The notes under the pieces: generated by a model
Seen by the model: only the letters and a program-made list of their open reading frames with translations
Told to the model about the DNA's origin: nothing
Databases searched by the model: none
Translations under genes and position numbers: made by a program
In this document: piece by piece, positions 1 through 64,000 of the stretch
Numbering within the stretch: the stretch's first letter is position 1
Layout: the number at the start of each line of letters is the position of its first letter
Assembly (NCBI GenBank): GCA_036925085.1
Contig: JAUPFP010000015.1
Location: 4,160,426-4,224,425 of the forward strand
Length of the DNA stretch: 64,000 nucleotides
Reading direction: 5' to 3'
From: Brachycybe producta
Lineage: Eukaryota > Arthropoda > Diplopoda > Playtdesmida > Andrognathidae

Positions 1-2337
1 TGTTAACAATTTAAAATTGTGTTCATTACATTTGCCTTCACAATTTATATTAATTTTAATTTTCGAAAAAAAAAAACGTTTAACAAAAACAAAAAACAAA
101 ATTGTGACAAATGTAATGTACCTTAATGTACTTTAAAGAAAATGTACAACGATATGAAACATATGTATGTATTACAACAAATATGATATACAATAAAGCA
201 ATAATTAACATTAATTTTGCATATTACATCTTTTTCGCTATTTAATGACAATTTTTGAAATTTTTTTTGGAAATGTTTATAATGAAGATTTGATAACAAG
301 AGGTAAAAAAAATTTGGGGAAATTTAAGAAAATGACTTTTAAAAAAAATCATTTTCTACATTTTACTCTCGTGATATGAAAAACTTAATTTAATTTAATG
401 TTATGACTTCGTTCTTGTTCGAAAATGAAAAAAAAAAGAGATCGAAATGAAGGAGCTACTAATTAGAATGAATTAAATACTCTCAATTATTTACAAGTGC
501 AAAATAATTATGACAACTAATAATTTCTCTACCAATATGCTTCATTTTTATCAATAAATCAAAAACAATTATTATTTTTGTAAACAAAGCTAATGATTAG
601 AGGCTAGAGTTTTCCTCGAATGAAAATACCAGTTGAACTAGAGTTGTAGGTTAATTCTAGTCTCTAACCAGGAACTATCTGGGCCGCAGTTAGAGGTGGG
701 AACAAACAGGGCACGTCACGTCCAGGGCCCTCATAATTGTAACTGACATCAACAAAAAATATCGATAAAATTAACATATGCAGTTAAAAACTGTTTAACA
801 CGAAATAGAACAGAATGGAATATTTTTTGTATTAAACGAATTTTGTGTTAAAAGAAACAATTTTTAATGCTATATTCTAAAAGATTTTCAGTGTATAAAA
901 TAATACAGTGTAGTATAATTATAAAATAATATTATATAAATATTAATTTAAATCAATACATATTTAGATCAATACAAATATCGCATAGAATCTAAATAAA
1001 TATCCAAAGGGCATTAAGAGCCCCTCAATTATTAAAATGAGGCCCTGGCTTTAATTGAACAAAAGCATAATTGTTTTTGTCTTAATTAATAATATCGTAA
1101 GAATGCCAAAAAAACGAAAATCTCAAAAAAACCGCCGTGAAATTTTTTTTCCTTCTTATCCGATTTTGCAAAAATAAATTTCTATCAAATAATTAATTAT
1201 CTATAATAAAAATCTAACTTCTAAAAAATCTTGTAAAAATGAACACCCACTTTATAAATAATGTACACACTGGCGATAAGTTATTTCTAATAAGTAATAA
1301 CTATATAATTAATTATTTTTTTTTAAAATTATATATCGATTGCAATATATATTTACATAATAAACATGATATCATTTTTGCATTATTAACAAGCCAACAA
1401 AAATTTAATAAAAAAATAATAATAATTGAAAAGCGTAATTAAAAATAATTAAAAGGTTTAGAAGAAGGAGAAAAAAAAAACAATCAAAAGTATTACTTTT
1501 GAGTATTTGCCATTCTAATAATTAAAACTTATTAATTATTGCACTGGGAGAGGAGGAGGGATAATCAGGGAATTTACCAATTGTTATCATTAAGATTTTG
1601 AAACTTAAAACAACTGAAACTTGCAGAGATTCTCGAAACATTATCATTTTGTTCTTCTAGTCTCTAGTGGGAACAAAGTGTCAAATGTGTTCCTTATTAA
1701 CTTCAGTTTCCTCTCAAAATGTACGAAATCTTGGGACCTTAATGTAATTTGTCAAATTTGAATCTTGACAACTATACCTGGGACCATATTTCATAAGCCT
1801 ATTTTGGGTTCACAAATACTGGTGCAGAAACTTAAATTACGATCAATTAAAATAAATTAAAACCACTTTAAATAAATTAAATCCAAAAAAACAATTGAAA
1901 TCAACTAAATCCAATTAAAATCAACTAAATCCAATTAAAACCAATTGATAACAATTAAAACCAATTGAAACCAATTGATATCAATTAAAACCAACTGAAA
2001 CCAATTGATATCAATTAAAACCAACTGAAATAAATAAAAATTGATTAAAATAAAAAAATAAATTATTTTCTAAAACTATCGATCGCCTTCTAATTTAACG
2101 AATAAAGTTAAAATTAGCTACAGTTTGTTCGATCTCAAATGTAACTTACGTTAATGAAGACCAAAATAAAATTATTAATTATTAGAGCAACCACAATGAC
2201 CTTTTTCACATAAAAAGACTGGTTAGAGGCTACAGTTTCTGTAATCAATAACAATAGCAAAAGCATTTAGCTGTCAACTAGAGAAATGTAGATTATAACT
2301 AGTATTTTTGTTTGAAAAAGGATCAATAAATATTTTG
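1..2337. other. Gene-free AT-rich DNA downstream of synapsin
   Basis: No coding signal on either strand. Very AT-rich with A/T runs. It holds remnants of the repeat family with the motif GGTTAGAGGCTAGAG (around 600-640 and 2220-2240) and a degenerate tandem tract at 1866-2040. Short frames such as 1239-1442 are explained by base composition. Confidence 0.6.
1866..2045. repeat. Degenerate tandem repeat, AATTRAAACCA-type units
   Basis: About 15 imperfect units of 10-13 bases such as CCAATTGATA, TCAATTAAAA and CCAACTGAAA follow one another. It is a decayed minisatellite with an alternating CAATTG/AATTAA pattern. Confidence 0.75.
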
Positions 2338-2662
2338 AGGCTCGAATTTTTATGCAATATCATCAAGCGAATGTTTCTCAATCTGTGGCCCAATGTCGGT
2401 CAATTGTAAAGTTAGAGCAACCAACGATAACGATTTTTTTTCAATCAAAACTTTAAGTTGACAACTGATAGTAACCACACATCTAGCCTCTAACCAGCCC
2501 TTTTTTGATTAGAAATAAGCATTATTGCAGTTGTTCTAATAATGCTTGGCTGCTAGCAGAGTACTAATTGTAATGATGATTACGATTACTTCACAATTGG
2601 GCACTTGAGCCACAAATTGAGAAACATTTGCTTGATATTTGCATAAAAATCCGAGCCCCAAA
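2338..2662. mobile_element. hAT-like MITE, TAGGGTTCGGATTT family
   Basis: Inverted ends: GGCTCGAATTTTTATGCA on the left and TGCATAAAAATCCGAGCC on the right. Inside are a palindromic GAGAAACATTTGCTTGATAT segment and GGTTAGAGGCTAGA/TCTAGCCTCTAACC inverted stretches. Other copies are at 21475-21892 and 27980-28595, with a partial one at 57660-57852. The copy at 21475 has an 8-bp duplication, which is the basis for the hAT assignment. Confidence 0.65.
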
Positions 2663-3424
2663 ATAATTATGATTTCCTCTATTAGTTCAAAAATCTCAAA
2701 CGTTAACTAAAGTTTTCATCAAATTGAAAAAAAAAAATCATTTTTTCGAAATATTTTGAGTATTAATTGTAAAACACAAATTTCATATTTTTTTATAAAA
2801 AATTCTTATAATTATTCTAGATTTTATCATTGCAAAATTTATGATAAATCGTCAAAATTGAGAGAAATACGTAAATAATAAAACCAAACGTTACTAATTA
2901 ATTCAAACATTATTATGCTTGTGAGAGTGCATAATAAATTCCTTCACGAATTAACCCAGCTTTCATTGTAGGCCCTTAATTACAATAATAATAATAATAA
3001 AAATAAATAATTAAATAAATGCCGCCGTTTGGCAAAGAAACAATTATTTTTTTCAAATATAAGTGGTCCCTAAAAAACACAAATGGTAACCAAATTATAC
3101 ACAAGTAGAAAAATGAGTGCTTATAAAACGCATTATTTGTCGTAATGTCTGAGATACTAATTAACAAAAGAAAAAATGTAAATGAGAATATGAAAAACGT
3201 GAGCAAGTTGAAAAAAAAAAATGTCAAAAAGTGTGAAGAATAAAAGTTCATATCACTTAATTATAAACGAACTGCTTCATGTTATTGAGGCTGTGTACCC
3301 AACATTTGAAACGCTTCTAACTCAACCGACGACGACGACCGAGGGTTGGAGATGGAGGCTATCTATTAAGAGGGATCACAATAGAGTAATTGAGTGCCCA
3401 GTTGTGCCAGAGACAAGGTCCTTT
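2663..3424. other. Gene-free AT-rich stretch
   Basis: No gene, no family repeat recognised. Contains (AAT)n at 2981-3000 and a short CGACGACGACCGAGG island at 3329-3343. Open frames here show no coding pattern. Confidence 0.5.
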
Positions 3425-3590
3425 CCCCATCATACATACTAAAGAGTAAGGCCAAAAGAGTTACGCGTTTATCACTCAGTGAGACAGTTTAGAGGTTAGA
3501 ATTAAAAAAAAAACTTCCAGATTACAGTAATTGGTAACCTTCCTTTCTACAGATTTCAAAATGATTGCAATAATACTAGCCTCTAAACCT

Positions 3591-3712
3591 GCGATTCTCA
3601 ATGGGTGTGCCGTAGCACACTAGTATGCTGTCAGTTTTGCTAAGCGTGCCACGATTTCTCCAGGCAAACGATACCGTGCCGTGAGCAAATAAAAGTTTGG
3701 GAACCACTGCTT
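3591..3712. mobile_element. Short hAT-like element, GTTCTCAA..TTTGGGAACCACTG type
   Basis: GCGATTCTCAATGGGTGTGC at one end and AGTTTGGGAACCACTGC at the other give inverted ends. The interior has GTGCCGTAGCACACTAGTATGC. The second duplicate at 4031-4555 carries the same element, split by a SINE. This end motif occurs in hAT MITEs of many animals; the family name is inference. Confidence 0.55.
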
Positions 3713-4095
3713 TAAACAGTTTCGTAGACTGAAAAACGCATAGTTCTTTCGAACCTTACTATAACGAAGATCGAGCATGCCGAGACCAAATCAACATCCT
3801 CCACTACCAGTTTACTAAACAGATGATTACTAGTGAAAGGAAATGTCCTTTTCATCACCATACAGTGGAGAGAACTAACGAGTAAGGACAAAAAAGTTAA
3901 GCGTTTTTCATTCTGTGAGACTGTTTAGAGGCTAGAATTTAAAAAAAAACTTTCAGATGAATGGGAACGTTGCAGATTTGCTTCCTTTCTACAGATTTTG
4001 GAATGATTGTAAGAATACTAGCCTCTAAAACACCGGTTATCAAAGGGTGCACCCGTGGCACACTAGTGTGCTGTGACTATTGCTAAGTGTGCCAC

Positions 4096-4500
4096 GATTT
4101 CTTCTTCTTCTTTCCCTGGACCACGTCCCACACAAAGCGGAGTCAGACCGGTTGGATAAATGATGATCAGGCCCGGACTGGCCTGGCCGGCTGACTGGCG
4201 ATCGCGTTGGTCAATTGGGGGCCAAAAGAAAATGGGGGCCAAATGCTGAAGGTTTATAAAGGGCAAATCATTGGTTATTTTGGGGCTGGGGCCAACACAA
4301 TTTCATAGCCGGTGGGGCCAACCACTAGCCAGTCCGGCCCTGATGATGATAATGAAAGTTGCGACCTACGAGTCGAATTTAGTGAAATGTGTTTTACGAT
4401 CAGCTGCTCTGCCCAACGTCAACTCCGAAATGACGGAGAAATTTTGAAAGACAAACAACAACAACAATCATTCCTCGACCGGGATTCGAACCCAAGACCC
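4096..4500 (-). mobile_element. tRNA-derived SINE, interrupted
   Basis: Read on the minus strand, a B-box-like GGGTTCGAATCCCGG (4480-4494) follows GTCTGGAGGGTCTT. A non-tRNA body containing GTTGGGCAGAGCAGCTG runs to a 3' end rich in AAGAAGAAGAA (4097-4110). It sits inside the second hAT-like copy (GTGCCACGATTTCT on one side, GATACTGCGCCGTGAGCA on the other) and is itself broken by the MITE at 4168. The A box is not clear, so the head may be truncated. Confidence 0.6.
4168..4342. mobile_element. hAT MITE, CAGGCCCGGACTGGC ends
   Basis: Inverted ends CAGGCCCGGACTGGC and GCCAGTCCGGCCCTG. A perfect 8-bp target duplication ATGATGAT lies on both sides (4160-4167 and 4343-4350). The interior is GC-rich relative to the region. 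Eight-base duplication and CAG ends are the hAT signature. It is inserted in the SINE, so it is the youngest layer here. Confidence 0.88.
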
Positions 4501-4655
4501 TCCAGACAAAAGATACTGCGCCGTGAGCAGAAAAAAAAGTATGGGAACAACTACTCTAAACAAGTCTGGTAGATTGAAAAACGCATAATTTTTTTGAGCC
4601 TTACTATAACGAACATCGAGCATGCCGATCGAGACCAAATTATCATCCTCCACAA

Positions 4656-5281
4656 GAGCCTGCATAATTCAACCACATTACCTAAAAGCACGGCTGCTAG
4701 CCTCCATCTCCAATCCTTGTCGTCGTTTGAGACGAAAAACCCTTTTTTTTTTGCAACCTTTGCTTATATGTCGTCCACTAATTACGTCATCCTTAGATTC
4801 GTAATTAATGAATGCAGTTCTTACTTCTAAAAACTACGAAAAACGAATAAACAATTCAAGATAAAAATAAACGTATAAAAATAAATTCAAAATTTTAAAT
4901 AAAAAAACTCTCCTTCCTTCTCCCAATAGTCGAAGTCATGCATTTAATATAATTCTTGACATCTAATGTCAATTAATGAGTATTCTCGTGTTATTCATTG
5001 TTCTTTTTGTGACCATTTATCGAAAAATTAACAAATCAAACAAATACATTATTAAACTAAAGTAATGGTTGAACGTCACATGTAACCAGACTAAACTTTA
5101 CCTATGTTTTACCTAAGTAGGTGCAGGAATTGAGGGCCCATTGGTTTTTTTTTTTTTTTTTAGAAGTTTACCGTTTTTTTTAAAAAAAAAAACAACGTTT
5201 ATTCAGAAAAATAAAAAGGAAGAAAGAAATTCAATGATGAAATAATATTTCATGACAATTATCTTTAAAAGTAAACTATTA
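4656..5281. other. Gene-free stretch
   Basis: AT-rich DNA with a 20-base T run near 5143-5162 and an A run near 5183. I see no gene or classified element. Confidence 0.5.
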
Positions 5282-5857
5282 AGGTGGCTCAATAGATATT
5301 TATTTTGTTTTTGTCCCTCCAATCTCCCCATCTCCGCATGGCGCCACTCTGGTAACTAATGCTATATGTTTCATAAATGTTTTTGTTGCAAAATTTGCTC
5401 GCAAAAACGTCAAGCGAACGTTTAATGAAAAAATTCAAATTGTTTTCAAAACTAGAATGGTAAAACATGATGCTAAATGTTTTTTTTTTCATGACAATAT
5501 CTTAAAAAATCAACAATTTTATAGTTGTTTGAAAATGACCCGTGTTTTTAGCTTTTTTTCATTTCAATGAAAAAACTATTTTTCGCCTTTTTGTCCAAAC
5601 TGTCATAAAAAGTTTATTTCAAAAGATATATCATGAAAATACTTTTAGCATTATCACCGACAATTCTAGTCTCGAAAACACTTTGATTTTTTTTTCGTAA
5701 TGTTTCTCCTGGAAAACGTTCGCTTGAAAAATATAAGTTTTCTCAAAACCGCGGGTTAGTGGAAAAGAACTCCTATAGAACATAATAGCCACATCAGCAG
5801 TAGAAAGGGCATATGGAAAGACAAAAACAAAATGAATATCTATTCCGCCAATGACTT
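5282..5857. mobile_element. Element with ends GGTGGCTCAATAGATATTTA
   Basis: The left end reads AAGGTGGCTCAATAGATATT and the right end reads ATGAATATCTATTCCGCC, followed inward on both sides by runs rich in TTTTGTTTTTGTC and its complement. Internal sections repeat GAAAAACGTC/CAAGCGAACG and GATATCATCATGA-like motifs in both orientations. Related copies are at 11650-12170, and the right end recurs at 13330-13375. No clear target duplication was found. Confidence 0.6.
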
Positions 5858-6352
5858 GAGCCAAGTAACTTGAATTTAAGAACAAAAAAAGCTCTGTTTC
5901 TGACGACTGGACGACCGAGAAAGAAAAAACGAAAACCGTCTTTTTCGACCTGTCGTAAAAAAGTTTATTTTAAAAGATATCGTCATAATTATCTTAAAAA
6001 TGCTTTTAGCACATTCCTTTCTAACGAATTTTGAATTTCTTTCTTACATTATTCAAAAGCATTGTTTAATGTAAAACTAAACACAAACAAAGCTGAGAGT
6101 TTTGTCCTACATCAATGTTTTAAGCTTAGCTCTATTAAAGCAATGCTTCAAATCAATTGCTTCTAATAAAAAAAAAACCTTAAGATTAGGGCCCACTTTT
6201 TTTTGGTTTTAAGAAATTCTACTGGTTACATTTATAATGAAACATTTGGGACCATGAGTGATAAAAATGACGGAAGGCTGTCTTTTTCTATTAAGGAGTT
6301 TGTGCCATTTTTTTTTTCTTCGTTCTTTTCGATTTGCAGTTCATTCGTTCGG
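5858..6352. other. Synapsin 3' flank
   Basis: Probable synapsin 3' untranslated region plus flanking DNA, T-rich on the minus strand. Several TTTATT (AATAAA on the minus strand) occur, for instance in AAGTTTATTTTAAAAG near 5958, but these belong to a dispersed repeat, so the cleavage site is undecided. Confidence 0.4.
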
Positions 6353-6534
6353 TTACATATCACCAAAAATACCAGCAAACGTTTTCCTCAAATTTCGCAT
6401 CGTATCGTCGGGATCTTCAGACTTTGGTGGTTGTCCCTCTCCGTTAACTGTCTGTTCACGTCTTCCGACTCCGAGTGGTGGAGCTCGAGACATTTCCGAA
6501 GATTCCGAATCTCTACGACCCGAAGTTTGCGAAG
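6353..6534 (-). CDS. Syn: Synapsin last coding exon (residues 450-509), domain E
   Basis: After the acceptor TCTCAG the frame reads [18 protein letters not shown], a polar linker, then [18 protein letters not shown] and TAA. The last segment matches domain E of long synapsin isoforms (AETIRSLRKSFASLFSD in mammals), which takes part in vesicle clustering. It therefore fixes the 3' end of the coding region. No single convincing polyadenylation site could be chosen downstream. Confidence 0.93.
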
Positions 6535-9500
6535 CTGAGAGTTAGTTAATTAGAAGAGAGAAAGAAAAAAAAAAAAGATCAGGAAACAGGAGAAAGAGAG
6601 AAAAAAAAAAGAGAAGAACAGAAAATTAAGGTTAATTAATGTAAGTTAAATTGAATTAAATAGAAAAAAAGTGTTGTTAGGAAATCTCAAATCCACTGTG
6701 AATAAAAAAAACACTAAGCAACTGAGAAATCAAAAAACTACGACTCCACCCTGGAATGTAAGACACAAAATTGAGCCATATACACAAGGCTTGATCAAAA
6801 AGTTTCCGACTTGGCGTTGTCAAAAAATACCTGGCTTACAAGTTAACTAAGACGGAGCACACTCGAATGAACAACTCGGGAGCGACGGCTACCAAGTCAA
6901 TTCTTCTCGGATCGTTATAAAGGTTGCTCAATACAAGATTGAGAGTTGAAAGATATCGGAGCTGTCGTGGATATGTTGATAATGGTGCTTTTGCTGTTCC
7001 GTTGCCATTTTTGTATGCTTCTTGTATCCGAGCTGACTCGCAAAAGTTGAGCACAGTCGTACTCCACTTGGTTCGGCTCGACTCAGATAAAGCCATCCGA
7101 ATGGGCTCGAATCACATGTTTACACGATACGAGTAGCGACTGAGTGAGCATCAAGAGTGAGCTCGGTCCTAGCGTACTCGTATCGTGAAAACGCAACTTA
7201 AGGTATATTATTACTAGAGATGAGACATCCGAATCCTCGAATCCCGCGAATCTTGAAAAATATTCGAGATTCGAAAACTCGAATCTTCGCCGTTTTTTCG
7301 TCTTTCGAATCCTAACCTAAAAAATTGTTAAAAACTTTGGCGAAATTAGTTTTAACTTCATTGACATCCAATAGAAGCGTTCACTAACGAAAAAAAAAAC
7401 CGTCGATTATTGCAATTTCGGTGGTGGTATCCGGATCACCAATATCATCACCTTGTGGCTACCCTGAGTGAAGCCACACTTGTTTATTATTATTAATTTA
7501 ATAATTAATAATATTTCATTTATTTGTATCTTCTTAATGAATAACATAGGATTCTTACATGAGAGATTCGAGAACCTTTTAGGATTCGGATTCGAGAACA
7601 TTTCGGATTCGCTCCACCTGTAATTATTACCGTAGGCCCGGTATTTTTTACAATGTCAGGTTGGAAACTTTTTGATGAAACCTTGTAATCTTGTAGTTCA
7701 CCTCCAAAACTCACAGTTCGTAACACATGTCACACACACACACACTACAGGGCGTAAACATTTGGTTCTTTATTATTTGGCAGCATTTCAAATATGTTTT
7801 ATGTTAAAAGAAAAACTACTTATACATTTTTTTGAAATGTACGAAAGCTCGTAACTTGCTGTTTTACCTACGGAAAACACACAACAGTCGGGTTTTTGAT
7901 TTAGAATGACGTCGTCACCCACCATTAAATAACAAATTAGCAATGAAAATGAGTTAATTATGAATTTATATGACATGTGCGTGTATTTATGACGGACGTG
8001 GGCCACTTGTTGCAATAGCCTCTCCCCCCCACGTAATTACCGTAAAAAGTTGATTTTAAAAAATATCAACATCAAAGGCCTTTTAGCACATTCATTTACT
8101 CTTCTAGTTTCTAAAAAAACCGTTAAATTTTCTCTTAATTTTCCCTCTAAAAAGCTCAGATAACTTCTTTGTTTTCTCAAATGAAGAAAACGTTGAATAT
8201 CTTTTAGAAACTAGAAAGGTAGCTTAGCTCAATCAGTTACCGAATATTTTCATGTTGATATCTTTCAAAATAAGCTTTTTATGTTCGCTTGAAATTGACC
8301 GAACTGTTCATAATTGAAAGTGAACGCAAGTTAGTTACTTACATTGCGAATCACGTCTCTGCAGTTGAGGCGAACCCTGATAATGTTGATCTCCGACCGA
8401 TGGTAGGATGGAATCGGCGGTCGGAGATCCACCTTGAGACGAGATACTTTGACGAGACGGCGCTTTGCTACAAACAAAAACAAACGAACAACCTATTAAT
8501 TAGCTGTCAAAAAACATCACTATTTATAAATACTTGAATACTCTCAGTTTTAAAAACAATTTGAAAATGGTTTAGAAACTAGAAAAGTAGCCGGAAACAC
8601 ACTTTGAAGAGAATTTTCCATCTAAGATATCTTCAAAAACAAACTTTTTCCTGTAACTGTTTAGAATATTTAGGAATTAGCAAAATCTGAAGTTTTTGGA
8701 AATGATCAAAGATTAGATTTTTTACTCCAACTTTGAAGTAAAAAGTTGGCTATTTTTCAGGTTTTTTTTTTAAAAACAACTTTTGTACACTGACTGTAAT
8801 AATAAGGAACATCAAAGTGTTACATTGGTAAGTGTAACCCTTTTAGTGGATTCACAAGTTCCTGACTTTTTTATTTTTGAAATTTTTTAATTCTCACACA
8901 TTTCCAGATTTTGGAATTTTTAAAATTTTATGAATTTTCGGCCATTTTTAAGCTTTTTGAGACTTCTGAGCTCCGTTAAGCCTTCCTGAGCCCTTATTAC
9001 CATATTTTGGTGGATTTATTTTTTTTCTGCAATTTTTGGCCGTTTTTAGAAAAAATCCAAGGCCTTGATTTTTTTTCCATATTTTGGAATTTTAAAAATT
9101 CTTGAATCTTTGGCCATTTTTAAGCTTTTTGAGACTTCTGAGCCCAATTTTCTGCCGTTTTTTTTTTGGTATTTCAGAAAACAAATTCCCTGACTTTTCC
9201 ATACCTTTATGCTAAATTCTCTGACTAAAAAGTCTGGCAATTTGTTTAAATTTTCTAATTCCATGACATCCTGCACAAAAATCCTCTTAGGCCACTCTTA
9301 TGCACGCGTTTCGTGTCGCGCGACAAACGACAGCAATATTACGTCCGTTCTATAACACCACGGGATCAAAATTAAATGGATCACTTTATGCACTGCCGTC
9401 CGTTCAAGTTGTCATCATTTCTTACAGAACACCGACGGCAAAAAGTTGTGCGACATTTCTAAGGACACGGTTTCTTATGGGTTCTTTTATGCAAACGTGC

Positions 9501-12500
9501 CGTTTCACGGCTGCCAACTCCTCTGTCAGATTACTGTCCATTTGCGTGGAGATTTCGTTGAAAGACTCATTGGCCGATTGGCAGCACTGATACGATTTCC
9601 CCACCCGGAATCTGCCGTGGTCTATCGCGCGACACAAAACGCATGCATAAAAGCAAACATAGACAACACGCGGCAATCTGCCTTCGTGTGTAGAGCGGCA
9701 ATTTGACTTTGTGTGTCGAGCCACACACAAAACGCTTGCATAAAGGCGGCCTTAGGAGCAAACAACTGCTCCTTACGCTCTTCGTGGCTACGTCATCCGC
9801 CGTTACTTTTAAAAATGTAATTTCGACAAAAACAAACCTCAAAGTTGGTTTGCAGTAAGTTTGCATCTTCTGAACAACCAAATCCGTAATGTGACGACGA
9901 TCTTCCTCCTGAGTTTCACCCAACAGAGTCATTGCAGAACCACTGACCTACGAAAAGAATTTTTTTTTAATAAATTAACATATTAAGAGAAAATATCAAA
10001 TAGCTCAAATTAAAAACAAGATACACACACCTCAATTATGTATTCTTTACCGTCTTTACCGCAGATTGCTTCGACGGCACAGATCTCGAGTCCACCGAAC
10101 AATTCGGACACTTCGTCCACCCATAATCTGTACCGATCGTTCATCGGAATCTGTTCCAACATTGCAGATCCCATGTTTGCTTTCCAGTTACCCGAAATGG
10201 ACTTGCGCCTGTCAGAAAAAAAAGTACGAAAAACACTCAAGAGAGATTTATTTACACCGGAAGTAACATTGCTGAAAACACGTGTTATTAGCAATGTTTT
10301 TAATAAATATTTAAAAATCGGCCTATAAAATGTTATAAATTTTTGTTATCAACATTTTTTTTGATAACATTTACTTAATAAGATTGTTAAGATTCTAGAA
10401 ATGTTAATAACATTTTGCTATTAACTTTTCTCAATAACATTTGCTTTTAGCATTTGTTATTTTCCCTCATTAACATATGTCGATAATGTTGTTGCTAACT
10501 TTGTTCTTTGTTAATAGCAGACATTTTGCAAAAACTCTGGAGGCGGTCCTAATCAAAGGATGTTGATAACAAAATGTTACTAGCAATTTATTTCTGTTGT
10601 CAACACTGTTAATAACATTCTACTCGTGGATCCAGTTTCCTGCCGACATGCTATGCCAACATTTTGTTATCGACATTTAATAAAAACAGTAAAAAAAATG
10701 TTAATTAACATATTTGTTATTAACATTTTTGCTATTTCTTATGGTTAAAATCGGGTCTTCAAAAGAGATTTCAAAGCAAAATGGCTGACATACATGAAGG
10801 CCTTGTAATTTCCACCAATCTTCTGAATGTGGATGTCGCATTTACTGTCGACGAATGTTTCGGTCGTACAGTAAGTGTTAGTCACGGCGACGACACTCGC
10901 AATGTCCTGAAAGTCGTAAGGATTCTCGATCTTCATCTTCCCTTGGCCGGAATGCGCGTGTCCGATTTTAACGACCACCGGAAACTTCGGAGTGCTCAAC
11001 TACACCAGAAAACACACACGAAAAAAACGTACAAATTAAACTTTTTCCTTCATCTTCTGTGTGGCAATAAGTAAAATTCAATATTAATATTAATTATTGA
11101 TCTCACATTGGAAGTGAATTTTTTTTAGATTAAAATCAAATTTGCTTTAAAAAAAATAAGGAAAAACAATCAAATAAAATTAATTTCATGAAGATATTTT
11201 TACAAAATAAACGTCTTGTCACATTATTTGAAAACATACCGCCGTCTATATCACTTTAAAAGCGATATAAAACGTTTATTTTGAAAGATATCATCATGAT
11301 CGTCGTCAATATTCAAAACTTTTATGCAAATATATTTTGAAAACGCACAAATTGTGCGATTTTTGCAAATAAAAAATGTATATTATACAGCAAAAAAAAA
11401 ACCGTAGTTAAATAAATGGTTGAAGCAATATAAAATCATGATTCATGATCAAATCAGAAGAAATATTCTAAATTGAAATAATTAAAAATTGCATAAAAAG
11501 CACAAATTACATCATTTTTGAAAATTTTTAATAAAGTTGTATAATTTCAGTTATTTCTTTAAAAAAAAACATAAAATGAAATAATACAATTTTGTGGAAA
11601 TCTTCAAAAATTATGCAATTTGCGTATTTTATGCATTTTTAATTTGGCTTAAGGTGGCTTTATAGATATTTATTTGGCCTTTTATTCCCTACCGGACAGC
11701 ACTAATACTGCAGTGGCTAATAATGCGATTAACCATAGACGTATTTGTAACAAAAAATTGGACGCAAAAACGTCAAACGACGACCCGTTAAAAAAAAATA
11801 TTAAAAAAAAATTCAAATTATTTTCAAAACTAGAATGGTAAAAGAATATGCTAAAAGTTTTTTCATGACAATAACTTAAAAAATAAACAATCTTATTAAG
11901 TTTAGTTTGAAAAGGACCTGGTTTTTTGATTTTCGCATTGACATTTCATGAAAAAATATTTTCGCCATTTTTCAAACTCTCATAAAAAGTTTATTATTAA
12001 AGATATCATCATAAAAAAAAAGCATTTAGCATTATCACCAACTATTCTAGTTTCTAAAACCCTTTGATTTTTTTTCGTAATGAAAAATAGTTCGCATGAA
12101 AAATATAAGTTTTCTCAAAACCGGTAATGGGCAAAGAGATCCTCTCTCCTATATAGAACACAATAACCACGCATAAAATTACTATTTTTAGTCTTCTAGT
12201 TTTTAAACAAAAAATTTTAATTTTCTTCTAGAAATAGTCAAAATAGGTTAGTAGAGCTTTGAAAAGCTGACATTTCCTCTGTATTATTTCAATCACGTGT
12301 ATTTAATACGAAATAAACCTTTTTAAAAGAAATTAATGAATTCAAAAAATTCCAAAGAAAAGTGAATCATTCTTGAAAAAAAAAAGTTAATATTTAATAT
12401 ATAACAAACAACATGGTGTCACAACAAGTATGTCACCCGTTCGTCACACATTATGACGAAACAAATATTTATATTAATAAAAGATTACAATCTTTTAACA

Positions 12501-15500
12501 ACTTTCTTTCAAAGTCCTTTTTAATAATTTCTATCAAAAAGGACTTTTAAGTTTACGTCATTCTGTATTTCCTATACGCGGACAACAAATAAAACCTCAC
12601 CCACGACTTAGTAACTAATTTAAACGTGATTTCTTTTTTCCTAAGTGTTTTTTTTGCTTATTTAAATAATTGGATTTCTTTGTATAACCTTTGGATAGAC
12701 ATCTACTTTTTAAGCGTTTCATCATTTGAAAATGATGTAACTTTTTCTATGCCTTTGTATGGTTAATATATGGATAATAAAAGTTAATAAACAAGAGGTG
12801 GGACGACGAATACGAATACTAAAAGGTTCTCGAATCCCTCGAATCTTTCATAATAAGAATCCTATATATTATTCATTAAGAAGATAAAAATAAATTAAAT
12901 AATATTAAATATTAAATTATTAATAATAAAAATCAGTGTGGCATTCAGGGTCGCCACAAAGTGATCCGGGGTATCACCAAAATTGCAACAATCACCGGTT
13001 TTTTTTTTGTAAGTGAACGCTTCTATTGGACGTCAATGGAGTTCAAACTAATTTCACCAAAGTTTTTAACAGTTTTTTTTTAATGTTAGTATTTGAAAGA
13101 TTGGAAAGACGAACAAAATAAGCGGCAAAGATTCGAGTTTTCGAATCTCGAATATTTTTTAAAGATTCGCGGGATTCGAATGGCTCATCCCTATTAATAA
13201 CCATGCATTCAAGGGTGGGTCGAGACTAGAAGAGAACAACGAACAGAACATTGTTCACGAAGTTCCACGAACATTTCCAAAAAAACATGTTCGTTGTTCT
13301 GAGTTCGCTGTGGCCGGAGAGTCCAAGCAAAATAAATATCTATTCAGTCACCTTAAGACACATCAAAAAACCGTTTTTCATATAGTCATCATTGTGACAA
13401 GTAGTAGTAGATTTAGGTTTAGAGAAGATATCCTAATATAGTTTATAATAAACAATCAAGCATTTTAGAACAATAATTTGCATTCATCATCATCATCTGA
13501 GACTGATCTGTCAATCAAGAAGGATTTCTCTCTCTCTCTCTCTCCTTATTTCCGGAATAATGATGATCTTATTTGTCAGTTCTGACACTCCCAACGTCAG
13601 AATAATCCTCCACTTAATAAAATTTAATATTAGATCAAAGTTAATTCCTGGGTTATTAGGAGGATAAAGAGACGTATACGGAGACACGGACCTAAAGGGT
13701 TTGTGGTTTAAAATAAAACCTTCTTGCCGTCCCGGCCCCGGTTCCAACTATCCCTTCCCTCCCTCCATCCTTTATCACTTTACATTCCTAAAGAACTCAA
13801 ACCTTCTCTCCGTGCTCCAATTTCTGAGAAAAATAAATTTTGTAAAGCAAAACCCCAAAATGGTGAACTAATTTCACTAATAATTGCAAGAAAAACCTTT
13901 TTTTTTAGTTTAATTTTATGGTGAAGAAGAAGAAAAAATAGGCAGAAATATTTTAAGATAAGAAGAAGAAGAAGAAGAAAAAAAAACGTCAGTCAGCCAT
14001 CTGGTCCAAATAGAAACAACTTCTTTTCCAATAGAACTCTTTTATCTTCTAAAAACCATATAATTAGATAACTTCAAGATGGAGAGTTAAGACATTCCAT
14101 CTGTACAGAAAGCGTTTGAAAATGTTGACTATTTTGTTTGAAAAATGACTGAAGTCACTACTATAATTCAGCCTAGTATGCAGACTAGGGCGATAATCAC
14201 CGCACACACACTTATATCCAGCCACTTGACAACATCTTCGTTGGAAACACAGCGACTTGTATCTGGATACATGTGTCCAGTGATGTTGCGCATACAAACC
14301 GAATTCAGTCTCTGTTCTTTGTTCACTTGAAATGAAATGTATTTCAGGTGAAATGTGTTTTAGGTGAAATGTATTTTAGGTGAAATGTATTTTAGGTGAA
14401 ATGCATTGAAAGTGAATTTTTGTTCAGAAGAAAAATCTTTAGATGATTTTTTTTAGGTGAAATGATTTAGAAGGAAAATTTTTATTTAGATTAAATTACT
14501 TTACAGACAATTAGAAAACGGGCTGAACAGAAGTTGGCTCCGCCCTTTTTATGACGACCGGCAACTTCTAATTGGTTGGTTATGTAGTCTGACGTCACAT
14601 GCTCAGCCCTTTTCAACGTTAAACCACACAACAAACCAATTAGAAGTTGCTGTCCGTCATAAAAAGGGCGGAGCCAATTGAAGTTCATCCCGTTTTCTAA
14701 TTGTCTGTAATTACTTTAGCATAGAGGTGGGACAAATTCTAAATTTTTTCGAATCCGAATCCTAAAAGGTTCTCGAATCCTTCGAATCTTACGAATCTCT
14801 CGAATCCTTCAAATATAAGAATCCTATATTATTCATTCAGAAGATACAAATAAATGAAATAATATTAAATATTAAATTATTAATAATAAAAAAAACACAG
14901 TGTGGCGGCACTCAGGGTCAGGCCAGAAGGTGATACATGGTGATCCGGATACCACCACCGAAATTGCAACAATCTCCCGTTTTTCCTTAGTTCAACACTT
15001 CCAATGGACGTCAATGTTCAAAAGTTTTTAACAGATTTTTCTTAGGTTAGGATTCGAAAGACGAAAAAAGCGCGAAGATTCGAGTTTTAGAATATCAAAT
15101 ATGTATTTTTCAAGATTCGCAAGATTCGAAGATTCAAATAGCCCATCCCTACTTTAGCCAAATATATTTTAGGTGAAATGATTCAGAGAAAAATGTTTAA
15201 GTGAATAATGTTTGGGATGAAATACACTTTAAGTGAACAAATTTAGGTAAAATAGTATTAGGTTAAATGATTCTAGATGAAAATGTATTAGAAGAAATAC
15301 CTTTAGATGATTGTTCATTAGGTGAAAAGGTTTAGGTATATTGTCATTTAGGTCGGAGAAAAAAACATTTAGAGTATTTGGTTTAAGTGTAATTGTTTAG
15401 GTGAACAACGTAATACCTTGTATCACACACACATGAGTTAAATGAATTCAAATTAAATGTGTTTAGGTGAATTATACGGAATCCAGTTAAGGACATGAAC

Positions 15501-18500
15501 ACCAAATACAAATTGACTTTATTATTAATATTTTAAATTGAAAAATACTAAATCAATATTTTGTCAATAGTTTATAGATTTTATTTCAGTATTAACTCAA
15601 TATTTTCAAAATTATTAACTTAATAAATTGAATTCGATATATTGTTTGTTTGTCCTTCACAGGGCTCTGTAGAACACGCTTATTATTTAAACGCATTTAA
15701 ATTATCACGTGTGTACCAGGTATAAGGAATGAATATCACTATTTTCAATAACCCTTGGTTAAGTTTGGTTTACACACTACCACATTCTACTGTATGACCA
15801 GTATTGTAGAAAGTAGAGCTCTGTTCTACTTTTTGTTGCACAGACATTTTTTTCTAGCCAATGAGAAGCCATTGTGCATATTAATTACCACCACCCAGAA
15901 TAAATTGTGCCCTATAACTTGCGCTGTAACAGTGTATATCACTACGGAAGGCTACAGTCATATGTTATTATTATGTAAAACATGCTGTGAAGTATGAAGG
16001 ATAGAAATAAAAATCTTGGTAAAAGAATGAAAAGGGGGGCACCCTCCCCCTACCCTGATGACTGTGTCCTCAATGTTAACAAAGGGAACAACACATAAGT
16101 TGAACATAACATCAAATATTATGTGTTTTCAGACAAATTCATAACAAGGTTGCATATCACAGTAAAAAAAAAAACAGGAATGCAATTGAGACACACATTT
16201 TAACCGAAATAGTAATAATAGTTCGTAAAAATAAACAAACTGACATAAATGAAAACATGGAACCAATACCAGAAATGAAATTCGAACTTTTACATAGACA
16301 CACATAGTTTAAAATAAAACCTATTATATAATCTAACTAACTACGAAAGAAACGAATTTACAATTTCATTTTATATTCTTGGAATTATTACAAAGTATAT
16401 TTATTTATTTACTTCTTCTTAATACGACCAATAAAAGTCTTAAGAAATTCTTTATTAACAAAGTCATTTCAAATCGAAACCGACTCGTTTTCACGGTAGC
16501 GATAGTTTTTTCGTGAGAGTAGCTGTCATGAAAGTGGCGATAGTTCACTCTCTCACGATAGCAACTGTCTACAGCCCCGTTTTCACGATGATAGTTGTCA
16601 CGATAGTTGCTATCATGAGAGCAACTATCGCGAGAACTAACATCTATCGCACTGTCGCGATAGTAATAGTTGTTGTGTAACCCGCTTTGTAGGGAAATAT
16701 CCACTTTGTAGGGATTCTGAAGGGAGAGAGAGAGAGAGGCAACACTGTTGTTGACTAAATGATATCTGTGAAGTAGACGTCACACTGTCATGTGACAGAA
16801 CTATCACGTTAATTCAAAGACATGTAGACAGCTGCTATCGTGAGAGAGTGAACTATCGCAACTTTCATGACAGCTACTCTCACGATAGAACTATCGCCAC
16901 CGTGAAAACGAGGATTACATGTCTTGAAGTAACGTGATAGTTCTGTCACGTGACAGTGTGACGTCTACTTCATAGATATCACTGAGTCAACAACAGTGTT
17001 GCCTCTCTTTTCCTCCAGAAGCCAAATATCCCTACAAAGTGGATATTTCCCTACAGGGTGGGGGGGGGGGGGGTTACACTTAACAATCTATTAATATCGC
17101 GACAGTACTATCAACTATCTAGTCAAACGTGATAGTTGTGATAGTTGCTATCACAACAGTGCGATAATGACTATCATCGTGAAAACGAGGCTTAAAAGTA
17201 GCTGTCACGAAAGTTCCGATAGTTCATTCTCACGATACCAACTGTCTACATGTCTTGAAGTAACGTAATCTCTGCTCAGTAGTAAAATTTTGTTTGCTCC
17301 GTCCTTTTATGAGCGTCAGACCAAATATCAACCAATTAGAAATTGATAAGGGTGGGGCATGTGACATCAGACTAAATTTTACTGCTGGACAGAAATGCCT
17401 GTGATATAATCGTTCTGTCATGACAGTGATGATGTTTGACAGCACAAAAAACACCAGCAGATTTCTCACAAATAAAAACGTTAAAAATGAGCTTTATCAT
17501 ATTTAACGTTTTCATTTCTGAGAATCTTTAATTTTAGCTTTGTTTATCCTAAGCTTAACATTGACTTAATAAGGAATGCTTTGACTGAATACACAATTTA
17601 ATAAGCCTAAAAGACTAGAGTAGGTATGTACAACTTCACTAATACCTTGTACACACACACACATGAGTTAAATGAATTCAAATTAAATGTGTTTAGGTGA
17701 ATTATACGGAATCCAGTTAAGGACATGAACACCAAATAAAAATTGACTTTTATTATTAATTTATTAATATTTTAAATTGAAATACTAAATCAATATTTTG
17801 TCAATAGTTTATATAAATATATTTAAGTATTAACTCAATATTTTCAAGATACTTAACTGAATAAATTGAATTCGATATATTGTATGTTTGTCCTTCACAG
17901 GGCTCTGTAGAACACGTTTATTATTTAAATGCATTTAAATTATCAGGCGTGTACTTGGCATTAGATTGGAGTTGATAATTTGAATGCATTTAAATAATAA
18001 ACGTGTTCTACAGAGCCCTGTGAAGGACAAGCAAACAATATATCGAATTCAATTTATTGAGTTAATAATCTGAAAATATTGAGTTAATACTTAAATATAA
18101 TATACCTGAACTATTAACAAAATATTGATTTAGTATTTTTCAATTTAAAATATTAATAATAAAGTCAATTTTTATTTGGTTCGTGTGTCCTTAACTGGAT
18201 TCCGTATAATTCACCTAAACACATTTAATTTGAATTCATTTAACTCATGTGTGTACAAGGTATAACGAACTTCATTCATCGGTTCTGAAAATATGCTGGC
18301 AGGCCTGATTCAGTGAAATTTCAAAAAGTTCTTACGGGTCGCGAATAAAATCAGTGACAGAGCCGAATGCGGCCCGCGAGCCGTACGTTGCAACACGTAT
18401 GGACTTAAGAGCTTATTATTTGAAAAAAGGAGATGAAAGAGATTTAAAAAGTGGCGGTAAAACTTGCATTGTTTGCAAAGAAGGAAGTAAAAAAAAACAA

Positions 18501-21500
18501 CAACCAATCAGCGAACTCTCTGACTCATGAGTATGAATAACTCCACCCATTTTGGAAAACTACGTCACACAAACGACGCCAATTTTTTTTTGGTTTAAAA
18601 GAAAGAAAAAAAAACTCCCTGAACCACATTTTCAAAACGATTCAAAAGTAGGCTGGACGTTCAATATTAAATACAGAAGAGAAGAAGAGAGGGAAAAACT
18701 CATTTCTTATTATAAGAAGAAGAAAACAGGACTTTGTCGTCTTGATAAACGAGAAGGAGGCTAGAAAGGAGAAAGAGGGAGGCACCAGTTATAACAACCC
18801 CGGCACCAAATGTTAAAAAAATCCCCACCTTGGAATGAAAATGTTGATGATGGCATTTTTGATGAGATAACAAACTGAAGAGAGAGAATTTAAATCTAAA
18901 GCAAGTTTTAAAGAAGAATTTTAAACTTCAAAAAAAAAAAAGGCCAATAAAAAAAAGCCGGGGTTTTTTTTGGTTTATGGCGGTTGGAATTTCTTTTTTT
19001 ATAATAATACAATTGTATAATATACATTTGTGTTTTCATTCGCCATAAAAGAAAAAAAAGTGTCAGCAATTGTCTTTTATTCTTCTTCTTACTAAAGGAA
19101 CAGAGGAATGTGTTGGTGTTGGTGGTGAATGAACATTGTTGTTTTGTGGGTTTAGTGTTGTCATCTCATCTCATCATTAGAAAGTGAGGTTTTTTTCGCA
19201 AAAGTACAAACTCAGCATCATCTCGTCAGAATTATTATTACGAACAAGGTATGTTTTCCTATCATAATTAATAATTATATAATTATATAAAAAATTACTC
19301 AAGAAACTCAGACTGTGTGGATACATTTAAATCACATGATTTTTTTTTAAATAACTAGGAATGGGATGGGACTATTCGAATCCTCGAATCCCGCGAATCT
19401 TGAAAAATATTCGAGATTCGAAAACTAAAATCTGCGCGCTTTTTTTTTTCCATCTTTTTCGAATCCTAACCTAAAAAAAACTGTTAAAAACTTTGGTAAA
19501 ATTAGTTTGAACTCCATTGACGTCCAATAGAAGCGTTCAATAACGATAAAAAAACCGTCGATTATTGCAATTTCGGTGTTGCACCCGGATCACCTTGTGG
19601 CCTGACCCTGAGTGAAGCCACACTTGTTTTTTTTTATTATTAATAATTTAATATTTAATATTATTTCATTTATTTGTATCTTCTTAATGAATAATATAGG
19701 ATTCTTTTATGAAAGATTCCAGAGATTCGGGAGATTCGAGAACCTTTTAGGATTCGGATTCGAGAAAATTTAGGATTCATCCCACCTCTAACCCAAACAC
19801 CCCCACACCCCAACAATTTGTAACTAAAATTGATAAGTTACAACTATAAGTTGCATATTATTCGGTTTCTAACCTTTTATTATTTTGTTATCTTTGAGAT
19901 AATCAAAGCTAGTTGTAAAACCAGGTCCGCACATTGTAAGATTTTGTTAAATGCGGTCCTCACGGCAACGTTTTGACTGCTCAGTTCAAGACGTTGCGGA
20001 CAAGAAATGTAACAAATCTTGTTTGTTGTTCTGTTCGGCTCCCATCCATCCATCCAATCAGTTGTCGGGTTTTTGTCCGTCAAACTTTTTCACCAAATTC
20101 ATATACCATGCATTTTGTATCCAAACTGTACTACTTAAGATTGGATATTCAATATAAAACTAAAACCATAGCGCGAAAACCATTGAGTTCGTAACCTTGT
20201 CATTATGGTAGGTAAATACTGCCGGCCGCACAGTTAAAAATAGTTTAAAAGTTTACCGTATGACCAAAATTGGAAAAAAAATTACCAAAGCGACCAATTT
20301 TCGACTAAGCCGACCCATTCAACCAAACCGAACAGGCAATTAGAAATCGGGACAAACAGAAGTTGGCTCCGCCCTTTTTATGACGACCGACAACTTCTAA
20401 TTGGTTTGTTGTGTGGTTCGACGTTGAAAAGGGCGGAGCATGTGACGTCAGACTACATAACCAACTAATTAGAAGTTGCCGGTCGTTATAAAAAGGGCGG
20501 AGCCAACTTCTGTTCGTCTCGATTTCTAATTGCCTTTACTGGGAACACGATGCGACCATGTTCTGTTCAAATTTGGACACAATGGCCACAGCGACCAAAA
20601 ACAACAAACATGTTCTTTGAAAACGGTCGCGAACATGTTCTGTTCGGTGTACTACTGTTCTAGTCTGGACCCATCCCAAGAGAGACAGAAAGAGAGAAAA
20701 CAGAGGCACAGCAACATTACCCCAGGTAAACACCAAATACACAAGAATTTAGATCAGAAGAAAGTCAATGAAGAAGACATTGGAGAAAGACTACGGAAAC
20801 ACCATCTCTAGTTGGTGTTTCCGTAGTTTTTCTTGACAATAGACAGGAAAATTATATACTGAATCACTGTGTGGACCATAAAACACACATTACCCTCACT
20901 GAAAATCACACAAAAGAAAAATATGAAAAGCCGAGATATTATTATGATGAAACCATAAACACAAGAAAACAAAAAAGTAAAACAAGAAAAAAATCAGATA
21001 GAAGAACACAAGTGATAAAACTAGACAAACTAAGAGATGTATGTGAGAGAAGACAGGCAAGTAACCCCCATAATAGGCATATATGGCGCACACATAACGG
21101 TGTCCGTGTCGATTTGGTAAAGTAGCTGTCAAGTCAACATGGCGATAATTCCCTCCACCTTCTTTCTTCCCTTGTTTTCCTCCCACCTTTTAAACTGTCA
21201 CAATGTGTGTGTTTCTTGAAATGTTTGTTGTTTTGTTATTATGTGGAACAATAATTGAGAACAAACAACATTTGCATATCTGACATGAAATCGATTCAAT
21301 TACTGAGTAGTAGGCGAATATCATTATGAATAGGAAAAAAAAAAACAGACAGAGAAAAACACGACTAAATTATTATTTAAATGTAAACACACACCTGAAA
21401 TATCTTTTCTTTTTTGGACGGGATTTTAAATATGCAATACTAATGTCAACACAAGTACATGAATGATAACTAGGGTTCGGATTTTCATGCACTATCAAAA

Positions 21501-24500
21501 GTAAAATGTTTCTCAATTTGTTGGCCCCAAGAGCCAATTATGAAGTAACAATCCCCCGTTTATAGAATCAACCAACAATTATTTTTTTCAATCAAAAACA
21601 CTGGTTAGAGGCTAGAACTATCTAGTTGATAAATGATAGTAGCCAGACATCTAGCTAACCTCTAAGCAGTCTTTTTGATTAGAAAAAAAAGCATAATTGC
21701 ATGGTTAGAGGCTAGAGCTGTATAGGCAACAAATGATAGTAATCAGACATCTAGCCTCTACAGCCAACCTTGATTAGAAAAGAAAAAAAAAACATAATTA
21801 CAGTTGTTCTAATGATGATGATGATTACTTCACAATTGGCACTTGAGCCACACAAATTGAGAAACATTTGCTTGATATTTGCATAAAAATCCGAACCCTG
21901 ATGATAACCTAATACCTTGTACACACATAAGTTAAATGAATTCAAATTAAATATGTTTAGGTGGATTATACGGAATCCAGTTAAGGACATGAACACCAAA
22001 TAAAAATTGACTTTATTATTAATATTTTAAAATTGAAATTATATTAATTATATAATTTATATTGAAGTAATTAACTCAATATTTTCAATATTAACTGAAT
22101 AAATTGAATTCGATATATTGTTTGTATGTCCTTCACAGGGCTCTAGAAACACCGTTTATTATTTAAATGCATTTAAATTATGTGGTGTGAGTACTAGGTA
22201 TAACACATAATATTACAAAAACATGAATAACACAAACCAAAAGACAAACGTGTTTTTGTGTTTGATCTCGTTTTTTTTTTTTTAAAAAAAATCCATAAGT
22301 GACGTAAGAAGGGTATTTTTTTAAAGGGGGACATTACTAAATAAGGCTACATAATAACGACATACCGAAACAACAACAACCACCACCTGAACACATGTTT
22401 TTTTTTTCCTTCTAAACATATTTTATATCTTGAATAATATTATTTACACACTCGTTTTTTTTTAACTCTTTTCCCTCCTCTCCCTCCCACTTCCACCTCA
22501 ATTACCTAACTCAAAAGAAAAACACCATCTTTAAATGTATGTCTAGGTTTTATTTATATATTTTTCTGTTGTAATTATTATATCAAACCTGTTTGTTTAT
22601 GTTAAAATTATAAAAGAAAACATTTCAAGTAGTTAAAAAAAAGGTTTACCTTTTTATAATTAAATAAATCGGAGGGAGAAAAAAAAAACATGACATAATT
22701 AACAGCCTATTTATGTATGTACATTATGTGTCTACCTGTATTACACACGTACCTTAACCCTGGCGCACATTGAGACGCAGGAAACAACTTTTACAAGCAT
22801 AGAGGGCAGGCTGGGCACAGCACAGCATAACAAAGAACAACATGCAAGCGTGCCCAGCAACTAAAATTCTGTTTGCCCCGCCCTTTTATGACATCAGACC
22901 AAGTAACAAACCAATTAGAAATTGATGGCGCTCATAAAAAGGCGGGGCAAATGAAATTTTACTGCTGGGAACAACACTTGCCTGTCACAGCAAATCCAGT
23001 ATGTTTTAATACAGAGATGCGCATATTAACAAAACAGGCAGGCCTTCCTTGCGTGCCGCCAATATGCGGATCTGCATTTAAGAATGCAAGTACATCACTT
23101 ATTTTGTTCCTGTATAGCGTTAGATGGCGCCACTAGCCCTCCTCCCATAGAAATGTACTGCAGAAACTCTTCAACTCTTAACTCGCCTTCCTTCCTTTTT
23201 TTTCACGTGGCAAACTTTTAATTACGTCATCGCTATTTCAACACGTGCTCTCTCTTCACTTATATTGTGTTCTGGGTATAAGTTTGTCACGTGCTGATAA
23301 TTAAGGTTGTTTTGGACGCTTTTATTAGCTAAAAGGAGGCTGCATTCTATTTCAACTCATTTGGCATGAGTGTAGTTTGCCACCTATGGAGGGGTTGCAG
23401 GACGCCATCTACCTTGCATTTACACAAGTATTTTTCTATGGAGCCCACTTAAAACGTACTGAATACAAAAATAGAAACAAGGCATAAAGCAGATGATTTT
23501 TTTTTTAATTTTTTGTCTGTAAAAAGTTTATTTTGAAAGATCGCGATCATGAAAATATTCTGAAAATGATTGAGCTAACTTTTCTAGTCTCTAAAACACT
23601 CGCAATTTTGCTCTTCTGAAAGACAAGAATAATCAAAGAGTTCTAACATGAGCTGTTCATAAACAAGCTTAATGGATGTCTTTTCGGAAAAAAAAAAGGT
23701 TGAGAAACACTTTATTTTTCTGTCACAATATTTGTATGTGCGCATGCGTGTTTCTTTTATCTTAAATTCGTGCTCTCATTTTGTCAACATGATGATATTT
23801 GAGACAAATTGATTTTCACTTGACACATTAAACTCATTGAAAACAAATTTGTGCCTCAAAATCAAGGTATTAACTATAATTACAACAATTTAGTAATGTT
23901 TCCATTGGTTAAAACGATGATCCACTTGAGATTGTTTCTTACGTAATAGGTGGGATATGAAATAATAGAAATAGGATTACAAAACCGGAAATGTATTTAT
24001 TTATACATCATTCAATAAGAATGTAATAAACATGCTTAAAACGCAGGTAGAAACAAACAAGGACATAACAACCACTGTTTCTTTATGAGGTGAATTTATC
24101 CTGAAGATTTTTGCAAAAAAAGCCATATATTGTATAAGAGGTTCGATCAGAAAGTTCCCGAACTGGCGCTCTATTCTATTCAATGATATTTCCTTCAAAG
24201 TATAGTATAATAGAACGTCGAGTATCGCAACGCTAGTTATTGGAATCGTCTGTTAATTATCGGAACCGACCGTCGATTATCGGAAACGTCCGAATGGTCT
24301 GGGATCACATGTTTATATACGTGAGCATCAGTGTGCGCACTTCTAAGCTAACTCGTATCGTGAGCAGGGAGATTACTTTAAAGGAGGGGGGGGGGATACC
24401 ATTGAATAGGATTATAGATAAGCCAGTTATTTTTTACAGCACTAGTCAGAGAACTTTTTGATTGATCCTCACTATAAGAAAATATTGTTTATTTATTGTT

Positions 24501-27500
24501 TCTAGTTGTCTGTCGTCACGTATTGGAATTTTTCGAAGATAAAAAAAGCCCACTATAACTAACTATATATACACACGAAAGCCTAAAACATTGAGTAAAA
24601 TTAACCCACCTCTCTTTCTCATCCACCTTTTGACTATTTATGAAATAAACAAAACCATATTTGAAAGCTAGGCATTTTATTTATAAATAATAATAATAAA
24701 AAACAGACGCGTTTTCTTGACGTAATACAAGAATTAACCAAACCAAACGGGATGTCAACGTCTAGGAACCGGTAGAACCGATTCGCTCAATTACTGGAAC
24801 TGATACAACCGGTTCGCCAGTATAGGTCGAACTGATAAGAACCTTGTTCCGAACCGAGTAGAAACGGTTAGGTTCCTACCCTTCGCCATGTATAACTAAT
24901 GTGCTGCGCAAATCTGTTAATGCAAATTGAGACACGGGTTCGAACCGGTTCTCAGTATGCATTAGCAGATTTGCGCAGCACATTAGACTAGTGTGCTGCA
25001 TAAATCTGCTAATACATACTGAGAACCGGTTCGTCAAGATCCATGAACTGATCAGAACCGGTTTCCAAAAAAAAAATCGCGAATCGATTAAACCGGTTAC
25101 AAACCGAGTAGAAACGGTTCGGTTCTACCTGTTGCCCAACCTCTAACCAAGAAACATACGCTTTGGAAATAATTATTTATGTATAGAGGACCTCCACCCC
25201 ATCCGCCCCTTTCGGAATATTTCTTCGTGTTAAAAGAATTTCTGATATTCGAATACCTTTGTCTACACTTCGAAAATCTTTTTCGCGTTAAACGGTTTTC
25301 ACTGTGTGTAAGTAATAATAAATAATAAGAGAGAAAGAAAAACACACCAATTGATGATGATGTTAATAATAAATATGATGAATGGAAAAAACAAGGATGT
25401 GGTTTTTGAATCACACATCCTCTTTTTCTAGTAAATTCAGATGATTTGTTGGCGTTAATGACATTCGAAAACGAGGAGATAATAAATTCCATCATCATCA
25501 TCATCCTTTTTTTTTATACGAGGATTCAAATAATTTAACAAAAAAATTCTTACCCAATTTAAAGCAGTGGAAACCGTTTAACACAAACTTTTGAAAAGAC
25601 TAGAGAATATTGTTTCGTCTTAAGACAGAAAGCAAAATTAAGAGAAACTAGAAAGTGTTTTAAAAACTAGAAGAGTACTTTCAAATCACTTGCGGATATT
25701 TTTCATGTTGGTATCTTTCAAAATAAAACATTTTTTTTTCTAGACAAAAATTAAAAATATGCCATCTGCTGTTTTTTTTTTGAAAATATTTTAATTTGAA
25801 ATATTTTGAATTACTAGTGGCTTATTTTGAAATATATCATCAACACGAAAATACTCATAAGTGATTGAACTACCTTTCTAGTTTTTAAAAACACTTTCTA
25901 ATACAGGCAAGTGTGCTCAGCACAATAAAGTCGTTTGCCCCGCCCTTTTATGAGCGTCAGACCAAATATCAAATAATTAGAAATTGAAAAAGGGCGGGGC
26001 ATGTGACGTCGGACCAAATAACAAACCAATTAGAAGTTGGCATTCCTCATAAAAGGGTGGGGCAAACGACTGTATTGTGCTGAGCATACTTGCCTGTCTT
26101 TCTAATTTATCTTAATTTTGCACCTAGAAGTCACAGGCAAGTGTAGCCAGCACTACCTTTTCGTTTGCTCCGCCCTTTTATGAGCGTCATCAATTTCTAA
26201 TTGGTTTGTTATTTGGTCTTACATCACAGATGCTCTGCCTTTATTAATTTCTAATGGGTTGATAATTTGGTCTGACGCTCATAAAAGGGCGGGGCAAACG
26301 AAAAGCTAGACAGGCAGGTAGAAATAGGTAAGAACTTCAGTTGGCTCCGCCCTTGTTATGACGACCGGCAACTTCTAATTGGTTTGTTGTGTGGTTCGAC
26401 GTTGAAAAGGGCGGAGCATGTGACGTCAGACTACATAACCAGCCAATTAGAAGTTGCCGGTCGTCATAAAAAGGGCGGAGCCAACTGAAGTTCTGGCCGA
26501 TTTCTAACTGCCTGTAAAGCTAGTTCTGACCGATTTCTAACTGCCTGTAAAGCTAGTTCTGACCGATTTCTAACTGCCTGTAAAGCTAGTTCTGACCGAT
26601 TTCTAACTGCCTGTAAAGCTAGTTCTGACCGATTTCTAACTGCCTGTAAAGCTAGTTCTGACCGATTTCTAACTGCCTGTAAAGCTAGTTCTGACCGATT
26701 TCTAACTGCCTGTAAAGCTAGTTCTGGCCGATTTCTAACTGCCTGTAAAGCTAGTTCTGACCGATTTCTAACTGCCTGTAAAGCTAGTTCTGACCGATTT
26801 CTAACTGCCTGTAAAGCTAGTTCTGACCGATTTCTAACTGCCTGTAAAGCTAGTTCTGACCGATTTCTAACTGCCTGTAAAGCTAGTTCTGGCTACACTT
26901 GCCTGTCTATAAGACAGACTTCCAAGCCCTACTGCTGGTTCAGAGCTAGAGAGAGCTCAGAGAGCAGAGAGAAACTCTTACTATGTGAGTGGGGCACTAA
27001 AAATGACAAATTTGCTGACAAACATTTGTACTGATTCGGATTTAAATGAAATTTTAGATCGACAAATTGTTTTTCATGGTTGAAGGTGTGTTACATTTCC
27101 TAAAACAAGATATTTTTTGATTTTTCTTGTCAGTTTTTTTTGGATACTTTTTCGATTTTTATAGTAAATCTTTGGCCTTCTTTTCAAGACCTTTTCGAGT
27201 CTTGGCCCCCTTTTTTATGAAAAAAAAAATGAAAGAACTTTGAACTAATGTAAACTCTTTAAAAAGATAAAATACGTGGCAAGCATAAATTAGAATGATT
27301 TTTGCATTCTTAAGGGTTTTTTAACAGGAAAAAAAATGGGGGAAAAATGGAAAATCATGACAATATATCACTCAGTGTGAGATAAAAAAAAACACACAAT
27401 AGAATTATCTTTTGTTTTCTGTCTTATATCTGAAATCCATTTGAGAGTGATATTCCATTGCCGAAATAAACTTATTATCGTTCACCCTGTACTACTACTA

Positions 27501-30500
27501 TTTTCCATAATATAAAAAAAATATATATAAAATAACAATTGCATAATACAGGCAAGTAAAGACAGGAAATGTAGCTACGCCCCACCCACCCTAAAGGGGT
27601 ATAAGGGCACAAGGCAAGTAAAGACAGTAAGATAGTCGTTTGCCCCGCCCCTTTTATGAGGACCGGCAACTTCTAATTGGTTTTGTTATGGGTTCTGACG
27701 TCACGTGCTCCGCCATTTTCAATTTCCAATTGGTTGATATTTGGTCTGACGCTCATAAAAGGGCGGAGCAAACGACTGTATCCCCCCTGTCTTTACATGC
27801 CTGTTTGCATAATATTTAAGTTTGAATTTGGAGATGTAGGTGTTGTTGTTGTTAACACCTTCTACTATTATACTCTTTTTGTCTTAAAATTTAAATTACA
27901 AATTTGAACAAAAACAAGAAAATGCATCTGAATTTGCACGTCCGACCATGAAATTAAGTTATGTGGTTCGGCCATGATTAGGGCTGCGGATTTTTATGCA
28001 ATATCAACCAGAATGTTTCTCAAAATGTGGCCCAAATGGGGAAAATTGAAGCAACAATCCCCATTTAGATTAACGAACAAATTACTTTTTTTTTTCAATC
28101 AAAACAACTAGTTAGAGGCTAGAATTCTAGCTAATAATTGATATTAGTAACCATGCATCTAGCCTCTAACCAGCCTTATTCGTTAAAAGCATAATTGCAG
28201 TTGCTCTAATACCTACTACACAGTACACACCTGATAATTTAAACAATAAACGGTGTTCTACGGAGCCCTGTGAAGGACAAACAAACAATATATCGTCGAA
28301 TTCAATTTATTCAGTTAATAATCTGAAAATATTGAGTTAATACTTAAATATAATTATATAAACTATTGACATTAAAATATTGATTTAGTATTTCAATTTA
28401 AAATATTAATAATTAAAGTCAATTTTTTATTTGGGTTTCATGTCCTTAACTGGATTCCGTATAATTCACCTAAACACATTTACTTTGAATTCATTTAACT
28501 CATGTGTGTGTACAAGGTATAATGATGATTACTTCACACAATTGACATTTGGGGTCACAAATTGAGAAACATTTGCTTGCAAATCCGAGCCCTAATTATG
28601 ATATTTGCAACCTAACATGCACATTTTTGTTACGAAAATGTTTTCCCAAGTTTTACTGTAGACATTTTAGCTTTTTAACATATGGTTTTTCGCTAAATTG
28701 CGCCAGTTTCTAAAACTTGAAGTAGATGCATGAAATCGTTAATAGCCATCCGATAAATTATGATGTATATTAGGTGTTTATGCAACAAATTGCCAGTAAG
28801 TTGCTCGTTTTGTTGCCTTGTTATGACATGAGACACACACACACTATGTATCTTATACATAATTATCATTAAATTAATAATATGTAGGCCTACATTCTAC
28901 GCAACACACGGAAGAGAAGTTCATGAAGAGAAACAAAATTAAAAGTTGAAAAGGAGGACACAACACAAAAATAAACAAGATGGCAATAAAAAGAGGAGGA
29001 GGAGGAGGTGACCTCCAACATCGATTCATTTCCATTTTCCCATAATCCCATGCAATCCAACGATAATTACTAGAAACTTTAGCACTTTTGAGTTTGAGAA
29101 GAAGAAAACTAAGACAGTGTTTATGAGTCTCAATTAAAAAACAAAATCCCCCGCGGCCTTGAAATTTGAATAAGAAATGATCGTCTTTTAAATAAGCCTT
29201 TTTTATATTCTGTTTCTTCCTCTTCCTTCCTCTCTTTCTATCATATAATAAACAGGCATCTCTGTAGACAGCTTCAGAATTTCCTTGGCTCCGCCCCTTT
29301 TTATGAGCGTCATCCATTTCTATTTGGTTTGTTACTGGGTCTCATGTCACATGCCTCCGCCTTTTTTCAATTTCTAAATGGTTGATATTTGGTCTGCCGC
29401 TCATAAAAAGGGCGGAGCCAAAAAAAAATTCTGAAGCTGTCTACAGATGGCTGTTATAATAATCACTCAACTATCAACCATTTTATTTTACAGTCTCAAA
29501 AAAAAAAAAGGTGAGAGTTAACTCTCAAGTGTAATTGTGACAGGCAATTAGAAAACGGAATGAACAGAAGTTGGCTCCGCCCTTTTTATGACAACCGGCA
29601 ACTTCTAATTTGTTGGTTATGTAGTCTGACGTCACATGCTCCGCCCTTTTCAAACGTCGAACCACACAACAAACCAATTAGAAGTTGCCGGTCGTCATAA
29701 AAAGGGCGGAACCAACTTCTGTCCATCCCGATTTCTAATTGCCTGTGAAATTGTGAATTTAAAAAGGTGGGACAGGTTAAAAGCAAAAAAAAAAAAAAAA
29801 AAGATAAATCAAATATCTTCAACTTCTATCTACGAAAAGGTTAAAACTTGAAAAAACGCAAAAAGAACAAGATTTTTCTTTGCAGAATGTGGTAAACCCC
29901 CCCCCCCCCCCCCCCCTTTCCAAAAAAAAAAAGGTTTACCATCGTCGTAATCAAACAGCAACTATTTGCTTATTGCGTGCAAATTCAATGTTGACTCTCT
30001 TCCCTTCACATAGAAAAAAAAAAAAATTGGTTTACTTTTAACACACAACATGGTCAAGGACATAATCCCACGTGTATTGTACATGACCACGTTCACACAT
30101 ACACTCTGTACTTTCACTCACTCAATCATCGATTCATCATACACATTGTAGTTTTCTATAGTTCTCTCTCTTATTCTGTCTCTCACTCACTCTTCATTCC
30201 ATTGAAATACATCATTTGAACTTATTTTGTGTTGTTCATTTTTCAGTAGCAAGAATCCGAAGAAGATAGAAGAAGACAGAAGGAGGAACTTATTTGTTTT
30301 ATCAACAGCAACATTCAACTAACTTTTTGTGTAGAAAAACAACAACAACAAAAATGTGCGAACTAAGAAGGAGGAGAACGCCGACCACCTCAATTATGTG
30401 TTTAATAATCTTCATCATTTGGATTATTAAAAACAGTGAAAGTTGTTCTTGTAAATTAGAACATCCACAGGGTCATTTTTGTACAGCTGATTATGGTAAG

Positions 30501-33500
30501 TACTAATAATAACAAAATAAATTATAAATACAAATTTAAACGTGGTATATATGGTTCCACCGTCAATCTGCAAAACCACCAAAAACCTGCACTAAGTGTG
30601 AATCTGCAAAATTCACCAACATTTATAGGTGTTTTGAATTGTTGCAGATCCCACTAGCAGTTTTTGGTTGCTTTGCAAGAGGCAATTTGCAGATTGACTC
30701 ATTACGCAGATTGACAACGGAACCATATACAATCCAATTAACCAATCAACAACCTATTAATTATCATTTGTTGTACCAAATGTTTACTTACGTATGAAAT
30801 TATCATTGTTATTATACGTGTAGTAGTTGTGTCAACCTTACAAAATTGTCTATATATCTAGAATTTAGCCTCTAAACAGTCTTTCTCGATAAAGCATAAT
30901 TTTGTTTATAGGAATCAGGAGCTCTTCATATCTTATGATGTCACTCTTTGTGCTTTTATTATTTTATGACTGTCATATTATTCTGTATATATACTAGTTA
31001 ATGGAAGTAATATGACAATCATTGTCTTAATAATACTTTGTAAATTTTATTTTTTTTTTGTGACTTTCTGACAAGGTTATGAGCTAGATATGACAATTTA
31101 CTGTCATATGCCAGTTTTTTTATTTTCTTTCAGTAACGACGCGCATTAGCATTTCAAAGCTAAATTAGGAGGAAACATTTTTTTGCTAACGTTGAAACGT
31201 CATCCAAACGTCACCAGAACGAGATTTGTGAGCCAATAACCCAGACCCTCTAACCCCAACCTCCCTCCCTTCCTTCAAAACCAAGCGTTTACGTAATTAT
31301 GATGACGTAATAATTTGACTTCTGAAATCAGTCAAGTGATAAAAAATTAGATGTCGAACTGAACTCACTCACTCTCTCTCCACCCACCCACCACCACCAC
31401 AAGATCTGATATATCAAACCACTTCTCTCAACACTCGAGTCAACAATATCCATTATGCACACAACATAGGGATTATTATTACCATGATTATTTCCTTAGT
31501 AAATAAAGTGATATGTGACTCAATACTGAGGTGTGAACAAAAACGCCCACACAACCATCAATGACATAAGTCACATAACACCACCACCACCACCACCACC
31601 ACCACGTCACCAGGGATCAGAAATTTCTAACCCGTTGGGCAGCTGCTACCTACAAATTATAATAATATATATGGACACGGGAGGTGACACGTACGAGGCA
31701 CAGGCAATTAGAAAACGGGATGAACATAAGTTGACTCCGCCCCCTTTTATGAGGAACGGCAACTTCTAATTGGTTTGTTGTGTGGTTCGACGTTGAAAAG
31801 GGCGGAGCGTGTGACGTCAGACTACAGAACCAACCAATTAGAAGTTGCCGTTTGTCATAAAAAGGGAGGAGCCAACTTATGTTCGTCCCGTTTTCTAATT
31901 GCCTGTGTAGGAGGCTACCCACCTACCTTTAGTGCATTGACTTTGAATGAAAAGTTTTCTTTTCTCGCAAATGATGTCTATAAAGTACAAAAAAGGTGTG
32001 AAAATTTACACCGAACCACTTTTAGTGGTCGAATTCTACTGCAAAATGAACTCAATCGGCATGTCGACAAAACCGACCACTCGAGTCGACTTTTTTTTTT
32101 TTTTGCAGTTCATTCTCAATAACACCGGGACCATTTTCCAACCACTTAAGGGTGGTCGGTTTTGGAGACAAACCGACTACATTTTACGGTCGCACTTGAA
32201 CATCAAAAAGTAGTTCGTGTGAAAAGGGTTTAAAGGTCCGCTTCATACGAGACACTCTCGTGTCGCAACGTTGTGTCACCACGCAAAATGGTAGACGTCG
32301 CGAATTGCTTTTACATGGACCACCGTTGCTGTCAGTGCATTCGACTATTATGACAGGAGGAAGTAAACGGGATTGTTCGCCACTTGACTTGTGGCCGCCG
32401 AACACTCATTGACACTATGGGGAGAGAAGAAGAAAAAAACCCGGTGGTGTGATGGTGTCTCGTGTAAACACCTCCATGGGAATTACTTGGTCTGCTAAAA
32501 ACGAACACAACTTGTGTCGACACACTTTTTGTATCTCGTGTGAAGCAGACCTAAATGAGGATCACTAAGAATCACTCTCAATGCCTCACTGACGGCAAAC
32601 ACCCATAAACTTCACCTTTTTCCATATGAATTATATGAATGTCTGACAATTGCAGCGTTTTGCAGTTTTCTTGTAGTTTAGTTTTCAAATAAATCACAAC
32701 CAAATAAAGGAACAACAACAAAACCCGCTCTCTTCATGAATCATATGAATTCATTCACAAAAACAAAACCTCCTCATTCATGTTTATTTCAGGCAATAAG
32801 GAGATCGGTGTGAAAATTCCTTGAAAGCAGAATTACCTACGTTTTAAATCTGTCGCTCTATATAATATTATTTTAAACTACAAAGTTTGTTAAAAACTAG
32901 AAAAGGAAAAAAGCCTGCGTCAACTAAACATCTTTCATGGCGATGAAAGCTGAACGGTCCACTCTTCTAGTTTCTAACAAAAACACTTTTCTAGTTTCGC
33001 TTAATTTTGATCCTGAAAAGCCGGGTTTATTCATCAAAAGAGGGAACAATGCGAGCGAGCTCGTGTTTAAAAAAGATCGGATGGATGGCGGTACATCAAA
33101 GAAAAGACTTGTTCGTGTCTTTTGTTTAGTTTGGACGATTATTATTGTATTGTTGAAAAGCTCATACAGATTAGATCATTAGAGATAAATCAACTGCGAA
33201 CAAGAACATATTCGCTCCGGTATGAAAGCAAGGGGAAGAATTTCAAGGGAACACGAGCAAACATTGGCATATTGTAGCACTTGAATCTCAAGATCCCTCT
33301 GCCATAGGCCAGGCCAACCGGTTGCTTGCAGAGTATTTGTTGTAATTATAATTGACATGCTTCAGACATTTTGTCTGAAATGCTTTAGTCAATGTGTCTT
33401 ATTTAGTGTGTGCCCGCCCTAAACACCATGTTAATTAAGAGGTGGGGGACGAATCCTAAAAGGTTCTCGAATCCCTCGAATCTCTCTCGAATCCTATATT

Positions 33501-36500
33501 ATTCATTAAGAAGATACAAATAAATGAAATAATATTAAATATTAAATTATTAATAATGAAAAAAAAAACACAATGTGGCTTCACTCAGGGTCGCCACAAG
33601 GTGATATTGGTGATCCGGGTTGCAACAATCGCCTGTTTCTTTTGTTAGTGAAAGCTTCTATTGGATGTCAATGGAGTTAAAACTAATTTTTACCAAAGTT
33701 TTTAACAGTTTTTTTAGCGCGAAGATTCGAGTTTTCGAATCTCGAATATTTTTCAAGATTCGCGGGATTCGAGGATTCGAATGGCCCATCCCTAATGTTA
33801 ATCAAAACAAAAGCCATTTTGGTGTTTGTGACTAAAATCAAAATAACCCTTTTCCTGCCCAATTGACATTCCTTAGATGAAACCGACTTCAACAAAAAAA
33901 AGGTCGTCACGTATTAAGGTTAATTAAAAATTATACAGTTTCACAACATGTACAACACTTTATTGTATGTCCATCCATCCATCCTCCGTTGGTGTTTCGT
34001 CTAAAATTATTAAACCTATAAATGGTCATATAATTTAGATAAAAGGGACGACGACCGCCAACGCAATCACATTAAATTACATTTTCGTGTGATTCTTACT
34101 TAAATAAGGTCACCATTTAAAACCCATTTGTATCAATTTAAACAATTTGACAAATAAAAACTTTGCATTTCAGAAGGAGCCAACAATAAAGAGAAATTGC
34201 GTTAGAAACTAGAAGGGTAAAGAAATCACATGAATAGTTATTTTCATGTTGGTGTGTCTTTAAAGCATCGTTTACACGACGACACTTTTGTGTCTAGATC
34301 AAGTGTATACACCACTTAAGTGTCTGTGTGTAAACAGCACTCAGACTGGTGCCCTTAGACCAAGTTGCAGTGTCCTCAATCTAGATGCAATTCTGGTGTA
34401 GACAGGCCCTTACTCAAATTCAAAAATACCACAAAGAAACTATTTGAAATTAGAATTTAAGCAGTGAAAGTTTATAATAAAAAAACCGCTTCTTTTCTAT
34501 TTCGTTGTGAACATTTTTTTTAAATTATTATACAAGCAGCTAGCTACAATGGCCGCTAGAATAGCCGAGGGGGGTTCGGACCTTCGTCCATATTTACTGA
34601 TTCACACCCTTAATCTAGCTGCTGAACTCTAGTTGAAGCCTAGAGACATGTAGACAGATGCGACACTTTTTGTTGACACTTGATCTAGACACGGGTGTAC
34701 GACACTGCTCTAGCCTCAAAAATTGCAGTACGTGTAGACAGGAAATAATACTTCGCCCACCCAATAAGGGTATAAGGGCACCTCTCATACCGTACTCTCT
34801 ATACAAACAACACCAAGGAACGGCTGAGAAAACAGCCTGGACCCGCCCAGTTGCGGACCCCTAAGAAGACCCTGGACCTACGGGGAAAAGCCATAGGCAT
34901 AAAAACCCGTATTTATCTACACGACGACTTCAATGTCCTTACAAAATTTCCAAAAGGCTACTATTAGAGGTAGGACTAACTAGATGTTTTTTATCACAGT
35001 ATAGACACTGCTCTAAACACAAGTGTAGCCTCTCTCTTGGTGTCGTCATGTATGCAAGCCTTTAAAGTATGCTCTATGTCTCGCGCTTGCAGTAATTTAA
35101 TTATTAGAGTATGGTGCGTGCAACATGACATAATTAACTTGGCCGAATAAAAGATTAAAAGTCGACATGTCAAGATTTAAAAATCTTTTGTAAAAGTCCT
35201 CTGCAGGGCTCCATAATAAACGACACGTTTTGTCCAAGGTTTGTAGAATATTTACAAACCTCTACAAAACCAAGCGTTTTGTCCTATAAGTGAATGGAGA
35301 AAAACAAAAAAGCTCTTTGGATCAACGCCCACGCAAACAAAATACCAAAAAAAATGGTCGCCAACATTTTTTAAATAACCAAGGGGGAATGTGATTAAAA
35401 AAAAAGAGGGTGGTTTCACACAACATTTTAGGCGGTAATACCCTCCAAAAAGGAGGCGGTTCACACACTTTTTGAGGTGCACCCAAGACTCGCCCCGCGG
35501 TCCTGAGAGTCCTAACCAACAACAACAAAAATCACGACCACGACCAAGAGTGTTTCTCCCCCTCCCCCCCCCCCCCTTCTCCCCACCGAAATAAAAAAAA
35601 ACCGATGGTTTAAAAAGATATCCCTTATTTTTTTTCTTTGGAATTTTCGAGTATTGAGGCGTAGTCCACTCACATACTACATTCATATTCTTGTTTTTGT
35701 GTTATTTCCCCCCTCCCCCTTTTTTCTTTCTATATATTCCCCCCCCCCCCTTTCATATACACCACCAAAAAAAAAGAAGAGAAATCTTTCAAGTTTTATC
35801 ATTCTTTCAACAACAACAAAAAAGTAAACTCCCTTTTTTTTGCCATCCATATTCCCTCACTTTTTTTTTTGTATTGCCTGTTTTTTCACATGTGTGCAAC
35901 TGCAACAACAAAAAACCCCCACCCTTCTTCCCGCCTCAAAACGATTTTTCTCACCATCTTTCTTTCCTTCATGACATTCCATAGAAATTGTACCCATAAT
36001 ACATAAGGTTCCATAGGGTTCTTCTTCTTCCTGTTTTTGTGATAAAATAGATTTTCAGAGATCGAACACCAAAATAGATAAATAATGGATTGACGTCTTC
36101 TTCTTTTGTTGAAAATAACAACAACAGCAGCAGCAAACAAGGACCCAGTGGACTCTCTCCATTGTAGTTACTTGCAACAGAAATGCCAGCCACACACCAT
36201 CTGCAAATGGCAACAAAAAGACCAAATAGCAGATTGCCAGATGGGAAGAAAACACAAAATGTGTTTCAAATTCTTTCAAAAGTTGAAGCTGTACTGAACA
36301 AAACAAATGTCCAGTTTGGATTTGTACAGTTGTTTCCAACTGCATGACAAATCTAAACTTCACAATTGTCAAAACATCGTTCCCAAACAAAAAGCTGAAG
36401 GAAGCTCTCCTTCTTCTCAATTCTTTGGTCAAAAGCGTCAGTCAGTTCAAGACCAAATTCTGAAATTTATTGTAAAGTTTGACCTCCTTGCTCAACTGAA

Positions 36501-39500
36501 GTTGCTTGAATAGAATCATGGGACTACTTCCTATCATCCTTAATGCTGAACATGCTGGACACAAAAATGACAAAACCGGAAATAAGATTTCAAAACAATT
36601 AATGAAATTCAAAAATTCTCAACTAATAGCACATTTTTTAAACGCTATCTCGTTTGACTAGATAGTTGATAGTACTGTCGCGATAGTAACAGTTGTTGTG
36701 TAACCGCTTGTAGGAAAATATCCACTTTGTAGGGAAATTTGGCTTCTGTAGGGAGAGAGATGCAACACTGTTGTTGACTCAATGATACCCTGTGAAGTAG
36801 ACGTCACACTGTCATGTGACAGAACTATCACGTTAATTCAAAGACATGTAGACAGTTGGCTATCTTGAGAGTGAACTATCGCCAACTTTCATGACAGCTA
36901 CTCTCGCGAAAGAACTATCGCCACCGTGAAAACGAGGCTTTAGAGTAATTTGTACACGATGCAGAAAGAATGCTTGAGCCAACATTTAAGAAGAAAACTT
37001 ATTAAGCCAGACTGCATATTTGCTTTATGCAGCTTTAAAGCTAAGCTTTGCATTGCTTTCTTTGTAGACAAACGTGTTTGGTCATCCCCAGTTTAATCTG
37101 TTCTCCATAAGGAAAAATAATTCTAAGTATATCTCCTCTACTACAAAAAACCATAACTTTGGCTCCATGACGTCCACACACAAAAAATTCATTCAAGCTA
37201 TTTATAGGATAAATATGAACGATCATATTTACAAACAAACAAACCAAAAAAAAACAAAAAACCTTTGAGAAATAATTTTTGAAAGACCGTGAGAATCAAT
37301 TGTTTTAGCAATGGACACGGGGGGGGGGGGGGGGGGGGGGGGGGGTTCTATTTTGTTTTTAATATTTTGAACATTTCTGAATAAGTGTTTAAAAAAAGCA
37401 AATGAAATGTTTTTTTGAACTGCGAATGTCGACAGTTCATTCAGAACAATTGTAAGCATAATAAAAACGCTCAATTTGTATGTAAATGAGGAAGTTTAAT
37501 ATGGCTTAACATTCACTAATCCCATCTCTCTCCCTTCCGTCATTCAAAATAAAAAAAAGTTAAGAATTAAAATGAGTGACAAGTTTGACAATGAAACCCC
37601 CCCCCCCCCCCACACAAACATTTCATTTGTCAATTGAAGGTATATTCATGTGTGTGTTTTCTAGTATTTTATGGTCCGTGAACCTAGAACAAGTTCTACT
37701 TAGGATTCTTTGTTGTGAATCTTTTGGAAGCAGAGGTGCGGGGTACCTCTACGGTATTTTATCGCCGTCGCAAAGAAAAGAAACGTCCTTCATCTCAAGA
37801 GAAAACACGCTAAATTGCCACGTGTTTACTTCGTCCGTCTAATTCGTTCTTTGTGGATACCACGTGTTCGAATTGTTGGAGCTATCCTACTAACCATAGG
37901 GATCACAAGGGAACAACAATTTCGTCCACGCGTGTTTATTATGTTTATTTGAGAAGAACAACACATAACCAATTCAGTCCAGTAAAGCTAACCACAAGCT
38001 GCGTTTTTCTCCAAGGCACCCTTAAAACATTGTAAAGAAAATGTAAAAGAAGTCTGTTATTTTACCTTAGTCAGACCTTTATAAGAATATTGTTCCCCAA
38101 TTTGGAGCCCATTTAAAAGTAACTTAAAGCATGAAATAGAAAAGGTACAGCGTAGGGCTGCAAGATTTGTGAAAGGAAGATACCGTGTATACCGACAGTG
38201 TATCGTCTTCTATGCTTCAGGAACTACAATGGGAATCATTAGCAGGCCGAAGAAATGACTAAAGCGTTGCCCTTTTCGGACGTTTACCGACATAATTATG
38301 ATAATAAAATTTACTTTTTTGAATTTATGGGTTTTTATGGTCCTCGGAAGTGTGTTGGGCCCTCCTGAGTTCATTTCAGTACTTTTCAGGCCCCACCCTT
38401 CCCTCCTCAAAAAACACCATTTTTCAAACTAAAATGTTCAGACAGATGCTGCCATACACAACATTCTGGTTTATCTTGTAAAAAAAATCGATATTAACAT
38501 CTAAGAAGGGATTTATAATAAGTTAATAACGTGAAGAGATATGGAAAGAAAAAAGTCTATGTTGTAAAATAAACTTAAATCTGCATAATTCAGAATGACA
38601 TGACAGCTAATAAAGACGGTATTTTTTTCGTAAAAAGAAAAAAAGAAAACCCCCCTTTTCCGAAAACTAATAAACATTTTGACAACGTGTCTGTCTGTGT
38701 CTAGTAGAGATATCTTCTTCATCATCATCATCAGCCAAATCTTGGTTGGGGGTTTTTTTTTTCTTCTTCTTCTCTTTCAAAATGTGTGACAACCACATTC
38801 CTTCAAAATATTATTCATGTTATTACAACACATAACGAATGAATGAATCCGGAAAATCGTCTCCAATTTCAAAAGTTAAACATTCCTTCATGGAATAATA
38901 TTTAACAACAACAAAAACACCAAGGAACAACTGGACCAAAATAAATGAATGGAATTTCAAGAAGAGGCTTTTTAAATATGAGTAATGGAGATTTAATGAA
39001 TGAACAACAAAAAACTGCTTTCAATAAACATTCTTTCTTAAGAAAACTATATTCTTTTTTAAAGAATAAAATTTTAGGCGGCAATTCTTCTTGTTTAGAA
39101 ATCTAATTACAGGTTAAGACATCAAAAAAATTGCTTACAAATTTCTTACTCGTTTTTTTTAGAAAGAGAAAAAAAAAAACGTTTAGGGTGGGTCCAGACT
39201 AGAACAGAACACAGAATAGAACATCCGCTGTGGCCGGAGTATCCAAACTTTAAACAGAACATGTTCGAAAAAGTGTTCCCCCAAGTCGGTAACCTTGGCT
39301 GCTGTCATAACCGCTAATGACTGAATGTTCGGGAGGAAATGTTCGCCGAGATGTCCAAACTACGCCTGAACTGAACATCCTTTGATGTGACTGACAAAAA
39401 CCGACAACTGATGGATCGAGGCCAAATAGAACAACGAACAAAATTTGTTACTGTGAAATGTTTGGAAAACGGTCCACACGCGAACATGTTCACAAACAGT

Positions 39501-42500
39501 GTTCTGTTCGTTGATCTATTCTAGTCTGGAGCCAGAGTAATTGTAATATTGAAAAATGTTTTAATTAAATGATTCAAATTCTATTTCAGGAGCCTGAAAA
39601 GGTCTGTTTTGAATGGAACTTCAGACAGATGGAGAGCTGTAGTTAAAACTACTAGTTTACTCATAACTCCATAATACCTCCTTCGTTTCCACTGCAAACA
39701 TTATCTTCAGTCAAAAAGTTAAATCTTCTTGTTGAAAGAAATGTGGTTGCATTAAACCAAATTATTAAATTTCTGAATAATAAGAGTTAACTCAACTGCT
39801 TTGACACAATGTCATTAATCATATTATTGAATGGTTAAATACGTCACGTGACAACTTGACCAAACCCCCCCCCCCCCCCCCAATGTTACCCACAACCTAA
39901 GTCCTCACAAAATACAAAAACAGTGTTTCGATAACAAATTGGCGACAATTCTAAAACATTTCTACGACTTTTCGGTTTTGTTTGCAATTCTACAAACTAT
40001 TACATGTCCCAGCTCAGATCGGGGAAACATCAAAAAGTTTTTGTTTTGTCTCGTGGTACTACACAACATTCTTATAAAATCTTTTCTGTGCAGTGCAGAC
40101 AGTTAGTATTAAAACAACAGCAGAACAGTTGCGTAGTTTACGTAGGACAACTAGCTACAGAAACAAAAAAATAAATCCCAAATTTGTTCGTGTGTTGTCA
40201 CAAATTTGTTGTGGTTTTGTCTCGAACTCATATTGCACTTTTGTCAGCTTGATGTGGACCTGGCCTTAAACTCCATTTTTTTTTTTCTTCTTACTGTTGT
40301 GTAATGTTTATGCCTCTTGAAAAGTTTTTTTTAAAAAGTATCTTGATATTTAGAAACAAACAAACTGACAAGGCTACTTCATTGTTGTTATTATTATTGT
40401 TAAAAACCAAAACAAAAAAATGTTTTAACCTAATTTCTTATCCCGTTGTGTTTTATTACAATTTTGACAGTGATTGTGGCCAGAATAAAGAATGTCCAGA
40501 AAGATTCAGTAAATGCCAATTACACCATCAAAGTGAACAAAATCTTCAAGGTAATAATAACACCCTTTTTAAGCACCTTTAACCATTTTATATATATTTA
40601 AGGTACATTAGTCACGCATCATCATCATCATCCTCTTCTTACCTCATTTTTACGAGGAAGACAAATGTTAACTGATGTTAACATGAAATGAAAGAAGAAG
40701 AAATTGTAAGATTGTGTCGTTGCTTAGCAACAACATCCTTAAAACCTAAAGTGCTCAGAAAACACATTCTTTCTCTTCCTTCCTTATGTTTTTACTAGAA
40801 GCTTAACGCCTTGTTTCCATTGGGGTGGAAAATTTCAACTGGGGAAAAACAGAACACACGTGACCTTTTGCCTATGATAGTAACTGGGGGCCGCGTTTCT
40901 TCTATTTTTCACCAGTTGAAATTTTCACCGAGTACAAATTGTTACCCCAGTGGAAACAAGACCTAATGATGTAAAGCAATTTGCCTTATAAAGGCGAGTA
41001 TACACAGGGATACACACAACAAAAGTTAATAATTGCATTTTGGTTGTTATTGGGGATGGGACATTCGAATCTTCGAATCCCGCGAATCTTGAAGAATATT
41101 CGAGATTCGAGTCCTCGATTCTTCGCAGTTTTTTCGTCTTTTTCGAATCTTTCGAATCCTAACCTAAAAAAACTGTTAAAAACTTTGGTAAAATTAGTTT
41201 TAAATCAATTGACGTCCAATAGAAGCATTTACTAACAAAAACAAACCGGCGATTGTTGCAATTTCGGTGGCATCCGGATCACCAATATCCCCTTGTTTTT
41301 ATTATTAATAATTTAGTATTTAATATTATTTCATTTATTTGTATCTTTTTAATGAATAATATAGGATTCTTATATTTGAAGGATTCGAAAGATACGAGAA
41401 CCTTTTAGGATTCGGATTCGAGAAAAATTTACGATTCGTCCCACTTCTAGTTGTTATTTAATTTTCCATTTTAGCCTCAATTAGCCTATTATTAATTATC
41501 ACTATTACAGTACTATTATTAATTTTTTTTTCTCCTCCTCATAGAAAACAGAAAAAGCGCAAATTGCACTGCAGCAGAAAACAATTTACAGCCCACTTCA
41601 TTCAATGTTATGTGGTGTCCAATTGGAGAAACGAAAAAGTTACCTTTTGGCAGGTAATTAATTTAAAAATAATATAAATCAAGTCTATCTTAAGCTATAA
41701 ATAAATCCATCCCATAAATCTTATTACGTCCTTGTCAATAAATATAATTATATCTTTCTTTCTTTCTTTCTTTAAAAATGTGGTTCAGGTCGGGTCATCG
41801 AAGGCAAACTACGAATTGTAATCTGCGATTACTACGAAGAGTGGACGAAATTGACCCTCAAACAGAAAAAGGGATTTAAACTTTTGTATGAGAAAGGTTG
41901 CAACTGTCAGGTAAGAATTTCAAATGAAAAACAAAAATGTAAAATAAATTCTGCATTCTGAACCAGATGATTCATTGATTCTTGACAAACTAGATATAGA
42001 AACTAGAAGGGTAGTTTATAGACTAAAGCTCACGAGCCGTTCAAGAACAGTTCGCGAACAGAAACAGAATCCGGTTTAGACGGGAGGTCGCGAACACTTC
42101 TAGATTTGTTAACGAACAGGTAAAAAAGTTCGCTCTTAAGGCGGTACATCAAAGTGTTGGTTCTTGCAAATCTGCCAAACAGAGAGAACACCGGTCTAGA
42201 CATGAGTGAGCTCGTCTAGCCAGTTGATAATTATTACAAACTACTTAACAACGCGAACTTTTGGCGAACTAACAAACAATCTCAAGAGCTGTTCGCCATG
42301 CGAACGCGAACATGCTCAATTTTTTTTGGTGTAGACGCTAGGTGCGTGAGCAGCTCTCGAACAGTTCACGAGCGGTTCGCGAACATCCAATTTTGGTCTA
42401 TTTCCACCTTAAGATCGTTTATAAACAGCTGATTTTCAAACTCTTTATTTTATTTTTCAAGGGACAAAATTAAGAAAAACTAGAAAGTGTTTTTGAAACT

Positions 42501-45500
42501 AGAACGGCAGATTCAATCACTTAAGGGTATCGTTTAAAATAATCTTTATAAGAGACAAAAATTAAAAAAATGTCGGTTTACCTTAAAGTTGGATTATTTT
42601 CAAGTCGACATGAAAAATTTATTTTGAATGACGTCAACACGAAAATACCCTTAAGTGTTTGAGTTACCCTTCTAGTTTCTAAAACACATTTAAAGTTTCT
42701 CTTCATTTTGCATTTGAAAGACAAAATAATTAAGAGTTCGCGAGGCGTTTTTACACTTTAAAACCACCTTAAGGGTACTTTAACGTTGATATCTTTCAAA
42801 ATAAAATTTTTTATATTCGAAAATTTATTTAAAAAAATATCGTTTGCTTAAAAAGTTGGTTCATTTTCAAACTGATACATTTTGAAAGAGATATCACTAT
42901 GAAAATACTCTTAAGTGATTGAGTTACCCTTCTAGTTTCTTAAACACATTCAAAGTTTCTCTTTATTTTGCACCTGAAAGACAGAATTAATCAAAGAGTT
43001 CGAGAACCACGTTAACATAACCTGTTTCTGTATTAACCAGATAACTCCGTGTCCTTGGTGGAATCGAAGGCACTGTTTGACTATGAACGAATCAAAGTGT
43101 GTTTGGGAAACGTTACACGAGGGTGAATTCGACTGCCAGGGATTATCGTCCGTGTGTATGAAACAGAGCCACGGAAAATGTGGATGGAACTACAGTCAAA
43201 AGTATCGACATTGCATGAAACTGAGAAAGGAACACAAAGAGAAGATGCGAGCCTTGGAACCTTAGAGAGAAGGGATCGAGAGAAAAATGCAAGAAGAAAA
43301 AAAAAAACCTCGAGAAGTTTTAAAGTTTCGTTGGTGCCAAATACAGCCATCTTTTGTTTTGTTTTCTAGTTTGATGTTTTTTCTGTCTTTTCTCTGAAAC
43401 GCACTTTTTAAAGCAATCTCTAATCTCCTTTTATTTGTTTTATATGTTGTATAATTAATTATAAAACTGTATTATAAAGCAAAATTTTCATTTGTAGAAG
43501 CTCCGCGCATTCGAAAACAACAACAAAACAAAAAGTTCCGTAGTAAGTTATGTGAATCTTAGAAGAAGTTAATCTTATTTCTCTCTTTTCTTTTCTGTCT
43601 GTACATATTAAATATCCTCGTATAATAATTATAAGTACAAAAAAAAACCTGTTAGTTTGTTCGTGTGAGCGTGTGTTGTATGTGTGTATAAGTGATGAAG
43701 GCGTACAAAAATGAATTATACAACGTAATCTCGTAATAATATTTTTACCTGTTATATTTTTTGTTTGTGCCAAAATGTTTTTTTTCTTTACCTTTTTTTT
43801 TGTTTGTTTTTGTTTCTTAATTCATATAGATGTTTGTAATTGTGTTATTATCAGCAGTTATATATAAAGTTTATATAATAAGTTTTTAAGTCGTACATAC
43901 ATAACATATTATATTTTGAATTTTGCAGCGTTGAATAAAAAAACCGATTACGAATCGAATGCGCCAAGGATCTAAATCTTGTTCTATTTATTATCACCTT
44001 TTTTTTAAACATGCTTTAAACCTGATTTGGGTTTATGAGTTGGGTTTAGAGATTAAAAGAGGTTGAACCCTGAAAAAGCATGGAACATGGTGGTAAAACG
44101 GGATATGGAAACCGTTTAACATGGAATGGAAGAGACCGGAATATTTTTTCGTGTTATATTTTTTGTGCCAAAATGTTTTTTTTTCTCCTTTACCTTTTTT
44201 TTGTTTGTTTTTCCTGTTATTCTGTAAATTAGATAACCTCTTAATTCATATAGATGTTTGTAATTGTGTTATTATCAGCAGTTACCCAGAAAAAGCATGG
44301 AACATGGTGGTAAACGGGATATGGAAACCGTTTAACGTGGAATGGAAGAGACCGGAATATTTTTTTTTGTGTTAAAAGAAACAATGTTCATACTTTTCTA
44401 AGGGACCGAACCAAAATATACTTCAGGTATTAAGTATTTTTTGTGTTATCCATTTTCGTGTTTACACTGTATGCATCTTTAAGTTTCTTCTAATAAGTTG
44501 CTTTAAAATACCGTTCAACCTGTTTTCCAACACTGTAAACCTAAATGTTTGCTGCCTGAAACAGGTTTTTTAAGTATTCAAAATCGGTTCTTTGCAGAAT
44601 CGTATCAAAACTTTTCAAAACTTGAATGGGTAAAAATAAAAAATCTGTAGAAACCTCACGAAAGTATAAAAAAAAATGAACCAACTCACCATTTCGTTGT
44701 GATTCGGATAATAATACTGATCAATAAGAGGAAAGTTCTCTTTTCCGAGACGTCTCTGGATCTGAATCAACTGCGAAAACTAAAAGAAAAAACACGAAAA
44801 AGTTTCTTTTGAAACAGGAGAGATGTATGAAAAGCCGCCACGAGGTCTCGATTCTATATTTCGATACCCGGATCTCAAAATGTTTCTTTTATTAACCAGG
44901 TACGTACCACCCAAGGTTTATCCTGAAAGTTGTACATACTATACAACGAATTGACACTCGCAATTCCACCATATTTAAAACCCAACAATAAGTTTCTGTA
45001 ATCTTCGTTAGCATTTCTTATATGTTGACGGATTAAAAGAAAATCCGGTTTAAAAGACCTGCTCAGAAGAAAAAAAAACAAAAAACAGAAACAAAAAAAT
45101 GAGATCCTCACTTGCTTGTTTGTTTTTCTGTCTTACGAACTTTACTGACCGTACGACTCGAGTACTGTTACGATAAACAGCCATTCCGACAGTCGTTCCG
45201 TATTCGGACGAGGAAGTCAAATTGATTTCTCTAAATTCTGCCTAAAAAAAGAACAAAAAATTATAATTCTGAACGATTTTGTGATTTGGAGTCGATTGTC
45301 TTTACTTGTTCGACTCGAATGTCCCAATCTCCGTGAATTCGTTTTCCACGAAAATACTTCGACCTTTAAAAATAGAAAACAATTGATTTTTTTAGTTCTA
45401 GTCTCGCTACAAACTTTAGGGATGCCCGATTTCGATACGATAAAACGGACAATAGATTTTCTACTTCCGATTAATCGTATAAATTGAATCGACTCAAAGC

Positions 45501-47176
45501 TTTTCATTAATCATATAAATTGAATCGATTCAAAGCTGCCAGTTAATCGAATGAATCGATTTTTCCCCTTAAAAACATACTTTTCTCTTAAGTTTAACTG
45601 TTGACATTGATTTATGCTCGTACACAAGTAGAAAAAAACATTTTCGGCACAATTTGTTACAATTTCTCACAAATCGAGCTTCGAAAAGCCATCATTGCAG
45701 GGTACCTTACAGTATGGAGGATGTTCAGTTAACTCATGTTGATAAAATCAAATATCTAGGCTTAATCTTATCAAAAGCCATGCGTGATATGCATTGGAAA
45801 GAACATAATAACCAAAGCAGTCTTACAAATCCCTTAAACATTGTAAAGAAAATGTAAAAAAGTCATAGTTTTGCTAGGGGTTTACTCCGCGGAGGCGTAA
45901 CTTTTTTTTACCGTTCTCAACGTATGGCTCCTGTGACCAGTTTTGACCACGGTGACCAAAAGTAGGCCCCGGGTTGCCGACGTTCTCTGCCGGATCCTAA
46001 CCGACCGGGATCGGTCGACGCTTTTTCGACCGCAAATGTAGTCTGTTACTTTAATTAGCCTAGTTAGACCTACAATAGAATATTGTTCTCCAATTTGGAA
46101 CCCATTTAGAAATACCATCATGTAAAACATGAAATAGAAATGTTACAGCGTCGGGCTGCAAGATTTGTAAAAGGAAAATACGTGTATACCGACAGTGTAT
46201 CATCTTTTCTATGAGTCAGGAACTACAATGGGAATCAATAGCAGCCGGAAGACATGAGCAAAGCCTTACCCTTTTCGGACAGTTGCTGACTGATGATAAT
46301 ATTGCCCTGCTTAATGAAGTTATTAAATATAAATCCTCGTAAAGAAAAACACGGGCATATTCTATGACTTTTAATAGAATTAATGGTTTGAAGCGATGCA
46401 TATTTTTGGTCTTTTTCCCCCCAAATGTTAAGACCACGGAATTCTCTTCCAGTAGTTTTTTCTTAGGACGATTTCAATTTAACAATGATGTCTTGTTTTA
46501 CCTGAATGACTATCATTTGTGCTCGAGAGTAATCTCCCTGCGAAATGGCTTTCGAGCTGATTGCAGGCGTAATGAGTCGAATTGAATTGATGTGATTTGG
46601 AAATCGTAGAGTAACAAAATGTACCGTATGCCTTCTTATAAACGTTATCAATCAATTTAAATAGTCATCAACATAAAATAGAAGAAAACAGTAAATTAAT
46701 TTTTAAAAAAAAATCGAATTGAATCGTTCCGATTTTTAATCGAAATCTAAATCAAATCATCCAATTTGGATACGATTCATCATTGACTTTTGGCAATCCC
46801 TAACGAACTTCAGATGCGCTTCTATCGATAAAATATACCAATCGGTGTGTTGGTCATCGATGACTAGCAACGTTTTACAACGATCTTTGTTGTAAGCTGG
46901 TTTCGATGCCGCTCCGGTCACGACTTCGGCCGCTCGTCCGGTGATCGATCCGACACGCTGCAAAATACTGACGGCACTCTTTGCAGGTGAAGATGGTGCA
47001 CTCGTTGTCGATCCCGGTTTCAGATTCAACGAGAGATCGTTCTGTTGGCCCATTCCAGAAGACGAGACGGATGTCGGCGGAGGCCTCCTCTGAGCCGCAT
47101 CTAATTCGGCTTCCTTCTGATCGGCGTACTCGCCAGAGAGGTCTCCCGAAGAGAACCTCCGCCGGAGGTAATTCAT
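6353..47176 (-). CDS. Syn: Synapsin, complete ten-exon gene (509 aa)
   Basis: Synapsins are peripheral phosphoproteins of synaptic vesicles that tether vesicles to each other and to actin and control the reserve pool. The coding sequence joins, on the minus strand, 47176-46839, 45363-45306, 45241-45150, 45058-44908, 44779-44690, 10999-10794, 10208-10031, 9947-9838, 8467-8343 and 6534-6353; all introns are GT-AG and the total of 1530 bases keeps one frame. Domain A is [13 protein letters not shown] with the phosphorylatable Ser9 after RRRF. Residues about 100-400 form the ATP-grasp C domain ([66 protein letters not shown]). A Ser/Gln/Pro-rich linker follows, and the protein ends in a domain E ([18 protein letters not shown]), so it is a long, a-type synapsin. 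Intron 5 (33.7 kb) contains TIMP on the other strand. Exon calls were made by eye; alternative C-terminal exons cannot be excluded. Confidence 0.96.
6535..8342. other. Synapsin intron 9, contents
   Basis: Contains a purine-rich A/G run (6553-6625), an unclassified repeat at 6785-7200 whose left end (TTGATCAAAAAGTTTCCGAC) recurs at 24145 as TCGATCAGAAAGTTCCCGAA, the hAT-like MITE at 7215, a (CA)n run at 7730-7746, and a piece of the dispersed TTTCAAAATAAACTTTTT family at 8040-8290. Confidence 0.55.
7215..7622 (+). mobile_element. hAT-like MITE, ATTCGA-rich family, copy 1
   Basis: Ends TAGAGATGAGAC and GCTCCACCTGTA, an 8-bp duplication ATTATTAC (7207-7214 and 7623-7630). The body has many GATTCGA/TCGAATC motifs at both ends, a central segment with AACTTTGGCGAAATTAG and CCCTGAGTGAAGCCACACTT, and an AT-rich TAATAATTTAATA part. 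Confidence 0.85.
8343..8467 (-). CDS. Syn: Synapsin coding exon 9 (residues 408-450), Ser/Gln-rich linker
   Basis: After a TTTGTAG acceptor the minus strand stays open and in phase for 125 bases: [20 protein letters not shown] and on to [14 protein letters not shown], with a strong donor T|gtaagt. It is the variable linker, so the call rests on the matching phase on both sides, good splice sites, GC content above its surroundings and the basic-Ser motifs RQS and RRDS. Confidence 0.85.
8468..9837. other. Synapsin intron 8, contents
   Basis: Holds part of the CTAGAAAGGTAGC/TTTTCATGTTGATATC dispersed repeat (8540-8650), a decayed tandem or dispersed repeat with CTTTTTGAGACTTCTGAG and GGCCGTTTTTAGAAAA motifs (8840-9275, related to 53.9-54.5 kb), and a Harbinger-like element at 9290-9751. 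Confidence 0.6.
9290..9751. mobile_element. PIF/Harbinger-like element with TTA duplication
   Basis: Long inverted ends of about 40 bases: GGCCACTCTTATGCACGCGT on the left and the complement of GGCCGCCTTTATGCAAGCGT on the right, both continuing into GTGT.GC.CGAC. Flanked by TTA (9287-9289 and 9752-9754). CpG-rich compared with its surroundings. Three-base TWA duplications are typical of PIF/Harbinger. Confidence 0.7.
9838..9947 (-). CDS. Syn: Synapsin coding exon 8 (residues 372-408)
   Basis: Reads [19 protein letters not shown] then [17 protein letters not shown], the end of the C domain. The family equivalent is VGSSMPLIGDHQDEDKQLI. The exon ends AG|gtttgt, two bases into a Ser codon completed by exon 9. 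The donor is weaker than the others in this gene. Confidence 0.9.
10031..10208 (-). CDS. Syn: Synapsin coding exon 7 (residues 312-371)
   Basis: Reads [56 protein letters not shown]. It contains the second half of the ATP-grasp fold, with acidic residues that in the family coordinate the nucleotide and its metal. The acceptor is GACAG|GCGC and the donor GAG|gtgtgt. Confidence 0.96.
10209..10793. repeat. Synapsin intron 6: degenerate GTTATTAACATTTT repeats
   Basis: Nearly the whole 585-base intron is made of variations on TTGTTATTAACATTTT and TGATAACATTT, in both orientations (the motif is near-palindromic, GTTAATAAC). It is a decayed minisatellite. The reading frames crossing it are not coding. 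Confidence 0.7.
10794..10999 (-). CDS. Syn: Synapsin coding exon 6 (residues 244-312)
   Basis: First exon after the TIMP-containing intron. It reads [19 protein letters not shown], then the ATP-binding loop [22 protein letters not shown] and [11 protein letters not shown], ending two bases into a Met codon (AT|gtatgt). The acceptor is GTGTAG|TTG. Confidence 0.96.
11000..14330. other. Synapsin intron 5, 3' part: repeats, no gene
   Basis: Besides the hAT-like copy at 12793, I see fragments of the GGTGGCTNNATAGATATTT element (11650-12170), GATATCATCATGA repeats, the GAACAACGAACAGAACATGTTC-type repeat (13230-13310), a (TC)n run at 13527-13544 and (AAG)n runs at 13924-13982. Confidence 0.55.
12793..13193 (-). 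mobile_element. hAT-like MITE, ATTCGA-rich family, copy 2
   Basis: Opposite orientation to copy 1. Ends AAGAGGTGGGAC and GGCTCATCCCTA, flanked by TTAATAAAC on the left and TTAATAAC on the right, a duplication with one indel. Same internal blocks (GTGGCATTCAGGGTCGCCAC, AACTAATTTCACCAAAGTTT). Confidence 0.8.
14504..14708. mobile_element. Foldback MITE (9-bp duplication family), full copy
   Basis: A near-perfect palindrome with ends ACAGACAATT and AATTGTCTGT, a perfect 9-bp duplication AATTACTTT (14495-14503, 14709-14717), two TTGGCTCCGCCCTTTTTATG arms and a centre with TGACGTCA and AACCACACAACAAACC. Nine-base duplications point to Mutator-like transposases. No protein is encoded. Confidence 0.9.
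14722..15151 (-). mobile_element. hAT-like MITE, ATTCGA-rich family, copy 3
   Basis: Ends TAGAGGTGGGAC and AGCCCATCCCTA; 8-bp duplication CTTTAGCA/CTTTAGCC (14714-14721 and 15152-15159). The left duplication overlaps the right duplication of the foldback element, so the hAT-like copy landed on the edge of an existing insertion. Confidence 0.88.
15414..15722 (+). mobile_element. Harbinger-like MITE, TACCTTGTA family, copy 1
   Basis: Ends TACCTTGTATCACACACA and GTGTGTACCAGGTA, flanked by TAA on both sides (15411-15413 and 15723-15725). Conserved blocks are ACGGAATCCAGTTAAGGACA and CCTTCACAGGGCTCTGTAGA. The interior is AT-rich. Confidence 0.88.
15726..16470. other. Intron stretch without recognised elements
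   Basis: Part of synapsin intron 5. A frame at 15755-15997 shows no family I know and no splice signals; nothing else stands out. Confidence 0.4.
16471..17450. mobile_element. ACTATCG foldback elements, compound copy
   Basis: Series of inverted repeats built from CTATCGTGA/TCACGATAG with blocks CTCGTTTTCACG and CGTGAAAACGAGGCTT at ends, GACGTCACACTGTCATGTGACAG in the middle and CAACACTGTTGTTGACT. At least two elements overlap head to head. A foldback MITE (about 17270-17404) is inserted near the right side. Related copies are at 36639 and 50506; the latter is flanked by TTAAA on both sides. Confidence 0.7.
17270..17404. mobile_element. Foldback MITE, degraded copy
   Basis: Carries TTTGCTCCGTCCTTTTATGA, ACCAATTAGAAATTGAT and GGGTGGGGCATGTGACATCAGACTA, with one arm mostly lost. 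Its flanks are ACTATCG element sequence, so it is the younger insertion. Confidence 0.65.
17643..18262. mobile_element. Harbinger-like MITE, two copies head to head
   Basis: One copy runs left to right from TACCTTGTACACACAC and a second runs right to left ending CACATGAGT/..TACAAGGTA. They meet at about 17945-17975 (CAGGCGTGTACTTGGCATTA). Single TAA duplications flank the whole 620-base unit (17640-17642 and 18263-18265), none lies between, so the pair behaves as one large palindrome. Confidence 0.85.
18266..19355. other. Intron stretch upstream of TIMP, possible TIMP first exon
   Basis: No coding frame recognised. It contains A/G-rich runs and at 19247 GAACAAG|gtatgt, a good donor on the plus strand preceded by a moderately mixed-composition stretch (19080-19246). 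Since TIMP exon 1 has an acceptor at 30246, this could be a TIMP non-coding exon. Weak evidence. Confidence 0.25.
19356..19790 (+). mobile_element. hAT-like MITE, ATTCGA-rich family, copy 4
   Basis: Ends TAGGAATGGGATGGGAC and CATCCCACCTCTA, all internal blocks of the family in plus orientation. No clear 8-bp duplication remains. Confidence 0.8.
19791..20331. other. Intron stretch without recognised elements
   Basis: Unclassified; the frames at 19880-20194 on both strands lack coding support. Confidence 0.4.
20332..20537. mobile_element. Foldback MITE, full copy
   Basis: ACAGGCAATTAGAAATCGGG at left, CCGATTTCTAATTGCCTTT at right, with TTGGCTCCGCCC arms, TGACGTCA and CCAACTAATTAG. The right tip is mutated and no duplication is visible. 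Confidence 0.85.
20538..21470. other. Intron stretch with a GAACATGTTC repeat remnant
   Basis: 20550-20675 matches the repeat family GAACAGAACATGTTC/TCTAGTCTGGACCC seen at 13.2, 39.2, 56.7 and 57.3 kb. An A-rich stretch (20880-21000) is non-coding. Nothing else recognised. Confidence 0.5.
21475..21892. mobile_element. hAT-like MITE, TAGGGTTCGGATTT family
   Basis: Approximate limits TAGGGTTCGGATTTTCATGC to TGCATAAAAATCCGAACCCTG with the 8-bp duplication ATGATAAC on both sides. The interior holds four GGTTAGAGGCTAGA-type inverted stretches. A Harbinger-like MITE starts a few bases further on. Confidence 0.75.
21913..22200 (+). mobile_element. Harbinger-like MITE, TACCTTGTA family
   Basis: TACCTTGTACACACATAAGT at left, GTGAGTACTAGGTA at right, TAA on both sides (21910-21912, 22201-22203). 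Slightly shortened inside. Confidence 0.87.
22201..22839. other. Intron stretch without recognised elements
   Basis: AT-rich with A and T runs; nothing recognised. Confidence 0.4.
22840..22985. mobile_element. Foldback MITE, short variant
   Basis: Palindrome with arms GCCCAGCAACTAAAATTCTG / GAAATTTTACTGCTGGGA and core TTTGCCCCGCCCTTTTATGA / CTCATAAAAAGGCGGGGCAA. Ends ACATGCAAGC and CTTGCCTGT. Confidence 0.8.
22986..24719. other. Intron stretch with minor repeats
   Basis: Contains a piece of the TTTTGAAAGATCGCGATCATGAAAATA repeat family (23520-23660) and, at 24140-24470, a unit bounded by GTTCGATCAGAAAGTTCCCG and AGAACTTTTTGATTGATCC (imperfect inverted ends, related to 6785). No gene. Confidence 0.5.
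24740..25140. repeat. GAACCGGTT-rich repeat with an internal hairpin
   Basis: Many GAACCGGTT/AACCGGTTC motifs. At 24898-24985 an inverted pair GTGCTGCGCAAATCTG / CAGATTTGCGCAGCAC forms a hairpin, followed by a third direct partial copy GTGCTGCATAAATCTGC. The left end AACGTCTAGGAACCGGTAGA and the right end GGTTCTACCTGTTGCC suggest a foldback element. Confidence 0.55.
25141..25902. other. Intron stretch with the TTTCAAAATAAA dispersed repeat
   Basis: 25560-25890 is a copy of the family with CTAGAAAGTGTTTTAAAAACTAG, TTCATGTTGGTATCTTTC and inverse parts. (CAT)n near 25489-25504. No gene. Confidence 0.5.
25903..26097. mobile_element. Foldback MITE with perfect 9-bp duplication
   Basis: Ends ACAGGCAAGTGTGCTCAGCA and TGCTGAGCATACTTGCCTGT. 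Target duplication CTTTCTAAT at 25894-25902 and 26098-26106, perfect. Core TTTGCCCCGCCCTTTTATGA. It is inserted in the dispersed repeat above. Confidence 0.93.
26310..26515. mobile_element. Inner foldback MITE inserted in another
   Basis: ACAGGCAGGTAGAAATAGG at left, CCGATTTCTAACTGCCTGT at right, TTGGCTCCGCCC arms, TGACGTCA centre. The target AAAGCTAG lies in the right arm of the outer element. Confidence 0.88.
26491..26886. repeat. 33-base tandem array, 12 units
   Basis: Exactly twelve units of 33 bases. Each begins TTCTGACCGATTTC (or TTCTGGCC), continues TAACTGCCTGT and ends AAAGCTAG. A unit is the last 25 bases of the inner foldback element plus its 8-base target site. Copies are almost identical, so the array is young or homogenised. 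Confidence 0.95.
26907..27547. other. Intron stretch without recognised elements
   Basis: GAGAG-rich stretch at 26945-26975, otherwise AT-rich with no gene seen. Confidence 0.4.
27548..27804. mobile_element. Foldback MITE with perfect 9-bp duplication and duplicated left tip
   Basis: ACAGGCAAGTAAAGACAG at left and CTGTCTTTACATGCCTGT at right; duplication TTGCATAAT at 27539-27547 and 27805-27813, perfect. The left tip AGGCAAGTAAAGACAG occurs twice (27550 and 27612), separated by CTACGCCCCACCC and GGGGTATAAGGGCAC, so the left arm gained a 60-base insert or a partial second element. Confidence 0.9.
27980..28595. mobile_element. hAT-like MITE split by a Harbinger-like MITE
   Basis: TAGGGCTGCGGATTTTTATG at left and TGCAAATCCGAGCCCTAA at right. 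The Harbinger-like element at 28210-28519 is inserted at TAA inside it; removing it and one TAA restores the usual GCTCTAATGATGATTACTTC context seen in sister copies. Confidence 0.82.
28210..28519 (-). mobile_element. Harbinger-like MITE, nested
   Basis: Minus orientation copy with TACCTACTACACAGTACAC at left and GTGTGTACAAGGTA at right; TAA at 28207-28209 and 28520-28522. Confidence 0.88.
28596..29251. other. Intron stretch without recognised elements
   Basis: The 147-codon frame on the minus strand is mostly G/A-rich low complexity plus part of a MITE, not a gene. Confidence 0.45.
29252..29454. mobile_element. Foldback MITE, TGTAGACAGCTTCAGAA arm type
   Basis: ACAGGCATCTCTGTAGACAG at left and CTGTCTACAGATGGCTGT at right, arms CTTCAGAATTT / AAATTCTGAAG. 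The direct repeat TATAATAA sits immediately outside both ends. The same arm type recurs, truncated, at 55511. Confidence 0.87.
29540..29746. mobile_element. Foldback MITE, full copy
   Basis: ACAGGCAATTAGAAAACGG at left and CCGATTTCTAATTGCCTGT at right; duplication GTAATTGTG / GAAATTGTG (8 of 9). Standard TTGGCTCCGCCC arms and TGACGTCA centre. Confidence 0.92.
29747..30353. other. Region just upstream of TIMP exon 1
   Basis: Contains a run of 20 C (29897-29916), AAAAAA runs, and a CT-rich stretch (30160-30195). A pyrimidine-rich acceptor TTTTTCAG lies at 30246, so 30247-30353 is probably 5' untranslated exon sequence of TIMP. No TATA box at a fitting distance is evident. Confidence 0.4.
30354..30495 (+). 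CDS. Timp: TIMP exon 1: signal peptide and zinc-binding N terminus
   Basis: ATG with A at -3 is preceded by an in-frame stretch lacking another ATG. The exon encodes a basic n-region (RRRR), a hydrophobic core and, after the predicted cleavage at Ser30, [17 protein letters not shown]. It ends one base into a Val codon at G|gtaagt. A pyrimidine-rich TTTTTCAG at 30241-30246 looks like a splice acceptor, so a non-coding first exon may lie upstream. Met15 is an alternative start that would still leave a signal peptide. Confidence 0.95.
30354..43265 (+). CDS. Timp: TIMP, tissue inhibitor of metalloproteinases, complete five-exon gene (225 aa)
   Basis: TIMPs are secreted inhibitors of matrix metalloproteinases; the free N-terminal cysteine of the mature protein chelates the catalytic zinc. 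Coding exons are 30354-30495, 40471-40550, 41545-41653, 41789-41910 and 43041-43265, all GT-AG, total 678 bases. A signal peptide with core [10 protein letters not shown] precedes mature Cys31 ([13 protein letters not shown], with Cys1, Cys3 and Cys13 spacing kept). Residues 31-150 are the inhibitory OB-fold domain ([29 protein letters not shown]). Residues 152-225 are the C-terminal domain. The mature chain has 14 cysteines, six in the N domain and eight from the second Cys of GCNC onward, two more than vertebrate TIMPs. Sequons are NYT (64), NES (167) and NYS (201). The gene lies wholly inside synapsin intron 5 on the opposite strand. Confidence 0.95.
30496..31699. other. TIMP intron 1, first part
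   Basis: No gene. Holds an inverted pair (GGTTCCACCGTCAATCTGCA at 30551, and TCTGCA..GGAACCATATA near 30720) forming a roughly 180-base foldback unit, and a (CCA)n run at 31580-31604. Confidence 0.5.
31700..31906. mobile_element. Foldback MITE, full copy
   Basis: ACAGGCAATTAGAAAACGGG at left, CCCGTTTTCTAATTGCCTGT at right; duplication GTACGAGGC / GTAGGAGGC (8 of 9). It sits in TIMP intron 1 and synapsin intron 5. Confidence 0.92.
31907..33435. other. TIMP intron 1, middle part
   Basis: Includes the element at 32234-32552, a unit with GTCGACAAAACCGACCAC / GTGGTCGGTTTTGG inverted pieces (32010-32170), and a repeat containing ATGCTTCAGACATTTTGTCT (33358-33415) that recurs inverted at 52700-52760. 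No gene. Confidence 0.5.
32234..32552. mobile_element. Foldback element, AGGTCCGCTTCA ends
   Basis: AGGTCCGCTTCATACGAGAC at left and TCTCGTGTGAAGCAGACCT at right are inverted. Interior GTCGCAACGTTGTGTC and GTGTCGACACAC. Borders lie in TTTAA / AAAT, so the duplication is unclear. Confidence 0.65.
33436..33794 (-). mobile_element. hAT-like MITE, ATTCGA-rich family, copy 5
   Basis: TAAGAGGTGGGGGAC at left, GGCCCATCCCTA at right; perfect 8-bp duplication ATGTTAAT (33428-33435, 33795-33802). Confidence 0.92.
33795..36638. other. TIMP intron 1, further part
   Basis: Besides the element at 34265 there are long A, T and C runs at 35390-35900 and a mixed-composition stretch at 36110-36515 that is open in short frames without family resemblance. 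I see no gene. Confidence 0.45.
34265..35060. mobile_element. Large foldback-type element, ends GCATCGTTTACACGACGACAC
   Basis: GCATCGTTTACACGACGACA at left, TGTCGTCATGTATGCAAGCC at right, both bordered by TTTAAA. The inside repeats GTGTCTAGATCAAGTG-type and CTAGACAC pieces in both orientations. A 200-base insert at about 34735-34930 (GAAATAATACTTCGCCC...) has other composition. Confidence 0.65.
36639..36938. mobile_element. ACTATCG foldback element
   Basis: CTATCTCGTTTGACTAGATAG at left, GCCACCGTGAAAACGAGGC at right, with CAACACTGTTGTTGACTC, GACGTCACACTGTCATGTGA and TTTCATGACAGCTACTCTCG inside. One outer arm is missing compared with 50506. Confidence 0.7.
37319..37345 (+). repeat. Uninterrupted run of 27 G
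   Basis: Twenty-seven consecutive G, the longest of several C/G runs (C20 at 29897, C17 at 39865). Such a run can form G-quadruplexes and is very unstable in length, so the assembled length is approximate. Confidence 0.95.
38030..38300 (+). mobile_element. LINE 3' fragment (reverse transcriptase C-terminal part)
   Basis: With stops and frameshifts, the plus strand encodes [34 protein letters not shown] and LQELQWES-like text, the conserved end of non-LTR retrotransposon ORF2 (EYCSPIWxP...VQRRAARF). A closely related copy is at 45651-46350. Confidence 0.85.
39185..39537. mobile_element. Foldback element of the GAACATGTTC family
   Basis: GGGTGGGTCCAGACTAGAA at left and TTCTAGTCTGGAGCC at right; the interior is full of GAACAGAACA and TGTTCTGTTCG. 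Partial copies lie at 13210, 20550, 56680 and 57190-57345. Copies agree on a border motif TCTAGTCTGGACCC. Confidence 0.7.
40471..40550 (+). CDS. Timp: TIMP exon 2 (residues 48-74)
   Basis: Hidden in a longer frame that is not the coding one. After TTTTGACAG the correct phase reads [17 protein letters not shown] then [10 protein letters not shown] and AAG|gtaata. This aligns with the vertebrate VIRAK...YEIKxxKMFK exon. The NYT sequon lies here. Confidence 0.93.
40551..41544. other. TIMP intron 2, contents
   Basis: Holds a foldback unit at 40815-40965 (TTTCCATTGGGGTGGAAAATT / CCCCAGTGGAAAC) and the hAT-like MITE at 41051. (ATC)n near 40617-40635. Confidence 0.55.
41051..41449 (+). mobile_element. 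hAT-like MITE, ATTCGA-rich family, copy 6
   Basis: TGGGGATGGGAC at left and GTCCCACTTCTA at right; perfect 8-bp duplication GTTGTTAT (41043-41050, 41450-41457). It lies between TIMP exons 2 and 3. Confidence 0.93.
41545..41653 (+). CDS. Timp: TIMP exon 3 (residues 75-111)
   Basis: After CTCATAG the frame reads [20 protein letters not shown] then [16 protein letters not shown] and splits a Gly codon at GCAG|gtaatt. TIYSP..S.LCGV and YLLAG match TIMP IYTAPSSAVCGV and YLIAG. The Cys pairs with mature Cys1 in the family. Confidence 0.95.
41789..41910 (+). CDS. Timp: TIMP exon 4 (residues 111-151)
   Basis: After GTTCAG the frame reads [41 protein letters not shown]|gtaaga. The pattern G(K)LxIxxCxYYxEWxxLTxxQKxGF...GCxC is the end of the TIMP inhibitory domain, with the cysteines that pair with mature Cys3 and Cys13. 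The acceptor is preceded by a (TTTC)n pyrimidine run. Confidence 0.96.
41911..43040. repeat. TIMP intron 4: two dispersed repeat types
   Basis: 42035-42400 is a foldback unit of GTTCGCGAAC/GAGCTGTTCG motifs. 42400-43000 is built from alternating plus and inverted copies of CTAGAAAGTGTTT, AATCACTTAAGGGTAT and GATATCTTTCAAAATAAA, a family also seen at 8.0-8.6, 25.6, 47.5 and 59.7 kb. Confidence 0.6.
43041..43265 (+). CDS. Timp: TIMP exon 5: C-terminal domain
   Basis: After TTAACCAG the frame reads [20 protein letters not shown], then [23 protein letters not shown] and a basic tail ending RALEP and a stop codon at 43263-43265. Seven cysteines lie here. The spacing resembles my recollection of Drosophila Timp (TPC...RC...CKW...RKCM) rather than the six-cysteine vertebrate domain. 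This domain steers interactions with pro-enzymes and matrix in the family. Confidence 0.95.
   Translation: MTPCPWWNRRHCLTMNESKCVWETLHEGEFDCQGLSSVCMKQSHGKCGWNYSQKYRHCMKLRKEHKEKMRALEP
43266..44689. other. TIMP 3' untranslated region and spacer to synapsin exon 5
   Basis: T-rich TIMP 3' region with an AATAAA at 43934. A two-copy duplication follows: the block GAAAAAGCATGGAACATGGT...ACCGTTTAAC.TGGAATGG occurs at 44072 and 44288, and CATATAGATGTTTGTAATTG...TATCAGCAGTTA at 43826 and 44245. Confidence 0.6.
43934..43939 (+). terminator. Timp: TIMP polyadenylation signal candidate
   Basis: AATAAA about 670 bases after the TIMP stop, in an AT- and T-rich 3' flank. Another T-rich copy of part of this flank lies 200-400 bases further on (tandem duplication). 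Placing the cleavage site here keeps the TIMP transcript clear of synapsin exon 5 at 44690. Confidence 0.5.
44690..44779 (-). CDS. Syn: Synapsin coding exon 5 (residues 214-243)
   Basis: Reads [19 protein letters not shown] then [11 protein letters not shown], matching the vertebrate FAQM...FPLIDQTFYPNHKEM exon. The donor ATG|gtgagt opens the 33.7-kb intron that contains TIMP. The exon is 90 bases and in phase 0 on both sides. Confidence 0.95.
44908..45058 (-). CDS. Syn: Synapsin coding exon 4 (residues 163-213)
   Basis: Reads [13 protein letters not shown]...[25 protein letters not shown]...DKPWV, one of the most conserved parts of the C domain. The acceptor is GAGCAG|GTCTTT and the donor is GTG|gtacgt, both in the frame given by the neighbouring exons. 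Confidence 0.95.
45150..45241 (-). CDS. Syn: Synapsin coding exon 3 (residues 133-163)
   Basis: After a TTTAG acceptor the frame reads AEFREINLT...[15 protein letters not shown] and splits an Arg codon at CG|gtcagt. A second GT four bases further (TCA|gtaaag) would break the frame with exon 4, so the first is used. The flanking introns are only 64 and 91 bases. Confidence 0.93.
45306..45363 (-). CDS. Syn: Synapsin coding exon 2 (residues 113-132)
   Basis: Too short to stand out as an open frame. The minus strand reads, after an AAAG acceptor, one base completing Trp113 and then [19 protein letters not shown], the counterpart of the vertebrate synapsin stretch AKYFKGKKIHGEIDIKVEQ. The donor is CAA|gtaaag. 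Confidence 0.95.
45417..46802. mobile_element. hAT-like element carrying a LINE fragment
   Basis: TAGGGATGCCCGATTTCGAT at left and TTTTGGCAATCCCTA at right, 8-bp duplication ACAAACTT / ACGAACTT (45409-45416, 46803-46810). Subterminal repeats of AATCGATT/GAATCG at both sides. The central part is a LINE fragment, so this is either a captured sequence or an insertion into the element. Confidence 0.75.
45651..46350 (+). mobile_element. LINE 3' fragment (reverse transcriptase C-terminal part)
   Basis: The frames encode [16 protein letters not shown], then [38 protein letters not shown] and a broken remainder through ELQWES-like and SKALPFSD-like text. This is the end of a non-LTR retrotransposon ORF2. 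It has several stops; a GC-rich stretch (45880-46030) not present in the 38-kb copy interrupts it. Confidence 0.87.
46839..47176 (-). CDS. Syn: Synapsin coding exon 1 (residues 1-113)
   Basis: This exon carries domain A ([12 protein letters not shown]), a Ser/Pro/Gln-rich domain B with two SSP/PPP-type stretches, and the first strand of domain [13 protein letters not shown]. The donor is GATTG|gtatat, splitting the Trp codon after two bases. The start is chosen because MNYLRRR plus Ser9 matches the synapsin N terminus exactly. The codons for the three arginines form a perfect 6-1-6 inverted repeat (CCTCCG G CGGAGG). Confidence 0.97.
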
Positions 47177-47424
47177 GTTTGATGTGAAAGACTGACGAAA
47201 ATTTGAGAACGAAATTTTGGCGGTTGGGTGTGGAGACTTCTCGAGATCAGTGGTGGGTGGTGAACGTTAATTTCAAACCGATCGCTATTGGTTCGATGAT
47301 TAATTCGATTAAACGAAATTGATCGGTTTAATCGTGACGTAACTTTTGTCGAAGTGTTTCGATCGAAACAGAAACCGAATGCCTCACGTTGTCTTTCGTG
47401 AACACTGAACATTCAGCAGGAAAC
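47177..47424 (-). other. Syn: Probable synapsin 5' untranslated part of coding exon 1
   Basis: Upstream of the synapsin ATG there is no close core promoter. At 47425 the minus strand has a pyrimidine run and AATGTAG, a good splice acceptor, so the first coding exon probably starts at 47424 and is joined to a non-coding exon further upstream (candidate at 61588). The reading frame through this stretch is out of phase with the ATG, consistent with untranslated sequence. Confidence 0.45.
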
Positions 47425-48043
47425 CTACATTAAAAAAAAGAACAATTAAAAGTAATTAAGTCATATTTACGAACAGCTGATTTGTGAACACTTAGAACTT
47501 TCAGAAGAGCCAAAATGAAAAGAAACTAGAAAGTGTTTTAGAAACTAGAAAGGTAGCTTAAAATCACGTTGATATTATTTCAAAAATTCAACGACATAAA
47601 AAGTTTATTTTAAAAGATTTCAACAAGAAAATAATAAAATATCCTTGAAGTGATTGAGCTACCCCTTTCTAGTTTTTAAAACACTTTCAAGATTTCTCTT
47701 TATTTTGGTGCTGCAGAAAGACTTTCAAAGTCTGTTATAAAGTAGAAGAATGTCGTAAAAGTATTTTCGTGACAATATCTTTAAAAAAAACTATCTCATG
47801 GCAATTTGAAGAATTGAAATTTTTCGATTTTCACAGACAAAATCCGTAAAAAAAATTGGATCATTTTCAAACCGCCATAAAAAAAGGTCCATTTTAAAAC
47901 ATACACTCGTATCATCACGATGAAAATTCTTTTAAAACACATTCACGACTACTATTCCAGTTTCTAATAATTGTTCGAGTTGTTTCAAAACACGGTAAAC
48001 TTCAATAATTATCAAACTTTTGCCGTAAAAAAATGTTTACTTT
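47425..48043. repeat. Upstream of synapsin exon 1: TTTCAAAATAAA-type repeat
   Basis: 47510-47970 carries CTAGAAAGTGTTTTAGAAACTAGAAA, TTGATATTATTTC and inverted parts of the same family as TIMP intron 4. No gene. Confidence 0.55.
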
Positions 48044-48191
48044 CGAAAATGTAATTGGTTGGTTATGTAGTTTGACGTCACATGCTCCGCCCTTTTCAAC
48101 GTCGAACCACACAACAAACCAATTAGAAGTTGCCGGTCGTCATAAAAAGGGCGGAGCCAACTGAAGTTCTCCCCGATTTCTAAATGCCTGT
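48044..48191. mobile_element. Foldback MITE, right three quarters
   Basis: Starts within the central region (GTAATTGGTTGGTTATGTAG, TGACGTCA) and ends CCGATTTCTAAATGCCTGT; the left arm is missing. Confidence 0.82.
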
Positions 48192-49096
48192 TATAGTGAC
48201 ACACATTTGTCTCGTTGTCATCTGCTCAAAACATAACAAGATGGCGGTGTATCTCGGCTCTTACGTTGCTTTTAAAAAGCTAGAGTAACCTTTTAAGCAA
48301 TGTATACAGTACAATGCATATATATGTCAATGATTAATTTGATGGAAATAGAAATCGCATTAGCAATTTGAGTTCTACTTTTAGCAATTGTCACTTGTTC
48401 ACTCTTGCATTTCATTGTGTAGGTTTATTAAGTGACACTCAATCTGTCACTCAAGAAAATAATAAGTTCATTGGTTCGATACTTTCTGACGAAAAAGGCA
48501 AAAGCAAAAACATTATATTTTGCCTGTGTCCGGAAACTAAAGCATATTTCTTTATGCTGGTAAAAAAATCTAGTTTCTTGCTTCCTGGAGAATTCTTTAA
48601 AAGAGAAGAATTCCCGGTTGTGCTTGTGATTTTGCCATTTTCTCCTCAAATATGAGGTCATACAAAGCTACAGCATATACAGTAAAGAGGCCATTTGGTG
48701 CAAACATGATGTGTCTACATATAGCCATTCTTTACATTCTGTTCTTCAGAATCTTCACACTTCAGGGTTGAAACACAAAGACAGGTGACTTTTGAAAGAC
48801 TTTTTTTAGGACGACAATATGAAGTCGAAGGTCGCGGGGCTCTCGTCGAAATGTATTCTCTATTGAAAGACACCAACCTTGGCACACAGGCGACTTTTGA
48901 AACACTTTTTTAGTCGACAAGTGTCCTTTTGTTGTTGTTTTAACACTAACTGTCCATACTGCACAGACAGAGATGAAAGAATGTTGCGGAATACCACGAG
49001 ACAAAACACGGACCTTTTTTTACCGACTTGCAGGATTGTCAAAAATCCATTTTTTACTTATTTAGCACAGCCCACTGGTTTAAACTAGATTTAACC
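48192..49096. other. Stretch without recognised elements
   Basis: Two inverted pieces containing CTTTTGAAA and AAGTCG at 48780-48910 suggest another foldback unit; the frame at 48368-48655 has no family resemblance. Confidence 0.4.
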
Positions 49097-49302
49097 ACGG
49101 GCAATTAGAAATCGGGACAAACAGATGTTGGCTCCGCCCTTTTTATGACGCCCGGCAACTTCCAATTGGTTTGTTGTGTGGTTCGACGTTGAAAAGGGCG
49201 GAGCATGTGACATCAGACTACATAACCAACCAATTAGAAGTTGCCGGGCGTCATAAAAAGGGCGGAGCTAACTTATGTTCATCTCGTTTTCTAATTGCCT
49301 GT
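49097..49302. mobile_element. Foldback MITE, full copy
   Basis: ACGGGCAATTAGAAATCGGG at left, CGTTTTCTAATTGCCTGT at right; duplication GATTTAACC / GGTTTAGCC (7 of 9). Confidence 0.88.
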
Positions 49303-50348
49303 GGTTTAGCCTGGGGTTTTATGAGTTAAAATGGGTTAAACCGCTTTAAGAAAAAGGGGGAAGTTCCTAATGCTATGATCACAACATTCCTTATCTAATC
49401 TTCTCGGTTGTAGTATATGTACAACTACATTTTTGACAGTGAATTAACTGTCATTCCGATTATTCCAATGATAATCTCAATTATTTTATGTCTACTGTAC
49501 CATATGATATATAGCACATTACATGTAAAACTGAAAAAAGCCCAAAATGGGTTTCAAACTCATTTTAGCCCAGTTTAAACCTTGCCAACCTTAACTGAAT
49601 TGCAGTGCGGTACATGGAATAGTTTGTGAAATTGCGGACAAAACAAAAACAAAACACCAAAAAAAAAATGTCGCAGAAATGTTTTAGAATTGTCGCCATT
49701 TTGTCTTGAAACACTTGAGTTTCTGCTTTATTTTGGTGAGCTTGATGTGGAGCAGCACCCTTTTCTAGCTAACAAGCTTTTTCTTTAAGTTTCCGAACAC
49801 AGCCAAAAGAGATTAGGAAAGCCGTAAATTTCTGTATCAACACGGGACCAAAAGACGACGACACACATTTTGCACACTTTTTTATTTGTGCTTTTACACT
49901 TTTGTTCCTTTTCAAATAAATTTTCACTTCAAAGACTTTATTAACAAAAAAAAAGTTTCATGAGCTTTTTTCATATTATATGTTCGTCTGATGACATTCT
50001 CCAAACATTTGTAAATTATATATCATGTTACTCCCCCCCCACTCAAAAAACATGCAAACAAACAAGAATATTTGTCTCTTTTCAAAGTCTCTCAAGTTTT
50101 AAGCTTGATGGAAAAAGCTTCTTTTTTTTTAAAAACGAGTTAAACGATGACATCAAAAATCTGTTATTGTTTCATCTGAAGAAGAAAAAAAAACAGAACT
50201 TACATAATGGAAACTAAAACCCATCATGACATGATGAGATGTTTACTTTTGCAGGAAAAAAAAAGCTTTTGATTTATATTCCACAAGTATTTTTGCATTA
50301 TGTATGTATGTAATATTATGTCTACATGGTATTAATTAATTCTAGGCT

Positions 50349-50390
<42 letters not shown>

Positions 50391-50505
50391 ACTACATTTA
50401 ATTTAGCGTTTTCTCTTTCTCTCTCCCTCTCGAGACAAAACTCGAGAGGCGATTTTGAAGCTTAAAAAGGTCCACAACCAGCCAAGGAACAAATCTGTCT
50501 TTAAA
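49303..50505. other. Stretch with minor repeats and a (CT)n run
   Basis: 49600-49770 is related to 39910-40270 (TTGTGAAATTGCGGACAAAA, GAGCTTGATGTGGAGC). A 44-base (CT)n microsatellite lies at 50347-50389. No gene. Confidence 0.5.
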
Positions 50506-50883
50506 GCCTCGTTTTCACGGTGGCGATAGGTCTATTGTGAGAAAGTTGCGATAGTTCACTATCACAATAGCAACTGTCTATACGTCTTGAAGTAACGTGA
50601 TAATTGTCTGTCACATGACAGTGTGACGTCTACTTCACAGGATATCATTGAGTCAACAACAGTGTTGCCTCTCTCTCCCTACTGAAGCCAAATTTCCCTA
50701 CAAAGTGGTCACACAACAACTATTACTATCGTGACAGTACTATCAACTATCTAGTCAAACGAGACAGTTGCTATCACAACAGTACGATAATGACTATCAT
50801 GTGATTTTCACAATGATAGTTCTCACGATAGTTGCTGTCATGACAAGCAACTATCGTGACAACTATCATTGTGAAAACGGGGC
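50506..50883. mobile_element. ACTATCG foldback element, complete copy
   Basis: GCCTCGTTTTCACGGTGGCG at left and CATTGTGAAAACGGGGC at right; TTAAA directly on both sides (50501-50505 and 50884-50888). Interior blocks TGTCACATGACAGTGTGACG and GTCAACAACAGTGTTG. TTAA-centred targets are typical of piggyBac- and Kolobok-type transposons; no coding sequence is present. Confidence 0.8.
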
Positions 50884-50888
50884 TTAAA

Positions 50889-51844
50889 GCTTAGTACAAA
50901 CTTGGATACAAAGTCGCGCGCGACAATGTTGTAACAGCGTAGAGCCACTGTTACGGGACTCAGGTCTAGATCCTCTTAGGTTGGGGACGGATACCACCTT
51001 AGGCTGAAAGAGTGTATGATTTAGACCTAATTCCAAACGGTGTCGGGGTCGTTCCATATAGTACTTCTGATGAATGCAATTGTAGAGGAGAGAAATGATA
51101 ATACAGGCGAGACGAATGCAGATTGATGACGTTACTTATTTATTGTATGCAACCATCGACATACAGCGAACAGAGACAAAAGTTACAAAGTGTGGCGTTG
51201 CTTAGCCAGCAGACCATTGAATGAGTTATTTCATGTTTCAATAGAGAATGGACCCCAAATCAATCAAGACACGGACCTTTATACCTTGGGCCTGTGTGCA
51301 CCTACTCAGGTGTATGCATTCCCAAGAGACCATGCCTTGATGGGTATCCATCCGCCAATTCCGGAACCAGGATGTGACTTGTGCTTCGGGATCTCCTCTA
51401 GCAGAGGAAAGGAGCCGAAATAAGACATTTGGAGTATTGATCCCCCCGGGCTATGAATTTAAAGGGAAGACGAAATACAGGGTGTCACAATGTATAGGAG
51501 TCCTATACATTGTCGCGCGTGACTTTCTATTCAAGTTTGTACTAAGTTGCTTGTCATCAAGTGTGATAACTGATAAGGAATGGTGCATTTGAAATGGCTG
51601 GCGGTATGGAAAATTGAATGAAATGTTGCTTAGAATGTTTCTCTCATCTGATAAGGCCTTATCCTCCTAAATTGTATCATGTCTTCCATTTCGGGTGGAA
51701 ATACGAAAAAAAGACATGGGGTTTTTCGTCTGAAAGACTTCAAAACATTGTATGCAGACAGACTAGTGACTGTTATCTCGACAGTTGCTAAATAAGGTCA
51801 GATACTCGAGTCGCGTTAACTTTGTATCCAAGTGTGTACAAGGC
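50889..51844. mobile_element. About 955-base element with TACAAACTTGGATACAAAGT ends
   Basis: Left AGTACAAACTTGGATACAAA and right TTTGTATCCAAGTGTGTACA are inverted and extend about 30 bases. It abuts the previous element at TTAAAG. The interior (50930-51600) has a distinctly higher GC content than its surroundings and short frames (51190-51423, 51374-51592) with no recognised protein; it may be captured sequence. Confidence 0.6.
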
Positions 51845-53927
51845 TTTAGTTAGAAACTCACTTTCAAGTTTCAACACAGAAATTAATACAGTGGATTTGT
51901 ATAGAAAACATTATTATTCTTGAAACTTTGTTGAAGCAACTCTCCCCATCTCATTCAAGATCATCACTTAAAACTTCAAAAACTGAAAATCTATTTGTAT
52001 TCTGTATTCATAAAGCTGATTTTAGAAGTGCAGTGAAGAGAAAATGGATATATATATAAAAACATGACAGAATAATCTGTTTAATATGATAATCGGATCG
52101 AAGTTCTAATAACAGACTACATTTGAAAAATGCTTTTTCAAGGGTGCTTTGTACTCCTGACTGCCTTTTTCAAAGCTTGTAGAAAGCGGTAGTAACTTTG
52201 TTGTAAATGTCGCACCTCAGCTGGAAGAGTGGCACAACACAAAAAAAACACTTTTTTGGGGGGGAAAATGAGTTTAAAGTTGCATTTTTTTTCCATCTCA
52301 ATCTATTGTAGGGGGGCCAAATAAACCGATATTGTGAATAGTTAAAACGGTTTTTGGCACTTAAAAAGCTCAGCAAAATAAGCCATGGATCTTCTCTTAA
52401 CTTTAAACTCATTTCCCCCAACAAAAAGTGTTTTTTTTTAGTTGTGACACTCTTAAAGCCGAGGTCAGGGCCTGATTAAGACGAAATTGGGCCTGATGCA
52501 GCAGTGCAAGAATCCCCAAGATATTGCAAAAAACACAGTTAAATTACTAAGTAAACTGTTTAACGTCGTCATCTGTTTTCATCTGGGCCTATTTCAGGAA
52601 TCGGCCTAATGCTGCAGCATCAATAGCACCCACCTTAATCCGGCACTGGCCGAGGTGCGATGTTTGGAAATAACTTCAACATGGTTCCCGCATTCACAAT
52701 TAGGCCAGAAACACACTAAATAAGACACACTGACTGAAGCATTTCAGACAAAATGACTGAAGCATGTAATGTTTCCGATTACAACCCACACTAAATAATA
52801 TTAATCACAATTAATCAATTAATATTGTAATCAGAAATACAGATAAAATGGGATGAAACATCCATTTTGATAGTCTTGCCTGAGACACGTACTCAAGTAG
52901 CCGAGGTGGGCTTTCAGACACCCTTCCTTGTCCAGGAAAACACTCAACGACCTTATCATTCATTTATGAGAGTGTGTCGTGGTATGATGCTTTTTTTTAA
53001 TGTTGAATATATAAGGCTGTGTATCGAAAAAGCAGACCATCACCGGAAAAAAAAAGTAAACGTGACAATATATCCACCCGGGCTCAGCAGTGCCAGGACC
53101 AGGTAACTGTCCTTGTCACGGCAAGCTATTGTGAGAACAGACGCATTGAATTTAACGGTGCAATTCCTCCACCGAGTGACGGCCAACCTCCGGCCCTGAC
53201 TCGGTCCGGACACGTGTATCCCGACCTTTATTTTATTCAGCCAATAATATACCATTGCAGCATGGATGCCATCGGTAACGACCTTTTTACGAATACATCG
53301 ATCATAAGTTCATAACATCTTTATGCGCACGCGCGCAAATTCACAAATTGAGACTTGATTTCTCTGCTTGTGTTTTGGTTAAAACTCCTCTCTATACGAA
53401 CAAGCTATAGCCTCGTACCATCAAAGTCTTATCAAACCTAGAACTGTAGTCTTTTTTCAAATGAAGCTTAAAAGACATACCGGAAGTTATGAAAACGTCC
53501 AGCACTCCAGTTCAGACACAATTCCTATCTTTTTTGTAGCACGTTCTGCGGTGCTATATCTTCGTGTATTCAACAGTTTTTTTTTACAAAAAAAGTGAAG
53601 TTTAATCTTTTGAATAAAGCAAAATTCTAGTCACGAACACATTCTTGCAAGTTCTACTAAAATACAAACTCTCTCGATGTCTGGCGCTCAATCACTGCGT
53701 CCACAATAATAATAATAAAAACAAGAAACCTTTGTCGGTTTTTCGTTTGTTTTACAGTACGAGCATTCTATACAACTAATACTTTAAATTCATTTTCAAA
53801 CTAAGTGTCAACTTAAGAACAATGGCTTAATTATTTAAATCAGCCACGTCACTTTATTAAACATCCATATCTACGTGCAGCAAAATGCACCATATACAGA
53901 AAGAAAACTCCAAGAAAAATCCAAATC
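51845..53927. other. Stretch without a recognised gene
   Basis: An inverted pair with AACACTTTTT...GGGG / CCCCAACAAAAAGTGTTT (52240-52430) forms a hairpin of about 200 bases; 52700-52760 repeats the ACTAAATAAGACACA unit seen inverted at 33.4 kb; 53060-53240 is a CpG-containing island without a recognisable protein in any frame. Confidence 0.45.
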
Positions 53928-54520
53928 TATAAAGTCTTGGCTTTTGATCCATTTTTTCGAATTTTAAAAATTCTTGAATCCTTATGCTCTTCCAAGCTTT
54001 TTGGGACTTTTGGGGCCAGTTCAGCGCTCCTGAGGCATTTTAGAGCTTTTAGAACATTTAAATATTTTTCGAATTTTTGGCCGTTTTTTTGAAAAATCCA
54101 AAAACATTGGTTTTTGGACCCATTTTTTTAGAATTTTAAAGTCTTGAATCCTTGTGTTTTTCCAAGCAAATATTCAAGTGCTGTAAAAGCTCTAAAATGC
54201 CTGCAGGGCGTTGAACTGGCCCCAGAAGTCTCCAAAGACCTCTGGGGCCAGTTCAACGCCCTTCATGCATTTTTAGAGCTTTTAGAGCACTTTGAATATT
54301 TTTCGACTTTAGGCCGTTTTTTTTTTTAAAGCCAACGACTATAAGTTTTGGTTTTTGACCCATGTTTTCGAATTTTAAAAATTCTTGAATACTTATGCTC
54401 TTCCAAGCTTTTGGAGACTTCTGGGGCCAGTTCAGCGCTCCTGAGGCATTTTAGAGCTTTTAGAACATTTAAATATTTATCGAACTTTTAGCCGTTTTTT
54501 GAAAAAAAAAAAGCCAAGTC
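53928..54520. repeat. Tandem repeat of about 200 bases, three units
   Basis: Each unit carries CGAATTTTAAAAATTCTTGAA, CTCTTCCAAGCTTTT, GGGGCCAGTTCAGCGC and TTTTAGAGCTTTTAGA.CA. The middle unit contains its own inverted copy (54169-54301). Related single units lie in synapsin intron 8. Confidence 0.75.
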
Positions 54521-55510
54521 TATATATAGACTTGCTTTTTTATCCATATTCCGATTCATTCCGATTCGATGTAGAAGTATGTGTTACAAACCGCGTATCG
54601 CGTTTATTGTTGGCATTTCAAAATGACGTCATCTCAGTATGTGCATACAGATATCACACCACGAGAAGACGTTATTGTGGGGAAGAAAAAAAATGCCAAC
54701 AACGTGTATAACCGCGGCTGGATGGATGATGATGCTGCTGCTGATGATGATGATGATATTAGAACTGTTCGACTTTAGGGTCATTTATCGATCCCTCCTC
54801 CTCCTCCTCCTTCTCTTCGTTCCAGTCTCCTCTATGATTGTTGTTTCTACTACTGAACTGCTATTTCTGTTTTTACTTTTTTTTTCTACAAAAAGCCAAA
54901 ACCGTCGTTTATTCTTCTCGCGTTTTTCTCTCTTCTGTTCAATTCGTTCTAATTTTTTTTCTTCTTTTTTTCTTACTAAAACTCTCAATCTCAAGTTCTG
55001 AACCTCACCCCCTTATACGTGTATAATAATAAAAAGAAACTCATTTTCACTGAAGAATATAACCGATTTCGGTCACATTAAGATCCAACAACCAATCCAC
55101 AATAGGATTTTCTTGGGTGTAAAAAAAAACAAATTTGGATCAAGTTTTCTTTTTTGTTATTTGCATACATATGTTTTTAGAAAGGAGTGAGCAATTCAAG
55201 AGATTGAGTGAGAGAGAGAATGAGATAGAAGAGAAAGGGAGAGATGGGTTTTGTGTAAGGCTAGGAACACACGTTCAATTCTGGCATGTCAGTCTTGGCT
55301 TTTCCCGTAGCCTCCTTTTTCTCCTACAGGAGTGCTCATTTCAGTTTATATAATTGCGTGAGAAAAGAATCCCATAATGCACTGCAGAAGTGACGCTTCC
55401 CCCCCCCCCCCCACTATTGATTGCCAATTATAGCCCGATATTTGAATGATTAATCAATCCAACAAATAAAACCAGGATATAACTGGCTGAAAAAGCGCCA
55501 CCACATTGGC
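54521..55510. other. Stretch of low-complexity DNA
   Basis: (GAT)n at 54720-54760, (CTC)n at 54794-54812, long T/C runs at 54860-55000, GA-rich at 55200-55250, a C run at 55399-55412. No gene recognised. Confidence 0.5.
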
Positions 55511-55690
55511 ACAGGCATCTGTAGACAGCTTTCAGAATTTCTTTGGCTCCGCCTTTTTATGAGCGTCAGACCAAATATCTACCAATTAGAAATTAAAAGG
55601 GCGGGGCATGTGACATCAGACCAAGTAACAAACCAATTAGAAATTGATGACGCTCCTAAAAGGGCGGCGCCAAAGAAATTCTGAAAAGGG
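55511..55690. mobile_element. Foldback MITE, right tip lost
   Basis: ACAGGCATCTGTAGACAGCT, CTTTGGCTCCGCC, ACCAATTAGAAATT, GTGACATCAGACCAAGTAAC, CGCCAAAGAAATTCTGAAA. Same arm type as 29252; the outermost 25 bases on the right are replaced. Confidence 0.82.
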
Positions 55691-56001
55691 GTCAAAATTA
55701 TTTTTACAAAAAAAACCGCAAAAGAAAGGCGGGGTTAACGCTGTACAATTTATATAAATATAAATGAACCGCTTTTTTTGGAGAGGGGGAGGGAAAGGTT
55801 GGAAAGTGTAGAAGGAGGGGGGAGAGAGAGAAACGTAGAGGGAGAAAAAAGGGGGAGGGGGAAACTGAAATTGAAATGAAAGGAGTAAAAAAAGGAACAA
55901 ACGACGCGCATGCGCACACCAGAGAAAATGAAAAACTCATTTTCTCTTTCAAATATAAAAGGGGAGGGGCTAATAGTAGCAAAATTAAACTACAGTTTAT
56001 C
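55691..56001. repeat. Purine-rich G/A run
   Basis: GGGAGAGGG-type stretch at 55780-55890, no gene; frames through it are low complexity. Confidence 0.6.
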
Positions 56002-56143
56002 ACGGGCAATTGTACCCAGCATTAGAATTTCTTTTGCTCTGCCCTTTTATGAACGTCATCAATTTCTAATTGGTTTGTTACTTGGTCTGACGTCGTAAAA
56101 GGCCGGAGGAAAAGAAATTCTAATGCTGGGCACAATTGCCTGT
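56002..56143. mobile_element. Foldback MITE, CCCAGCATTAGAATTTC arm type
   Basis: ACGGGCAATTGTACCCAGCA at left, TGCTGGGCACAATTGCCTGT at right, arms ATTAGAATTTCTTTTGC / AAAGAAATTCTAAT; short core with one CTAATTGGTTTGTTACTTGG. Confidence 0.87.
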
Positions 56144-56782
56144 GAATTTTGCTCCCGTCATTTATGACGGGTTACCCCACTAGTTCAAAATAAAAATTGA
56201 CAGTGAATGAATTAAAAACGTGTGTCCATTTTGAAAAACGAGACAATACCTTGGATTATAACAAAGCCACGACTGACATGCAATAATTGAACGTGTTCCC
56301 TATTAACCCTCAAACTGTATAGATATAGATATAATAATAATAATAATAAGCCCATAATAAAACCGGACTTGTTATCAGCAACAATGTTTGTGTATGAATC
56401 AACTTGTAAACTAAGCCATCACATTTTTTATGTAAAATATAAAAAGGGTGAAAGAGAGAAAGAAATAGGAAGGGAAAGAGAGCGATTGACATTCATCCAA
56501 TGATACAAGACAAAAAAAATGATGTAGAAACGCCCCATTTGTATGAAAAAGGTGAAATTCAATTGTTTCAGACGAGCATATGTCAAAAACAGCAAAAACA
56601 TTTGTTTTTACAATTATATATTTTTTTCTAGACGCAAGACAACTAAAAAAAAAAAACAACCTCATCTTACTGTGCGACCAGACTAGAACAGAACATGTTC
56701 GCAAACATTTCCAAAGAACATGTTCTGTTCAAGTTTAGACAATCCCCTCTGTGTCGAAACAAAGAACATGTTCCCAGTGCAT
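56144..56782. other. Stretch with (AAT)n and a GAACATGTTC fragment
   Basis: (ATA)n near 56328-56348; 56680-56775 belongs to the GAACATGTTC family. No gene. Confidence 0.5.
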
Positions 56783-56988
56783 GTAGACAATTAGAAATCG
56801 GGACAAACAGAAGTTGGCTCCGCCCTTTTTATGACGACCGGCAACTTCTAATTGGTTTGTTATGTAGTCTGACATCACATGCTCCGAACTTTTCAACGTC
56901 GAACCACACAACAAACCAATTAGAAGTTGCCGGTCGTCAAAAAAAGGGCGGAGCCAACTTCTGTTTGTCCCGATTTCTAATTGCCTGT
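56783..56988. mobile_element. Foldback MITE, full copy
   Basis: GTAGACAATTAGAAATCGGG at left and CCCGATTTCTAATTGCCTGT at right, TTGGCTCCGCCC arms. It is inserted in a GAACATGTTC element; no clear 9-bp duplication. Confidence 0.85.
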
Positions 56989-58316
56989 GATGTCCCTACC
57001 AGTCAATATCTTTTAAAATAAATTTTTTCTGATTTGTTTTTAATGCCAAAACCTGAAAAGCACCACAAATGTCAGTTACATGGTATCCCTTCTTAACCGA
57101 CGATATGTTGTTGCAAAGTTTGCTAAGAACCGAATCCGAATCCGTATTCCCAGTTGGTAAACTCATAACTTTTTTCCCTATCTAGCTAGCTGGATATTCG
57201 GAGAGAACTGTTTGCCGAGACATTAAAAAACTACTCCTAGCCCCGAACCACCTAACATCGTTTGATGTGACGGGCAATCGGAGCCGAACAGAACAACGAA
57301 TAGTATTCTGTTCGTTGTTCTGTTCTATAGTCGGAAAAGCACCCTTAGAGACTAGAAAACACACGCTAGAAAAATGTATTTCTTTTTTTTAAATTAAATT
57401 CCATAATTTAAATTTATTTTTTTTTATTTAAATTAATAAATTTTATTTTCCCATAAATCGATTATCCGAACCTGTCTCTTGGTCCCACACTTAGTATCGA
57501 TTTTATGCTTTTTTTTTTGGCTAGAAATCATTATTACCCTTAAAACAGAATTTTAAATAATTCATTTGTTGTCCTAAAACGTTACTTTAAAAGTGTAAAT
57601 TATTAATTAAATTATTATTATGAATAGAAACAAAACAATAACTCATTTTTATAGATAACAGATCAACCAACAATTATGGGGTTTTTCAATCAAAACGTCT
57701 GGTTAGAGGCTAGAGACAAAAACATCTAGCCTCTTAACCAACCTTTTTTTATTAGAAAAAAAAAGCCAAATTGCAGTTGCTCTAATGATGATGGCACTTG
57801 GGCCACAGATTGAGAAACAATTGCTTGATTTTGCATAAAAATCCGAATCCTAGTTATTACTGTAAGAGAATACAAAAAAGGGCTATATGTAAGGTAAGCA
57901 TCTTAAAGGGGGAACTTTTAAGCCTGAAAATTTGATTCCGTGCTCTTAAAAACACATTTTGACTTTCGTTGAATCTTATCATAAAAGTAGGCCTATTTTT
58001 CTTTTCAGATTTTTCAATATGAAAATGATGATGACGATGAAGTTCACCTTTCACACCCCCCCCCCTACATTTAATTTACCCACACAAACACACCTTTAAA
58101 CAAACCCATAGATATGTTTTAACACTCTTGATCTGAAGCCTTCGAAAAAATTATCGATCATAAAGAGGCTAACAGAACATTAAACTAATGAAAACGACCT
58201 CCAGCTAATAAAACAACATAGAAGTGAAAATATGTTGGGTGTTCGGTTAGAGGTTAGAATTATTATTTTTTTTTTTTGGTTATTGGCGCTGAATTGCTAC
58301 ATCATATTAATTTAGC
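56989..58316. other. Stretch with minor repeats
   Basis: 57190-57345 is GAACATGTTC family; 57660-57852 is a partial hAT-like TAGGGTTCGGATTT element; otherwise AT-rich. No gene. Confidence 0.5.
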
Positions 58317-59400
58317 ACCACAAAAAGAAGAGATTGAGAGAAAGATTGAGATGAGAGAGAGAAATTAAAAGAGCTATTGCGAGAGAACGAGAGAAAGACT
58401 GAGCGAGATAGAGAGAAAAACAGAAAAGAGAGATTTAGCGACAGAAGAGAGAGAGAGAGATGAAAAGAGATTGAGGGGGAGAGAGAGAGAGATGAAAAGA
58501 AAGAGATGAAAAGAGATGAAGAGAGAGATGAAAAGAGATGAAGAGAGAGATGAAAAGAGATGAAGAGAGAGATGAAAAGAGATGAAGAGAGAGATGAAAA
58601 GAGATGAAGAGAGAGATGAAGAGAGAGATGAAAAGAGATGAAGAGAGAGATGAAAAGAGATGAAGAGAGAGATGAAAAGAGATGAAGAGAGAACGAGAGA
58701 TGAAGAGAGATGAAAAGAGATGAAGAGAGAACGAGAGATGAAGAGAGATGAAAAGAGAACGAGATGGAGAGATGAAAAGAGAGATGAAGAGAGAACGAGA
58801 GATGAAGAGAGAACGAGAGATGAAGAGAGAACGAGAGATGAAAAGAGAGATGAAGAGAGAACGAGAGATGAAAAGAGATGAAGAGAGAGATGAAAAGAGA
58901 TGAAGAGAGAACGAGAGATGAAGAGAGAACGAGAGATGAAAAGAGAGATGAAGAGAGAGATGAAAAGAGATGAAGAGAGAGATGAAAAGAGATGAAGAGA
59001 GAGATGAAAAGAGATGAAGAGAGAACGAGAGATGAAGAGAGAACGAGAGATGAAAAGAGAGATGAAGAGAGAGATGAAAAGAGATGAAGAGAGAGATGAA
59101 AAGAGATGAAGAGAGAGATGAAAAGAGATGAAGAGAGAGATGAAAAGAGATGAAGAGAGAGATGAAAAGAGATGAAGAGAGAGATGAAAAGAGATGAAGG
59201 GAGAACGAGAGATGAAGAGAGAACGAGAGATGAAAAGAGAGAACGAGAGATGGAGAGAAAACGACAGATGAAGAGAAAGAGAAAGAAAGATTGAACGAGA
59301 TAGAGAAAAACAGAATGGAGATTTAGCGACAGAGGAGATAAGAGAGAGAGATAAGAGAGAGAGAGAGAGAAAGAGAGAGAAAATGCAATTAATAAGCCAG
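58317..59400. repeat. Purine satellite, 22-base units, about 1.1 kb
   Basis: Units of 22 bases (GATGAAAAGAGATGAAGAGAGA) alternate with variants carrying GAACGAGA, giving a higher-order pattern. Both long open frames on the minus strand (58307-59425 and 58374-59483) encode only repeats of FHLSLHLFSSLS-type text and exist because the array lacks stop codons; they are not genes. Confidence 0.95.
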
Positions 59401-60139
59401 AAACAACAACAATGTGTGTAATCAACTCTTTTTATACCTGATGATGATGATGATGACGACGATAAACAACAACAATTAATCACGTGATATTAGATGTAAA
59501 AAGAGATGCGCCGCCGCCGCCGCCGCCGTTGCTGCTTTTCGTAACATTCATTAAAATATGAAACAGATCTTCTCTTTCAGACTATAGACAATCGCTAAAC
59601 CCGGCTTAATTTAAGCTGTTTTTTTAAAAGTGTAAACAACAACAACACCTCTCTAGAACCCTTGATTATTCAGTCTGTCTTTTTCAGGTACAAAAAATGA
59701 AGAGAAACTTGAATGTGTATTAGAAACTAGAAAGGTCATTTAGGTCATATTTTTTTTTAAATTTTGCCTACAAAAAAAGTTCATTTTGAAAGATATCAAC
59801 TTGAAAGTGATTGAGCTACCTTTCTAGTTTCTAAAACACTTTCATTGTTTCAATTTCTCTTCATTTTGATTAAGAAGAGGACAAAATAAAGAGTTCGAGA
59901 GGCGTTTTACACTTTAAAACCACCTTATTTCCAATTTTCATATTTGATATCTTTCAAAATAAAACGTTTTTTTTAATAGACAAATTAAAAATGACTGTTG
60001 GGTTGTTGTTTATGGAACTCCATAAAAAGCTTATTTTGAAAGATATCGAAAACATGAAACTTCCCAATATTGAATGAGTTCTAATAAATAAAACACCTTG
60101 AAGTTTCTCTTCATTTTTGATTCTGAAATACAGAATTAC
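59401..60139. repeat. (CCG)n run and TTTCAAAATAAA dispersed repeat
   Basis: Six to seven CCG triplets at 59510-59528; 59690-60120 carries the CTAGAAAGGTCATT / GAAAGATATCAACTTGAAAG family in both orientations. No gene. Confidence 0.6.
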
Positions 60140-60345
60140 ACAGGTAATTAGAAAACGGGACAAACAGAAGTTGGCTCCGCCCTTTTTATGACGACCGGCA
60201 ACTTCTAATTGGTTGGTTATGTAGTCTGACGACACATGATCCGCCCTTTTCAACGTCGAACCACACAACAAACCAATTAGAAGTTGCCGATCGTCATAAC
60301 AAGGGCGGAGCCAACTTCTGTTTGTCCCGATTTCTAATTGCCTGT
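60140..60345. mobile_element. Foldback MITE, full copy
   Basis: ACAGGTAATTAGAAAACGGG at left and CCCGATTTCTAATTGCCTGT at right; duplication CAGAATTAC / CAGAATTAT (8 of 9). It is inserted in the dispersed repeat just described. Confidence 0.92.
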
Positions 60346-61000
60346 CAGAATTATAGGAGTTCGCGAGGCGTTTGACAATTTAAAATTATCTTACATTTTT
60401 TTTGAGCCGCTCGCTGTGCGTAATACATATTTTTTTTACAACACAGATAAAAATCCATGTAATAAACTCTCATAATCGATTGGTCCCTAGAGTGTATCGA
60501 TATATTTACGTGGGTGGAGAGGTGGATAAAGAGAGGCGGATAAAGAGGGAGAGAAAGAGAATAAAAGAAAGACAGAGAGAGGGAGAGAAAGAGAATAAAA
60601 GAAAGACAGAGAGAGGGAGAGAAAGAGAATAAAAGAAAGACAGAGAGAGAGAGAGAGAAAGAGAGACTGAGAGGAAGAGAGAGAGAAAGAGAGAAAGACT
60701 GAGAGGAAGAGAGAGAGAGAGAGAGAGAAAGAATGAGAGGAAGAGAGAGAGAGAAAGACTGAGAGGAAGAGAGAGAAAGAGAGAAAGACTGAGAGGAAGA
60801 GAGAGAGAGAGAGAGAAAGAATGAGAGGAAGAGAGAGAGAGAAAGACTGAGAGAGAGAGAAAGACTGAGAGAAAGAGAGAAAGAAAGACTGAGATGAAGA
60901 GCGAGAGAGAAAGACTGAGAGGAAGAGAGAGAGAATGAAGTAGAATAAAAAAGAGAATCAATAAATGTCCCGAATTCACAAAAAAACCCGTCAATATTAT
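60346..61000. repeat. GA-rich microsatellite block
   Basis: 60520-60950 is made of GAGAGAAAGA, ACTGAGAGGAAGAGAGAGA and AGAATAAAAGAAAGACAGAGAG units. The 194-codon minus-strand frame through it is a composition artefact. Confidence 0.92.
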
Positions 61001-61587
61001 GATATGAGAAACGGTAAAGAAGAAAAGGAAGAAAAAAAAAACCCCAGTTTCTCCAACAATATCCATCATTTTTCTTTTAATGACCCCCACCCACCCTCAC
61101 CCCAAAAAACATTATATGTAAATTTCATTTAACAAAAAAAAAACTGTCAACATTTTCGCTCTTTCTTCTGCGAGCTTAATTTTTTTTTTTTTCCACAAAA
61201 CAAAAATAAAAAAACATAATAAAAAGCGTCAAAGCATATAAAAATGTAATTTCTACTTTCCATCAGATCTGCATTGCAAATGTATTAACTCAACACCCCC
61301 CTCCTCCCCCCTATGAAATCGTGTTTTCAAAATGATAAAAAAACAGGAGGACAAATTGGAGAGAGTTCATCACATCATCTCTTTATAATATATTATAAAC
61401 TGTATAATATACAGAGAGATAGATAGATAGATAGACAAAACTCTCAAAATTCCGCCATTTGTGTGTGAATCTAAAAACCACCCTAATTCTTCCCTATATA
61501 ATTTCATATAATTTCAATCATATAATAATCCATTTTAAAACAAATATCTTTTAGAGTCAATATTAGTATTAAAATATTCATACTTAC
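61001..61587. other. Stretch without recognised elements
   Basis: Contains A, T and C runs and (GATA)n at 61417-61436. No gene seen. Confidence 0.45.
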
Positions 61588-61830
61588 AGTCGTCTTCCGT
61601 TTGAGGCTTTTGTTTTTTAAATATTGTTTCTATTTAAAGGTTATTTCTTTTTTTTTTTTTGGTAATATATTTTTCCCCCCTATACGTGACTTCTCTGCAC
61701 AACTCGGCTCCTTTACTCACGCCACTCACTACTACAGCTGCTCCTGAGAGTTGACTCGCCGGCAACACACTCACTTCTCTTTCTCTATAGCGGAGTTTCT
61801 ATCTCTCTATCTCTCTCTGTCAATCCATTC
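61588..61830 (-). promoter_or_regulatory. Candidate synapsin promoter and non-coding first exon
   Basis: On the minus strand a TATA-like TTTTATATG at about 61835-61843 is followed by a GA-rich run and then by a stretch of relatively high GC (about 61680-61790) with several CpGs. It ends in a very strong donor, ACT|gtaagtatg, at 61588. No long frame is present. Position and strand fit a 5' non-coding exon of synapsin joined to the acceptor at 47425, but it could equally serve the divergent exon at 63211. This is inference from splice-site strength alone. Confidence 0.3.
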
Positions 61831-61843
61831 ATATAAAAATGGG

Positions 61844-61872
61844 TTAAAAAATCCGCTCTTCGAGAGCGGAAC

Positions 61873-61908
<36 letters not shown>

Positions 61909-63210
61909 AGCAATATACAGTATGTCTCAGAATTCACAGTCTAATTTGAAAAATATAGTGACGTATCTGAATCGTTTAAAATTAAAATATCTCAGAAAAT
62001 TACAAGACAAATCTAAGAAATTATATCAAAATATAGTTGTACAAAAAAAATTAGTTAAGAAATATAAAAAGCTATTGAACTTCAAAAATTAAAGTTTAAA
62101 ATGCACTTTTTTTTTCTAAAAAAAACATTTTTTTAAAATTCAATAACTTTTTTTATCAGCTAATAACGGCATCCACATATGTTATTAACAATTTCTCTAG
62201 ATTTCAAATGTGTAACCTTTATTGTTTCTGAGAAAATCAATATTAAACAATTAGATTGTGGCAAACCATAATATCTTACAATAAAACGACTGGGGCCTCC
62301 CCCCCCCCCCGTGTTTTACTGAATTTCCACACTTCAATTTTATACTGTGTTTTCAGTAAAACTCAAACAAAGAGTTTATTATCATAATAAACTCATAATA
62401 ACACATCATAATAATCATCATAATAAACTCTTTGATTCAAATAACAAGCATAACGGCTTGCCATACCTATGCTCTCTGCTATGAATCTTTGTGAATCTTA
62501 GTTAAATTTTATACAGGTTTTCTTTCTATAACAAGACCCATGCAAACAGCACATGTACGTTATCCAGCATAATTATGTAACTGCAAAATAATAAATCTGC
62601 ACAATTCAAATTAAAAAAAAAAGTCGAAAACAATCCGCCAACGAAATCTATTATAAAAAAATGTTTACGAAATGTCATTACTAAACTAATTTTTGTGAAA
62701 AGGGGAGAACCAAGATGACGTTTTTGGCACAAGAACGTCAAAGCGAACCACCAATAGGCTAACACCTTTTACGAACGAAAAATAACTTCAAATATTTAAC
62801 GTCATGCCCAGTCATGTTGCGCCATTAAAACTAAATCATAGCCTCGCTATCGCCATCTGCTGGCAATTATGAAAATTACTACAACTTCTTCATAGCCTCG
62901 TTATATAAAATGTAATAAATTAATAATATAAGGAGACTATGGCTTGTAACACTAACCACTAATATATAAAATTTGATACATTTTTTATATTAACACACTA
63001 CAATACGACGCTCACGTTCATATATAAACGATCAAACACATTATAAATTATTAAAACCGGCGCAAGGGGTCAAAGGTCACATTGCTAATAACAAAGAAAT
63101 ACTATAGAACAGCCTTTAATTCAGCTAAGAAGCTCGTTATTTTTGCGTTATTACCATGTCCAACCAAGAAAAATAACATAAATACAATCAAAAGAAAACA
63201 AAATACTTAC
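61844..63210. other. AT-rich stretch left of the divergent exon
   Basis: (TA)n at 61876-61903, an ATG-initiated 56-codon frame at 61922-62092 (lysine-rich, no known family), a C run at 62290-62300, and a CATAATAA-rich stretch at 62380-62430. No second exon for the 63211 gene was recognised. Confidence 0.45.
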
Positions 63211-63267
63211 ATTTCGTCGTTGAAACGGAGAATAAAATAGACATCTGAGAAAAAATAAGCCCGCCAT
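63211..63267 (-). CDS. Possible first coding exon of an unknown gene divergent from NDUFA5
   Basis: On the minus strand an ATG in strong context (aaaaATGG) opens 19 codons, MAGLFFLRCLFYSPFQRRN, followed directly by the strong donor gtaagtatt. The peptide is hydrophobic and arginine-containing with no acidic residue, as mitochondrial presequences often are. AAAAATGGCGGGC overlapping the start resembles a YY1-type translation-start element. The ATG is 137 bases from the NDUFA5 ATG, head to head. I found no convincing second exon down to 61.9 kb, so the gene cannot be named. Confidence 0.35.
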
Positions 63268-63403
63268 TTTTATTTCAGCTCGAGAATGTCGAAAACAAGA
63301 CATCAAACGCCATCTATCGGTATCTAATGTAAACTTTGTGGCGAGTCCACTTGAACATCTTTTTCAAGGGTAGATAAGGTTGTTATTGAATTAATTTTAA
63401 AAC
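63268..63403. promoter_or_regulatory. Probable bidirectional promoter between NDUFA5 and a divergent exon
   Basis: The 136 bases between two opposed ATGs include ACGCCATCTATCGG and GTGGCGAGTC, islands of higher GC in AT-rich DNA, and no TATA box in either direction. A short TATA-less space fits housekeeping mitochondrial genes. Inferred from position. Confidence 0.4.
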
Positions 63404-63424
63404 ATGGCTGGAATCCTAAAGAAG
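63404..63424 (+). CDS. NDUFA5: NDUFA5 exon 1 (MAGILKK)
   Basis: Seven codons, ATG with a good context (aacATGG), then the donor AAG|gtaagg. The conserved N terminus MAGxLKK is typical of the subunit, which has no cleaved presequence. Confidence 0.92.
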
Positions 63425-64000
63425 GTAAGGTAGTAATTTGACGAAAATATCGTTTTTAAATTAATTTATATTTTGTTAGACGACTGGATTAACAGGATTG
63501 GAAGTTTCTCGTAACCCGCATCATGTAAGCACAATTAAAAGCTTGAAAGACACATTGAAAGGGTTGCTTTTATCGTTTGAATTATCGTTGCATTCATTGA
63601 CTCCTTTTTTTCGCATCTTTTTTTAAGGCCTTGGGAGTTTTATATAAGAAAATCCTATTAATTTTGGATAAGATGCCCGCTGAAACTACGTACAGAAGAC
63701 ACACGGAACAGCTGATAACACAAAGATACAATTTAGTCCAATCAGTAATTAAAAACAGAACTTTTCTTTCGATTAACGATTAACTTTCGTAAAGATCTAA
63801 TTCGTTTAACGATTTGTTTTTGATCTCTTGTGTGTGCCTATAGGAAAAGGACATAACGCAACTAGAAGAAAAGGTGAATGGAGGTCAAGTTGAGGAACTC
63901 ATCCTACAGGTTATATTTACCATTTGAAATATTTTTTTTGAAGTTTGCTTCGTTACGGTGTGATTTATCGTAACTCGTTTCGATGTGTTGTAGGCCGAAA
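63404..64000 (+). CDS. NDUFA5: NADH dehydrogenase (complex I) 1 alpha subcomplex subunit 5, 5' part
   Basis: NDUFA5 (B13) is an accessory subunit of the matrix arm of respiratory complex I. Exons 63404-63424, 63480-63524, 63628-63744, 63844-63909 and 63994 to the window end join in phase with GT-AG introns of 55-103 bases. The protein begins MAGILKK-TTGLTGLEVSRNPHH, continues ALGVLYKKILLILDKMP, TYRRHTEQLI, then EKDITQLEEKVNGGQVEELI and LQ-AE. The family pattern MAGxLKKTTGLxGL, LxxLYxKIL, YRxxTEQ and GGQxEExIxQAE is fully met. The remaining third lies beyond the window. The start has A at -3 and G at +4. Confidence 0.95.
63480..63524 (+). CDS. NDUFA5: NDUFA5 exon 2
   Basis: Fifteen codons, TTGLTGLEVSRNPHH, between TTGTTAG and CAT|gtaagc; phase 0 on both sides. 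Confidence 0.95.
63628..63744 (+). CDS. NDUFA5: NDUFA5 exon 3
   Basis: Thirty-nine codons from ALGVLYKKILLILDKMP to the segment ending NLVQS, between TTTTTTTAAG and TCA|gtaatt; phase 0 on both sides. Confidence 0.95.
63844..63909 (+). CDS. NDUFA5: NDUFA5 exon 4
   Basis: Twenty-two codons, EKDITQLEEKVNGGQVEELI then LQ, between CCTATAG and CAG|gttata. The GGQVEE motif is characteristic of the subunit. Confidence 0.95.
63994..64000 (+). CDS. NDUFA5: NDUFA5 exon 5, first bases (cut by window end)
   Basis: After TTGTAG the next codons are GCC GAA, giving the expected ..LQ-AE junction before the window stops. Confidence 0.85.

Follow-up and report, generated by a model that had tools for sequence, protein, structure and literature searches.

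Synapsin is a neuronal protein of synaptic vesicles, and TIMP is a secreted inhibitor of metalloproteinases. According to the excerpted text of PMC2825198 (the literature is cited throughout in excerpt), a reverse-oriented TIMP gene lies within synapsin in human, amphioxus, Ciona, sea urchin, Capitella, Drosophila and Nematostella. The same source describes the nested location as conserved, counts five exons in those mammalian TIMPs that are nested, records additional un-nested TIMPs in human, amphioxus and Nematostella, and lists the nested gene as missing in nematodes. All four human TIMPs are assigned to intron 5 of synapsin genes in the available part of PMC1867822, contrary to PMC2825198, in which TIMP2 is independent of synapsin; the title of a reference within PMC2599898 likewise puts TIMP in the fifth intron of synapsin genes in mammals. 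Among the papers listed by a literature search, judged by titles or the opening of abstracts, no study of the pair in chelicerates was found.

The locus described here shares the defining features of the nested loci of other animals (SYN1/TIMP1, SYN2/TIMP4 and SYN3/TIMP3, together with those of Drosophila, Capitella and Nematostella), in which TIMP sits wholly within one synapsin intron in reverse orientation. We regard it, with a probability of about 0.93, as the ancestral animal synapsin-TIMP nested locus with both genes intact. An earlier note on this DNA had called the arrangement deeply conserved and common to vertebrates and Drosophila. The excerpts of PMC2825198 and PMC1867822 agree, and the presence of the pair in Nematostella (PMC2825198) makes an already established arrangement older than that note states.

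A TIMP Gene within the Fifth Coding Intron of Synapsin

The window, by which we mean the whole 64-kb stretch analyzed, belongs to a 4.8-Mb contig of a genome assembled as 295 Mb in 442 contigs. Models of both genes were built by hand, with splice signals, phase and similarity to the two families guiding the choice of boundaries, and give the following features.

11000..44689, minus strand: synapsin coding intron 5, host of the entire TIMP gene (33,690 bp, gene model)
46839..47176, minus strand: synapsin coding exon 1, with the start codon and the N terminus MNYLRRR (gene model)
45306..45363, minus strand: synapsin coding exon 2 (gene model)
45150..45241, minus strand: synapsin coding exon 3 (gene model)
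44908..45058, minus strand: synapsin coding exon 4 (gene model)
44690..44770, minus strand: synapsin coding exon 5, ending PNHNEM (gene model)
10794..10999, minus strand: synapsin coding exon 6 (gene model)
10031..10208, minus strand: synapsin coding exon 7 (gene model)
9838..9947, minus strand: synapsin coding exon 8, whose donor, gtttgt, is less certain than any other boundary (gene model)
8343..8467, minus strand: synapsin coding exon 9 (gene model)
6353..6534, minus strand: synapsin coding exon 10, with the stop codon (gene model)
30354..30495, plus strand: TIMP coding exon 1, with the start codon, signal peptide and mature N terminus (aligned to residue 1 of TIMP-3, -2 and -1)
40471..40550, plus strand: TIMP coding exon 2 (gene model)
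41545..41653, plus strand: TIMP coding exon 3 (gene model)
41789..41910, plus strand: TIMP coding exon 4 (sole TIMP-family match genome-wide, 3 candidates scored)
42981..43265, plus strand: TIMP coding exon 5, with the stop codon (gene model)

TIMP, on the plus strand, thus lies wholly within the fifth coding intron of synapsin, on the minus strand (44689-11000), and the two genes meet head-on. The start of TIMP is separated from synapsin exon 6 by 19,354 bp, and its end from exon 5 by 1,424 bp; the two start codons are 16.8 kb apart. On the minus strand, exon 5 closes with ..YYYPNHNEM at 44690, followed by the donor gtgagt, and exon 6 opens at 10999 after the acceptor ggtgtag, with phase 0 on both sides. 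This boundary presumably matches that of the human gene. All 13 introns of the two genes are of the GT-AG type, and neither frame contains an internal stop.

The host is the fifth coding intron, like intron 5 of mammals. As in the nested loci of PMC2825198, as excerpted, there is a single TIMP with five coding exons. Synapsin exons corresponding to mammalian exons 6 and 7 are separate, as they are in mammals, whereas Ciona, Drosophila and Nematostella have a single exon in their place (same excerpt).

The full models, together with the Pfam and structure matches given below, bear out the proposal in the earlier note of a complete TIMP between synapsin exons 5 and 6 on the opposite strand, and the intron, put there at 33.7 kb, measures 33,690 bp. 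Its range for the arrangement, 30354..44779, begins at the exact TIMP ATG and covers the whole of TIMP. However, 44779 is only the upstream limit of an open frame that holds synapsin exon 5, the exon proper spanning 44770-44690, and the range leaves out the other edge of the intron, at 10999.

The Two Encoded Proteins

Synapsin comprises 10 coding exons for 506 residues, with GT-AG boundaries at 9/9 introns and an uninterrupted frame; its eight introns other than the host are only 64 to 1808 bp long, as against 33,690 bp. The protein matches Pfam families Synapsin_C (PF02750, 1e-98) and Synapsin (PF02078, 4.1e-48), and each of its four matches among solved structures is to synapsin I, II or 3 (best, 9.9e-134). 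With rat synapsin I, synapsin II and human synapsin 3 it has in common the N terminus from residue 2 and the whole of the central ATP-binding C domain. The A domain aligns with rat synapsin I from residue 2, and over the stretch that opens with FPLIDQ and closes with exon 6 the alignment is gapless, with 57 of 84 residues identical to the rat protein. It differs from these three proteins in its short low-complexity middle and C-terminal regions, and exons 5 and 4 are shorter than in rat by 3 and 2 residues, respectively. The C-terminal end may resemble an E domain.

TIMP comprises five coding exons for 245 residues, again with GT-AG boundaries (4/4) and no internal stop. The Pfam TIMP family is matched at 7.5e-34 (117.6 bits against a curated cut-off of 23.1) and the NTR family at 1.1e-12, and all 15 matches among solved structures are to TIMP-1, -2 or -3 (best, 9.2e-19). 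Alignment with TIMP-3 pairs the Cys-Ser-Cys that opens the mature protein, at residue 1, as well as six N-domain cysteines, and, from the sequence, Cys1 would directly follow a putative signal peptide. An N-terminal inhibitory domain that opens with Cys-Ser/Thr-Cys and carries six aligned cysteines is thus common to this protein and to TIMP-3, TIMP-2 and TIMP-1. Secretion and metalloproteinase inhibition would be expected of a member of this family. It is nearly certain that the genes are a synapsin and a TIMP nested within it.

Some details of the TIMP model deserve mention. Exon 1 was recovered by a search of the genome with the protein itself (9.6e-5) and contains a second in-frame ATG, at 30396, as an alternative start; an alternative in-frame acceptor of exon 5, at 43005, would give 8 residues fewer. 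A first candidate for exon 3, at 34264-34398, was replaced by the better one at 41545, and the four introns rule out an intronless retrocopy.

TIMP diverges in its C-terminal domain. Vertebrate TIMPs have six cysteines after the N-domain, whereas there are ten here, and up to 12 residues are inserted before the C-terminal domain by comparison with TIMP-3, -2 and -1. The Pfam match of the full-length protein ends at position 138 of the 183 in the profile (in an early model that lacked exon 2 it ran to 183/183); taken alone, the exon 5 open frame matched no Pfam family. Divergence of this kind, with its additional cysteines, is what might be seen in a decayed or non-functional relic stranded in the intron. 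Such a reading is very improbable given five exons that remain in frame, free of stops and bounded by GT-AG sites, the preservation of the signal peptide, Cys1 and the six N-domain cysteines, and the failure to find any other TIMP in the genome.

Copy Number and Integrity of the Assembly

Searching the whole genome with the TIMP family profile yielded three scored candidates and one match, exon 4 of the nested gene, and the TIMP protein (E up to 1) yielded four candidates and five matches, namely the five exons of the same gene. For Synapsin_C, six candidates gave three matches, all of them exons of this synapsin. Because these searches proceeded exon by exon and scored the best candidates, "single copy" is to be read as no second copy of TIMP or synapsin found in the 295-Mb genome, with the proviso that divergent copies could escape such searches. 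They likewise disclosed no cluster of TIMPs in the intron, of the sort seen in Ciona or sea urchin: the excerpt of PMC2825198 counts two TIMPs in the former and ten in the latter, against one here.

A long intron that bears repeats is a place where an assembly might join a TIMP and a synapsin from different parts of a genome. We consider an artefact of this kind extremely unlikely, since both genes are intact on a single 4.8-Mb contig and their arrangement matches that of other phyla.

Repeat Content of the Host Intron

The earlier note described the intron as saturated with transposons, which proved to be an overstatement. Repeats cover at least 29% of the whole intron. Twenty genome samples of 10 kb (200 kb in all) from 19 other contigs averaged 18%, with an sd of 15% and values from 0 to 53%, all of these figures being lower bounds. 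The intron is therefore above the mean in repeats yet well within the spread of the genome, and we have dropped transposon saturation as an exceptional feature of it. Cover is uneven, at no less than 38% in 11000-30353, at least 15% in TIMP intron 1 and 0% detected in 43266-44689. Beyond the synapsin gene it is at least 11% for 1-6352 and 16% or more for 47177-64000, and the two 10-kb flanks gave lower bounds of 3% and 9%. A self-comparison of the window together with some other loci put the cover of the host intron at 28%.

Nine copies of a palindromic repeat of 204-207 bp, one of them truncated, are present in the window; a first look at the genome returned 2007 candidates for it, 40 of which were scored. 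Ten open frames, picked by hand from many, were compared with Pfam: seven in synapsin intron 5, of which one is TIMP exon 5 and six are non-TIMP frames, two in synapsin intron 1 and a single one in intron 9. None of the ten matched any Pfam family, and hence no transposon protein. What is seen in the intron is thus short repeats without detected protein and no saturation by transposons. Rfam and tRNA scans of the 64-kb window returned no matches.

Why Has the Nesting Persisted?

Both genes are presumably expressed, as is usual for their families. The TIMP mRNA would then come from a promoter inside synapsin intron 5, and that of synapsin from a transcript from which the whole 33.7-kb intron, TIMP included, is removed by splicing. 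Escape of TIMP from an intron that is needed would be hard, requiring that it be copied elsewhere and the original then lost. We infer that passive retention through such mechanical lock-in, rather than selection on the nesting, probably keeps the pair together, and we judge it the likelier of these two conjectural explanations.

There are arguments against pure lock-in. Most overlapping gene pairs lose their overlap although both genes survive, as stated in the excerpt of PMC2330155, and the authors of PMC2825198, in the portion available, argue for a strong stabilizing pressure. Nesting may itself be selected, in that head-on transcription or enhancers in the shared intron could couple the genes and make their separation harmful. 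The great age of the pair (PMC2825198) would fit such selection, as would the head-on geometry here, and in the excerpt of PMC2330155 nested antiparallel pairs are enriched among the overlaps kept between human and mouse (79/152), with Syn-Timp one of only two overlaps preserved between fly and human. We nevertheless think selection on the nesting rather unlikely. A fly deletion affecting synapsin only showed none of the timp phenotypes studied, as far as the excerpt of PMC4725958 reports, which speaks mildly against functional coupling. The un-nested TIMPs that function in human, amphioxus and Nematostella, and the absence of a nested gene in nematodes (PMC2825198, in excerpt), indicate that TIMP can work, or be lost, outside synapsin. 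The finding that nested genes are no likelier than un-nested ones to diverge in expression (PMC13343718, 2026, in excerpt) is neutral to weakly unfavorable. A shared promoter is also unlikely, with start codons 16.8 kb apart in genes that run head-on.

A cis switch could also be envisaged, in which transcription of one gene head-on represses the other and helps to keep synapsin expression neuronal and TIMP expression non-neuronal, the arrangement having been kept for this reason since before the cnidarian-bilaterian split; we hold it to be improbable. The earlier note took retention to suggest constraint, such as shared regulation or a simple inability to separate. The conservation is real; the fly deletion tells mildly against functional coupling and the distance between the start codons against a shared promoter, and inability to separate would be the likeliest reason.

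One genome cannot show selection on an arrangement. The locus adds one more animal, probably an arthropod outside Pancrustacea, to those that carry one of the few gene-in-gene pairs known to survive from cnidarians to humans, and it leaves the picture of the nested arrangement unchanged. With apparently one synapsin and one TIMP, it offers a simple one-to-one pair on which one could test directly whether selection or lack of escape maintains nesting of such age.

Mitochondrial Gene Order

The order of the mitochondrial genes makes an arthropod outside Pancrustacea the likely source of the DNA. The mitochondrial genome is a 15,359-bp contig, in which 13 protein genes were named by eye from open frames and which gave no Rfam match. 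ARAGORN placed tRNAs K-D between cox2 and atp8 and A-R-N-S1-E after nad3, along with three doubtful extra calls. The cox1 and cox2 genes adjoin without an intervening tRNA, and nad4L-nad4-nad5 are on the cox1 strand. Location of both leucine tRNAs beside nad1 is general in chelicerates and myriapods, according to the excerpt of PMC2194727; here the two are apart, the Leu(UUR) tRNA adjoining the rRNA region (the rRNAs being presumed from position), and other parts of the gene order are rearranged.

Repeats within and around the synapsin gene

The window carries eight near-full copies and one truncated copy of a palindromic (foldback) repeat with a unit of 204-207 bp, each near-full copy being 78-83% identical to its own reverse complement. 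The repeat looks like a non-autonomous MITE-type element; genome-wide, a first look gave 2007 candidates, 40 of which were scored.

Copies of the palindromic repeat (window positions)
14503-14708, near-full
20332-20535, near-full
26310-26515, near-full
29540-29746, near-full
31700-31906, near-full
48052-48192, truncated
49097-49302, near-full
56785-56988, near-full
60140-60345, near-full

A 33-bp tandem repeat (26489-26891; 12.2 copies, 99% match) overlaps the end of the third copy listed, as if it had grown from it. Upstream of synapsin, long GA/CT-rich tandem arrays (58381-59380 and 60542-60938) give rise to long spurious open frames.

The TIMP C-terminal region

Vertebrate TIMPs have six cysteines after the N-domain, whereas the C-terminal region of the Brachycybe producta protein (42981-43265) has ten, and up to 12 residues are inserted ahead of it.

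Mitochondrial DNA

The mitochondrial genome is a contig of 15,359 bp (C442), on which nad4L-nad4-nad5 share the strand of cox1 and nad1 lies opposite. Its inverted 380-bp duplicate (4633-5012 and 10733-11110; 96.6% identity) may be a doubled control region. Mitochondrial DNA has also been copied into nuclear contigs. The copy on contig C1 (locus L003, G000:C1:12695916-12700253) spans at least 4326 bp at 98.8% identity and is possibly longer, since it reaches the edge of the compared locus; of two on C17 (L004 and L007), one aligns over 2856 positions with 97.7% identity and the other over 1732 with 97.5%.
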